Assembly: GCF_910592395.1 (NCBI RefSeq)
Contig: NC_088326.1
Coordinates: forward strand, 4,531,001-4,595,000
Origin: Lineus longissimus
Taxonomy: Eukaryota; Nemertea; Pilidiophora; Heteronemertea; Lineidae
Reading direction: 5' to 3'
Length of the DNA stretch: 64,000 bases
Part shown: in pieces, positions 1 to 64,000 of the stretch
How positions within the stretch are numbered: position 1 is the first letter of the stretch
How the letters are laid out: every line of letters begins with the position of its first letter
The notes under the pieces: model-generated
Databases searched by the model: none
Told to the model about the DNA's origin: nothing
What the model saw: the letters and a program-made list of their open reading frames with translations, nothing else
Program-made: the position numbers and the translations under genes

Positions 1-2
1 TT

Positions 3-1488
3 TGCAGAGAAACCATTGTTTTGATAGTTGATATGCTCAGGGAGGACATTGAAAGTGCGACCAACAGAAGCCATGCAATTTCGCCTGAGGTGCAAGTCTT
101 GATTGCTCTCCGTTATTTTGCATCTGGAGCTTTCTTTGAAGTTATTGGGGACACTTTCGGTGTAGACAAAGCTAGTGTAAGTCGTGTGGTGCACAGGGTG
201 GCTGGCCTGTTAGATGCTGCACGGGACGATTTTATTGTGTGGCCCCAGTCGGTGGAGGAGAGGCGTCGAATTCAAGCTGGATTCTATGGGATCTCACATT
301 TTCCCAAAGTATTGGGATGCATCGACGGCACGCACATCAGAATAATATGCCCCAGTGAGCCACGTCCTGATGCTGATCACATCCCAGAACCAGCCAATGC
401 TGCTGAGAATGACCAGGAGATGCGAGATGACCAGATAGGCCTACATGCTCCTGATCCTGCACATGCACCTGCACTGCCCATGCCTGCAGATCGCGAAGGC
501 GAAGCCATGGAAGAAGCAGAACAACCCGCGCAAGTTCCTCCAGCTCCAGCCTACGAAGCATCTTTTGTTAACAGGAAGGGATATCACTCCATCAACGTGC
601 AAGCAGTGGTTGACGATAAGGGTAATTACTTTTATAATTATACCTGAAAACATGCTAAATACTAGGGCCAATATCCATGATATCACAACAAGCGCCACAT
701 CCTCGACATCATGACATGCACCATGACTGACATGCCTTTTTTGGTAAACGAACGTTGACCAATTCCATGATTGCCTGACCAACAAAACATATGGAATGCC
801 ATTTATGCAAAAATTATCTCTTGTACACTGTTGCTCATAAAGATAGAATACGCATAGTTTTTGTATTTTTTCATCGTTAATTGCATAGAAACTTGTTGAT
901 GCTGAAATATGTTGAATATAATAAAATACGGAGTGGTCGTGTAATAATGATCAATAGCCCTCCTAACTAAAATGATACATTTCCTTTTCAGGAAAATTCA
1001 CCAATGTAGTTGCACGTTGGCCAGGGGCAACCCATGATGCCTTTATTTGGAGGAACAGTGACCTTAAAGAGCACCTGGAACTGACAAACCCCAGAGGTGA
1101 AGATGGACTGTTGCTAGGAGATAGTGGATACCCTTGTATGCCGTATCTCATCGTCCCGTACGGAGCACCCACAACAGAAGCCCAGCAGAGATTGAACACT
1201 TCGTTATGTGCCACAAGAGTGAGGATAGAACATGCCTTTGGAGTGTTAAAGAGGAGGTTCCATGTTCTCCATGGGGAGATTCGTATGCAGCCAGACCGTG
1301 TAGTTAAGATCATCTCTGCCTGTTTTGTCCTGCATAATATTGCAAAGATGAGAGGAGAACGTGACCCCCGGCCAGAAGACGACGACAGTGATGACGAAGA
1401 AGATGATGAAGATGATGATGAGGAGTATGCTGGCCCAAACTCTGGCAGTGTTTACAGGGACTACCTCGCCAATCGCTACTTTGCTTAA
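3..1488 (+). CDS. Harbinger nuclease (HARBI1-like, DDE_Tnp_4), 5' partial
   Basis: Catalytic transposase of the truncated Harbinger copy. Two exons: 3-621 and 992-1488, joined by an intron with a GT donor at 622 and a TTTTCAG acceptor ending at 991; reading frame and phase match the intact copy at 18809-20420. The family signature is present: CIDGTH with the first Asp, WPGATHDAF with the second Asp in exon 2, and RIEHAFGVLKRRF with the Glu. A proline- and acid-rich stretch lies between the first Asp and the NRKGYHSINVQ motif, and the C-terminus has a run of Asp/Glu. The N-terminal ~40 residues lie beyond the window edge. It differs from the intact copy at a few codons only (for example GIS for AIA before HFPKVLG). 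Residues required for catalysis are intact. Confidence 0.88.
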
Positions 1489-1784
1489 TTGACTGTGATC
1501 CACTGCAACCTGAGTGAGGGGATATATCAAAACAGTGGAAGCTACAGCCAGTGAATTTTCCAATTTCAAACTTAAAAACTATAACTTATGTATTGCATAA
1601 TCAACACTCGCGTAAGAAATATACCATAACATTTTCATCATGTCACTGACACTGTAGCTTCTAATTTTGATACATTCCCTTTGTGTTTTAAATAACTTGA
1701 TATTTACTATATATTTACTATTTAATATATTTAATATCTAAAAAATTCAAATCCTATAAACATAGATACTATTTACACATAAAT

Positions 1785-2013
1785 TTACAGTTCAATGCCC
1801 GACAGACCCAAGAACTCCTTTTCCTTCAGCAGAGCAATCTCCAGCTGTAGCTTTTCTATTCGAAGGCCAGCCTCTTTCTGAAGAACTTCCTGAGTACGTG
1901 TTGTGGCCTTCTGCGTAACAAGAGTTGCCTCAAGGACCTCAAGCTGCATGTTAAATACATCCTGCTGAGTCTTCTGTCGGCACATGGCGTCTGTCAGCAG
2001 ACTCTTCGCATGT
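1785..2013 (-). CDS. Harbinger MYB/SANT-like partner, last exon only
   Basis: Coiled-coil C-terminal exon of the accessory DNA-binding protein of the truncated Harbinger. It reads as a Gln/Leu/Glu-rich helix ending in GLSGIEL before the stop, and matches exon 5 of the intact partner gene (18270-18511). Its 5' edge is lost where the foldback element begins at 2014, so no splice acceptor or upstream exons remain and the gene cannot give a full protein. Confidence 0.8.
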
Positions 2014-2456
2014 GAGACAAGACCACTAATGAATATTCATAGGTTGGAGGGTCGAGGCCTATCAATTAGACGAGTGCATGTTTTTTACTCTCAAGTACAT
2101 ATTTGGAGAGGTATTGAAAAAATATTTGCTGTGGCAAGTCTACAGATATAAAGAAATTATTTGATGAAAAAATTAATTTCGAATTTTGCTAATTGGGTAA
2201 TAGGGGGCGTGTTTTGAGTTTTTTCTGCCAGTTGGCTGAAAACAGTGGAAATATCAAAGTCTGTCTAATTTGTCGATTATAAAAAAATTTCCGTGGTCAA
2301 TCACCAATTTCCATCGCACCAGTTACTCGCAAGACTAACCCGTATATCATATCCGAATTTCAGTTTCACTTCTTGACGCGTTTGTTGATGCGTCGCGGTC
2401 AAACATTGACAATTTAACTGCTAAAAGGCTTAAAAAATCAATTGTGGTCTTGTCTC
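2014..2456. repeat. Foldback/MITE family A, copy 1 (443 bp)
   Basis: Begins GAGACAAGACCAC and ends with its reverse complement GTGGTCTTGTCTC, giving 13-bp terminal inverted repeats. The interior has no convincing ORF. The copy at 3006-3448 has the same length and differs at about one base in the parts I compared, so both are recent. It abuts the truncated Harbinger. I could not identify a target-site duplication. Confidence 0.8.
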
Positions 2457-3005
2457 TATTTACACTACATTTTGGGTCAATATAGTGAAAAATTTGAATG
2501 TGCTCAAATCACTCTAATTCATTTAGAATATTGTATTGCTGATGATTTAAGGTCAAAACAAGCTAAAATAATGAGAAAAAAACTTAATTTGACCCAAATA
2601 AGAGTCAACCTGACCCCGGTCTAAGTTCGGTTTCATTTTTACAAGTCTTGTTGTGTTGCCATTCATTTTGTAATTTCTTTGAAACTACTTAGGCCTTGAT
2701 TCTGAAAGTTGTGCCCTAAGCAGCAAATATATTCCTAAATCACATCCTAAATTTTCAGCTCCATAGCTTGCTTATTCTGGCCAGGGCAGGTCTTTGAATT
2801 TGGTGCTGTTGGCTGCAAAATCATGACTTTTTGTCGATTTTGTCCTCTTTCGTCGCTTTGGCACAGTTGTACCACTCTTTGAAATGTCTCTCATTTCTCC
2901 AAAAATGTCCAGATATGACTTTCCTTTGTTGGAGAGTTGTGGGATGTCATGTACATTAGTTTGAAAAAAATCTCAAAATGTTAACCCCTGAAATGTACCT
3001 TCATT
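2457..3005. other. Unassigned spacer between two MITE copies
   Basis: AT-rich sequence with only a short ORF (60 codons at 2442-2624, partly inside the MITE) that has no recognisable motif. It is not the missing part of the Harbinger element. I see no gene here. Confidence 0.5.
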
Positions 3006-3448
3006 GAGACAAGACCACTAATGAATATTCATAGGTTGGAGGGTCGAGGCCTATCAATTAGACGAGTGCATGTTTTTTACTCTCAAGTACATATTTGGAG
3101 AGGTATTGAAAAAATATTTGCTGTGGCAAGTCTACAGATATAAAGAAATTATTTGATGAAAAAATTAATTTCGAATTTTGCTAATTGGGTAATAGGGGGC
3201 GTGTTTTGAGTTTTTTCTGCCAGTTGGCTGAAAACAGTGGAAATATCAAAGTCTGTCTAATTTGTCGATTATAAAAAAATTTCCGTGGTCAATCACCAAT
3301 TTCCATCGCACCAGTTACTCGCAAGACTAACCCGTATATCATATCCGAATTTCAGTTTCACTACTTGACGCGTTTGTTGATGCGTCGCGGTCAAACATTG
3401 ACAATTTAACTGCTAAAAGGCTTAAAAAATCAATTGTGGTCTTGTCTC
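3006..3448. repeat. Foldback/MITE family A, copy 2 (443 bp)
   Basis: Direct repeat of 2014-2456 with the same 13-bp terminal inverted repeats GAGACAAGACCAC/GTGGTCTTGTCTC and the same length. No clear target duplication. Two such copies 550 bp apart in the same orientation could also have arisen by a local duplication. Confidence 0.8.
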
Positions 3449-4341
3449 CGATCCACGGCCAAGGGAAAATCAAGTCATCAAAAAAGTTAGATTTTTCGCA
3501 TCAAATCAGAGTTATCAGTACTTTTCTGCTATGAAATAAGTCTTCAGACAATAAGCTATCATTTGAATAATGAAAAGTGCTGTTTTGATGGGGAAAAATA
3601 GGGTTTTTTAAACCAAATAGCCGGCACCGATCTTCCAAAATTAGCGATGGTTTCAAAACAGTCTCCCAGATATGGGGCAATCTCTTCATTATCATAATGG
3701 GATTTGGAGGCATGTTTACAGATTTTACAAGTTCGAGACCTGTAATACCTAAAACTCGCATAGATCCCCATAGATCCCCTCTATTTGTCGAGTTAGCGCC
3801 CCTGTAAGATCATGCATTTTCGGACACTAGAACGAAATCTTCCTGCGGATATCGCGGTTTCGGTGATGATTTAAGGAGAAATTGACTGTTCCTAGAGTTG
3901 TATGGGACAGAAATGAGTTCATACTTCATGAATACATGAATATATTATGATATGGGCGGGCTTCTAAGTCAAAACAATAACAAACTCAACTTCATCTCTA
4001 CCGTGTATCGCGTAGTGCACTGAATAGTGTATTTCGTAGTGTATTTTAGCGGAGACATTATTTCCCATTATTTCCGCACTTTGGCCACGGCAAACGTCTT
4101 TTTTATTCGTGGAAGTTAATCTGCTCTGTAAATTCTATTCTACACAGGAAGAATCCATACTAGGTATTGCAATATTTCATGTCTATTGGTGTTTTTGTGT
4201 GCAGGAGCGCACCAGACAGTGAGACGTGGAGATGTGTTCAGTGCTGGTGCTGTCAGTAGACTGAATCTGATTGGCCATAGCGATCACTAATATGGGTCGG
4301 GATCACGTGATGTGACGTCACCGCGGTATCCTCCTTGCTGG
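3449..4341. other. Unassigned non-coding stretch
   Basis: No ORF with recognisable motifs and no clear repeat. The short ORFs on - at 3501-3771 overlap in different frames and look random. Confidence 0.4.
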
Positions 4342-4473
4342 CGGTCATTGGTTGTATAATCAAGACCGCTCGGGTAGACCGAAAATGCAGTCCAAAACCC
4401 GAGGCGCTTCGCCGAGGGTTTTGGACGTAATTTGAGGTCTACCCGAGCGGTCTTGATTATACAACCAATGACC
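4342..4473. repeat. Foldback family B, copy 1
   Basis: Perfect or near-perfect inverted repeat of about 39 bp: arm 4342-4380 is the reverse complement of 4434-4473, with a loop that itself pairs (CGAGG...CCGAGG). The arm contains ACCGCTCGGGT. A related single arm is at 4851-4885, and a diverged copy with the same flank (ACCGACAG then GAGG and AATTTCTATT) is at 55076-55190. The family is therefore dispersed in this window. ORFs across the hairpin on both strands are a by-product of the symmetry. Confidence 0.75.
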
Positions 4474-4997
4474 GACAGCGAGGTATTAATTTCTATTCTA
4501 AAAGGTTTCAAAATTAAACAAATTAAATACGATTTGAAAGGTATATATGTTCCGTTTTCGTCAAAGAATGATCCAGCCTGGTGTCCGGAACTCCGCCATA
4601 TTGTTGCTTGTGAAGATGACGTCACGCAGCAAGGGAATTCCCAGTCTGCTAGCTCGATTTCTACCATTTCCTCGTCTTTGACCTCTTCTGAATCCTGACT
4701 GACGACCTCGAAAGAGTCCTCGGGTATCCTCCCTACTTCACAAATCCCAATATATCGGGGAATACTTCAAAATCTCGTGTTCTTGACATTGTTTTGTGGG
4801 GCTGAGTCGTTGCTTCTTGGTGAAAATAATTCGTCTGCTATACCTACCCAGGCGGTCATTGGTTACGATACCAAGACCGCTCCGATCAAAACGAGGCGTA
4901 ATGTATTTTGTATTAGAAACAATGATATACTGTGACTAAGGCCTTTTAGAATTCAAATTTGAACTTGAACTGTTTCGAAATATCATTTTACGTACAG

Positions 4998-6510
4998 CGC
5001 TGCAGGAGTAGTGGTGCGCACTAGTGCAGAATGTGAAAAAAAGTACAAGAATATAAAGCATGGAGGTAAGTCATTTTACCATTCTCACAAAAAATGATTA
5101 TGTATCAGAAGTCAAGAGTTCAGTTCACGCAGCTGTAGGGTTAAGACTTCAGTAGAAAGCACCAACATTTTGCAAAAAGTCAGATAAGGCCCTGTCCCAA
5201 TACCAGTAAAGAGAAAGGTAAAAGTGAAGGCCTACTAACCATGCTAACTATCAATACCACATGAAAACATTTTGACAATAATAGAATCCTTATCAAGGCC
5301 TGCATGTAGGCATACCCTTACGAAAATACTTGCATTTATGTTATTGGTCATTTAGTTTATCTATTAGTTTGCAAAATATCTTAGGAATGTAGGAGGTTGA
5401 TATGATTAAAATGATCAGGACTGTATTGCATTTAATAGCTGAAATAAATAAGTTGTTTTCATTCATTTTCAGCACGGGCAAAAATGGACGAAATGCGTCA
5501 TCCAGCCACTGGTGGTGGGGGACGTCAACCACCACCAACTGATGCTGAAGAGGCCTACTACACCATGAGAGAAGGTGATCCGAGCATCAAGGGCCTTTTT
5601 AGTGGGTTCGACTCTGAGATAGGTACATGCATGTATTAGGTTGGTTTGATAAGATTAGGGAGGTTGAGATCAGTCACTTATCACGGAAACTTATACGTAC
5701 ATCCAGATGCATATGTACACAAATTTTGTCCTCTTTCTACAGTTTTACACGATAAGTGTCCGCGATAAGTCGTTATTCTCAACCTCCCTTATTTGGACAT
5801 GCCAGAAAACATACAGTAGGCCCCCCAATCAAAATTCCCCAACAAATTGTTCACATCACACATCAAGATAAAAGGCACAGCGACTCATTTCACTGAATAG
5901 TAAACGTCAGCTGAGCGGAATTAAGCGATCTAAAAAAAATCATTTTAGATTGATATAACATAGCAACTTTTGACAGTTTTAATCATTGCAAAACTAATGT
6001 CATGTATTGATGTTGAACCATATTTCTACACATCTTTAACTACTTTCAGCATGGACAGCAGTGACGCAAGATGAACACAAGAATGTCGTGTTTGACTTCC
6101 GACTACCATAACAATCAGCTGATGCTGAGACTTCTGCAGGAGGAATTGCAGCTGTTCTTCCTAGCTCTACTATAACTAGTATGTCCTCCAAGCCTTCAGC
6201 AGCCCTAGGAAGTGCCCCTCTTGAACCAAGGTCCACATGCAAGAGGGTAGCAGGATCAGCTAGCTGCCCCAGCACTAACATTGACAAGAACATGAACAAG
6301 GCAGAACTTGCCAATCTGCTTAAAGCCTCGGTCAAGCCACCAAAGCCGAAAAGATCTAAGGAAGACCTTGAAAATCTTTCCTACGAGGTCATGCAAGAGG
6401 AGAAGTTGGCAGCACAGCAGCAACAAAAGTTGATTGACTGTCAGATAGCTCTTGTTGGCCTTAAAACTGATTACATCAAGCTAAAAATGGCTAAACTGCA
6501 TAAGGATTAA
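4998..6510 (+). pseudogene. MYB/SANT-like Harbinger partner, degraded
   Basis: Accessory DNA-binding protein that in this superfamily takes the nuclease to the DNA. Visible exons: 4998-5065 (VRTSAECEKKYKNIKHG, the end of a MYB/SANT-like domain, donor GTAAGT), 5473-5622 (RAKMDEMRHPATGGGGRQPP then GLFSGFDSEI) and 6050-6510 (linker and a Lys/Glu/Gln-rich helical tail ending at KLHKD). The phases of the three exons agree. An in-frame TAA at 6109-6111 interrupts the last exon; it is one change from CAA. The first exon with the start of the MYB domain was not found. A MITE sits in the second intron. The exon order and the tail resemble the intact partner at 16151-18511 in kind, not in close sequence. 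Confidence 0.7.
5658..5788. repeat. MITE, 131 bp, TTA target duplication
   Basis: Terminal inverted repeats start GGGAGGTTGAGA on both ends and extend imperfectly inward with a shared CTTATC block. It is flanked by TTA at 5655-5657 and 5789-5791, the 3-bp TTA/TAA type duplication typical of PIF/Harbinger MITEs. It lies in an intron of the second Harbinger's partner gene. Confidence 0.75.
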
Positions 6511-6757
6511 ATCTGCAGTCAATCAAGTTTTCATGCCCCTAAGGCAGACGTTACATAGAGCTTCACGCTTCACTCCTCACGCCTCATGCTTTACGGTTCA
6601 CCCGTGAACCGAAGAATTAACAAGGTATTTCAATGAGCCATGTTAGTTAGGCCCTCATTTTTCCTATCTATGTAACGTCTGCCTAAGCGACCAACTTCTA
6701 CTTTTGTCCTCCATCTTCACCTGATTATAGTGACTAGGAAAAACTGACTATGACTAT

Positions 6758-7756
6758 GGGCCCAGTTGCTCAATCAGTGTTAGGTTAACACCAACGTTAG
6801 CGCTAATGCTGGCTTTAAAATCTCACTAATGTAAGACTAGAGTTATCAATTAAAATGGTATTATATTAAGGATTACTGTTAAAATTTCCAAGTCGATGAT
6901 ATTCAACTGCTACATAAGTGAGATTTTAAATCAAGCATTAGCACTTGGTCGATACAGAAGGATATTTAAACGTTGAGCCGTACATGTTCGAGCCATTAAT
7001 ATCACTAGATCATAATGAGAGTGATCATTCGGACGAAAGTGATTAGAATTTGTGGTTAATCAATTTGCATGGCAGACCTGCCGGTATAGCAAAGAAGACA
7101 TTGATAGACGGTTGCTGATGCATAACATGTATGATTTTTGAACAGACTAATGTTGCACAATATTGTTTCGCCTCGTCAGTGTTGTATCGCCAGTTATGTT
7201 ATGACGCTGAACTACTATTGAAAAGTGACGGTATTATGCACAATCATCTTGACGTGACGATATAATGCCGTGCAACGTTAGATAGGCCTAGATGTCAGAT
7301 GACAATAATCTGTCATTGACAGTGGCTGTCACTGACACTGACCTGTGTCGCTGTCACCTTGCTATGGCTGGAACACAAGAAGACACTATGCGGTATCACA
7401 GGCCCCAATAGGGCCTACACATTATGTATAACAACCGACCTCAGCAGCCTCGGGCATTAAATGCAATTGACATGGTTGGAACAGCTGTTTTTAACAAGTG
7501 GCATTTAATATTCAGTTGGATGCAGTTATCCGGCTTCATGTGATAATCCGTATCGACAAAGTGATCACTGCAAAGTTGTCAAACACATAATTGGCTATAT
7601 CTTCAAAATGGATGGAGCTAATTGCATTTGGTTTTCTGTATTGTATAAAGTGTTAGGTACACTTTTGAAATCGTCTTACAGCAGAAAATGGCAAAAAACC
7701 TTGATATATGGCCTTTAAGTTGTTGTTAACCTAATGCTGACTGTGCAACCGGGCCC
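6758..7756. mobile_element. Non-autonomous Harbinger-like element with captured THAP-locus DNA
   Basis: The left end starts GGGCCCAGTTGC and the right end reads inward GGGCCCGGTTGCACAG, both followed by GTTAAC/TTAGG words; these ends resemble the terminus of the intact Harbinger (GGGCCGGTTGCACAAAAG). The interior, 6951-7719, is nearly identical to 39125-40232 but lacks about 328 bp (39762-40089) containing the N-terminal part of a THAP exon. It starts in the middle of the small acidic ORF found there, so it is a fragment and codes for nothing intact. A 3-bp target duplication is unclear (ATG versus CTG if the outermost base is excluded). Confidence 0.7.
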
Positions 7757-8006
7757 TGATCTGTCAGACATTCTATCAAAAACATCCAAATTTGCCACAA
7801 AAAGTACAAATATCAAACATGCCTAACAGTACAAGATCTATGAACCAAAGTTTTGAATACTATTTTTCGTACCTATAAAAGGCATAGATTCACATAGCAC
7901 ACGGATTTTGCCCCTAACACATGTATTCTTTTAAATGCAATTTTATGGCCAACTCACTTAGGTTTCCTCTTAAAATATCATAAAAAACACTTGCATGCTT
8001 GCACAA

Positions 8007-10572
8007 TCAGAAATGAAAGAAGGTATCACGCAAATGATCTCTTACAACCCTTCCAGTTACAGTATCGTCATCAATGGGATCAAGGTTATATTGATTCTCC
8101 AAAAGTGGCTCCATCACATCCTGCCGCTTCAGTGCAATGTTGTTGAGGATTACACAGCAGACTATCACTTTACAGGCCTGTTCTGGGACCAGCCGAATTT
8201 CATCGTGCAAGCAATGGAACCGCCTCTTTAAAATGCCAAAGGCCTGCTCAACTCGTGTCCTGGTTCGTGCTTGGGCGGCATTGTATCTGGCTTCTTCAGG
8301 TGTTGGATTCCGATAAGGTGTCATCAGGTACGGTTCAAGTGCATAACCTTTGTCTCCCAAAAGGAATCCATCATGTGGAGCTGAAATTGTAAATACAATA
8401 TTGTAAATGTAATAATTTTTTTCAAAATGAATGAATTTTATACTAATTTATTGAATATGAGAATATCAATGTTTTTTGGTCATTTTATACATAACATGGG
8501 GTTTCTCGTTTATATATTATATATTTTTCAAATAAGCATGATACTGTTGATCCAGTAGTATGCCTATGTGATAATTTCTTTTCTACTACATGTATGTTAG
8601 TTATAAATGTTGATAAAGTTCCAATTAAATTATTTATCTATCTATTAAATTACTTGTTTTTAGTGGGTATCACACATGTCTGAATTACCTTGGTTAGCAA
8701 GTTCTCGGCCAATGGACGACACCTTGAATATTCGACTGTCGTGAACACTTCCCGGCCATTTGGCTACAAGGTTTGTGGCAATGCGATCAGCATCACATAT
8801 CATCTGCAATACCAAAAAGTGGAAATTGAAATATTATTTCTGGGTTTCTGCCGGGGGGGGGGGGGCAACTGCCAAGATTGTCCGAAAAACAGCCAAAATT
8901 TGCTCTTTCGACCAGGAATTTGGGCTTTGGTTCCCCCTCTTGATTTTTTTCTGGCAGAAACACTGTACTTTCAAAATTTTTCATACTTAGCAATGATTTT
9001 AATTCATACTATGCCAGGAATCAGGATATTCATATTTCAGATGGACATGCAATCTCTTAAACTAGATCAGGCCTCCAATGAGCCAGGCTTTGAAAGTGAA
9101 CCTGATCTCGTTCCAAGATGACTAAATAAAAAAGCCAGCCAGCCGGTCATCTGGTAATAAATGCAATGCATGTTTATTGTACTTTGGTGTAGGCCTACAG
9201 ACATTATGTGCACATTTCGTTACTAGGCAGGGCTACCAACTGACTTTTGAAAGTGTTCTATTCACACATGCTTACCTGAACATTGATGCTGTGAATGGAT
9301 TTGCGACAGACATAAACATCCTCAAATTGAGATGGGGCTTGAATCTTTATCTGTGTGCAGTCCAAAGCACCGATTACGTTAGGGAAACCTAAAATCAAAG
9401 TGGAAGAACCATTAGGCAACACACAAACTGACCTGTATTAGGCCTAACTAACTATATCATTCCCCGACTGCGCCCCGCCCTGGTCGACATCCACCTCACT
9501 CAGTGAGTTGAGGGCATTTTTATGGATGCAGTATGCAATGCATGGAGGGATGATATTGGTACAAGAAAAGTATAGAACATACTGCATACTCATGATCGAG
9601 TATAGGCCAGACCTGACTGACTAACAATCCATACAGCAGTAGTGTAGGCTGTACATGCCATGGATGATAGTCATTGGTGGACACACAAGCACACAACAAC
9701 AACATGCAACACTACGTACAGTCACAGTCGACAACAGTCTGCACTCGATCAACTCAACTGCACAGTCACAGTGGCGCGGATGCGAGTATTCATTAGAATA
9801 GATGGCTGCATAGATACCTTCACATGATTATAAAGTTTCCAGCAATCTAACAGCCGGTTTTCAATAAACAAACAACAGCATTGAACCACGCAGTTTCGCT
9901 TCCATGATGACACACGACACATGTCATGCATGTGTGTGATGAAAAAAAAACAGCTGATGAAGTTTGACCTGTCCTTGACCTGTTAAAATATTCACGGTTA
10001 CCAACAGCGATTTCTTCATTCACCGTTTGCTGATTGGAGAAGTTTGACCTGCTTAATATGCATGTTCACCTATCGATTTTGTCATTCATTTTGCTGATTG
10101 GAGCACTATAAATAGTAGTGGGCGAGGAGCACATGAGATGGGAACTGATACATACCTGCAACTGCGAAGAAGCGCTTCTTAGTTTCTGTGGCTTCGTCGC
10201 CCCTCGGAAATTTTATGATTTCGCTCATATATTTGATTATTTCATTCATGGTGGCCGGCACACGGAACTTTTTGACAGTCCATCTCCATCCCCGACCATT
10301 ATTTGGAAGGACCCGCAAGCAAGGAAACGGAGACACACGCAAATTTGTAGTATGACAGGCAGTGCATGGCCAAGGTCGGTCGGACGCGTCAACTTTGGGC
10401 CGAATACCTCAACGAAGACCATTATTGTGTCGGGCAGGAAACGATATCTGTCTTTCACCCCCTTGGCGGAGTACTTCTCCAAGGGGTTTTGATGGTCTAC
10501 GAGTCGTCTTTCTGGGCCTCGGGCCATCAAATATCGAAGGACAGGCCGGTTGTGCCGGCGAATTTCCGCCAT
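8007..10572 (-). pseudogene. Harbinger nuclease (HARBI1-like), frameshifted
   Basis: Catalytic transposase of the second Harbinger. Four exons on -: 10572-10156, 9388-9276, 8813-8689 and 8380-8007, each bounded by GT/AG with consistent phases. Family motifs are in order: GDGDGLSKSSVCR (helix-turn-helix region), IIKFPRG...RFFAVAG, FPNVIGALDCTQIKI (first Asp), CRKSIHSINVQ, KWPGSVHDSRIF (second Asp), GDKGYALEPYLMTPYR and TRVEQAFGILKRRF (Glu). The three acidic residues survive. A one-base shift near 10250 separates SKSSVCR from TMNEIIKYMSEI, so the gene as read is broken. It lacks the Pro/acid-rich insertion seen in the intact copy. Start chosen at 10572 as the first Met of the open frame, 173 bp from the element end. 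Confidence 0.8.
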
Positions 10573-10590
10573 TTTGTGTCCTTAATTCCG

Positions 10591-10745
10591 ACTTAAGTAC
10601 GGTAGCTACCGTGCTTAAGTTTTTGGGGTACTTAAGTCGGCTAGGCGAGTTAAGATTCTTTGTGAATCAACTTAAGACAAAACTTAAGAAATTCTCATAC
10701 TTAAGTCACCAAAACAGACTTAAGATTCTTTGAGAAACCGGGCCC
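10591..10745. repeat. Harbinger 2 right terminus with CTTAAG subterminal array
   Basis: The last 150 bp carry repeated ACTTAAG/CTTAAG/AGTTAAG words in both orientations, ending AAACCGGGCCC at 10745. Such subterminal motif arrays in this superfamily are likely sites for the MYB-like partner (inference). Directly after it the gypsy reading frame begins. Confidence 0.65.
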
Positions 10746-13663
10746 TGCTCAAGAAGTCAGATAGCCCTTGGAGCTCTCCGATCGTTCTGGCCAAGAAAGC
10801 TGATGGCTCATACAGATTATGTGTGGATTACCGGAAACTTAATTCAGTGACAGTCAAATCAGCACAGCCATTAGCTCGAATAGATGATACTCTGAACAAA
10901 CTTTCGGGAGCCAAGTTCTTCTCTACTCTAGATTGCGCCAGTGGCTATTGGCAAGTGGGTATGTCACCTGAGGATCAGGCCAAGACATCGTTTGTGACGG
11001 GAGTAGACCAATATGAATGGAAAGTGATGCCATTTGGTTTAACAGGAGCCCCTGCAACGTTCACACGCATGATGAACACAGTCCTGGGAGGACTGGACTT
11101 CTGTTTGGTTTACCTCGATGATATCATTGTTCATTCATCCAGTTTTGAAGAACACATGAGTCAGCTGGATCAAGTATTCACACACCTGGAAGCAGCCAAT
11201 CTGAAGTTAAAACCAAGCAAGTGTAAACTTTTCCGAGAGATGGTGAAATTCCTTGGCCACATTGTGAACACTGGAGGCATATCAACAGATCCAGAGAAGG
11301 TTGAGAAAGTAAAAAATTGGCCTACTCCAACTTGTGTGTCAGAAATTCGTTCGTTCATGGGTCTTGCGACGTACTATCAAAAGTTTGTCCCAGACTTCGC
11401 TCAAATTGCCTCTCCATTGCACAATTTGACAAAGAAGGGTGTGCAATTCGCGTGGTCGGAGCAGTGCGAGAAATCTTTTCAGACATTGAAGGAGAAGCTG
11501 ATAACTTCACCGATACTGGCCTATCCAGATTTCAGCAAGGACGCCGGATCTTTCATTCTGGATACAGATGCAAGCGATTTTGCCATAGGAGCAGTTTTGT
11601 CACAAAGGCAGAGAGATGGAACAGAGAAGGTCATAGCCTATGGGAGTAAAAGTCTACAAGGAGGTGAAATGAATTACTGTACAACAAGGAGAGAAATGTT
11701 AGCCTTTGTTACATTTGCAGAGCACTTCCGGTACTTTCTGCTTGGGAAGCAATTTCACGTGCGGGTAGATAATATGGCATTGAGATGGCTGTTGAACTTC
11801 AAGGAACCTTCAGGACAAATTGCGAGATGGCTAGAAAGGTTAGCAGAGTTTGACTACGTCATCGAACATCGGCCAGGAGTACAACATGGTAATGCTGATG
11901 CATTGTCTAGGAGACCAAAGAAAGTTCGGCAACATGGACATTGTCCATCCTGTGGACCCACAGACCGACCAGCACCTCCAATGGTTAACATAGTGCAACT
12001 AAAAACTTCTCTAGACATCCCGGAACTAACGATTGATGAGATCAGGAAAGCTCAGAAGGAAGATCCAGATATTCGGGCCATTCGACAACATATTGCTGAG
12101 ACGACGGAGAAACCATCACAGAAGGCACTACAGTCATGTAGCTCTCTCCAGCGAGCTATTTGGGCTCAGCATGGTCTACTGGAAATAAAGGACGGAATCC
12201 TATACTTGAAAAGCCAGGGCAAACTCCGACTAGTTCTTCCTCAATCCTGCATTGCCACAGTCGTCAAGGAATTACACCAAGGTTATGCTGGTGCCCATCT
12301 TGGAGTACAAAAGACTGTCTGGAAAGTGAAACAGCGCTGTTGGCTCCCAGGACTGAAGAAAAATGTAATAAATTTCATTCGTTCTTGTGAAACTTGTCAG
12401 AAGTGCAAATCCGGAAAGCGCACTAAAGCCGACTTACAGAGTATTCCAGTTGGTCGTAGAAACCAAAGAATTCACATTGACATCGTAGGACCAATCAACC
12501 CACCATCAAGGAAAGGAAACCGATACATTCTCGTGGCCCAGGATGCTTTCACAAAATGGCCCGAGGCGTGGCCTATCAGGAATCAGAAGGCTACAACATG
12601 TGCTAAGGTGCTGGTGAATGAATATGTTTGCAGATTTGGTACTCCAGAGAACCTTCACTCGGATCAGGGGACTAACTTTGAATCCAAAGTATTCAAGAAA
12701 ATGTGCAAACTACTAAATATTCATAAATCCAGGACCACAGCTTACCATCCGCAATGTAATGGACAGGTTGAAAATTTCAATGGATCTTTGAAAAGAATGC
12801 TGACAACTATGGTTGACGAGGAGGGTAGGGACTGGGATAACCACCTTCCAGCTTCCCTAATGGCCTTTCGTTCAGGAATTCAAGCTTCGACCTTAGAGAC
12901 CCCAGCTGCGATGACCTTTGGTGAAGAAATGAACCTTCCACTAGACCTCGTCCTTGGAACATCTAGTACATCAGACAATGAGACTGAGTCAACGAAGTAT
13001 GTTTCGGATCTCCGGAAAAAGATAGAGCGTGCAAACCGAAGGGTACGGGAAAATTTGAAGATAGTGCAGAGACGTCAAAGGACCCACTATGACAGAAATT
13101 CGAAGTCCTCATCTTTTAAACCGGGAGACCAGGTTCTAGTCAGAAACCATTATGTGAAAGTCGACGAGGTTTCCAAGTTCCATAAACCATGGAAGGGACC
13201 ATTTGAGGTTTTGCAGAAGTTGTCCGAGGTCAACTTCAAGTTATTTCCACTGGGAGGATCCAAGAGGCACTCCAAGGTAGTTCATCTCAACAATATGAAA
13301 GCATTTCATACGGGGAGAGATGGGGAGCAGCTGGATGAGATAGGATTAGTAGGGAAAACTTCAAGAGAAACTGCATTAGATTCTCACGAGGTGGAGTCCG
13401 ATTTGGAATCTTCCCCTATTAAGTCTACTCAACTCACTGATAGTATTTCTTCCGAGGATGGTTCGGACATTGAACATGAAGAGAAGCAGTCTACACGTGC
13501 ATTACGACCCCGCAAGAACATCTTGAAGCCGGCGCGTTTTGGAATTGATTGCTGCAGCCTTCATCAGATGCAACAGGAAATCATCAAGAAGAAGAAGAAA
13601 CGTTGGTTGAAGAAAGGCAGTAAACTACGCAGGTTTGGCTGTCAGGATAGCATCAATAGTTAG
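10746..13663 (+). pseudogene. Gypsy pol: reverse transcriptase, RNase H, integrase (5' truncated)
   Basis: Open for about 970 codons. Domains in order: reverse transcriptase from the LLKKSDSPWSSPIVL segment with VYLDDIIVHS as active site, RNase H (ILDTDASDFAIGAVL...), the integrase H2C2 zinc finger (ELHQGYAGAHLG to CETCQKC), the integrase core with DDE residues in HIDIVGP, HSDQGTNF and GQVENFNG, and a GPY/F-like module (KPWKGPFEVL). No chromodomain is visible. The tail is Ser/Glu-rich and then basic, ending RPRKNILKPARF and a KKKKK run. The frame runs back into the Harbinger terminus (about five codons from 10730), a chance fusion. Loss of gag, protease and the N-terminal fingers means the copy cannot retrotranspose alone. 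The key acidic residues are retained. Confidence 0.9.
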
Positions 13664-13742
13664 TCAAGATGGAACCCCTGGTCTCCTCTCAACGCTTTGT
13701 TAGAGATGGAGGCTTGTGCCGCTTTGGTCACAATGTAGGTTA

Positions 13743-13780
13743 CTAATGAGACCGTTTTCTTTCTTTTCCTATCGTTTCAG
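13743..13780 (+). promoter_or_regulatory. Strong splice-acceptor-like tract just before ORF3
   Basis: A pyrimidine-rich run (TTTTCTTTCTTTTCCTATCG) ends in TTTCAG immediately followed by the ATG of the SGNH-like ORF at 13781. This suggests that ORF3 is expressed from a spliced, env-like subgenomic RNA. The donor would be in the missing 5' part, so this is inference. Confidence 0.55.
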
Positions 13781-14656
13781 ATGGAGTCCGTTATCAATCA
13801 AGATGGTTTGCCGCATGATGTGAAAGAGGCAAAGTCTGAAGCTACAAAGGCCCTATATTCGTTTGTCCATCGAAGACTCCGGTTTCGTCAGGAGGTGGAC
13901 ATTCCTTTTATTGAATTGGAGCGATTGATAGAAATATCCACATCAAATGTTGTCGACGTAAAACTCACTCTCACCAGTGCAGTTAACCAAACATTTAAAA
14001 TGCTGATTTTCCGGATCCGTCCCAGCTGGAATGTCCAGATGAAAGCTATTAATGAAGTGGTAACCCTTGTCATCACGTTTCTTAAAGAAAGAGGTGTCAG
14101 TGATTTGAAAATTAATGATGTTAGAGATCGAGTACGTGTGCTGCAAGATAGAGTTAGGGAGTACAATGCCGCTGGGAAGCAGCGTCCGCCGATTTTTCTT
14201 CTCGGGGACTCCATGTTTGTCAAGACCAAGCCATCGTCAGATCTGTTTCCATTAGCTTTTTCAGGGCAGACGGCAGAAGGGTTGAGAGTGATGTTGAAGA
14301 GCATTCAACCCAGACTAAATATCAGCGATGTTGTCATCACCCACGGGCTTAACCACACTAACGACTATGGGGAGCCGGAAGAAGACATGATCATCATCAG
14401 AGATTTTCTGATACAACATTACCCCATGGCCCGCATTTTTCATCTTCAACTACCAGTGTCCCCAAAGGTGGCGAGAAGTGATGGTATGATGAGACGTGCA
14501 CTGCGATTTAACGGAATGATGCAACGAGTTGGATTCCAGTCCATTCCTCATCCGATGCTGAATAGATACGGATTTGACCATGACCAGTTCCACTACTCCA
14601 AGATCGGGAGGACCACCGTCGAGAGGCAGATTGTGCAGTATGTCAGGGGACAATAA
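13781..14656 (+). CDS. Third gypsy ORF: SGNH/GDSL-esterase-like protein
   Basis: 291 residues in the env position, 117 bp after pol. The N-terminal ~135 residues are helical and basic with no signal peptide or membrane segment, arguing against a normal envelope. The C-terminal half reads like an SGNH hydrolase: FLLGDSMF (Ser144), a Gly in the SGQTAEG segment, THGLNHTND (Asn194), and DQFHYSKIG with Asp268 and His271 spaced as in the catalytic DxxH pair. The family cleaves ester bonds in small molecules or lipids; the role in an LTR element is unknown. Esterase-type ORFs occur in CR1-like LINEs, and I recall captured GDSL ORFs in bdelloid rotifer LTR elements. The start is the first Met, set right after a splice-acceptor-like tract. 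The frame is intact. Confidence 0.7.
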   Translation: MESVINQDGLPHDVKEAKSEATKALYSFVHRRLRFRQEVDIPFIELERLIEISTSNVVDVKLTLTSAVNQTFKMLIFRIRPSWNVQMKAINEVVTLVITFLKERGVSDLKINDVRDRVRVLQDRVREYNAAGKQRPPIFLLGDSMFVKTKPSSDLFPLAFSGQTAEGLRVMLKSIQPRLNISDVVITHGLNHTNDYGEPEEDMIIIRDFLIQHYPMARIFHLQLPVSPKVARSDGMMRRALRFNGMMQRVGFQSIPHPMLNRYGFDHDQFHYSKIGRTTVERQIVQYVRGQ

Positions 14657-15194
14657 TGAAGTACGAATGGGCCGGAGACCCCTTCTCCCGACGATTTGTA
14701 GGGAGGGGAGGGGAGTACCGCATTGGATACTCTTTGGCGCCCATTTCGTTACGTCATTATAAATTTGCTGAGCAATTATATTCCTTCATGTTGAATTTTA
14801 CAGTCATTATATAATTGTACTGTTTGGGGAGGGTTAATTGCAAGTAGTTTTGTGTAAATAATAGGAGATAAGTGAATTTTTATTTGAGCAATGGTATTAT
14901 GTAGATTCTAGTCATGTAAACCACTGTAAGTTTAATAGTTAGTAAGGTGGTAATTTAGGATTATAGATATAGATATTGTGTTCATTGTGTACAGGCGATG
15001 TACATGTATATAGATTGAGGTGCGGTTACAGATACCGTTAGTTTGAAATAATCTTCGTAGGAATCACTAAATTTTGTATAGAATATTAAGTATCACTGAG
15101 TATATCATCGAGTGCCTATGTGGTTGCTGCCATGTTTAGTTTCAATAAGAATTTGATGGTCAGAGTAACTCTGACCAATTTTTGAAGGGGATGG
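14657..15194 (+). other. Gypsy 3' untranslated region and polypurine tract
   Basis: No coding potential. A GC-rich segment (GGGAGGGGAGGGGAG near 14700) is followed by AT-rich sequence. The bases at 15183-15194 (TGAAGGGGATGG) form a plausible polypurine primer directly before the LTR. Confidence 0.55.
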
Positions 15195-15474
15195 TGTGGT
15201 GATCTCCATCTTGACGGCACCGTTGCTAACTGTTGCGAACTGTTGCTACGCAGGGTGACGTCATCACCGGGTTTGGCGCATCCTCCTCATGTGACGTATG
15301 TCGATGAAGCCGACGTCTTCGGGCGACGTCGGGCGGTCACGGCAGGGGATTGTTGAAAAATGTATTGTTGGAAGAAAAAGGCGGAAGGAGGGCGCACGAA
15401 ATAAAAAAGAGAGACACCGTATTTGAGCCGGTTTATGGCATTTATTACAAGAAGAGGAGCGGAAGATTATTACA
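15195..15474 (+). repeat. Gypsy 3' LTR (about 280 bp)
   Basis: Starts TGTGGTGATCTCC after a purine-rich tract and ends ATTATTACA, the TG...CA form of LTRs. It contains an AATAAA-like signal near 15400. The partner 5' LTR is not in the window, so the exact borders and target duplication cannot be verified. The right border coincides with the point where sequence shared with the tandem array begins (GCTGCATCGATTT). Confidence 0.6.
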
Positions 15475-15928
15475 GCTGCATCGATTTTATTTATTATGAC
15501 AATCAATAAAATCGATGACAAGATTCGTGAATTTGAAGAAACCCGACATAACATAAACCGTACCTCAGTTCAGTACAGTATGTCACCTGTCTAATTTACA
15601 TTAGTAGGCAAGTCACAATCGAGGCTGGACCGAGCAGTTGATTAAGCGGAATGGGAATTTCATAACAACCTTCTTCCCCAGTACCTTTATTCATTCCAAT
15701 TGATCATCGTAAATTTCCCGAGGGGGTGTACAGTACTCTATAGCCCTATCCCTAAGGTCGTTATCTCGAGTCTCGATATGTATTTGCTGTTCCTTAGACT
15801 GCGTATCCGGCCATCCATAGACTGTTTGCTTGTACAGACTTTTCATGTTATATGTTCTCTTGATATTTCAACTTTGTTGATACAAAGCCTAGACAAAAGC
15901 GGTTATAGTTCAAATTATCCTTGCCCAG

Positions 15929-16090
15929 GGGCCGGTTGCACAAAAGTTATGGTGATAAAAGTATGTTAGTTTATCTTTTTATGTTAAAGTCCCTAACTTA
16001 GCGTTAGCTAACATAACGCTAAAATTGAGTTTCACAAATCAATGTTAGGCCCAATGTTAACTAACGCTACTTTTAAGTAAATCAATGTTA
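15929..16090. repeat. Harbinger left terminus with TAGCGTTA subterminal motifs
   Basis: The terminal inverted repeat is followed by several GTTAG, TTAGCGTTAGC, TAACGCTA and CAATGTTAG words in both orientations. The right terminus has similar words, so these are candidate binding sites of the MYB-like partner. Confidence 0.65.
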
Positions 16091-16150
16091 GTTGCTAGGG
16101 ACATTTCCCATAATGCATTTGGTCCTCATATTGAAAGCAAGACATGCAAG

Positions 16151-18511
16151 ATGGCTGCCTCCATAGAGAATCATTCATCTCAAAAGACAAAAAGGGAGAG
16201 AAAACCAAATTTTTCACACTCAGAAGCCGAAGTTTTAGCCGATGTTGTCATAAATGAACTTGGGATCTTGCGATCCAAGTTTTCGTCAGATGTGACAAAC
16301 AAAATGAAAAAAAACAAATGGGATGAAATTGCCCTAATGGTAAGTTCCTTGGGAGTGGCCACAAGGACCGGGGATAACTGCAGGGAAAAATGGAACCAGC
16401 AGCTTTCAAAGGCGAAAGAGATCCATTCCCTGCAGCAAAAACACCAGAGAGGGACTGGCGGAGGGGGAAAGATGCCACAGGCCGACCCTACACTGCAGAG
16501 AATAATAGAAACATTCGAAAAAGACGCAGCATTCAGAGGCATCACTGGTGGATTTGAGTCTGCAGGTAGGTACACCAGGCTCCGATTTAGCCTAATTAGG
16601 CCATAAAACGCTATCTACTTCTACCAGCATATATTTCTGAACATAGGCCTAAGCCTTACATAGGTCTAGATTTCATAGCCTGATGTCAATCTTCAAAAAC
16701 ATTGGTGGAATTAAGCTCAACTCGGCCCTACCCTGGCTAAGTTCAAAGTATGTCGTCTGGTGCCTGCATCGATATTGGCACTCTGCCAGCCATTTCTGTT
16801 GGACTTCCTGTGTGTATAGCGACCATGTGTACATGCTGACATGACAGTGCATGCATGCATTTTTCAAGCGGCCGAAAGTACAGCTTTTCATGACCGTCAC
16901 TTAGAAATAGTACCATAGTAGTTGACTTCATAGCCCTATAAATCAAATTCATCAGCAGATAAGGTAGTTCAACTGCACAAAAGTACAGAAAATGTGGTTA
17001 TTCGCTGCTCCAAATACGCGCTTGCAAATTTCCCGACTCCATATTTCTAAACGCACTGAGCATGCCCAGTAAGTGTATGGAACGCAAAGTTTGCAAATAG
17101 TACTATACAGGGTGAAACAGAAATAAGTTCCAATATAAATATTTTTGTTAATACTTTTAATTTATTCAATAAGTCATGTGAATTACCTCAAAGAATTAAC
17201 AAAATGATCGCAATTGTACACATTAGGCCTATTGTTAAGCTGACATCACCCTGTTTTAATGGAATATCATAGAAATTTGGATTTTCAATGGATTTAATTA
17301 GAATTTATTGATTTTTCCCGCCAATTTATGTGATTCATTCCCTTTAAACTTTAAAACTTTCATTTGTTAATATTTTCAGTAACCACACCTATAAAGGCTA
17401 CAGCAGCAGTCTCCCTCCCTGTTACATTACCTGATCTGGCTGGTTGGACTCCTGGTAAGTTTAATTTAAAGGTGCTGGAAGCTCGATGATAAATATGCCC
17501 ATGTCAATTAAGAGCCGAGTATTTCTTAGACTATGATACATTACATTGGTACCGGTATACAATGGAAGAAATACAAGTAGGCCAACTGAGAAACAGAAAG
17601 CGACTGTAGTGACCCGGTTAGACATCATGCGTCTTTAATTTAGAAATAGTAAAATTATTTTTTATGATAATTTCATTTAATTTTTCAGTAAATCAAGCTG
17701 CAGATGTTGATGTCGACTGCTCAGATGCAGTGGTTGTGGCAACCTTTGATCGTCAACCACACGAAACACACATAGAGGGAGCCACAATAATTCTTGGTAT
17801 GCTATTAGATACAGGTTCGGTCTTTCAGTAGGCTATTAGGCCCGGGGTCTAATACTGCATCGATGCTGATAGCCTGGCCCACACCTCATATATCAAGGCA
17901 TTTGCATTTTGGATATTTGAATCTATATTTGCCAGAGTTTTGGTTGCAAAACATTTTGTGACCTTTCGTGATTTGATATTTATCATCATATAGGCCGAAC
18001 TGTCATTTTTTATTCTAGATTCTCAACAGACGATGACAGCCACTGCAATGACTGCCCCAAAATCTCCAGCCAAAAAGAAGGCCAAACTGTGCAAAGTCAC
18101 TGGTGAGTAGTTGGGACTCTAGAATGGCGAAAGCCTTTCTTGATTTTAAGCAGTCCCTACATGAATCAATCAAATGTGCTAAAATGAGCTCTGGCCGTTC
18201 ACAAAGTGACAAAATTGAAGTGCTGTGTGATCCATTTAACCCGTCATAATTTGTTTCATTCTCTCCTAGGTGCCAGGAAAGCACATGCGAAGGGTCTGCT
18301 GACAGACGCCATGTGCCGACAGAAGACTCAGCAGGATGTATTTAACATGCAGCTTGAGGTCCTTGAGGCAACTCTTGTTACGCAGAAGGCCACAACACGT
18401 ACTCAGGAAGTTCTTCAGAAAGAGGCTGGCCTTCGAATAGAAAAGCTACAGCTGGAGATTGCTCTGCTGAAGGAAAAGGAGTTCTTGGGTCTGTCGGGCA
18501 TTGAACTGTAA
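16151..18511 (+). CDS. Harbinger MYB/SANT-like DNA-binding partner (307 aa)
   Basis: In this superfamily the partner binds transposon ends and brings the nuclease into the nucleus. Five exons: 16151-16565, 17380-17454, 17689-17796, 18019-18102 and 18270-18511, all with GT/AG borders, every intron in phase 1; spliced length is 924 bp. The MYB/SANT-like domain spans about residues 19-90 (NFSHSEAEVLADVV ... NKWDEIALMV ... RTGDNCREKWNQQL), then a Gly-rich GTGGGGK linker, an acidic/Val middle, a basic nuclear-signal-like SPAKKKAKL and a coiled-coil Gln/Leu/Glu tail. The start is the first Met after an in-frame Met-rich leader (16085); the context AAGATGG favours 16151. Stop 298 bp from the converging nuclease stop. 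Complete and unbroken. Confidence 0.85.
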
Positions 18512-18808
18512 ATTTATGTGTAAATAGTATCTATGTTTATAGGATTTGAATTTTTTAAATATTACATATATTAAATAGTAAATATATAGTAAATATCAAG
18601 TTATTTAAAACACAAAGGGAATGTATCAAAATTAGAAGCTACAGTGTCAGTGACATGATGAAAATGTTATGGTATATTTCTTACGCGAGTGTTGATTATG
18701 CAATACATATAGTTATAGTTTTTAAGTTTGAAATTGGAAAATTCACTGGCTGTAGCTTCCACTGTTTTGATATATCCCCTCACTCAGGTTGCAGTGGATC
18801 ACAGTCAA

Positions 18809-20420
18809 TTAAGCAAAGTAGCGATTGGCGAGGTAGTCCCTGTAAACACTGCCAGAGTTTGGGCCAGCATACTCCTCATCATCATCTTCATCATCTTCTT
18901 CGTCATCACTGTCGTCGTCTTCTGGCCGGGGGTCACGTTCTCCTCTCATCTTTGCAATATTATGCAGGACAAAACAGGCAGAGATGATCTTAACTACACG
19001 GTCTGGCTGCATACGAATCTCCCCATGGAGAACATGGAACCTCCTCTTTAACACTCCAAAGGCATGTTCTATCCTCACTCTTGTGGCACATAAGGAAGTG
19101 TTCAATCTCTGCTGGGCTTCTGTTGTGGGTGCTCCGTACGGGACGATGAGATACGGCATACAAGGGTATCCACTATCTCCTAGCAACAGTCCATCTTCAC
19201 CTCTGGGGTTTGTCAGTTCCAGGTGCTCTTTAAGGTCACTGTTCCTCCAAATAAAGGCATCATGGGTTGCCCCTGGCCAACGTGCAACTACATTGGTGAA
19301 TTTTCCTGAAAAGGAAATGTATCATTTTAGTTAGGAGGGCTATTGATCATTATTACACGACCACTCCGTATTTTATTATATTCAACATATTTCAGCATCA
19401 ACAAGTTTCTATGCAATTAACGATGAAAAAATACAAAAACTATGCATATTCTATCTTTATGAGCAACAGTGTACAAGAGATAATTTTTGCATAAATGGCA
19501 TTCCATATGTTTTGTTGGTCAGGCAATCATGGAATTGGTCAACGTTCGTTTACCAAAAAAGGCATGTCAGTCATGGTGCATGTCATGATGTCGAGGATGT
19601 GGCGCTTGTTGTGATATCATGGATATTGGCCCTAGTATTTAGCATGTTTTCAGGTATAATTATAAAAGTAATTACCCTTATCGTCAACCACTGCTTGCAC
19701 GTTGATGGAGTGATATCCCTTCCTGTTTACAAAAGATGCTTCGTAGGCTGGAGCTGGAGGAACTTGCGCGGGTTGTTCTGCTTCTTCCATGGCTTCGCCT
19801 TCGCGATCTGCAGGCATGGGCAGTGCAGGTGCATGTGCAGGATCAGGAGCATGTAGGCCTATCTGGTCATCTCGCATCTCCTGGTCATTCTCAGCAGCAT
19901 TGGCTGGTTCTGGGATGTGATCAGCATCAGGACGTGGCTCACTGGGGCATATTATTCTGATGTGCGTGCCGTCGATGCATCCCAATACTTTGGGAAAATG
20001 TGCGATCGCATAGAATCCAGCTTGAATTCGACGCCTCTCCTCCACCGACTGGGGCCACACAATAAAATCGTCCCGTGCAGCATCTAACAGGCCAGCCACC
20101 CTGTGCACCACACGACTTACACTAGCTTTGTCTACACCGAAAGTGTCCCCAATAACTTCAAAGAAAGCTCCAGATGCAAAATAACGGAGAGCAATCAAGA
20201 CTTGCACCTCAGGCGAAATTGCATGGCTTCTGTTGGTCGCACTTTCAATGTCCTCCCTGAGCATATCAACTATCAAAACAATGGTTTCTCTGCAAAAACG
20301 GTATCTTTTAAAAAGTTTTTTGTCATTGAAGAACTCCAAGTGATTGATTCTTTCTCTAAAATGCCGTGGAGCTTGAAATAATGGCTGGAAAGCCACAAAC
20401 AGGGCCTGGTTGTCCACCAT
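18809..20420 (-). CDS. Harbinger nuclease (HARBI1-like DDE transposase, 413 aa)
   Basis: Transposase that cuts at the terminal repeats. Two exons, 20420-19676 and 19305-18809, joined by an intron with GT donor and TTTTCAG acceptor; 745+497 bp gives 413 codons plus stop. DDE_Tnp_4 residues: Asp150 (GCIDGTH), Asp264 (WPGATHDAF) and Glu328 (RIEHAFGVLKRRF). An N-terminal helix-turn-helix region includes GDTFGVDKASVSRVVHRV. Unusual: about 70 residues rich in Pro, Ala, Glu and Asp (about 160-229) lie between the first Asp and NRKGYHSINVQ; these are absent from the second Harbinger's nuclease. The acidic C-terminal run is also odd. The frame is complete, so the protein may be active. A close copy lies inverted at 3-1488. 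Confidence 0.92.
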
Positions 20421-20455
20421 TTTGTTTCAACTAACTCCAAAATAGGGATTTATCT

Positions 20456-20609
20456 TGGGGTTAGGAGGTCAGTTAAAGTTAGCGTTAACTTAACGCTACT
20501 TTTAAATAATTTTCTTTCTTGCAACCCAAATTAACTTTTTGGAGTTAAGTTAACGCCAAGATAAACTAACAGTGTTTTTAACTATTTTTTTCTTTTGTGC
20601 AACCGGCCC
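20456..20609. repeat. Harbinger right terminus with TAGCGTTA subterminal motifs
   Basis: Contains AAAGTTAGCGTTAACTTAACG, split as overlapping GTTAGCGTTA and TTAACGC words, plus GGAGTTAAGTTAACGCC and AACTAACAG, then the terminal repeat. It mirrors the left terminus in motif content but not in order, as expected for clustered protein-binding sites. Confidence 0.65.
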
Positions 20610-21671
20610 CAGGCCTGGCCGATCCCTGGTTCAGGGGTCCACCAGGAAAGTTTGTAACCCAAGCAGCCGTCATCCGTAGCCAACAACTTCCGCAGCATCA
20701 AACATATTGAAATTTAGCAGGGAGATTAAGCAATGTATTGACAGTCATGACGGTGTATAGTTTGAAATGTCATACATTGTCATACATATAAGACAGAATG
20801 TCGGCCGAACAAATGATTATAGTATGCGTTGTCTAAGCTTTTGACTGCCACAGCCTTTCCTACAGACCCATATCTGTAAGAATACAATAGGGCCGGACAT
20901 TTTTTTCCACGGGAACGTTTTCTATAGTGTTTTTCATATCGTTTTGACCAAAGGTACGGAATCGCGTAGGAATAAAATAATTTTTGTCTTTGATTGGAGA
21001 CTGTGAGATTCCCCCGTGTTTGAAATCAAAGAGTTCGGCCTCTTCTTTAGCTATGTATCAAATCATAATGACTTTACGACATGACATACCACGGCCATAT
21101 CTGGTGACGGGTCAACACAAACCAATCTGATTACAAAATCAATGCCCATTGGCGGTGTGGAGGCAATGAGTTGGAGTGAATGGCTATTTATCAGCTCACA
21201 GGATAACAATAGGTCGGGTCTGGTCGAAGTGCGATATTGATTTTATTGACCCTGCGACTGTACAAGGCAACATCTGCATATAGAGAACCATTTGCTTAGC
21301 CTATTCTGAACCGAAATATTCGGACCTGTGTGCAGTCTGGGTAAAACGAAAAATCAAGTTCGTGTAGCTGTAACAGATGTCACCCTTCTTATAAGGGGGT
21401 CCTTAAGATATTGATGAATCAATACCTCAGCACCACGTTCTGCATCATGATAGAGACATTTTCACTTCAATCTGCCGTGAAGTATTGTCATGACAAACAT
21501 ATTTTCGGATTTGGTTCAGCGCCTAACAACCTTCTGAGATAAAGAGTAGGTTTCAGTCTGATTTCCATGGTCATGGTCATTTAACGGAAGCGGCGAAACA
21601 AAGAATTTTATTTCGTATTGATTACCTTCGTCGCAAATAACTTAAATGGGGAAAAAGACACAACCGGATGG

Positions 21672-24084
21672 CTACAGGTTGATGTAAACGGGAATTTTCA
21701 TGATTGATAGTGATCTTCCTCGATTATCCAGTGACACCAACGTACCGTCGTTCGCCATAATAATTGTATGTTCACGATTGATGGTTACTGGCATCCGATA
21801 TGTTTTGTGGAAGTTCCAAAAAAGTGGCATAAATTCAGGAAGAGGTAGATAATCAATTACAACCGGTTTCCCTCGCTTCTTGCTTTTCTTTGTTAAGGCA
21901 ATCAGTATAATTATGGTCATTTCAAAGACAACCATATGTATTGTACGCAATTGCCCTATTGTCGTTTTCTGGGTATAGTTGCTTCTTTCTGTGTAGAGCA
22001 AGATGCACTTGTGAACTTTGAAATTTACAATTACATCATGAGTGGCAGTGATGTAAATTTGAAATCTAGTGTATGCATGAATGTTCATGTACACATCCAG
22101 CTTTCTCCACATAGTTGATCTCCTCACCTCTCCCTTTCTCTTCAACAACAGTAAAAACACCAAATACTACACGTTTGGCTCGATTCCTCCTGATGGAGTA
22201 GACGGCAAAGGCTTGGTCAGAATAATCGGGGCGAGCAAGTTGGTATATTCTTTGAAATTTCCCTTTTCCTTGCTGACTTAGATGTTCTACCGAATAATAA
22301 CCAGTGACTTTCCTCTTTTGAAAGTCAATAACACAGAATGACATCACGCTCACTAAGCTGCCATTGATTACTCTAAAGAAAATAAACTTTCTAGAAATCG
22401 AGAACAGGTGCTGTGTGTCGTAACGGTCCCCTTTCGTTACCAAAGCATGAAAACCAGTGCGGTGACGATGAAAATCTTCCAAAATGAACTCGTTTGTCAA
22501 GCTGTTGTACAGTACATGAATTCTTAAAAATCCTGAAGTTCGATGTAAAAACTTCGGCCGAATTTTGACCTCTTTTTACTTTATCCGCTTTATCGCTTTT
22601 CCTAGAAAATATTTTAAGTGTTAAAACACCTTGGTTGAAAACAAAAATGTGAAATTTAATTAAACCTATATGGTTTCTTACACGTCCTGAATGATAATAT
22701 GCTCTTCAAGATTTAAAACACAGTACTTTTGGTATTAAACGACAACTGTTGTGACGTTTCGGATCAATTCCCAGTTTTAGTCTACCAACATCAGGTTTAA
22801 GAGACACGCAGTTTTCCTCGGAAGGAAATCGAGAAAAACGTATCAATTTATCATTCAGAAGAATGTGGGGAGACACTAAAAAGCGGTCAAAACCCTTTAT
22901 TGGAGAGATCCGTGTTAGGGGTAAAATGATGCCCCCGCTGCTGTCTGTAGTATGTAACTTCATTCACGATATGATTTCAGTTTTGCAGACAGCCTCGCTG
23001 CGTCAAGGTAAGTACCAAATTTGCTTGCCATTCTAGTCATTGACATTATTTCAAGCCGGAAAATGCTATGTCTCTAACAAATATTTTTCGAACAAAGGCT
23101 TGAAATGCAATATGACAACTTTTTTTAAATAAGAACCGCACAAAAAATTCCCTACCCCCCCCCCCCCCCCGATGATGCTGTGTTGTCAACCAATAGTGAA
23201 ACTTTTGTAGGTATCCATGCCATTTACCAAGCAGAAGGCTTATACCTTGGCTGGGCAGTTATAAAGTTGTCTCACCTTGCTCCTGCACCTATAAAATGGT
23301 GAAGGCCCTAATCATTCTGATCGGAGAGTGTCCATTGATTTCGTTTTAACTTATCTTAACTTTTAAAAAGACAAACAACCTGGAACAAATAAAAATCATT
23401 TCGTCTACACATTGGGAGGGGTAAAGTAGGTGAATCGATTCATGCTCCAATCAATCTAACATGTCTAATACGGATTCCATGGATAGTACAGTGATGGGCC
23501 AATGGTAGATACGACTATGTCGTTCCATCCATGGATCTTTAATAAAGATTCTTCATTGATCAATGGATGGAACACTTGATGATTAATCACCGTCACAGAT
23601 CCATGGATGGACACTTTTGCCGTGCAGAGGTTAACATCCAACTTCGTACAATTTCCCATTCGGGGCTGCGACAACAGCATTTTCGACTGCTAAACATTTT
23701 TATATGAATGAAATCAGGCATGTTCGAAAAGAAAAACTGCCTTTATGAATCAGAGTCCCGCCGGCTGTGAGTTCGACTCGGTGACCCATTGACCGCCAGC
23801 AGATCAGAGGCCCCAAAGCTACTCGACCACAGCGACTTGATGTTGTGAGGGTGCGACAAACAATGCTATTACCTTCTTTACAAACACTCTTCCCCCTTGA
23901 CACGTGATTCACCTTTCCTCCGACAAGGTGACCACGTCATAAACCTACAAAAGTGTTGTGCCTTCTTCATCCGAAGGTTAAAACCGGCGAAACCTTCATA
24001 CCTCGCACAATGCATGGAACAATTGAAACGGGATCGTGTCCAATGTGACGCTCCATATCGAAATAAATTGATATCGTCTTTGAC
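21672..24084 (-). pseudogene. PAN-family gene, array copy 1, broken
   Basis: Corresponds exon by exon to copy 2 (24383-26639). The PAN exon (about 24084-23873) keeps FDCSMHCARYEGFAGFNLR but its acceptor region has lost the CAG seen in copies 2 and 3. A middle exon lies at about 23680-23465. The long C-terminal exon (22611-21672) has a TAA early in the frame where copies 2 and 3 have CGG ATG AGG TAC, and an 11-bp deletion near 22105 (relative to CTCTCTTCCGTATTTG in copy 2) that shifts the frame, leaving two overlapping frames. The normal stop is lost (TAA to TAC), adding four residues. Function unknown; see copy 2 for the family description. Confidence 0.75.
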
Positions 24085-24281
24085 ACAAGAGTAGTAAAAG
24101 TAATCGATACGTTTGGACAATTCGTTTTACAATTTGTAAAGGCTATAAGATTTTGATAGAAAATAAAATAGTAAAGCTTAAAAAATCGAAAATATTTATT
24201 GCTTCGACAACTTGCAGAGCTGAATTCATCATTCATATCCATGATAGTTTCACTCAATCCGTTATTCAGCTTTCAGATTTT

Positions 24282-26880
24282 AACATAAGCGGCGAAACAA
24301 AGAAGTTTCTTTCGTATTGATTACCTTCGTCGCAAATAACTTAAATGCGGACAAAGACACAACCGGACGGCTACAGGTTGATTTAAACGGGGATTTTCAT
24401 GATTAATAGTGATCTTCCTCGATTATCCAGTGACACCAACGTACCGTCCTTCGCCATAATAATAATATATTCACGATTGATGGTTACTGGCATCCGATAT
24501 GTTTTGTGGAAGTTCCAAAAAAGTGGCATAAATTCAGGAAGAGGTAGATATTCAATTACAACCGGTTTCCCTCGCTTCGAGATTTTCTTTTCCATCAATA
24601 TAATTGTGGTCATTTCATAGACAGCAATATGATGTATACGCAATTGCCCTATTGTCGTTTTCTGGGTATAGTTGCTTCTTTCTGTGTAGAGCAAGATGCA
24701 CTTGTCAATTTTGATAAAAACAATTACATCATGAGTGGCAGTTATGTGAATATGAAATTTAGTGTTTCCGGGAGTGTTCATGTACACATCCAGCTCTCTT
24801 CCGTATTTGTTCACATAGTTGATCTCCTGTCCTCTCCCTTTCTCTTCAACAACAGTAAAAACACCAAACACTACACGTTTGGCTCGATTCCTCCTGATGG
24901 AGTAGACGACAAAGGCTTGGTCAGAATAATCGGGTCGAGCAAGTTGGTATATTCTTTGAAATTTCCCTTTTCCTTGCTGAATTGGTTGTTCTACCGAATA
25001 AAAACCAGTGACTTTCTTCTTTTGAAAGTCAATAACACAGAATGATTTCCAGTCCACTAAGCTGCCATTGATTACGCTAAAGGCATAAAACTTTCTAGAA
25101 ATCGAGAATAGTTTCTGTGTGTCGTAACGGTCCCCTTTCGTTACCACAGCATGAAAGCCAGTGCGGTGATAATGAAGATCTACCAAAATGAACCCATTTA
25201 TCAAGCTGTTGTACAGTACCTGAATTGCTAAAAATCCTGAAGTTCGATGTAAAAACTTCGGCCGAATTTTGACCTCTTTGTACCTCATCCGCTTTATCGC
25301 TTTTCCTAGAAAATATTTTCTGTGTTAAAACACCTTGTTTGATAACAAGAATATGAAATTTAATTAAACCTGTATGGTTTCTTACACGTCCTGAATGATA
25401 ATATGCTCTTCAAGTTTTAAAACACTGTACTTTAGGCATCAAACGACAGCTGTTGTGACGTTTCGGATCGATTCCCAGTTTTTAGTCTACTTACATAAGG
25501 TTTAAGACACCCGTAGTTTTCCACGGAAGGAAATCGAGAAACACGTATCAATTTATCATTCAGAAGAATGTGGGCAGACACTAAAAAGCGGTCAAAACCC
25601 TTTATTGGAGAGATCGGTGTTAGGGGTAAAATGATGCCCCCGCTGCTGTCTGTAGTATGTAACTACATACACGATATGTTTTCAGTTTTGCAGACAGCCT
25701 CGCTGTGTCAAGGTTAGTACAAACTTTGCTTGCCATTCTAGTCATTTTTTGTCAACTTTTGTAGGTATCCATGCCATTTACCAAGCAGAAGGCTTATACC
25801 TTGGCTGGGCAGTTATAAAGTTGTCTCACCTTGCTCCTGCAGCTATAAAATGATGAAGGCCTCTAATCATTCCGATCATAGAGTGTCCATTGATTTCACT
25901 TTAATTTATCTAAACTTTTAACAAGACAAACAACATGGAACAAATAAAAATCATTTCGTCTACACATTGGGAAGGGTAAAGTAGGTGAATCGATTCATGC
26001 TCCAATCAATCTAACATGTCTAATACGGATTCCATGGATAGTACAATGATGGGCCAATGGTAGACACGACTATGTCGTTCCATCCGTGGATCTTTAATAA
26101 AGATTCATAATCGATCAATGGATGGAACACTTGATGATTAATCACCGTCACAGATCCATGGATGGACACTTTTGCCGTGCAGAGGTTAACATCCAGCTTC
26201 GTACAACATCCCATTCGGGGCTGCGACAAGAGTATTTTCGACTGCTAAACATTTGTATATGAATGAAATCAGGCAGCTTAGAAAACAAAAACTGCCTTTA
26301 TAAATTAGCGACCCGCCGACTTGGAGTTCGACTCGGTGACCCATTGACCGCCAGCAGATCAGAGTCCCCAAAGCTACTCGACCACAGCGACTTGATGTTG
26401 TGAGGGTGCGACAAACAATATTATTACCTTCTTTACAAACACTCTTCCCCCCTTGACACGTGATCCACCTTTCCTCCGACAAGGTGACCACGTCATAAAC
26501 CTACAAAAGTGTTGTGCCTTCTTCATCCGAAGGTTAAAACCGGCGAAACCTTCATACCTCGCACAATGCATGGAACAATCGAAACGGGATCGTGTCCAAT
26601 GTGGCGCTCCATATCGAAATAAATTGATATCGTCTTTGACTGCAACTGTAGTAAAAGTAATAGATACGTTTGGACAATTCGTCTCACAATATGTAAAGGC
26701 TATAAGATTTGGATAGAAAATAAAAATAGCAATGCTTAAAAAATCGAAAATATTTATTGCTTCGACAACTTGCAGAGCTGAATTCATCATTCATATCCAT
26801 GATAGTTTCACTCAATCCGTTATTCAGCCAACTGTAAAACGACCGGTATATCAATCACTTTGCACCTGAAGTTTAACTCT
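24282..26880. repeat. Tandem array unit, copy 2 (head deleted)
   Basis: Aligns with the body of copies 1 and 3 but lacks about 1.4 kb of head, starting at the segment TAAGCGGCGAAACAAAGAAG. It also lacks the poly-C tract and its flanks near 25748. It ends where the head of copy 3 begins (GCTGCATCGATTTTATTG at about 26886). Confidence 0.85.
24383..26639 (-). CDS. PAN-family gene, array copy 2 (candidate, structure partly resolved)
   Basis: Uncharacterised family. Exons supported on -: PAN exon 26639-26428 (acceptor CTACAGTTGCAG, donor GTAATA, phase 0 end after two Lys) with an Apple/PAN-like pattern FDCSMHCARYEGFAGFNLR...HFCRF, in which the usual third Cys is replaced; middle exon from 26244 (acceptor TTTAG) holding CTKLDVNLCTAKVSIHG and ending near YYPWNP; and a long intronless exon 25305-24383 (acceptor TTTTCCTAG) of about 307 codons, beta-strand-rich, with blade-like repeats such as KDGTLVSLDNRGRSLLIMKI. 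A further exon between the last two is possible (about 25700-25490) but carries an in-frame stop here. No signal peptide exon was identified. PAN domains bind protein or carbohydrate, usually outside the cell; secretion here is inferred. The long exon differs from copy 3 almost only by amino-acid-changing substitutions. Confidence 0.5.
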
Positions 26881-29800
26881 TTTAGCTGCATCGATTTTAT
26901 TGATTATGACAATTTATAAAATCGATGACAAGATTCGTGAATTTGAAAAAATCGACATAACATAAACCGTACCTCAGTTCAGTACAGTATGTCACCTGTC
27001 TAATTTACATCAGTAGGCAAGTCACAACCGAGGCTGGACCGAGCAGTTGATTAATATAAGCGGAATGGGAATTTCATAACAATCTTCTTCCACAGTACCT
27101 TTATTCATTCCAGTTGATGATCGTAAATTTCCCGAGGGGGTGTACAGTACTCTATAGCCCTATCCCTAAGGTCGTTATCTCGAGTCTCGATATGTATTTG
27201 CTGTTCCTTAGACTGCGTATCCGGCCATCCAGAGACTGCTTGTTTGTACAGACTTTTCATGTTATATGTTCTCTTGAAATTGGAACCTTGTTGATGCAAA
27301 GCCTACACAAAAGCGGTTATAGTTCAAATTATCCTTGCCCAGGCCTGGCCGATCCCTGGTTCAGGGGTCCACCAGGAAAGTCTGTAACCCAAGCAGTCGT
27401 CATCCGTAGCCAACAACTCCCGCAGCATCAAACATATTGAAATTTAGCAGGGAGATTAAGCAATGTATTAACAGTCATGACGGTGTAGAGTTTAAATGTC
27501 ATACATTGTCATACATGTAAGACACAATGTCGGCCAAACAAATGATTCTAGTATGCCTTCTCTAAGCTTTTGACTGCCACAGCCTCTTCTATAGACCCAC
27601 ATCTGTAAGAATACAATATGGCCGGACATTTTTTTTTCCACGGAAAAGTTTTCTATAGTGTTTTTCATATCATTCTCACCAAAGGTACGGAATCGCGTAC
27701 GAATAAAAAAATTTTGTCTTTGATTGGAGGCTGTCAGATTCCCCCGTGTTTGAAAACAAAGAGTTGGGCCTCTTCTTTAGCTATGTATCAAGTCATAATG
27801 ACTTTACGACATGACATACCACGGCCATATCTGGTGACGGGTCAACACAAACCAATCTGATTACAAAATCAATACCCATTGGCGGTGTGGAGGCAATGAG
27901 TTGGAGTGAATGGCTATTTATCAGCTCACAGGATAACAAAAGTCGGGTCTGGTCGAAGTGCGAGATTGATTTTATTGACCCTGCAACTGTACAAGGCAAC
28001 ATGGGCATATAGAGAACCATTTGCTTAGCCTATTCAGAACCGAAATATTCGTATCTGTGTGCAGTCTGGGTAAAACGAAAAATCAAGTTCGTGTAGCTGT
28101 AATTGATATCACCCTTCTTATAAGGGGGTCCTTAAGATATTGATGAATCAATACCTCAGCACCACGTTCTGCATCATGATAGAGACATTTTCACTCCAAT
28201 CTGCCGTGAAGTCTTGTCATGACAAACAGATTTTCGGATTTGGTTCAGCGCCTAACAACCTTCTGAGATAAAGAGTAGGTTTCAGCCTGATTTTCATGGT
28301 CATGGTCATTTAACGGAAGCGGCGAAACAAAGAAGTTTGTTTCGTATTGATGACCTTCCTCGCAAATAACTAAAATGCGGACAAAGACACAACCGAATGG
28401 CTACAGGTTGATTTAAACGGGGATTTTCATGATTAATAGTGATCTTCCTCGATTATCCAGTGACACCAACGTACCGTCGTTCGCCATAATAATTGTATGT
28501 TCACGATTGATGGTTACTGGCATCCGATATGTTTTGTGGAAGTTCCAAAAAAGTGGCATAAATTCAGGAAGAGGTAGATATTCAATTACAACCGGTTTCC
28601 CTCGCTTCGAGCTTTTCTTTTCCATAAATATAATTGTGGTCTTTTCATAGACAACAATACGATTTATTAGAAATCGCCCTATTGTCGTTTTCTGGGTATA
28701 GTTGCTTCTTTCTGTGTAGAGCAAGATGCATTGGTCAATTGTGTTTACAACAATTACATCATGAGTGGCAGTTATGTGAATATGAAAACTAGTGTATACG
28801 TGAATGTTCTTGTACACATCCAGCTCTCTTCCGTATTTGTTCACATAGTTGATCTCCTGACCTATCCCTTTCTTTTCAACAACAGTAAAAACACCAAACA
28901 CTACACGTTTGGCTCGATTCCTCCTGATGGAGTAGACGACAAAGGCTTGGTCAGAAAAATCAGGTCGAGCAAGTCCATATATTCTTTGAAATTTCCATTT
29001 TTCTTGCTGACTTAGATGTTCTACCGAATAATAGCCAGTGACTTTCCTCTTTTGAAAGTCAATAACACAGAATGATTTCCAGTCCACTAAGCTGCCATTA
29101 ATTACTTTAAAGACATAAAACGTTCTAGAAATCGAGAATAGTTTCTGTGTATCGTAACGGTCCCCTTTCGTTACCACAGCATGAAAGCCTGTGCGGTGAG
29201 GTTGAAAATCTACCAAAATGAACCCATTTGTCAAGCTGTTGTACAGTACCTGAATTGCTGAATTTCGATGTAAAAACCTCGGCCGAATTTTGACCTCTTT
29301 GTACCTCATCCGCTTTATCGCTTTTCCTAGAAAATGTTTTAAGTGTTAAAACACCTTGGTTGAAAACAAAAATGTGACATTTAATTAAACCTATATGGTT
29401 TCTTACACGTCCTGAATGATAATATGCTGTTCAAAATTTAAAACACTGTACTTTTGGTATCAAACGACAACTGTTGTGACGTTTCGGATCGATTCCCAGT
29501 TTTGGTCTACCAACATAAGGTTTAAAACACACGTAGTTTTCCACGGAAGGAAATCGAGAAAAACGTATCAATTTATCATTCAGAAGAATGTGGGGAGATA
29601 CTAAAAAGCGGTCAAAACCTTATTGGAGAGATCCGTGTTAGGGGTAAAATGATGCCCCCGCTGCTGTCTGTAGTATGTAACTTCATACACGATATGATTT
29701 CAGTTTTGCAGACAGCCTCGCTGCGTCAAGGTAAGTACCAACTTTGCTTGCCATTCTAGTCATTGACATTATTTCAAGCCGGAAAATGCTATGTCTCCAA

Positions 29801-31062
29801 CAAATATTTTTCGAACAAAGGCTTGAAATGCAATATAAATACTCTTTTTGATTTTTTAGAATAAAAACCCCACAAAAAGTCCCTATCCCCCCCCCCCCAC
29901 CGATGATGCTGTGATGTCAACCAATAGTGGAACTGTTGGGGATATCCATGCCATGTACCAAGCAGAAGGCTTATACCTTGGCTGGGCAGTTATAAAGTTG
30001 TCTCACCTTGCTCCTGCAGCTATAAAATGATGAAGGCCTCTAATCATTCCGATCAGAGAGTGTCCATTGATTTCGTTTTAACTTATCTTAACTTTTAAAA
30101 AGACAAACAACCTGGAACAAATAAAAATCATTTCGTCTACACATTGGGAGGGGTAAAGTAGGTGAATCGATTCATGCTCCAATCAATCTAACATGTCTAA
30201 TACGGATTCCATGGATAGTACAATGATGGGCCAATGGTAGATACGACTATGTCGTTCCATCCGTGGATCTTTAATAAAGATTCATAATCGATCAATGGAT
30301 GGAACACTTGATGATCAATCACCGTCACAGATCCATGGATGGACAACTTTGCCGTGCTGAGGTTAACATCCAGCTTCGTACAATTATTCGGGGCTGCGAC
30401 AAGAGCATTTTCGACTGCTAAACATTTGTATATGAATGAAATCAGGCAGCTTAGAAAACAAAAACTGCCTTTATAAATTAGCGACCCGCCGACTTGGAGT
30501 TCGACTCGGTGACCCATTGACCGCCAGCAGATCAGAGTCCCCAAAGCTAATCGACCACAGCGACTTGATGTTCTGAGGGTGCGACAAACAATGCTATTAC
30601 CTTCTTTACAAACACTCTTCCCCCCTCGACACGTGATTCACCTTTCCTCCGACAAGGCGACCACGTCATAAAACTACAAAAGTGTTGTGCCTTCTTCATC
30701 CGAAGGTTAAAACCGGCGAAACCTTCATTTCTCGCACAATGCATGGAACAATCAAAACGGAATCGTGTCCAATGTGGCGCTCCATATCGAAAGAAAATGA
30801 CATCGCCTTTGACTGCAACTGTAGTAAAAGTGATAGATACGTTCGGACAATTCGTCTCACAATATGTAAAGGCCATAAGATTTGGATAGAAAATAAAATA
30901 GTAACGCTTGAAAAATCGAAAATATTTATTGCTTCGACAACTTGCAGAGCTGAATTTATCATTCATATCCATGATAATTTCACTCAATCCGTTATTCAGC
31001 CAACTGTAAAACGACCGGTATATCAATCACTATGCCCCTGAAGTTTAACTCTTTTAGCTGCA
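26881..31062. repeat. Tandem array unit, copy 3 (complete, 4.18 kb)
   Basis: The reference unit: head 26881-28310, PAN-family gene on - (28413-30812), then the boundary with copy 4 at about 31062. It contains the unoccupied target sites that match the Harbinger (27340-27342) and the satellite-bearing insertion (27270-27276). A poly-C run is at about 29886-29897. The head is non-coding; the short ORFs there repeat between copies but carry no motif. Confidence 0.85.
28413..30812 (-). CDS. PAN-family gene, array copy 3 (candidate)
   Basis: Same layout as copy 2: PAN exon 30812-30601 (FDCSMHCARNEGFAGFNLR, donor GTAATA, phase 0), middle exon about 30418-30197 (CTKLDVNLSTAKLSIHG ... WNDIVVSTIGPSLYYP) and long terminal exon 29336-28413 open for 307 codons to the same IPV stop. 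The middle exon has lost a few codons around PNNCTKL relative to copy 2. The possible extra exon around 29700-29520 carries a small deletion (CCAATAAGG for CCAATAAAGGG), so either it is not an exon or the copy is damaged. In the long exon, replacements relative to copy 2 cluster in two blocks (about 28730-28830 and 28610-28680) with no silent changes seen. Function unknown; not a transposon protein as far as I can tell. Confidence 0.5.
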
Positions 31063-31437
31063 TCGATTATATTGATTATGACAATCAATAAAATCGATGA
31101 CAAGGTTCGTGAATTTGAAGAAACCGACATAACATAAACCGTACCTCAGTTCAGTACAGTATGTCACCTGTCTAATTTACATTAGTAGGCAAGTCACAAC
31201 CGAGGCTGGACCGAGCAGTTGATTAAGCGGAATGGGAATTTCATAACAACCTTCTTCCCCAGAACCTTTATTAATCGCAATTTATCATCGTAAATTTAGG
31301 GGGTGTACAGTTTTCTGTAGCCCTACCCCTAAGGTCGTTATCTCGAGTCTCGATATGTATTTGCTGTTGCTTAGACTGCGTATCCGGCAATCAATAGATT
31401 TTGCTTGTACAGACTTTTCATGTTATATGTTCTCTTG

Positions 31438-32940
31438 CAGAGCATGCTCCGCACAAAACAGTGAACTCTTCACTGTCTACATTTTCCGCTCACACAGTGG
31501 ACAGTTCACAGTTGGCCAGATGCTTTCGCCGTCTATTATCCGCTTCTTGAACTAACAATGAGTTGGCCCATACGTGAGACAAAAAGTTACCAGATTGTGA
31601 CTCGTGGCTGCGAATGATAGGACCCTGACCCCTGATCACTGCCAAACTTTATATGCGAGACAAAAAGTTACCTGGTTGTGACTTACGGCTGGGAATGATG
31701 GGACCCCGACCCATGACCACTGCCAAACTTTATATGTGAGACAAAAAGTTACCAGATTGTGACTCGTGGCTGTGAATGATAGGACCCCGACCCATGATCA
31801 CTGCCAAACTTCATACGTGAGAAAAAAAGTTACCAGATGGTGACTCGTGGCTGGGAATGATAGGACCCCGAACCATGATCACTGCCAAACTTCATATGTG
31901 AGACAAAAAGTTACCAGATTGTGACTCGTGGCTGTGAATGATAGGACCCCGACCCATGATCACTGCCAAACTTAATACATGAGACAAAAAGTTACCAGAT
32001 TGTGACTCGTGGCTGTGAATGATAGGACCCCGACCCATGATCACTGCCAAACTTCATACGTGAGGCAAAAAGTTACCAGATTGTGACTCGTGGCTGGGAA
32101 CGATAGGACCCCGACCCATGATCACTGCCAAACTTTATATGTGAGACAAAAAGTTACCAGATTGTGACTCGTGGCTGTGAATGATAGGACCCTGACCCCT
32201 GATCACTGCCAAACTTTATATGTGAGACAAAAAGTTACCTGATTGTGACTTACGGTTGGGAATGATGGGACCCCGACCCATGACCACTGCCAATCTTTAT
32301 ATGTGAGACAAAAAGTTACCACATTGTGACTTGTGGCTGTGAATGATAGGACCCCGACCCATGATCACTGCCAAACTTTATATGTGAGACAAAAAGTTAC
32401 CAGATTGTGACTCGTGGCTGTGAATGATAGGACCCCGACCCATGATCACTGCCAAATTTCATACGTGAGACAAAAAGTTACCAGATTGTGACTCGCGGCT
32501 GGGAATGATAGGACCCCGACCCATAATCATTGCCAAAATTCATACTTGAGACAAAAATTTACCAGATTGTGACTGGCGGCTGGGAATGAGAGGACCTAAC
32601 CGCCCCAACCCCTCATACTCCTGGCACATAGGGGAAAAACGTCTCTTATTGTGACATGTTGTTGGAAATGATACCGCCTGTAGCCGCCCATCCTCACTGC
32701 TAAAATGAAATAAAAGAGTCAAAATTTCAAGTTCAAATTGTCTATTCGGCAACAGTCAAAAACTATATATAGAACAAATTAAAAACACGTGGTCATTCAA
32801 CAATATTCCAGAATATTCAATGGTATTCTTCGTTGCGCAGAGAATGTGCGCAAAAGCAAACACACAGTAGAATGTTCACTGTTTAATGCGATATCGACAA
32901 CAGTGAAATGCTCTACTGTTGTATAGTAGAGAGTACGTTG
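31438..32940. mobile_element. Insertion with internal 81-bp minisatellite, 7-bp target duplication
   Basis: Flanked by TCTCTTG at 31431-31437 and 32941-32947; copies 1 (15856-15862) and 3 (27270-27276) have the site once, uninterrupted. Both ends are CA-rich and contain an AACAGTGAAC word facing inward, weak evidence for terminal inverted repeats. A 7-8 bp duplication would suit a hAT-like or related cut-and-paste element, but no transposase is present. The core is the minisatellite. Confidence 0.65.
31573..32590. repeat. 81-bp minisatellite, about 12-13 copies
   Basis: Tandem units each containing GAGACAAAAAGTTACC, GTGACTCGTGGCTG and GATCACTGCCAAACTT. Successive GAGACAAAAAG words are 81 bp apart. 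Later units (after about 32520) are more diverged. No spacers between units, so this is not a CRISPR array. Confidence 0.9.
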
Positions 32941-33180
32941 TCTCTTGATATTTGAACCTTGTTGATGCAAAGCCTAGACAAAAGCAGTTCTAGTTCAAAT
33001 TATCCTTGCCCAGGCCTGGCCGATCCCTGTTTCAGGGGTCCACCAGGAAAGTTTGTAACCCAAGCAGTCGTCATCCGTAGCCAACAACTCCCGCAGCATC
33101 AAACATATTGAAATTTAGCAGGGAGATTAAGCAATGTATTGACAGTCATGACGTGTATAGTTTGAAATGTCATACATTGG

Positions 33181-33620
33181 GTGATTTCATAGTCAGTTTT
33201 TAGATTTAGCTTTAAAACTAAATGGGACACTAAAGCCCATGATTAAACCAGCATTGAAATGAGGTGGGTTTTAGTTTCATCCTATTTCAAAGTCGGTGTT
33301 TGTTGGTTTTAGCTTCATGTCCAGTTTGAGCTTTAAACTAAGGGATGGTTTTAGTGTCAAAAACTAACACCGGGACTAAAACTAAAACTCTCCAAAACAC
33401 CAGAAATGAAATCAGTTCTGGTGTTAGTTTTGACACTCAGTTTTAGCATCATCCTATTTCAAATTAGGTTTTAGTTTCACACTGAAACCAATTGGAACAC
33501 CAAGGTCTGATCTTAATCCCAGCTCGGTGTTATATTTGGAAGATTTGTAGTGCATTTTGTATTATCAATAAAACTAACACCTTAGGCATTAACATCGAGT
33601 GGATTTCAAAGTTGGTGTTG
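33181..33620. repeat. Palindrome-rich AT segment with repeated TTTTAGTTTCA words
   Basis: Multiple copies, in both orientations, of GGTGTTAGTTTT, TTTTAGTTTCA and CATCCTATTTCAAA. It looks like a MITE or element terminus with clustered binding motifs, but I could not define terminal repeats. Confidence 0.4.
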
Positions 33621-35090
33621 GTGTTTGGAAGGGAAAAAAAATCATGTTGTTCGTACCATTTCAAGGAGTAGTTGCTGGTATTTTGAACGCTGATGGGAAT
33701 GATGATGGACATGAAGGAAGACGACCAAATTTGTATTTCTGACAAATGTTTTCAATGTTTTGACAATTTTTATTTGAGGCGAAGTTTATTTCAAACTACA
33801 AGGTGCTTGTGATTTACGGCGCATACAGCGCACCATATAACGGGGATTCCCAAAGACCTTGTCACCAGGAGTACTTCATGCGCACAACAATGCACACTAC
33901 TAAGGTCTCACTAGCCAGTGGTGATCAGGTCAACATTGGTCCCCCTTAAAAAAAAGTTCTTCAATCTCAGACGATTACCATGGATACAAATAAGCCTATC
34001 ATATCGCTATTGCTGCATGTTCAAATGTCGGTGTCCTGGGTATTTTGTGAAGAGGTAGCTCTGACGATTATTTGAGGAAAATATCAGCTTCTTCTGTGCA
34101 CGTCCGCAGTGACCAGGCCTCGCATGCTGTGTATAGCTCAATCGGATGTTGACATGAACTGGTTCCTGTCAGAGTGCACATGTTCTCAAGGTGAGACTTC
34201 GCGGTCAAAATGCTCAAAGAAAAGCCGCAACGGCACCCTATTTTGGTATCAAAATTTAAAATTGTTATTATTTGGCTTTCTCAAGGTGATAAGTAGAAGT
34301 TTATAAAAATATTATTTCACCATCCATGTTAATTGTCAAGTTATAAGGCGGCAAGGTGAAATTTTCAAAATTTTCATCGATGTACAGGGTGTCTCATGTG
34401 TTGTGCTGCCCCCATGTTCTCATGACTGAATTACTTGATAACAATGAAAGCTGGCCAGATGTATTCTAGAAGCGACAAGCTATTCAGAAATGTATAGGTT
34501 TATGTGTGAGAGTGATATACTGCAAGGTCGACAGCCACTTGAACAGGGGTATGCATGAAATGACGTCGCGCCATTTGTGGAGCCAGGTAGGCCCGGCCAT
34601 TGCACTGGCTAGTGAGACCATAGTGCATCGCTCGACATGGGGACGATTTCTGTACGGAGAGCTAACTCTGGTCCAGTCGGAGTCAACAACGAAACAGTGT
34701 GATGATTCAGTCAGATTTAGAATTTTTTTGTCATTAAACCGTCTCCTCAAAGTGACGCCTGTGCACTGATTTTGTCCAACTAAAATACAAGTTCTTATTA
34801 AACTGGCCGGTAAGACCTTATTTTTGCAAATACATGTACATGTACATGTATATCTTCAAAAAGCGTATTCCTGGTATGACCGTCTTTGATCTCGGCCCGG
34901 AGGAAGTAACGTTATTCCCTCACTTCCTCCTGTCCCTGCTCCATGTGGCCGGAATTTGATAAATTCATGGTTGATTGTGTATATCCCCTGTGAGTACCAT
35001 TTTTTCTTTCTGAATAATTTCTGTTGGTGGCCCATATTCAAGCAAAAATGCCACATTCAAGCAATTAGCATGTTTCGTGTTAGAGATAGT
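33621..35090. other. Unassigned stretch
   Basis: No recognisable gene. Small microsatellite ACATGTACATGTACATGTA near 34827. Short ORFs at 34109-34306 and 34484-34769 lack motifs; those at 34484-34769 overlap on opposite strands. Confidence 0.4.
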
Positions 35091-35207
35091 GGGTGATATG
35101 AATAAAGACTAGCAAATGCTTTTATCTAAAACTCCATGTACATTTACACTTGGCCTTTCTGTACAAAATTGAAGTAAAAGCTTTGCTAGCCTTTATTCAT
35201 ATCACCC
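35091..35207. repeat. 117-bp foldback MITE with AGT flanks
   Basis: Inverted repeats of about 25-30 bp: GGGTGATATGAATAAAG at the left and its reverse complement at the right, with CTAGCAAA inside. It is flanked by AGT at 35088-35090 and 35208-35210, a possible 3-bp target duplication. Confidence 0.7.
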
Positions 35208-37236
35208 AGTGCTTTGGATTGGAATAAGGAAAAAGTTTATAATATTTTTCATGAGCTATATGATGGGTGTATTGCGTTGCCATTGCCGAAAATATTTTTG
35301 GGAAAATCAAGCTTTTTTCTACCAAGGGCAAGGCCCGATTTTTTTTTTCAAAAAGTTTTTTATTCAAAAAAACAACATATTTACATTCCAAAATTTTCTC
35401 AGCCTTGCTTATTTGTATTTTCAGGCGTACAAACCGATTTTGTTTGTGTTCATAGCCAAAAATGCTTCCGTGCACAAGTCCATGATAACGAACCACGTGA
35501 CCGCCAAAATCTCTACTTTCTCGTGAAAGGACTCTATACATAGTGTACAAGTCACGCACCTGTATTAAACCAATAAGCTCGTGGTTGTACGAAAAGTCAA
35601 GTGCGGGAGCAATAGGGATATGGAAGTTGTTCAAAATAAACGTATAATCCCACTGTTTTGTATTAAATGTAGTCAGCTCGCATCACGTTTGCACTCATTG
35701 TACGCATCAGCGTATTCATTTATTGATTGTCAAATATTTAATGTTTTGAATGTTAAACATTGGAAAGAAAACAAACCCTGCAATCGATTTCGATGGATTT
35801 ATGTAATCACTACTTGTTTGTGACATTGAGGTCTGATAGTCAGTTATACCTTCATTGCAAGAGCTTTTCGTAATCAAATGTGTTACTACCGAAGACTACT
35901 TGGCGAAATGACACTTCACACGCCTACGTACCTTCTCGTGAACCGCGAACTGACAAACACAGCCAAACTTTGACGTGCTGTTATCCATGTAGGGCAGAGA
36001 CAAGTATTCATCCACGACCGGAAGTGTTGCACAGAGCTTATCAAAATGTCAAGTTGAGGTGACTACGTGGCTCGGATGGATCAAGGGGAATTAATTCTCA
36101 ATCTGTGGTTGATTCTAAATCTACAGAGTCAGGCCACCACAGAAATATGCTTTTTGATAATATATTCAAGAAAATGTGGTCTCACTGGTCAGTTTAGAAC
36201 TTGTACTTTGATAGGGCCATATCAATGGGCGAGTGTCGATTTGACGGATATGCTGTACAGAAGTAATATTTTTCTCATGCAATTGCTGTTGGAATATTGT
36301 AGAATTTTATTACGGTATTTGTAAAGGGTTCTTTTTAACACGTATCAAATCGGCCCTAGGGGTAGTTTCTTTACCAAAACCTATGTACAGCAATGTACAC
36401 GTTCTGTACACAGTGTCTAATACAGAGCTCTTGCCAGAAATTGACACCGCTAGGTCTCAGTTCTATCGAGAACCCTGGATGGAGCTCATGCTCCAAACCT
36501 TTCAGCCAAAGCGCCCTCGGTTCGGGCCTTCATTTACTGGTTTTATTCATCTTATTGTCGCAATTTAACATGAATTTGAGCATTGTCAATACAGAAATAT
36601 AAAAAAATTCTTCAGCGAAGCCTGAATAGTCATTTTGGGGATCACCTGGATAGATTATATATTTTACTGGATATTTTGCATTCATACTTAGCACAGGAGT
36701 TGATCGCCACGTAAAAAATCAGCCTGAACCTTTCATCCGGATTAGTTCAGAAATAATCAGTAAGGAGAGAAAAATGTCCAAAATCAATGTACTATACCTC
36801 AATGTAAAAAAATACGTAAAAAATGGTTGTCACTAAAATGAGAATATCCCGTTGAATTTGTTCTCGAAACAAGATTCGATAAAAATGTCAAAAGCGTCAA
36901 ACAATCTGACCATTAGTTTGCGCTCCAGAGCCACAAACGATGCGGACAAAACGTCTTCCTTAAAGATACCATAGTATCTAGCTCTGAGCGCCTAAAGATA
37001 ATGTGGTAATATAGGGCATTTCATCGAAGTTCAGAATCTTCTATTTAGGTGTTTTTGAACCTCATTTAAATACCACTTCTTTATTTGTTTTTAAGTACTT
37101 ATTATACTTTAATTTAAATGTATATCAAATCAGTTAAACTAATGTCGGCATTGTCATTACATGTATATTGTAGGCACCTTGGAAATTCGTCTCTTCATTT
37201 TCTGATCTCGAACAGCAAATTATTTCTATATCTACA
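35208..37236. other. Unassigned AT-rich stretch
   Basis: The longest ORF is 145 codons on - (35197-35634); it overlaps ORFs in two + frames, contains a lysine run derived from a poly-T tract, and starts inside a MITE flank, so I do not treat it as a gene. The remaining ORFs are shorter than 90 codons and lack motifs. Confidence 0.4.
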
Positions 37237-38660
37237 GTATTATTAGGGCTTGTACTCTGAGGCTACATTATTAGGGCACGTATTCTGTTGCTTCATTATT
37301 ATGGCATTTACTCTGAGGCTACATTATTAGGGCATGAATTCTGTGGCTACATTGTTAGTGCATGAATTCTGTGGCTACATTGTTAGTGCATGTCTTTGAG
37401 GCTACATTATTAGGGCCTGTACTCTGAGGCTACATTATTATGGCATGTATTCTGAGGCTACATTACTATGGCATGCATTCTGAGGCTACATTATAATGGC
37501 ATGTACTCTGAGGCTACATTACTATGGCATGTATTCTGAGGCTACATTATTATGGCATGTATTCTGAGGTTACATTACTATGGCATGCATTCTGAGGCTA
37601 CATTATAATGGCATGTACTCTGAGGCTACATTACTATGGCATGTATTCTGAGGCTACATTATTAGGGCATGTATTCTGAGGCTACATTATTATGGCATGT
37701 ATTCTGAGGCTACATTATTATGGCATGTACTCTGAGGCTACATTATTATGGCATGTATTCTGAGGCTACATTACTATGGCATGTCCTCTGAGGCTACATT
37801 ACTATGGCATGTACTCTGAGGCTACATTATTATGGCATGTACTCTGGGACTACATTATTATGGCATGTACTCTAAGGCTACAATACAGGGCATGTATTCT
37901 GAGGCTACATTATTATGGCATGTACTCTGAGGCTACATTATAATGGCATGTACTCTGAGGCTACATTACTATGGCATGTACTCTGAGGCTACATTACAGG
38001 GCATGTATTCTGAGGCTACATTATTATGGCATGTATTCTGAGGCTGCATTATTAGGGCATGTATTCTGAGGCTACATTATTATGGCATGTACTCTGAGGC
38101 TACATTATAATGGCATGTACTCTGAGGCTACATTACTATGGCATGTACTCTGAGGCTACATTACAGGGCATGTATTCTGAGGCTACATTATTATGGCATG
38201 TATTCTGAGGCTACATTATTATGGCATGTATTCTGAGGCTACATTATTAGGGCATGTATTCTGAGGCTACATTATTAGGGCATGTATTCTGAGGCTACAT
38301 TATTATGGCATGTATTCTGAGGCTACATTATTATGGCATGTATTCTGAGGCTACATTATTAGGGCATGTATTCTGAGGCTACATTACTATGGCATGTACT
38401 CTGAGGCTACATTACAGGGCATGTATTCTGAGGCTACATTATTATGGCATGTATTCTGAGGCTACATTACTATGGCATGTATTCTGAGGCTACATTATTA
38501 GGGCATGTATTCTGAGGCTACATTATTATGGCATGTATTCTGAGGCTACATTATTAGGGCATGTATTCTGAGGCTACATTATTATGGCATGTACTCTGAG
38601 GCTACATTATTATGGCATGTATTCTGAGGCTGCATTATTAGGACATGTATTGTGAGGCTT
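37237..38660. repeat. 28-bp minisatellite, about 50 copies
   Basis: Head-to-tail units containing GAGGCTACATTA and GGCATGTA(T/C)TCT, mostly 28 bp with a 27-bp variant (TTACAGGGCATG) and two common variants (TTATGGCATG and TTAGGGCATG). The variants recur in blocks, for example the TTACAGGG variant at about 37880, 37990, 38160 and 38410, suggesting higher-order amplification. Direct adjacency excludes CRISPR. Confidence 0.95.
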
Positions 38661-39074
38661 TAATCAAGCAGCAATCAGTCAATAGTTACGACGGCAATTT
38701 AACAGGATCTCGATCATTTATATTGTAAAAGCTCACTGTTGTCGAGATAATTAAGGTGCTATTAGCACTAATTGCTTCCACACTCATAAATCGTTTTCCT
38801 TTATGAATTTGTTAATAGTACCGGCGTTCTCTCCATTAAAGGCCATATATCAAGGTTTGAAAACAAGCTTGATACTCATGAAATATGTTGAGGGTTAAAA
38901 AAACAAGATCCCAGACATTAAAAAAATTCTAATAATAAAGTCATTATTTAGTTATTTCAATTTTGAATTTCAAATTATTTGAATTTCCCACCACACACAA
39001 CTTTAGATTAGTTCCACATGTGGCCGCTAGGGATTTTTTGATGACGTAGATCAGGTCAGTCAGAACAAAGCAAG
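38661..39074. other. Unassigned sequence upstream of small acidic ORF
   Basis: AT-rich; no ORF of note. The last 60 bp before the ATG at 39075 (AGCAAGATGG context) may be its leader. Confidence 0.4.
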
Positions 39075-39227
39075 ATGGCCTCCGCATACAGTTCACAGAG
39101 TGAGAGTAGTGAATTTGATGATGTTTTGGTCGATACAGAAGGATATTTAAACGTTGAGCCGTACATGTTCGAGCCATTAATATCACTAGATCATAATGAG
39201 AGTGATCATTCGGACGAAAGTGATTAG
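39075..39227 (+). CDS. Small acidic ORF, 50 aa, P2X7-C-like N-terminus (tentative)
   Basis: Begins MASAYSSQSESSEFDD and contains GYLNVEPYMFEPL, ending in NESDHSDESD. A Ser/Glu/Asp-rich leader followed by a PYxFEP motif resembles the N-termini of the P2X purinoceptor 7-like predicted proteins common in invertebrates; that comparison is from memory and tentative. No Cys-rich domain follows, so it is either truncated or the first exon of something not found. A copy of its last 32 codons lies in the element at 6758-7756. It converges on the THAP exon downstream. Confidence 0.35.
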   Translation: MASAYSSQSESSEFDDVLVDTEGYLNVEPYMFEPLISLDHNESDHSDESD

Positions 39228-40232
39228 AATTTGTAGTTAATCAATTTGCATGGCAGACCTGCCGATATAGCAAAGAAGACATTGATAGACGGTTGCAGAT
39301 GCATAACATGAATGATTTTTGAACAGACTAATGTTGCACAATATTGTTTCGCCTCGTCAGTGTTGTATCGCCAGTTATGTCATGACACTGAACTACTATT
39401 GAAAAGTGACGGTATTATGCACAATCATCTTGACGTGACGATATAATGCCGTGCAACGTTAGATAGGCCTAGATGTCAGATGACAATAATCTGTCATTGA
39501 CAGTGGCTGTCACTGACACTGACCTGTGTCGCTGTCACCTTGCTATGGCTGGAACACAAGAAGACACTATGCGGTATCACAGGCCCCAATAGGACCTACA
39601 CATTATGTATAACAACCCACCTCAGCAACCTCGGGCATTAAATGCAATTGACATGGTTGGAACAGCTGTTTTAACAAGTGGCATTTAATATTCAGTTGGA
39701 TGCAGATATCTGGCTTCATGTGATAATCCGTATCGATAAAGTGATCACTGCAAAGTTTGGCCGAAGGCCCAGGCTTCCAACACTCCAAACGTTTGCACTT
39801 CCGAATCCACAGCTTCCTCCTCTCTCGTTCAACTGGCTTTGGAAATTCATTAAAATGGGTCCCATCCGTCATTCGATTGTTCTTTGTGCTATCCTTGACA
39901 CAATTCGGAGCCACACAATACACCATATTGAATGAAACACATTACTTCCAGGTGTGCATAATTAATTAAGGCCCTCCTGCTTTTATGATTGCATGACATG
40001 TACAGATAACCTGATCTACATCACAACTTTTGCTGAACCCGCCGCCTGGCTCTAACAAGCCAGTTGCTAGCCTGATTAGGTAATCAAGTTGTCAAACACA
40101 TAATTGGCTATATCTTCAAAATGGATGGAGCTAATTGCATTTGGTTTTCTGTATTGTATAAAGTGTTAGGTACACTTTCGAAATCGTCTTACAGCAGAAA
40201 ATGGCAAAAAACCTTGATATATGGCCTTTAAG
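39125..40232. repeat. Segment shared with 6951-7719
   Basis: Near-identical to the interior of the Harbinger-like element at 6758-7756 apart from the 39762-40089 stretch. The full version here retains the THAP exon, so it looks like the source or a less-deleted relative. Confidence 0.85.
39603..39926 (-). CDS. THAP zinc-finger exon
   Basis: The first exon or stand-alone ORF encodes a C2CH THAP domain: MVYCVAPNC at the start, HFNEFPKP, KLWIRKCKRL, GPSAKLCSDHF and DTDYHMKP. The order Cys-x4-Cys ... Cys-x2-His and the conserved Pro/Trp/Phe are as expected for a THAP DNA-binding module, found in host regulators and in P-element-like transposases. The last 20 or so residues may be intron read-through; GAG followed by GTGGGT near 39620 is a possible donor. 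No transposase core was found nearby. The C-terminal part of the domain survives in the captured copy at about 7500-7577, while the N-terminal part is deleted there. Confidence 0.7.
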   Translation of the reverse strand: MVYCVAPNCVKDSTKNNRMTDGTHFNEFPKPVERERRKLWIRKCKRLECWKPGPSAKLCSDHFIDTDYHMKPDICIQLNIKCHLLKQLFQPCQLHLMPEVAEVGCYT

Positions 40233-40711
40233 TGGTTAGAAGTCGTTGCATACACATTATGCCTATTGATAACATTAGAGAATCGATTCCCAAGATTGCC
40301 GAGAATCTTATCAGGCCTTCAAACTTACCAGGCAGCCTAACCTCGATAGTGCTACGTGAGGCCAAGGAAAATTGCTGCCTCACATGAAAAACAGCCAAAA
40401 TGTGCGTTCATTGGTAAATTTTCTGAAGTAAACTGTGTTCATCTGATAACATGGACAATATGACATCATATAATGCACTGAATTTCGAGGTAAAATACCA
40501 GTAACCAGCGGGTTACTCTGTGGTGCACGCACAAAATTAATCCATGCATTCATGCTTTTATTGAAGATCCTTATTACCAGATGAACACAACGATATTTCG
40601 TTGAAAGACTCTAACAACACACTCGATTATATCTCGATTACAATCTGCGCGGCGTTTTACCATTAGTTAATAAGATATGATGTTGGCAAATAGCATTTAT
40701 GGCTGACGTGT
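40233..40711. other. Unassigned stretch
   Basis: No gene or clear repeat seen. Confidence 0.4.
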
Positions 40712-41034
40712 ATGGCTGGCGTGAGTGGACAGAATTCAGAATTATGCCACGGCATACATCGGAATTGTCATAAATCGACCAATCAAAACCTCGGATCTCG
40801 TGAATTATGCCACGGCATAAACAGGAATTGTGGACGGAAGGGCAATTTATTCCGCACCATAAATAAAATGATTGCCATTTTCTGATTGGTCGAATTATAC
40901 CACACCACAATTCCTATTTTTGCCGAGATTATTCACGAGATCCGATGTTTTGATTGGTTGATTTATGGTGCACCACAATTCTTATTTATGCCGTGGCATA
41001 AATCTGAATTTTGTCCATTCGCGCCAGCCATAGA
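40712..41034. repeat. Foldback element, arms about 150 bp
   Basis: Imperfect inverted repeat: TATGGCTGGCG(T/C)GA at the left pairs with the right end at about 41030, and TTATGCCACGGCATA recurs in both arms as an internal palindrome. ORFs on both strands across it mirror each other and are not genes. Confidence 0.75.
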
Positions 41035-41216
41035 CTTGCTGTGCAAAAGTCCAGTCAAGTTCAAGTTGCCATTGTTTCATGGAAATTATAAAATGATGAT
41101 TGTTTTCGGTCGATGGCACGTGCACATACCTTTTCCGAGCAATTGTTTCAAATTTTTTTAGAAAAATTAGATTCTTAAACAAGATTTAGAGCGACAACTC
41201 GATCAAAAACGTGATA

Positions 41217-41381
41217 CAGTGGAACCTCCCTTAGTTGACACCTCTCTATTAAGGACACAAATATTGGTCCGGATTTGGTTGTTTCCTATCTACTGGATAG
41301 GACCTCTCTAATCTGGACACCTCTCTATTAAGGACAGTACTTGTCAGTCCTTAGGGTGTCCTCAATAGAGAGGTTATACTG
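41217..41381. repeat. Pogo-type MITE, 165 bp, TA duplication
   Basis: Begins CAGTGGAACCTCCCTTAG and ends ATAGAGAGGTTATACTG, flanked by TA on both sides (41215-41216, 41382-41383). It contains two CACCTCTCTATTAAGGACA blocks. Same length as the copy at 42331-42495. It lies upstream of the PAN exon at 41427. Confidence 0.8.
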
Positions 41382-41426
41382 TAGTTCTCACAATCTAATG
41401 ACACGTCTAGCTGAAGCGGTATCGCG

Positions 41427-41732
41427 ATGTTGACGTGTAGCTATCCGGAAAGAAGGGGTCTTGACAGGCTACCCTGCGAGTCCTTGCCAGATCACGCTAT
41501 TACTGGCATATATAGGAAAGTGAACGTTAGGACTATTGATATCAGCATTTACGAGCCCAAGAACAATATTTCCACAGAACTCAACTGTGCCTCGTTATGT
41601 TTTTCGATCGACTGCCTGGCATTCGTATTTGAGTCATTAAGTTATATTTGTTGGCACAACGTCTCGAGGTCGATAATTCGGAAAAAGAAATGGCGTCCGC
41701 TGTTGCAAGACAGCCAGTTAATGGCCAAGAAG
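41427..41732 (+). CDS. PAN/Apple-like exon of the 41-43 kb gene
   Basis: Open for 102 codons from a Met at 41427; the true exon may start later at an internal acceptor (for example after ATATCAG near 41550). It holds the PAN pattern LNCASLCFSIDCLAFVF...YICWHN with the Cys-x3-Cys-x5-Cys spacing. It ends MAKK with donor GTGTGT in phase 0, the same end and phase as the PAN exons at 26428, 30601 and 54846, which argues for a common origin. The partner is the long exon at 42694-43451. The intervening intron contains a pogo MITE. No clear signal peptide. PAN modules are mostly extracellular binding domains; ligand unknown. Confidence 0.55.
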
Positions 41733-42330
41733 GTGTGTTGCAATCTGAAGGAGACCAGCAGGGGCAGAAGCTCGCTACCTCACTCACCAGTGTGGTGATT
41801 CAAGTGGTATCAACTGTCTGAGGAAAAGTTGTCTCGCTCCAAGCAGACGATGTTTTCAATTCAAACTATATTCAATTGCGGCTCGTTAGTGAAGTCAAGA
41901 GCCACTAAGTCTGATTATCAACTTGTTCATCATGCTGTGGCGAGGTGGCGGGTATGAGTCTGAAGGCAATTGCATTGTATTGCCTCGTATATTTTTAGTT
42001 TTTGTACACACTAGGTAGATGTTTGAGTTTGCTGTTTTTCATTATCATCGTAATTTGGTGATTAACCGCTTTCCAACATAATCGTCTGTATCGTATGAAA
42101 AATGTTCATTGAGCAGTTTGGTTCATTATCGGTTTGCTGCTCTGTTTTAAAGGGACAATATAGGCAGCAGGTTGAGGGTTCTATTGCAGCAACGACCAGG
42201 CTAGCAACGCTAAACCAAATTTACGTCGATTTTAGGCACCATGGGGAAATTGGAGCCTGGTATGGATTATTTCCCCGAGTTAAGTTACTTTTCGGGGTCA
42301 TTATAGCAGAATGTTGCCCAGAGTTCACTA

Positions 42331-42495
42331 CAGCCGAGTGGAACCTCCCTTTTCTATCAACATGATTAAGGGCAACCTCTCTATCAAGGACAGTAGTTTT
42401 GGTCCCAAATCGGTTGGTTTTATTCAATTCGACTTCTCTAATCGGGACACCTCTGTATTAAGGACAGCATTGTCCTTGACAGAGAGGCTCGACTG
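42331..42495. repeat. Pogo-type MITE, 165 bp, second copy
   Basis: Starts CAGCCGAGTGGAACCTCCC, ends GAGAGGCTCGACTG, flanked by TA (42329-42330 and 42496-42497). Same family and length as 41217-41381, more diverged. Located in the presumed intron of the PAN gene. Confidence 0.75.
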
Positions 42496-42693
42496 TAATA
42501 ACATTTGCACATTTTGTCGCTACAAAGGACATACTAGGTACGTGTAAACAAGGCCTTGTCCATTATTTGGTAAAGTATTCAGCATCATACTCGTACCACC
42601 CATTTCAGGATATTGTATCATGATAGATATGAAGAGTCAAGTTCTAATTAATTATATTTGTAGTGCATTTTATGCTCTTGCTTTCTCTGTTAG

Positions 42694-43451
42694 GCTGTAC
42701 GACGAGTGATTTGAATGAAATTATGGATTTTCACATGGTGATGCCAGATTTGAAGCTGCTATCTTCGGGAACGAGTGACCCAGAATGGCGACTAATGCAT
42801 AGGACAATAAGAGAGTTGGTCGGCGTCTTTTATGAATACAAATTTCGATTATCTTACATTATGCGACATGTCTTTAAACTGAAACTTCAAAATAATGAAG
42901 GATGTCCACATGGTTTTTTGTTATGGAATGCCGGAGAACGCGAGTGGGTCCTTTATTCCACACTAGGTACGCCAGTTGCAAGTGTCGCCGGTAGATTCTG
43001 CCCTGGCCGGCCTTGCAGAAATCACGAATCGGATACATCTTTTAGCACTTCTCTATTCTTGGAAAGTTTAGAGTCGAAAGAAGGTATGCTATTAGTGACA
43101 TTCATGAATAAGGTTGGTGAAAGTACCATTTACTGTACTGTAGTGAGTTACAGGTTCATTAGAGTCGGGAATAAGCTGATACACACGCGATTACAAACAG
43201 TCATCAAGAAAAGAATTTACAATTCGCCGTCGAAAGAAAGCAAATATTGGGTGAACTTGCTCATCACGCCACACTATGCGGGCATACTTCTTGCTCTCCA
43301 AATAAGAATCGATAGGTACAAATATACAGTTCATTTTTATCTTCTACGACAATCGGCGGGCTTTCTCAAGGAGGAACTAAATGAGACCTCGTTCCCAGCA
43401 TTATTTACTATTTATCATATACCCAAGGTCGTTATGAAAATTCATGTGTAG
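42694..43451 (+). CDS. Long terminal exon of the 41-43 kb PAN gene
   Basis: Open for 251 codons to a stop at 43449-43451. A pyrimidine-rich acceptor (GCTTTCTCTGTTAG) precedes GCTGTACG, giving the same phase as proposed for the array copies. The product is beta-strand-rich with blocks such as KLKLQNNEGCPHGFLLWN, GMLLVTFMNKVG and NLLITPHYAGILLAL, reminiscent of beta-propeller blades, but I recognise no named family. Alternatively, translation could start at a Met in the tract (MLLLSLLGCTTSD), which would mimic a signal peptide; I prefer the splice interpretation. Sequence similarity to the array copies is weak; the link rests on architecture and phase. Confidence 0.5.
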
Positions 43452-44037
43452 GATGAGTTTAACGATGATTCCTTCTAAAACATATTGGTATGATTTAATG
43501 TTCCGATGAGCTGGAACAGGATTCTCATTCTAAAACAGCACAAGATCTTCAAGACTTTGATCAATTTGAAATTGCTGCGGACCAAATTGGGAATGTTATC
43601 ATGAAGTATGCTCTTGTTGGAACCTCTGTCGCTCAGCTTTATCGCATTGTCCCCGATATCTATTGAATGGAATTCGGGAGGCAGTGGAGACCAATTCATC
43701 AGTTGGTGCACTGGATGGTCCCGAGCCGGGATTCCAGCTGATTCTTCTTCACAGAATCCAGCTAAACCACTGAATGAATCGAAAATCTATCACCAAAGCC
43801 CCATACTAATTTAATCTAGCGCTTTAACTACATTTTTTCTTCTTCAAAATTCCGAACATTTCGATGACGTTGAAGCGTTTTTGTCTCCGTAATCGCGTGT
43901 TTCGAGGGGTGTTTGTGCCCCACGGTCTAGTCTAAGGCTGAACTCTTTACTGCACTTTGCAGCTGAGGAAGAAATCTGCTGTGGTTTTTATTGGAGGCTA
44001 TCTATCGCGCACACTCCCCCTGCTTGCGTCAAGTACG
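43452..44037. other. Unassigned stretch downstream of the PAN gene
   Basis: Likely 3' untranslated region and intergenic sequence; no gene or repeat recognised. Confidence 0.4.
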
Positions 44038-44337
44038 AAAGCAATGCCACGTGCTTTCCTGAATATGATTGAGGGAATATTCATGACATTAGTTAGGTAA
44101 GCAATGCCACGTGCTTTCCTGAATATGAATGAGGGAATATTCATGACGTTAGTTAGGTTAGCAATGCCACGTGCTTTCCTGAATATGAATGAGGGAATGT
44201 TCATGACGTTAGTTAGGTAAGCAATGCCACGTGCTTTCCTGAATATGAATGAGGGAATGTTCATGACGTTAGTGAGGTAAGCAATGCCACGTGCTTTCCT
44301 GAATATGAATGAGGGAATGTTCATGACGTTAGTGAGA
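44038..44337. repeat. 60-bp minisatellite, 5 copies
   Basis: Five exact-length 60-bp units containing GCAATGCCACGTGCTTTCC and GAGGGAAT, a few percent divergent. Because 60 is a multiple of three, the - strand stays open as a 20-residue repeat, but this is probably incidental. Confidence 0.95.
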
Positions 44338-44766
44338 TCAGCTGAAATTAGCCAATGGTGCTCGTGGAATGGTGCTTGGGCAAAAAAGGTTGCATTCATC
44401 AACATACATTGATATGGCGGACGTCGTTTTCAAGGAAGACGATTTTTCAGAAGTCTAAGCCATAGTAAACCGAAGAACTTAATGGTTGACACTCATTTTT
44501 TAAGATAGGTATTTGTAGCTTCACAGGAGAACGGTCACTATAAGAATTATCCAGAAAACAAAAATAATTTACTTACAAAAAGTATAAATTATTTTAGCAT
44601 TTTGCCGTGATTGTCCGGTTTAATTAGAATGATTTCCGCGTGGGGTGGTGAACTGAGCTATAGTAACCAATGCGACTCTACTGATTTATTTCAGGGAATA
44701 AACAACGGATTTTATATTCAGCAGAAAGAGCATCCTTAACTTCATGGTCTATAACTGGGACTGAAA

Positions 44767-45297
44767 GGGTGGATGTCGTCCTGGGTGCCGACAAATGGTA
44801 CCCAGGTTCGAGATCGACTGGACAATAAGCACCCTGGGTGCCATTACACTAGACAAATAGCCCCCAGCTTCTTTTTGCCTGGCTTACGGATCTTAGGGAC
44901 GAGGACGTTTCTTGCAATCTCGTTTTATCTCGCGCCGTGGTACTTGTGACATTAGCAGTGCGCGAAATAAAAAGAACAGATAAACAGAAAAAAACGCGTT
45001 TAGGCCTAAAGGTCTTTGAAAGCACATTTTGGATGATTTATTCAGAAAAGGAGTATAGGAGGGATATATCCGAAATGTGCTTCCAATGACCTATAGGCAT
45101 AAACGCGTTTTTTTCTGTTTATCTGTTCTTTTTATTTCGAGCATTGCTAATGCCGCAAGTACCACGGCGCGAGATAAAACGAGATTGCAAGAAACGTCGT
45201 CCCTAAGATCCGTAAGCCAGGCAAAAAGAAGCTGGGTGCTGTTTGTCTAGTGTAATGGCACCCAGGGTGCTTATTGTCCAGTCGATCTCGAACCTGG
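44767..45297. repeat. Large palindrome (foldback), arms about 220 bp
   Basis: The arm at about 44799-45029 is the near-perfect reverse complement of about 45081-45297, separated by some 50 bp. Shared words include ACAGATAAACAGAAAAAAAC, TTGCAATCTCGTTTTATCTC and CCAGGGTGC. The outermost 40 bp (44767-44806, GGATGTCGTCCTGGGTGCC) recur inverted at about 47955-47993. Confidence 0.85.
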
Positions 45298-45687
45298 ACG
45301 CAAGGGCCCAACGCGCCGCGTAGCGGCAAAAAAGCGAAGCTGGCGAAACATTTATAACGGGTCACCGTCACTTATTATTGGACTTATAGCGCATTTACGG
45401 GGTTGCAACTATTTTGCTTTATAGTGTCACCAGGAAAGAAAAGCATGCGACCTAACGCCGATCTATTTGTATAAAGTGATAATTGGAAGGTATATAGTAG
45501 GAAATATCAATAAAATAATCATTCCATGTCGTCTTTTGAGGGCATTTTTGATTGTAAAAAATATATGTGTACGTCACCGTAGTCTCGCCAATGATAATTT
45601 TATCAGAGCAGTCTCGCGCAAGTAGAAGTTCTTTACCTGTTAGTTCTTCACTTATTAGTCTCAACGTCTGGCGCAAAGCCAGACGTT

Positions 45688-45830
45688 TTCCATTACGATT
45701 TCACTACGATGTTTGACAAGAAGGAGCAGTGCGCGAGATATGCTAATGAGCAGACTTCCCTCGCTTGAGTTTCTGAAGAATGTTCCATATCGCGCTAAGC
45801 TCATCACTACTGATTATGACAGGCGTGCAA
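45688..45830. repeat. Direct duplication, copy 1 (second at 47163-47303)
   Basis: About 140 bp nearly identical to 47163-47303, containing GATTTCACTACGATGTTTG and GAGCAGACTTCCCTCGC. Short ORFs across it differ in frame between copies and are not convincing genes. Confidence 0.8.
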
Positions 45831-47162
45831 CGGTAGGTATCTGCTCCCCAACTTCCACCCTAATACGGTACAATAAGTTACCATTTGATGGGAATGGGAC
45901 AATGCCCTCACTGTGTATGGAGTCATAGGGATAAGAAGACATTATTCATTAGTGTTGGTACAAGTGATTTTGCCCAAAAAGCATGCGCATTCAAAAAACA
46001 AAATATGCAAGGTATCACGTACATGACCATGACGACGTGCAGAAAGTGCACTGGCCAGTGCATACCCTATGGCTATGTACTAGCAAACATGGTAAACATG
46101 AACAACATCATTATTCACCGGCAGTTCATTTTACTCCGAGCTTTTCCTGAAACATATAGCCATGATGATTAGGCCTACCATGTACCATGACCAATAACAT
46201 GCACTAGATCATGTAGATGTCAACAAGTTCACATGAACCGTATAATCCCGCATGGCGCATGTGGGGCATGCGTCTAAACCAAAGCCCCAAAATCACTTGT
46301 TTTGGTCTATTTCAGTTTCACTTGTGTTTCCCCCGTCTCCCAGTCCATAATACATTTACAGTTTACAATCCCCGATCATGGCCCAACAAAAGGTCATCGG
46401 TTGACTAAAGGAACACAACTGTTCAATGTATTTATAGTTGAATGCGATCAAACTACGTCTTTTCAATCGTGGATTGTAAATTTAACCCCATGGGCCTAGG
46501 GAAGGCCCTATAACAATACTTTCGACACAGTTATTATCTCCGCTGCCTCCACCATGTTACACACAGTGCTCACTGCTGATTCTAAAATGCGCCACCTAGT
46601 CAAAACAGGACATATGTTCTTCTAGGAATAGATCTCTTTCCAATATTTCGTCATTCCACTATCGTCATCACCTCATCATACTTTCATTGACATTACAGGC
46701 ACACATCCACAGAGCACTCTTCAAATCATCTACACAGTGGTTATCCAACTAGGATTATAAAGGTAATTTCTTAGCCCCGCACAGTGGGTTTCAGTCTTGA
46801 TAAAGGGGCACTATCCAAGATAAAGTTACAAGAAGTAGTCAATAGGGGTCTCTCACCTCTCACTGTATGTCCACACTATTCACGCTTGTACGAGGAATAC
46901 ATTCAATGCTGAATCTAACAACACCCAGTGCCCTTACTCTGTATATTAGTCACTGGAAGATGGCCCATTTCACTCCTTCCTTCTACTTCACCTATAGTCT
47001 CATTGCAAACGCCTCAGTTCTATGATATCACATTCACTTTCAGCTGTCATGCAACGCAACAACTGTGCTATCATCTGCCATCGCACATCAACGAAGAAGT
47101 GCAGCCGCCCACATTCCATCTCACGTCTGTCCGACCAGCTGCAATCCTCGAGGACGCCCCAC

Positions 47163-47303
47163 TGTACCACGATTTCACTACGATGTTTGACAAGAAGGAG
47201 CAGTGCGCGAGATAGGCTAATGAGCAGACTTCCCTCGCTTGAGTTTCGGAAGAATGTTCCATATCGCGCTAAGCTGACCACTGCTGACCATGACAGGCGT
47301 GCA
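47163..47303. repeat. Direct duplication, copy 2 (first at 45688-45830)
   Basis: Same sequence as 45688-45830 with about 5% differences. It lies between the inverted ends of the 4.5-kb element. Confidence 0.8.
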
Positions 47304-47827
47304 TTGGACTGGTACAGGTTGGAATTGAACATTGAATATGCTGGTGGTGACGCTTTCTGATGAGAAGTTGGTCGTGACTGATGCAGTATCCTTGGACTTG
47401 TCCACAGCATCGTTCAATCATTGCTCTCTGAGCTACCTTGATTCTGTACTTACCCAAATACTAAGACCAAACGCCTGTTGACTGTGCTTTAAGAGAGACT
47501 GGCGCCATGCCTAGAGATATGACTGACCTCTATTGGCAAATTTGTATGACTTTATCTTGCCTACCTAGCTGCTGCCTATAGTCTCCCTTTAACTGCGGAA
47601 CACTTCAAAGTCGATAAAATGCCATGTTCCACCTTTTAATGTGTTCAGACCGCTATTTTCAAAATAATCAAGTCAGGACACTGCCTTCTAGTCTCATAAT
47701 AAATTTTGCTTTCCTCAATAATAACATTTCTTCTTCTTCAATGCTTTCATCATTCCAAACTTCTCCTCCTCGGACTTTTACAGGGGTACAGTCATGGCAA
47801 TCAAAACCCAAATACTGAGACCAAATG

Positions 47828-47893
47828 CCTGTTGACTGTGCTTTAAGAGAGACTGGCGCCATGCCTAGTCTCTCTTAAAGCACAGTCAACAGA
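47828..47893. repeat. Hairpin, arms TGTTGACTGTGCTTTAAGAG
   Basis: A perfect palindromic arm of about 28 bp (CTGTTGACTGTGCTTTAAGA and complement) around GGCGCCATGCC. A sister hairpin is at 49205-49265, and a single arm is at about 47474. Confidence 0.8.
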
Positions 47894-49225
47894 CACCAAC
47901 CCCCTCAGACTCAGAAACCACAAACGCCCAACCCTTCCTGCTACCTTAATACTTCTGGGTACCATTGGTCGGCACCCAGGACGACATCCACCATTATCAT
48001 TTCTATAGCAGTCTATTTAGTGTATTAGGGGGTAGTTGTAAAACAAGAAACACAGAAACGAAACAGAAACACAGAAACGCAGAAACGAAACGCAGAAACG
48101 AAAATCAAACGGGTTTTCATAAAAGTTGGAATCAAGCGGCACGCCGATACTTTCCTTGCCCAATCCGTTGTTATTGTCGTTTAAAAGTAAAATCTGAGGT
48201 TGGTGGGTTGCGGCCAGCCGGAATGCAATAGAGTTGTTGAGGGGATACATGGAGCAACTTGGGGGGGGGGGGGGGCGGGGAGGGGGCGGCACGATATGGG
48301 TGAAGTCTTTTGAGGTGGTGGTGTAGTACTTTGGTAGGTTCGATTCGATTCCTACAGCATGTTATTTTAAATGAAGGTGCAGTGCAACATCTTGCCTTGT
48401 AGTGTTCAATTTACATGAAGTACCAGGATCATCCTACAAATCCCGTCTGATGCAGCACTTAATGCAAGGTACGGTACCAGTACATGGGTGAATCATTTCG
48501 ACGTTATGTGAGACGTGAGAGACCAATTTTGGCGACTAGAATAGAGTAAAGTGGGGGGGGGGGGGGGGGGGCGGGCACTAGACTTGGACTTGGAGTAACT
48601 CAATCTTGCCTGCCCAGCTGCTGCCTTTAAATAGTCCCTTTAAATATCTGTTTATGTTAATGAGGTTGCAGTAGGGAAGTTCAGCCTAGTGTCGTGCACA
48701 GGCCATGGAATGTACAAAATAACAGGTATCGCTATTCGAAGGACTATTTTCTATTTACGCTGTGTAGTACATACATGTAGTGTATTGGCACGATCAAGGC
48801 CGGATGCTGCCAATCTGCGCACACGTTGATGAGGCTAAAAGGGGTATTGGGAAATGAGCATTCCTCCTTCCATTCCGACTGAATACCAGTTTTAGTTACA
48901 CCCGCGTTCGCGGCCACAACCATGGCAACAAGATGGAGTCTGCAGACCAGAATTCGCCACAAGACTGGTTTCTGCGTTTCGTTTCTGTGTTTCTGTGTTT
49001 CTCTTTCGTTTCTGTGTTTCTTGTTTTACAACTACCCTGTATTAGGTGTGTATTGTGCGGAAGCAGAAAACGAGTTAAAGGGGCCTTACATGCCAAGGCT
49101 CAAAATCTTGATAAGATGCAAAAGCCTTGGTGGTCCAGAAGTATTAAGGTAGCAGGAAGGGTTGGGCGTTTGTGGTTTCGGAGTGTGAGGGGGTATAGGG
49201 GTGTCTGTTGACTGTGCTTTAAGAG
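47880..49225. repeat. Nested inverted repeats around poly-G tracts
   Basis: Pairs: 47880-47945 with 49143-49225 (GGAAGGGTTGGGCGTTTGTGG) and 48026-48110 with 48960-49045 (AAACAAGAAACACAGAAACG and complement). The interior includes G-rich runs at about 48261-48290 and 48553-48573 that could form quadruplexes. Confidence 0.75.
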
Positions 49226-49265
49226 ACTAGGCATGTGCCAGTCTCCCTTAAAGCACAGTCAACTG
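49205..49265. repeat. Hairpin, sister of 47828-47893
   Basis: The same TGTTGACTGTGCTTTAAGAG arm and complement, with the central loop AGGCATGTGCC inverted relative to the first copy. Confidence 0.75.
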
Positions 49266-49808
49266 ACAACCATGCCTTACCGAGCTTATGGACCATTCTG
49301 GACCATTCTGGGAAAACTCAATGAGGAAGGTATGCTCATTAGCATAATCTATTATTAGCCCCTGCCCGAGGTAATCTTGCGCAGTGTTGCTTCTGCCTAC
49401 ATACATCGTGCTGGAAAACGTCCCGTACAAAAAAGTCTGGCATGCGCCAGACTAATAAGTAAAGAACTTCTGGCTGCGCGAGACTACTGTGATAAAAATG
49501 ACCATTGCAGAGACTCTGTGACGTAGGCATATGTTTTTTACAATTAAAAATGCTCTCAAAAGACGATATGGAATGATTATTTATTAAAATTTCCTGAACT
49601 ATATACCTTCTAATTATCACTTTACATAAATAGGTCGGGATCGGCGTTAGGTTGCGTGCTTTTCTTTCCTCGTGACAATATACAGCAAAATAGTTACAAC
49701 CCCATAATTGCGCTAGAAATCCAAAATGAGATCACGGGGTCCCGTTAGAAATGTTTCGCCAGCTTCGCTATTTTGCCGCTACGCGGCGCGTTGGGTCCTT
49801 GCGTCAAG

Positions 49809-50596
49809 ATGCAGAAAGAGCGGAATCAGGCGTTTCGAGTGATATAAGCGACGAATTGAATATCTTGATTATTGATTTTCACTTATGAACAGCATTCGTT
49901 TAGAGCCCCGCCTTTGGTGTCTCGCACATGCGTAGTACAGGTCTTAAAGGACCATTGGCATTATCAAGGGCAATATTACCCAGTTGTCGGCTGCCCAGTC
50001 ACCTCCTATTATCTACAAAGATAGTTTCCAGCAACAAATTGCACAAATAAGGAAAAATTCAAAATCCGACTGAATTATCACGCTTTTCCGATGTTGACCC
50101 CGATTTAAGCCGAGTAGCTCACCATGCGACGACCCTTTCCACGTGGAACGATGCACTAGTTAGGCGTTTCCTGGAGCCATGGATCTACCCTGTGACGTCT
50201 TGGTTTTGATATCGATTTGATGGCGCTTGATTACCCTACCCCGCAACTGCGACGATAAATGGAAATAACGTTGCGTCGTAATAGCGGGGTGAGGTGAACT
50301 CGGATCTCGGCGTGCACTCACGTGGCGGGAAAGGTCTTTCTAAGAGCTCAAACAAAATTGGAAAAGCATTTAACACGTTTCGAAAAATGGCTTACTGGAC
50401 TTTGCGCAAAGAAAGCAATGCAACGCAACGAGCGCAACGGTCCCCAGGCAGCCCACACCGTGTCACATCGGTGACAAATTGTCATATTTTGCTCGATATA
50501 GTTTTACATGTTTCTTTTAATAGTGATTAAACATTTAGGGCCAGGCAATTATGGGAGCATCCTAAAATGTGGAATCGGGAATGACTGCCAACTGAC
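49809..50596. other. Unassigned stretch
   Basis: No gene, repeat or RNA recognised. Confidence 0.4.
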
Positions 50597-50795
50597 ACGG
50601 CGAGGATGGCGATGCAGAGAGAACTTCCTTTTGGATGACGGGGAGCACGGCGAGGATGGCGATTTGAGAGAAGTTACTTCTGAATGACGGGGAGCACCGC
50701 GAGGATGGCGATCAGAGAGAAGTTCCTTCTGGATGACGGGGAGCACGGCGAGGATGGCGATCAGAGAGAAGTTACTCCTGGATGACGGGGAGCAA
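50597..50795. repeat. Approximately 50-60 bp tandem repeat, 4 copies
   Basis: Units contain GGCGAGGATGGCGAT, AGAGAGAA and GGATGACGGGGAGCA, with small length differences. The ORFs across it are by-products. Confidence 0.85.
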
Positions 50796-53700
50796 CTGCG
50801 TCCAAATTCATTCCGCCTCCGTCAATTCCTGACGCAAGGTTGGATTGTAGCTACATTGACCGGAGCGACCGACCATCCAAGTCACGAGATCTCGCAGGCG
50901 CGTGGTTTTACCAAGTTGATCGTGCAAAGACGGTAAAATTCTAGCACATGTTCTAAGGATATGCGATCGCATTGGAAGAATTTTGAGGAATAGACAATGT
51001 ATAAGGACTGCCTGCTTGTGGCCAAATCCCGATTTATCAGGTGGAGAAAACGGGTTTGGCCATCTCAGGTGACGCATTTATCATGATTCTTTTGGCCCAG
51101 CCACCACTGGCCACTGGCATTTTGGGGTACCGGTAGTAACTAATACTAAGTATGGATCACCCCAGTGGATCGCGCTGCTCTCGATTGGATATTCACGCTG
51201 CGTAGGGACTGAGTTAGGTTGGCTTTCACTTCCAATAAACTATTCAGTTCTAAGACTCTCACTGTTGCAAAGATATCCGGCGTTTCGCCATAGACTTTTG
51301 CTATAATCTCATTTATAAGTTCAGAGCATTTTTCCTCACCCAATGTAATAATACAAATTTAACCAGTTGACCTTGACTAGTTTTTTCGAGCTTTTGATGG
51401 AAAATCTATCAAAATATAGCTTGTATGGTTTTTGTACAGATTCTTCACAGAAAAAGCCATAGGCTTATCGCTCTGGGGCCAATAACCGTTGAAATGGAAT
51501 ACTTCATTTACAAAATCCATTTTTGCCAGAAGCAAAGATAGGCCTGAAGCTTCGCTACCAAAACAAAGCAGTTGCAGATAACACGCTAGGCTTATAGTTC
51601 GATCACAACTGATGAGTTGAATGTCGAACTGATTATTTAACTATGCCTTGCGCCTATATAGAGGAACTGGAGTTCGATAATGTTTGTACGAGTTTTGTTA
51701 CGATGTTTGGCGGCTAGAGTTGAGGAATACAAGCAAAGTTGTGCGTTTGTTGCCGAATCAACAACTACAAGAGGAGACTCGACGATTGTGGTGCTGAGTA
51801 ACCAGAAACGGTGGTCCACCTTAATAACAAGGCTGACATTGTTTGAGGCCACGATTTTGTGTTGAATTATATCCTGCCCTGCAACTAGGAGTTTCTTTGA
51901 ATGTGTCTGAGGGTGATCAACATGGTATGGTACGGTTTGGAAGAAGATGTTAAACCCACAACTTGGCTCCCCTGTAGAGGCTCATTAGTATACAATATAA
52001 GCGGTACTTGTATCTGCGTCCCCAGGTCAGTAATGTATCAAAGAATTACAACATGCCAACCAAAATCGTTTGAAATAGTTAAAACACTTAGTCAGAGATT
52101 TTTTTGAAAAAAAACCATCAGGGACTAGATCAATAATGCTGCGAATTGTAAAACAAAAATTTATTGGAATCATTTTTCGCCCAATATTTTTAATCATGAC
52201 GATTTGTGAAATTATTTTCCCCATTAAGCAAGCCATGGGCGCGCAAAGCCTGCACACAAAATTATCACTTTCATTAGGCTTCTGACACGTTTGTGTCAAA
52301 CCAGACTCACGCAATGTTCTTTTCTGTCAAGATCTCAGATTTTGTCCATAAAATAAACTCCAATACTGGCTTCAATTGAGGTCCAAGTGGATTTTTTGGT
52401 ATTTTCAACCCGCGTATTCCGACCCTGGTCAAAGTTGGCCCATTTTCAAGAGGAAAATCCTTCATTCACATTTCACAGTAAGGGTGGATGAGCTGGCATA
52501 TAGATAGTCCGGTTTCTGTTCTGTAACATCTTGGACATGTCCAAATGAGTAGTTCTGGTACAAGATAATATGTATTCAAAACAATACTGAACACAGCAGT
52601 CAGGTGGTGTCTGTCGAATACGTCACGCCAGCTTTCGACATAACGATATTCCGTCATGGCGCAAAATATTTCCTTACATTTTACATACGGAATTTCTTTT
52701 ACGGTAGGTTGAACCCTTTCTTTTGGAGACAGAGGCATATTTTTCACAGATGAAAAAATTACACAAAAAACAATTTTTTACTTGCGGAGTTTCCCGGTGT
52801 AACTTCTCAACGTGCTTTATTAAAGATCGCTGAGACGTTCGAAGCAGAGTAACCACAAGACATCTACAATTATCCGATCTTCTTCTTCTTCTGCGTTCAA
52901 CCTCCCCAACCTATAACCTCAGTCCTGTGGCGGAGATGAAGCGGATTGTCGTTTCTCTTTTGAAAGTGGCAACAGACGAGCTGTTTTATGTACCAACACC
53001 CATTTCTCCAGTCTTTGCGCCTCAGTCCGTCATATACGATATGATGCATTTTTTTCACGGATGATGTTGACCCCGAATACAGCTGTAATTTCTGCCCCTC
53101 GTTTATCAAAACATTTCGCTCCAAAAGAAAAGAACGGATCAATTGTTGTGGCTACGGTTCCTTGTTCCCATCCCACAGATCTACGTTACAATAGACCTAG
53201 GGTTGCGAGCAAGATACCTTGACCACCCAAATCCGCTGTGTTTAAGCAGAGTCTTTCAAATAAACAAAAACGAGACGTTTTGCATTTTCTTTTCTTTTTT
53301 TCTTTTTTTACCGCGAACTCGAAAGCTGTAGTCAGTCAAAATTAATAATGATGAATATCCCTTTAGACGACAACAAATGGAACCATGTGATACCGCTGGA
53401 TGGTCCATTAAGCACCGACAACATACGAACTGGCTTGGGTGTACCACCCGACCCGTGAGAGCTCTGTCCCAACGCGCGTCTCCCGAAACAGGCGATGGCT
53501 TTGATGTTGAAACCATACGTTCCCTAGTTGCCTGACTCTTTATTTTAAAGACTCTGGTTTAAGTGCAACAATAGAGTGGTTGTTATCTATTACGAGATGA
53601 AAGAAATCTTGCCATGAAATTTTTATATCGTCCAAGCCACACAGGCTGAACCATGCATACTTGAACTTGATCAATTACAACCTTCCTCCAAAATGATTTG

Positions 53701-54134
53701 ATTCTGGGCGCCTTTGTTTCTCACTGAGCAGACAATGTCTGTCTAATCGCATTAAAGCGACAACGATATCTAAGACCTCAGCATGTATGGTCTCATTATT
53801 AGTTATAAGCAAGACGATACAATTGGCCTCACTGTAGCACCACTCCTTGTGGAGGTGTAGCAGCCTTCCTATGGCATTTTATTCAGATCAGTGAGAGGAG
53901 TAGTAATTGATATAAGGTCGAGGAGTCCTTTACTTATAAATACATGTATAAGTAATGTGTATCCAATGTACCAACTTCTTGATTGGTTAACAATATATTC
54001 ACCCTTTTTTTGGCAACAACTTTCTTTAACCCTCCTACCTAATCCAAAAATGACAATTATTTACTGACTGCAAAAGACAATATCACATACTAATATGTTA
54101 ACATGGTTATTTATACCCTCACTGCGCAGACATC
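50796..54134. other. Unassigned 3.3-kb stretch
   Basis: No recognised gene. Two - strand ORFs might be remnants: 52466-52747 (93 codons, with a Cys pair WTCPRCYRTE) and 52897-53142 (81 codons). Neither shows a clear domain or good splice sites. A pyrimidine-rich tract is at 53283-53310. A palindrome TTATAAATACATGTATAAGT lies near 53933. Confidence 0.4.
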
Positions 54135-54325
54135 CCGGTGTAAAAGGAATGGACGTCCTAGGACGGCAGGACCCCATACAATAGCTGTGTATTGTCAACG
54201 AATGTGGTTAATGGTTTGGTTAGGGTTAGCTACATAATCATCAATAAAGGAACTCGGCGACTCTATTCACTTTAACAAAAGGACCGGACTTAGATTCCGG
54301 GGGACTTGCATTTCTTTTACACCGG
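54135..54325. repeat. MITE family C, copy 1 (191 bp)
   Basis: Ends CCGGTGTAAAAGGAATGG and (inverted) CCGGTGTAAAAGAAATGC. The interior includes GGACGTCCTAGGACGGCAGG. The copy at 60140-60321 differs mainly by a 9-bp deletion. Confidence 0.85.
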
Positions 54326-54609
54326 CACTGAAAGGGTAAGGTAAGCCTGATTGGTGTCACGCATATGGACCCAGATGGTAACGATGTTCTGTTAGAAGTA
54401 TTTACTTGCACATGCAGAAAAATTGATGTATCTATCACAAATGCGGATTATGTTTCTCAAGGACTAAGTGTCGATCTTACTAGGGAATAAAAGTGATTTC
54501 ACAGGGTGAGCTATCTGGATATAAACGAGGTGGGCTATCGCCGTCAATTGGCAAGGCCGCTTAATCGCTGCCTTGTTTACAATTCCCCGCAATTTCTACA
54601 TAGTAAACA
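54326..54609. other. Short spacer before the PAN exon
   Basis: Contains no clear feature; possibly intron of the PAN gene. Confidence 0.35.
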
Positions 54610-54846
54610 ATGTCATCCTATTTAAAAGTTCACGTCAATCTTTCAATGCATAGGCCAAATCTTGGCAAATATATTGCAACGTCTTTACTGGCGTGCTCAT
54701 CAGTTTGTTACGACACACCAAAGTGTCAGACTCTCGATTACGCCCCTACAAGATGGATGTGCAAGCTCAGCAGCTTTGATGCGGGACATCAGACTTATCG
54801 AAGAAAAAACGGCACCGTGGTGTATTCGAGGTCCAGAAGAGTGAAG
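54610..54846 (+). CDS. PAN/Apple-like exon of the 54-60 kb gene
   Basis: The clearest PAN pattern in the window: LLACSSVCYDTPKCQTLDYAP...WMCKL, with Cys-x3-Cys-x5-Cys followed by a later Cys. Open for 79 codons from a Met at 54610, though the exon may begin at an acceptor after ATGCATAG (54653). It ends RRVK with a strong donor GTATGT at 54847, in phase 0 like the other PAN exons here. The probable continuation is the long exon at 59028-59972; the intron would hold a complete pogo element. Extracellular binding role inferred from the domain; ligand unknown. Confidence 0.6.
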
Positions 54847-55075
54847 GTATGTGGTAAGACGGTTGTTGATTAAGGAATTGATACCGAACTGGAGGTATTC
54901 CACTGCATGAAATGGCTTGCAATACTGAGTTAATTTTGTTATACTGTGATCAGTATAGCTGTGATATGTGCTATGATAATAATATACTGGGATATACTGA
55001 GATGGTATATATTTCGAATATAATGATCAGTATATCGCAGCATATTCTTTACTCCCAGTATACTGAGATGTGCTG

Positions 55076-55174
55076 GTTGTCTCACCCAAATCGCGAGGCG
55101 AGCTAAGATGTAGACCAAAACCGAGGGGGTAGCCAATATTTTAGCTCAACCCGAGCGGTTTGGGTGAGACAATC
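55076..55174. repeat. Foldback family B, diverged copy
   Basis: Inverted arms GGTTGTCTCACCCAAATCGC and CGAGCGGTTTGGGTGAGAC, followed by ACCGACAGTGAGG and AATTTCTATT, which match the flank of the foldback at 4342-4486. Just upstream (54950-55072) is an AT-rich block with several CAGTATA/TATACTG palindromes. Confidence 0.65.
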
Positions 55175-55189
55175 AATACCGACAGTGAG

Positions 55190-55395
55190 GTGTCAATTTC
55201 TATTTAAAAACATCAACAATTAAATGGCGAATAAATTTAATGCTTTCGAAATGCTTCCACATTTTGCACCAACCCAAGCGGTTATGGTTGCCTGTGTTTC
55301 TATTCTAAAACATCTCAAATTAAATGGCGAATAAATCAATGCTTTCGAAATGCTTCCACATTTTGCACCAACCCAAGCGGTTATGGTTGCCTAAC
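55190..55395. repeat. Tandem duplication of about 105 bp
   Basis: AAATGGCGAATAAAT, ATGCTTTCGAAATGCTTCC and CAACCCAAGCGGTTATGG occur twice, about 105 bp apart. It derives from the foldback family B flank. Confidence 0.8.
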
Positions 55396-56089
55396 CCAAA
55401 CCGCTGTACTCAAAACGAGGTTTCATTGGCGCATAGTGCTAAGTTACACTGTAATGTGATGTTCATTCCAAACCCAGTTGTTTTAAAATTCGTCACCGGG
55501 TTTTTCCTTTTGATTTCGATTGGTCAAACTTTTACATTATCGGTCCTCAAGAACGTGTTAGGGTACAAAGTACCTGTTCGATTGCTAGCGCCGCGCTTGG
55601 GTAGCACCGCATCTCGCGCCTTAAACACATGTTGAGGCGCATGCTTAGTATCATCCTGAGGAAATAAGGGGTTAATGTTCGCTTCTCCGGCCCTGCACCC
55701 TCACATGCGTCAGTCATTTTATGCCGAAGTAACCCTCTTCGAAGGCCGCTCACTTTGGCCTCGCGCGAGATGAGGCTTACTCGCACTAGTAATCGAACAT
55801 GCTAATTAGGCAAGTTGGAAAGTTATTTTTTAAGTGCTATTTTCATTGATTTCTATTTTCAAATGGGAAATGCTCTTCCAAAAGCGCCATCTTGTATATT
55901 TTTGGAACTAATCAATAAAGAAATTGGCTACTTGATACTTGAAACTACATGTATCTGTTTTTCGGTTCTATGAGACTTGATGCAAGGACATTCGGTGTTA
56001 AATTTAGAGGTAGAAGAAAACCATTCTTATGAACAGGGAACGGCCTTCTCCAGCGATTCAAAGAACCGCGAATCGCTGGGCTGTTCTCA
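55396..56089. other. Unassigned stretch
   Basis: No gene recognised; inferred intron sequence of the PAN gene. Confidence 0.35.
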
Positions 56090-56300
56090 TATAAATGATG
56101 CTTATATAGCGCAGTATCCAGACAATTGTCCGCTCAATGCGCTTTACAATGGAAACCCAAACTCATCCAAAGGCCTCTCGAAAGTGGTGGGTTTACAGAA
56201 GGACTCTGAATGAGCTAAGGTTGTCGCACAATCTCAGTCGTTCGGGTAGAGCATTCCAGAGCTGTGGGGCTGCGAGAGAGAAAGCCCAAATCATACACCA
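56090..56300 (-). mobile_element. LINE (CR1/L2-like) 3' fragment, degraded
   Basis: On -, the region at about 56230-56290 reads SLAAPQLWNALPERLRL, a motif shared by the C-termini of many CR1/L2-type reverse transcriptase ORFs, followed downstream by GCGCATTGAGCGGAC and GCGCTATATAAGCATC, the typical tail. Frames are broken. Confidence 0.6.
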
Positions 56301-56514
56301 TCACGGCGATCGTTGGTGTAAGGGGAACAGACCGCGAAGAAAACGAGGCGGACAACTCAGGGGAGCGGTCCTCAAAATTGTAGCTTCTGTAGGATTTCAA
56401 AATGATAGCAAGTGGTGTTCGATCAAAATGATAAAAAATGACCGAACTCGCGCCTTGTGGTTGCTCCTTGAAACCCCTGACTGATTTCTGTGGAGACCGG
56501 GGTAATAATATGAT

Positions 56515-56587
56515 ATCCCAAAGCGCTTTGAGCGAGAACTATAGTGTCACGGAATTGTGCTATATAAAAGACTCATTATTAATATTA
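56515..56587 (+). mobile_element. LINE/SINE tail fragment
   Basis: AAAGCGCTTTGAGCG followed by TGCTATATAAAAGACT and ATTATTAATATTA is the common 3' tail of CR1/L2-type elements and their SINEs, on +. It borders the pogo insertion at 56588. Confidence 0.55.
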
Positions 56588-58716
56588 CAGTAAATGCTCA
56601 GTTACCTCGGGATCAGCCAATTTTTGCAAACACATAATATGAGGCCTTTATGGGGGAGAGAAAGTTGACCACTTATTTATGGTGACAGCTGTTTCAATAG
56701 GTGTTTAAATTAACATGAAGTCAGAACATCATGCTCATTTCGTTTATTCAAGTCAGACCCCTTGGGAGTTCATTGAGTAATAGAATAAAAGTGAATAGGT
56801 CGCTCTTGTCTGCATTGGAGTGTATCCTAACACTGAATGAAAAGTCAAAATCAGTCAGCATTAGACAACTCATTACAACACTAAAAAAGACCAAATTTCA
56901 ACATTGATTGGTGGAATGAGTCTCATGAGCCGAAAAGTCAACACTTTATGACAAATTCAGACTTCTGTTACAAGTTAGTCACTGTCTTCATTGTAATCAT
57001 GAAACACAATATCCTCTTCCATATCAGACAGTTCATCTTCATCAAGGAGAAGACCTCCTTCCGCCTGAGCATCGGCGTATTGTCCATTTTCACGTGGAAT
57101 GAGTCCAGCTACTTGGAATCCCCGAATTGCTGCATTGGGACTTACATCATCCCATGCATGACTTAGAATTCCTAGAACTGATAGGAGAGGGATTTTGTCA
57201 CACTGTCCATCTGCATTAGTATGCTGGGTTTTCCATTCCTTCCAGTACTTACGGACCAAGGTTTTAAACCCCCTCATGACGGTTAGGTCTAGAGGCTGGG
57301 CGAGAGATGTACATCTGGCAGGGATGTCATCAAGTAAAATACCAGCTTCAACCAGAGGCTGGCAGAATTGGTCGGCCTGATGTGGGCGAAATCTGTCTAC
57401 CAAAAGCAAAATTTCATTTGGATTAAAGTCTCCAACAAAGGGAAAAAAGATTTCTTCCTGCCAGTGCTGCAGTGTTCCTGCATTCTCCCACCCAGACCTT
57501 GAAGACGTTACCCTTACATTTTCTGGTATGTCATGCAGGGCTCTGATTTCCCTAACAAAACCGGGTTCCCTGAAAACGACATGAGCTGGAGCTTTCTCTC
57601 CATTTGACCCAATTGTAAGTCCAACCGTACAACCCAGTTTTGGGTTCCCCCTCGATGTCCGCACATCAATGTTCTTTGACCCCTTTGTTGCAGCAGTATA
57701 CATTGGCGGAAAATCAAGTTGGGTAAAAGTTTCATTAAAGTTAAAAATAGTGTGGACGTTATTTTCCTGAACAGTAGTCCGTACCTCCTCTTGAAATCTA
57801 GCCACCCTCTCCTCAGCATCACGTGGTAATGTGGCAGTATCCTTGGTCTTTCGACGAAACGTGATGCACTTTCTGGCCATGAACCTTGACAACCACCTAT
57901 CACTAGCAACAAAGTTCACTCTTTCAGGGCGCTGGTGCCTCATTTCATCCTGTCTTTCGACAGGAAGCTCACCCCACCAATTTTCAAAGGCTACAACAGC
58001 ATCCTGGCGAAGATCAGACCTGGATACAGGCAGAGCTCTCTGCCTCCTCTCAAGAAATGACTGGTGCACGGCATCTTCAACCTCAGGCCATAATCCATCA
58101 TGATCAATGCGCACCCTTCGACTGTGAGCATTGTGTTCTGCCTGGTCCATGAGGTGGTCAATGTCCTGAATCCATCCGCGCAAAGTTGAATTGGCCAATC
58201 TATGCCTCCTTGCATACTCTGCAACATTCAAAACCTGACCATGTTCAATAGCATGCTGACAGTCTAATGCATGCCGTAGACGTGCCTCCACAGGGTAGCC
58301 ATGGAGTCGCCTAGACGTACCAGGACGATGACCTTCCATATCACCCTCACCATCATTAGGCATATCCATGCAGACAACCAAACGTACAAACAACACGAAA
58401 AGGTGGATAAAAGTTGTAATCATTGTCACTGGTCAGAGGTCTGCGTATTGAATGACTGAAACCAATTTCACTAAAAAACAAGAAAGGGTTAATTCTTTTT
58501 CTCCTACAATAGTATGAAATAGACCCAGGCCTTGGCAAAGGACACGTCTCATTCAAGTCCTCTTTCAGAAAACCAATCAACCATAGGCCTGTACACTTCT
58601 ATTCACTAAAAAATCAGTGTCACATTTTACATGAATACCCTCTCTGGGCCCCATTTTATACCAAAAACTAAGTTGATCTGAAGTAGGCCTATCCCGAGGT
58701 AACTGAGCATTTACTG
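56588..58716 (-). mobile_element. Complete pogo/Tigger-type transposon (2.13 kb)
   Basis: Terminal inverted repeats of about 27 bp starting CAGTAAATGCTCAGTTACCT, flanked by TA (56586-56587 and 58717-58718), as in the Tc1/mariner superfamily. One intronless transposase ORF on -. It sits between the PAN exon and the long terminal exon on +, so inside a presumed host intron. Confidence 0.92.
56975..58429 (-). CDS. Pogo/Tigger-like transposase (484 aa) with altered catalytic Asp
   Basis: N-terminal psq-type helix-turn-helix (NVAEYARRHRLANSTLRGWI), a CENP-B/Tc5-type second DNA-binding region (residues ~110-200, including WLSRFMARKCITFRRKTKD), then the DDE_1 core. Core motifs: IFNFNET (residues 228-234), LLLVDRFRPH with Asp345, and ARCTSLAQPLD with Asp381. 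The first motif normally has Asp before Glu-Thr; here it is Asn232, which should abolish cutting. The rest of the frame is intact and ends in an acidic tail. Met21 (MDMPNDGEGD) is a more likely start, since the first 20 residues are hydrophobic and unlike the family. The long open frame with one key replacement suggests either a recently inactivated copy or a retained DNA-binding protein. Confidence 0.85.
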   Translation of the reverse strand: MTMITTFIHLFVLFVRLVVCMDMPNDGEGDMEGHRPGTSRRLHGYPVEARLRHALDCQHAIEHGQVLNVAEYARRHRLANSTLRGWIQDIDHLMDQAEHNAHSRRVRIDHDGLWPEVEDAVHQSFLERRQRALPVSRSDLRQDAVVAFENWWGELPVERQDEMRHQRPERVNFVASDRWLSRFMARKCITFRRKTKDTATLPRDAEERVARFQEEVRTTVQENNVHTIFNFNETFTQLDFPPMYTAATKGSKNIDVRTSRGNPKLGCTVGLTIGSNGEKAPAHVVFREPGFVREIRALHDIPENVRVTSSRSGWENAGTLQHWQEEIFFPFVGDFNPNEILLLVDRFRPHQADQFCQPLVEAGILLDDIPARCTSLAQPLDLTVMRGFKTLVRKYWKEWKTQHTNADGQCDKIPLLSVLGILSHAWDDVSPNAAIRGFQVAGLIPRENGQYADAQAEGGLLLDEDELSDMEEDIVFHDYNEDSD

Positions 58717-59027
58717 TATATTAATATTATGCGCCATGCCATATGCTAGGCCCAAGGTTATATCCACATCAATCAGCTACAGGGGGACACCGTTCATAAC
58801 TACTGGTGGGCCAGGAAAATAGAAATGCAGTTATACACAATTCCTTGCTGCAGTTATTATGCATACTAATTTGCTAAAACTTGGTAATAAAGTATGTCGG
58901 AAATTGCATTCGGTTGGCATTTACACAATTTGAAATTTTCAAATTCAATTTCATATTTCGAATAATTAACGTACGGCGTAGGCCTTTAAGGAAATCTTAT
59001 ATCATTCTTACGTTTTTTGTACTCTAG
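58717..59027. other. Unassigned stretch before the long exon
   Basis: AT-rich with no coding features; ends in a pyrimidine-rich CGTTTTTTGTACTCTAG acceptor-like tract at 59011-59027. Confidence 0.4.
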
Positions 59028-59972
59028 CCTGTAAGTAGTTACATCCGCACTCGAGTAGCTTTCAATGGCGAATACCTGGAATTCAACGGGATCCTCTTCC
59101 ATTCAAAGATGGATGTCTTTACTCTCTACAAACGGATATGGAGGTTGGGACAGACCATGTTCTATTTTTTCAACCTTTCCGAGATTAACAAGGGATATCC
59201 ATCGATTATCAAGACAAGCGGAATTCATGGATTTCTCAGATCGGTATTGGGAGAATATAGAAGCTTTTTCATTTCACAACCTGACCAGAAAACACCAATT
59301 TTCCGCTTTCATGACTTGGAACTTAAGGATGCAGGTAAAATGACCATTAAGCTGGAAGCACAAATACCTGTTCAGACCACTTTTATAATCTATCAGTACT
59401 ACTTTCGTTTTTATGAGCAATATATGACAATGCTGGTCCACATCATTAACATTGGAAGACCAGCACTCTTTCTACATTGTAATGTTTTAGAACAGTATGA
59501 TTCTGAACGCAATCAAACATCTCTACATGTTAAGCTTAGGTGTGGAAAGGTGTTAAAAATATTCAAGCCAAACGATGCTGTAAAGATATATTTTCACAGT
59601 TGTATGTTCGCTACACAGACATTTATCATAACATATCAGGTGTTTAGCTTATCATATTATGATGCAGACCTTGAACGATTTTCAATGATAACACTTAACT
59701 TTGATGCGGAGGACAGAGTTACTGATGTTTTCATTTCCAATAAAACACTGTTAATAATACTAAATTGTTCAACATTGTTACATATGAATTTACACGAAGA
59801 TCAAATGAATGCGACGAAAATAGAATTTGGTGGATGCAATACTGTTACGCTACGTAAAAATGGTGACCTAATCCTTCATCAAGGATTTTTTCTTAGAAAT
59901 GATGGAATTACTCCTGGATATATGCGAATGTCAGAGATAGTTTTTTTGCAAAAAATACAAAGGAACGAATGA
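59028..59972 (+). CDS. Long terminal exon of the 54-60 kb PAN gene (candidate)
   Basis: Open from 59028 to a stop at 59970-59972 (314 codons), preceded by an acceptor-like tract; a Met-initiated frame of 287 codons starts at 59109. The sequence VAFNGEYLEFNGILFHSK precedes it in frame, so an exon start upstream of 59109 is likely. The product is beta-strand-rich with blade-like repeats (VTDVFISNKTLLIILN, KNGDLILHQGFFL) and many aromatic residues; no named family recognised. It lies on the same strand as the PAN exon at 54610-54846, as the long exons do in the other loci. The phase match with that exon is unproven. Similarity to the array copies is weak and architectural. Confidence 0.5.
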   Translation, partial: PVSSYIRTRVAFNGEYLEFNGILFHSKMDVFTLYKRIWRLGQTMFYFFNLSEINKGYPSIIKTSGIHGFLRSVLGEYRSFFISQPDQKTPIFRFHDLELKDAGKMTIKLEAQIPVQTTFIIYQYYFRFYEQYMTMLVHIINIGRPALFLHCNVLEQYDSERNQTSLHVKLRCGKVLKIFKPNDAVKIYFHSCMFATQTFIITYQVFSLSYYDADLERFSMITLNFDAEDRVTDVFISNKTLLIILNCSTLLHMNLHEDQMNATKIEFGGCNTVTLRKNGDLILHQGFFLRNDGITPGYMRMSEIVFLQKIQRNE

Positions 59973-60139
59973 AGACCTTTATAAGACTCATGATTGAAAT
60001 ATTGAGTTTAGAGCTGATGGACAACAAGGACATTAATAGCTCTATAAACAACATTGGGGGATTGTAATGTAAGTAGGAGGAAACCAGAGACACTGAAAGA
60101 AACCTACGCTGTCGAAGAGATTCACCCTTCTATGACATA

Positions 60140-60321
60140 CGGGTGTAAAAGGAATGGACGTCCTAGGACGGCAGGACCCCATACAATAGCTGTGTATTGT
60201 CAACGAATGGTTTGGTTAGGGTTAGCTACATAATCTTCAACAAAGGAACTCGGTGACTCTATTCACTTTAACAAAAGGACCGGACTTAGATTCCGGGGGA
60301 CTTGCATTTCTTTTACACCGG
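60140..60321. repeat. MITE family C, copy 2 (182 bp)
   Basis: As 54135-54325, with a 9-bp deletion in the AATGTGGTTAATGG segment. It directly abuts a tRNA-like segment, which the first copy lacks. Confidence 0.85.
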
Positions 60322-60397
60322 GACCGACCGGAATCGAACTCAGGACCTCAGAGGTGACAGGCGCAGATGTTTCTATCGCATCACTCCGACAGCCCAA
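60322..60397 (-). repeat. tRNA-like SINE head or tRNA relic
   Basis: On - this reads GGGCTGTCGGAGTG..., then CACCTCTGAGGTCCTGAGTT and CGATTCCGGTC. The box B-like GAGTTCGATTCC is clear, and the A box (GGAGTGATGCG) is degenerate. Anticodon-arm folding is poor, so it is a tRNA-derived SINE fragment rather than a working gene. Confidence 0.5.
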
Positions 60398-60604
60398 CTC
60401 ATGATCTAAATGGGTAAAAATGCAGGTCAGCGCGGAGAAATATTTTATTGACAAATTCAACACCTTGTTAGATTTAACTGGCAACTAGATATCGTATACG
60501 AAGCAATTCGCAAACCTATTCGAAAAGAGAATAAGGGCTTCGGTTACCTTCAATATTTTTTTCCAGTTGTTCAAAGAGTAACGGCTGGTCACTTACACCA
60601 AAAA

Positions 60605-60946
60605 GGGAGACCATGTGACACCTGTTCTCCGGCAGCTTCACTGGCTTCCAGTCCGTGTCAGAATAGAGTCCAAACTTTTAACCTTTGCTTTCAGGGCTGT
60701 ATACGGTGGTGGCCTTGCCTATCTTCGGCAGCCGCTTCTTTCGACCCATACAATAACTAGGTCAGGTGCACCTCCAAGACTCACTTGGTGCAATTCCATT
60801 AAGAAGACTGCCGGAGATAGGGCTTACAGTGTCAGCGCCCCACAGCTCTGGAACAATCTGCCAGCATATAATTATAAGATTGTGCAATACTATGTCATCT
60901 TTTAAAACAAATATTAAAACTTATCTTAAGCAATATTTTCAATAGG
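60605..60946 (+). mobile_element. LINE (CR1/L2-like) reverse transcriptase C-terminal fragment
   Basis: Encodes TPVLRQLHWLPVRVRIESKL and DRAYSVSAPQLWNNLP, the C-terminal signature of CR1/L2/Jockey-type ORF2. A frameshift near 60870 separates the final FKTNIKTYLKQYFQ segment before the stop at about 60946. No upstream reverse transcriptase domain is present; it is a 5' truncated relic. Confidence 0.8.
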
Positions 60947-63093
60947 ACTTCTACTACCACCTTTTAACCACTAATGTTTAAGACTGTCAATGTTTTATTA
61001 GGTAAACTAGCATTATACCCGTGGCGCAGGCAGGTTCAAATGGGCTATACTTTGAAATGCATGGGCCGAAAGATTGAATTGCAATGAAAATCTAATGCGA
61101 TAAAAAGGGGCCATATCGAAGATATACTAGCCTCTTTGCACACAACCTTATTTGAAAGACTCTGATGTGATAAAGCTGTTTACTTTCGCCACAATTCGAG
61201 GCCAATTCCCGGCCCACTTGACGTATAGTTGGGCGGGCCAGCGCCGGTCTATTCCCAGGCGTTCACTGGAGTTGATCTGGGGTTAAGTCGGCCACCAACC
61301 CCCGACTTCAATTGGTGACAGCACACTGGGGAGATGTTTTGGCGTTCAGGCCGGGGCGCCTGAGTTGGCGGCCAGTGTGCTGCAAGCTCACGATATTGAG
61401 CCAGCAACAGCATTCGGAATCGAGAGTATACTACGGATCGATTATTTTAGAGAGAGCCAGGTCCTCCTGTTGCGCAGACTGGTTCGCTTTCCTGCTCTCA
61501 TATCTCATTTCACACACACGACCTTAACACTTCTCTCCTCGGCTGGACCGATGCCAAATTAACAGATCAGAAAATCACCAGGCCTGAAGCCATCCGAGGA
61601 AACCCGCCTGGAATTAGTCGCAACCCGCCCCAACCCACGCTCTTGGAAGCGGGTTCAGGTCAGTCTCAAAATGCTAAAAGGGCAATACCCGCCAGATTTA
61701 CTGCAACTATAGTGATAGCTACAACCATAGTCTTTCAAGAAAGACTGCTACAATCCAGTCTCATTTTGTGATGATTTGTATAACTTTTCACAGTCATACC
61801 GGTAATAAGCGACCTCTCGCCGCAAAGAAAACAACCAAAGCCTGTATCGCATGTCATTCGTAATGTTTGGGTAATTTATACGATGAACTAATTGACCAAC
61901 TGATTATCAAATCCATGCTGTCGTTTTTAGGATGAGCGTTCGATCGCACTCGATTGGCAACTCAAGAATTGTGCAAAATACAATTCGACAAAAACCAACA
62001 TCATATTATGACGTTTTTTGAAGCATGTTGCTGAAAATAATACGATTATTTCGAACTCGATTCTTAAACTTTCACACAGTGATCGGTGAGGAAACTGCAC
62101 AACAAAACCTGCCAATAGAGGGCCCTGCAGGCAAGCAGACAATGGTTGTAATGAGAAAGCCTTGTCCCGGGTCAATGATTATTGAATACTTCATCCCTTA
62201 ATCACTCTAGATGGGGAAATAGCACCAACATTTTTGTTTTATTGGTCCTTATTCTATTTTGATGAGTTTTAAGGAGAAAATCAACAAAACCTAATTTTAA
62301 TGGAAAATGCACTGGAATTGTACCTTTTAGTACTGGTGCCGCCATCTGGATTTTTAGTTCTGCAGGTTCCTCATTGTATGTGAAAGTTTCGCCACCGGAG
62401 ATTAGTGTTTTAGATTACAGTTTATTAACAAGCGCTTGTCGCAAGGAAAATTATCCAAGTTTCTAAACTCATTCGAATCTTTGGCACGAGAGACGTTATT
62501 AACTGAGATATTGATTAAAACCTCGTTCTCCCTGCCATTCATTATCATGCCGGAGTTTTCTTGGCAAGATAAGAAGTTCATCTGAGTAGATGACACTCGA
62601 TTAAAAAACTGCCGAAAAAAAGGATAATTTTTTTTGCACGTACAAGATACAAATACATGCGCAATAAGACGAGAGAACAAAATATTGAACTACTTTGTTT
62701 TACTGGTGTTAAAGTTTTAAAAGTGCTTAAATTGACAAATGATTGATGGAAATGTCCGGGGGATTCTGATATGCGCTGTTAATTTCTGATATACTGACGG
62801 TTCATGGTTTCTATAGAACCATAGGAAGCGATAATGTACCATAGTAGGCGGCACTTTTTGTCCACTAAAAAATAAAACAATAATCCGTCATAATGATATA
62901 AGAACGGACATTCCAAAAGGGACTTTTAAAAAACGAAAAATCCTTGATCCTTAGGCATGTAATCTGTGTGGGTTAGGTTAAATTTTTTACACATTGATAT
63001 GCAGGATGTTTTGCAGTAGAATTTTAAGAGTAATGTCATTAGTATCCCTAAAAATTTCATGATCATGGTGCGATGACGGATTGAGGAGCTTTG
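60947..63093. other. Unassigned 2.1-kb stretch
   Basis: No gene or clear repeat recognised. ORFs are at most 92 codons, without motifs. Confidence 0.4.
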
Positions 63094-63211
63094 CTATAGA
63101 GGTTCTTCACGTGACATCACGTCGTGACGTTTTGACGGCCACCTGTCAATGCATTTCCTTACGTCGTGACCACGTGTAATCATGTGACGTCAGTGAAGAA
63201 GCTCTATAGAC
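63094..63211. repeat. Foldback with CRE-like TGACGTCA motif
   Basis: Imperfect inverted repeat: CTATAGAGGTTCTTCACGTG at the left and its complement around CAGTGAAGAAGCTCTATAG at the right. It contains TGTGACGTCA, CACGTG and ACGTCGTGAC words. Confidence 0.6.
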
Positions 63212-64000
63212 ACTGCGGACACAGTTTTTACAGGGACAGATTTTTGGACCCGCGGATGTGACATGGTCTCTATACATTGACCGTATAGCCAGAGAAAGTA
63301 CGGAAAATGACCGACATGACAAAACGCAGGAGTACCGCCGTCACTGAAAGCCAGTTTCGGGCCGACGTACCATTCGGCAGGAAAAACGAACCATAAGGGA
63401 AAGAAGACTAATTTTCCAGTGGAGTGAAGTCACAAACTTATACTTTGGAATACCTGTGGTATATTATTGTAGTTGATTACCCTACCCCGCTTCTAACCCT
63501 GATTGGCTCTAAACACGACATTTCATCTTATCCCAAACTTGATATGGATTAGCCACTAAGGACCAAATTCATCACTGTCGTTTCCATTGCAGATATTATC
63601 TTTTTAAAAGCATTAGTTTGGAGATTAATCGTATCGGGGAAACAGAGAATCCAGGGCACATAGCGATGCCGCCTTACGGTGACCATGTTGCACGTCGTAT
63701 GAATATTCAGTGGTCTTTGATTTGAATTTGCACACAACTTATCTTATTGATAATGGTGAAAACTAAAATCAGAATGTCGGAATAAGACCATTTTAAACGA
63801 CATTTTTTAAACAGCGTAGTTAACGGATAACATAATTATTGGTAAAACAATTACCATGACCACACATTCGAGCACTTATAAAGTTGAGTTCTTGGTTTTT
63901 AGGCTTTATTTAGTGAAAAATGCCATTCACGTATTTCAATTTTACTGTAAACTTCACAATGGCCATTATTTCATAATTTACATTAATCACAACAATTTGT
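63212..64000. other. Unassigned stretch to window end
   Basis: No gene, RNA or repeat recognised. Confidence 0.4.

Follow-up and report, generated by a model that had tools for sequence, protein, structure and literature searches.

Variable patches and probable sequence exchange in a tandem array of long exons from Lineus longissimus: plausible diversifying selection on an unclassified protein

Why do copies of a long exon, repeated in tandem, differ by short clusters of substitutions that almost all change an amino acid? A sequence-only reading of this locus had answered with diversifying selection, accompanied by gene conversion, on an extracellular-type protein. The window, which is the whole stretch of DNA that was analysed (64,000 nucleotides), contains a tandem repeat with a unit of about 4.1-4.2 kb, and each unit carries a related long frame on the minus strand. 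The units themselves are given without strand. Unit 1 is located at 20608..24270, and the counterpart of about 31001-31437 is absent before unit 2. Unit 2 (24279..27343) is shorter and lacks a counterpart of about 27344-28308, and unit 3 occupies 27338..31437. Fragments, also unstranded, mark the two ends of the array: the left one (15474..15929) is separated from unit 1 by a transposon and the right one (32941..33179) lies past a 1.5 kb insertion.

Judged by its Pfam domains, the window looks eukaryotic. One frame contains reverse transcriptase, RNase H and integrase domains, DDE_Tnp_4 occurs with Myb-like frames, and a DDE_1/Tc5-type transposase and a THAP domain were also found. We take the elements of the window to be Gypsy, PIF/Harbinger and pogo. 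No relation to the array exon was seen for two long ORFs, at 42648 and 59028. There were no Rfam matches at the gathering threshold, and in a viral contig search two stretches fitted a pattern and neither was confirmed.

The exon copies are all on the minus strand. Copy 2 is an open frame of 313 codons at 24383..25324 (301 codons from the first ATG at 25288) that ends in TAA. Copy 3, at 28413..29345, has 310 codons, or 298 when counted from its first ATG at 29309, and differs from copy 2 in length by a single in-frame deletion of 9 bp. Copy 1, at about 21675..22620, is a disabled relative of the array exon. Its ATG has become ATA, a TAA stands in frame at codon 15, an 11-bp deletion shifts the frame and the final stop codon is moved. 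Copy 1 is a pseudogene, a status that had been overlooked before. Its lost ATG, in-frame stop and 11-bp frameshift ruled it out as a live third comparator.

Frames of more than 300 codons remain open in copies 2 and 3 despite about 57 substitutions, and the lone indel between these exons is in frame (the compared flanks have 7 gaps in 2030 aligned bases), which suggests that both copies are under constraint. Constraint might instead have been relaxed after duplication, with every copy drifting to loss and copies 2 and 3 still to be disabled. We consider this unlikely. The disabled state of copy 1 is in its favour, as is the finding that 57 neutral substitutions left a frame free of stops in 8% of 3000 simulations, but from drift alone a sole indel that happens to be in frame is unexpected.

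An acceptor-like sequence, recognised by eye, precedes the frame in all three copies, and therefore upstream exons may exist. For copy 2 the AG of the candidate splice acceptor lies at 25306..25307 on the minus strand (TTTTAAC ... TTTTCTAG|GA), and for copy 3 at 29327..29328 on the same strand; both were placed by eye. When the units were searched for a first exon upstream that opens with a signal-like stretch, one frame came up, in unit 2 only, and it was not convincing. Several small conserved upstream frames were found on both strands, and none stood out.

Searches with the translated copies did not assign the protein to a family. At E values up to 10 neither copy 2 nor copy 3 matched a Pfam family, and a PDB sequence search with copy 2 returned three sequences, with a best E of 0.088 and no relative among them. 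An AlphaFold model (two sequences) had a pLDDT of 28 and was uninformative on the fold. Mean hydropathy over 19 residues peaked in copy 2 at a borderline 1.64, at residues 18-36; the peak in copy 3 was 1.22. The description of the protein as extracellular-type found no support: the ORF begins with MRYKEVKIRP, which is not signal-peptide-like (as judged by hydropathy only, and an upstream first exon may precede it), the pI is 9.9-10.0, and copies 2 and 3 have two cysteines each. We infer that the predicted protein is fast-evolving, unclassified and basic.

Copies 2 and 3 differ most conspicuously in two blocks. Block 1 (24701..24781 of copy 2, minus strand; about 28731-28811 in copy 3) contains 10 changing and no silent codons, and block 2 (24581..24660 of copy 2, minus strand; about 28611-28690 in copy 3) contains 9 changing and no silent codons. 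The 19 replacement codons counted by eye were recovered with these slightly widened limits. With the limits first drawn, 17 codons differed, 9 of the 33 touched at 24705-24800 and 8 of the 24 touched at 24590-24660, again with none silent. The widened blocks contain 23 nucleotide differences, 13 of which fall at second codon positions, as had been noticed, and the codons that separate the differing ones are identical between the two copies at the DNA level. The mosaic sharing reported for copy 1 was also confirmed: at the 19 block codons it matches copy 2 at 8, copy 3 at 4 and neither at 7.

Over the whole exon from the ATG, 42 changing and 7 silent codons separate copies 2 and 3 (gapped codons dropped); counting from where the open frame begins gives 44 and 7 (four gapped codons dropped). 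The probability of no silent change among 19 was 0.006 against a silent share of 23.6% in neutral simulation, a value uncorrected for the choice of blocks by eye. The changing:silent ratio was 19:0 in the blocks and 23:7 elsewhere in the exon (P=0.024, post hoc). Among 3000 neutral simulations of the exon of copies 2 and 3, 5.1% had a silent share as low as observed, 2.3% a run of at least 22 changing codons (P=0.023) and 0.7% a second-position share of at least half (P=0.007). Charge-changing replacements (14 of 42) were at the neutral expectation. The pattern between copies 2 and 3 is thus unusual, not overwhelming, and the blocks were picked by eye.

A neutral mosaic would produce blocks of this kind if the patches had been gene-converted from more divergent, unseen paralogues, or if they mutated faster. 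The excess of changing codons would then be the normal majority of changing sites, about 3:1, combined with the choice of blocks by eye. We regard this as a tentative account, possible and somewhat short of probable. The absence of silent changes from both blocks counts against it, and no donor paralogue was seen within the 64-kb window.

Comparison with the flanks bears on all three accounts. Between copies 2 and 3 the exon differed at 57 of 897 bases (6.4%) and the flanks at 107 of 2030 (5.3%; P=0.14). With copy 1 the exon stood out more: 89/922 against 144/2716 for copies 1 and 3 (P=5e-6), and 81/931 against 80/1492 for copies 1 and 2 (P=0.001). We then assigned changes to branches, with site numbers rounded and three-state sites excluded. 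Over the tree, changing sites exceeded the flank (85/680, two of them stops, against 123/1590; P=0.0003), whereas silent sites (21/203) did not differ from it (P=0.22). The copy 1 branch had 42/680 changing sites, a count that includes two stops, against 46/1590 in the flank (P=0.0003), and silent sites, at 10/203, were somewhat raised (P=0.09). The branches of copies 2 and 3 together gave 43/680 against 77/1590 (P=0.09). Most of the surplus of changing sites relative to flank falls on disabled copy 1, where changing:silent is 42:10, a neutral ratio. That the exon of copy 1 has diverged about twice as much as its flanks with such a ratio is in keeping with a neutral mosaic.

In windows of 96 bases moved by 48, the peak for copies 2 and 3 was 11 in the exon, the level of the blocks, and 12 in non-coding flank, so that high local divergence did not distinguish the exon, which also agrees with a neutral mosaic. 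For copies 3 and 1 the exon peaked at 19 and the flank at 14. The changing:silent ratio was no different between hot and cold windows in nine of nine comparisons. What did set the exon apart was texture. At a scale of 15 bases, clumping of variable sites in the exon was 1.88 against 0.88 expected, and none of 5000 permutations was as high; in each of the two flanks tested it was 0.94. The far-upstream flank gave P=0.07 at a scale of 30 bases. The exon differs from its flanks by short-scale clumping that is absent from the two flanks tested. This confinement argues against a neutral mosaic, and it is not what drift alone after relaxed constraint should leave.

Exchange of sequence among copies was examined by runs of copy-specific sites. 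The exon had a deficit of such runs (P=0.006), and so did the far-upstream flank (P<0.0001), but the near-upstream flank did not (P=0.82). Fewer runs fit tract exchange, and exchange between copies is supported in the exon and the far-upstream flank.

Codon models, in our own implementation and not in PAML, were used for selection tests. The whole-exon dN/dS was above 1 for copies 2 and 3, at 1.44, but not significantly so (bootstrap 0.82-3.32). It was 1.53 (0.89-3.25) for copies 1 and 2 and 1.04 (0.64-1.81) for copies 1 and 3, so that none of the three copy pairs had a whole-exon ratio significantly above 1. A single ratio for three copies was 1.31 (free against w=1, P=0.27). Ratios no different from 1 in all three pairs would also be expected from relaxed constraint.

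The site test M1a against M2a gave 2dlnL 13.75 on three copies, nominally significant at P=0.001, and put 12% of codons at 7.8; the fast class in selection models was about 12-17% of codons. We rejected this P value as proof of selection because 21 of 30 neutral simulations with two rates (patchy) passed the 5% line and 3 of the 30 reached 13.7, against 0 of 30 flat neutral simulations. The 3 of 30 is an upper figure, because the observed statistic was 13.75 in one fitting set-up and 16.06 in the simulation set-up, and the simulations were scored against 13.7. With three copies, then, the standard site test seems significant where a neutral patchy-rate model performs almost equally well, which calls for caution.

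That neutral patch model has two rates, with silent and changing sites scaled alike (dN=dS in both classes). By AIC it stood at 3488.6, and the selection model, with two changing rates, at 3487.2, so the two lie within 1.4 units. The observed margin was 1.38. Of the selection simulations, 23 of 30 reached a margin of at least 1.3, whereas under the neutral-patch model 1 of 30 did and under the flat neutral model none of 30. The closeness of the fits favours a neutral mosaic, and the rarity of the margin under that model weighs against it. A test tolerant of patchy rates, which set a free fit against one with two rate classes and dN kept at or below dS in each, gave 2dlnL 3.59, a value equalled in 29 of 300 bootstraps (P about 0.10), which again leaves room for a neutral mosaic. 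Copy 1 had been said to vary at the same sites as the other copies. At the codon level this was chance, since 10 codons changed on at least two branches against 9.7 expected (P=0.53), and the smoothed correlation of patches was weak (copies 1 and 3, P=0.04; copies 2 and 3, P=0.10; copies 1 and 2, P=0.18).

The claim of diversifying selection thus stands in part. The conditions named beforehand as refuting it gave a mixed outcome, with a dN/dS across the exon that exceeded 1 without significance and a non-coding window between copies 2 and 3 that matched the blocks in divergence. Clumping confined to the exon is on its side, but neither the dN/dS values nor the test tolerant of patchy rates secure it. 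Selection is favoured slightly and falls short of being demonstrated. On the patches it is plausible, at about even odds and barely ahead of a neutral mosaic. The reading we prefer as a whole, which falls a little below an even chance, is an array of unclassified, fast-evolving paralogues that have variable patches and exchange sequence, with diversifying selection as the driver of the patches. Under this reading a segment of about 4.1-4.2 kb bearing one long minus-strand coding exon was multiplied in tandem. Two copies have remained open and one is disabled, and change in the exon is concentrated in short patches. The protein might have some tolerant or diversifying stretches on a steadier framework, and short tracts may have been swapped among the copies of the array. 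Diversifying selection would be slightly likelier than a neutral mosaic as the driver of the patches. If selection is true, an unclassified protein family is diversifying in patches of an exon, and the array would be a candidate recognition or conflict gene.

A more specific form of the preferred reading is quite unlikely. The units might belong to an unrecognised recognition-type family, whether as separate genes or as alternative terminal coding exons, with their variable patches diversified by selection and short conversion tracts. The alternative-exon form is permitted because acceptor-like sequence stands before each frame and a stop codon ends it. Such a recognition-type repertoire, in which the flanking DNA stays even, would be of a kind not yet described.

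Arrays of recognition and reproductive proteins are known in which diversifying selection acts together with gene conversion and leaves clustered replacements and mosaic sharing among paralogues. The present array resembles them in its clustered replacement change and mosaic sharing, though selection on it is no more than plausible. The Habu small serum protein genes (PMC6609765) are four-exon genes for known serum proteins in which coding and intron change were compared. That array also has tandem paralogues, transposon fragments and a pseudogene piece. The Habu genes, with their four exons, belong to a different family, and the likeness drawn here is in layout. Snake venom three-finger toxins show 'accelerated segment switch in exons', in which exon segments diverge while introns are more than 85% similar; the switch was proposed to change the protein surface with the fold retained (PMC2711939). 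As in these toxins, short segments of the array exon are strongly different and their surroundings alike. Unlike the array, the toxins have a known fold and swap whole segments for unrelated ones. The array shows single-codon differences in an unclassified basic protein in which no signal peptide was seen, and the likeness drawn to the toxins is one of pattern.

An element of the PIF/Harbinger type was found lodged within the tandem array of ~4.1-4.2 kb units, at positions 15930-20610, where it interrupts an array unit. It has inverted ends and contains a Myb-like ORF (16061-16606) and a DDE_Tnp_4 ORF (18809-19321); the domains are those of Pfam, and the PIF/Harbinger label is our own presumed assignment. 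An inverted second copy of ~2 kb of this element, with 99.6% identity, occupies positions 1-2014. An array unit is also divided by a 1.5 kb insertion (31438-32940), within which an 81-bp repeat is present in 12.7 copies. A 28-bp repeat of ~51 copies was located at 37239-38659.

As shown by Pfam searches, the plus strand at 10724-14656 carries a retrotransposon pol frame (979 aa) and, downstream of it, a second frame of 305 aa with no Pfam match. In the same searches, a 485-aa open frame on the minus strand, at 56975-58432, was assigned to a transposase of the DDE_1/Tc5 type.

Two more long plus-strand open frames, of 267 aa (42648-43451) and 314 aa (59028-59972), had no Pfam match, and no relationship of either to the array exon, the long minus-strand frame of each unit, was detectable. 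The 314-aa frame matched designed propeller proteins in PDB with a whole-sequence E of 1.1e-5, no single stretch passing alone, a match perhaps inflated by the identical repeats of those designed proteins.
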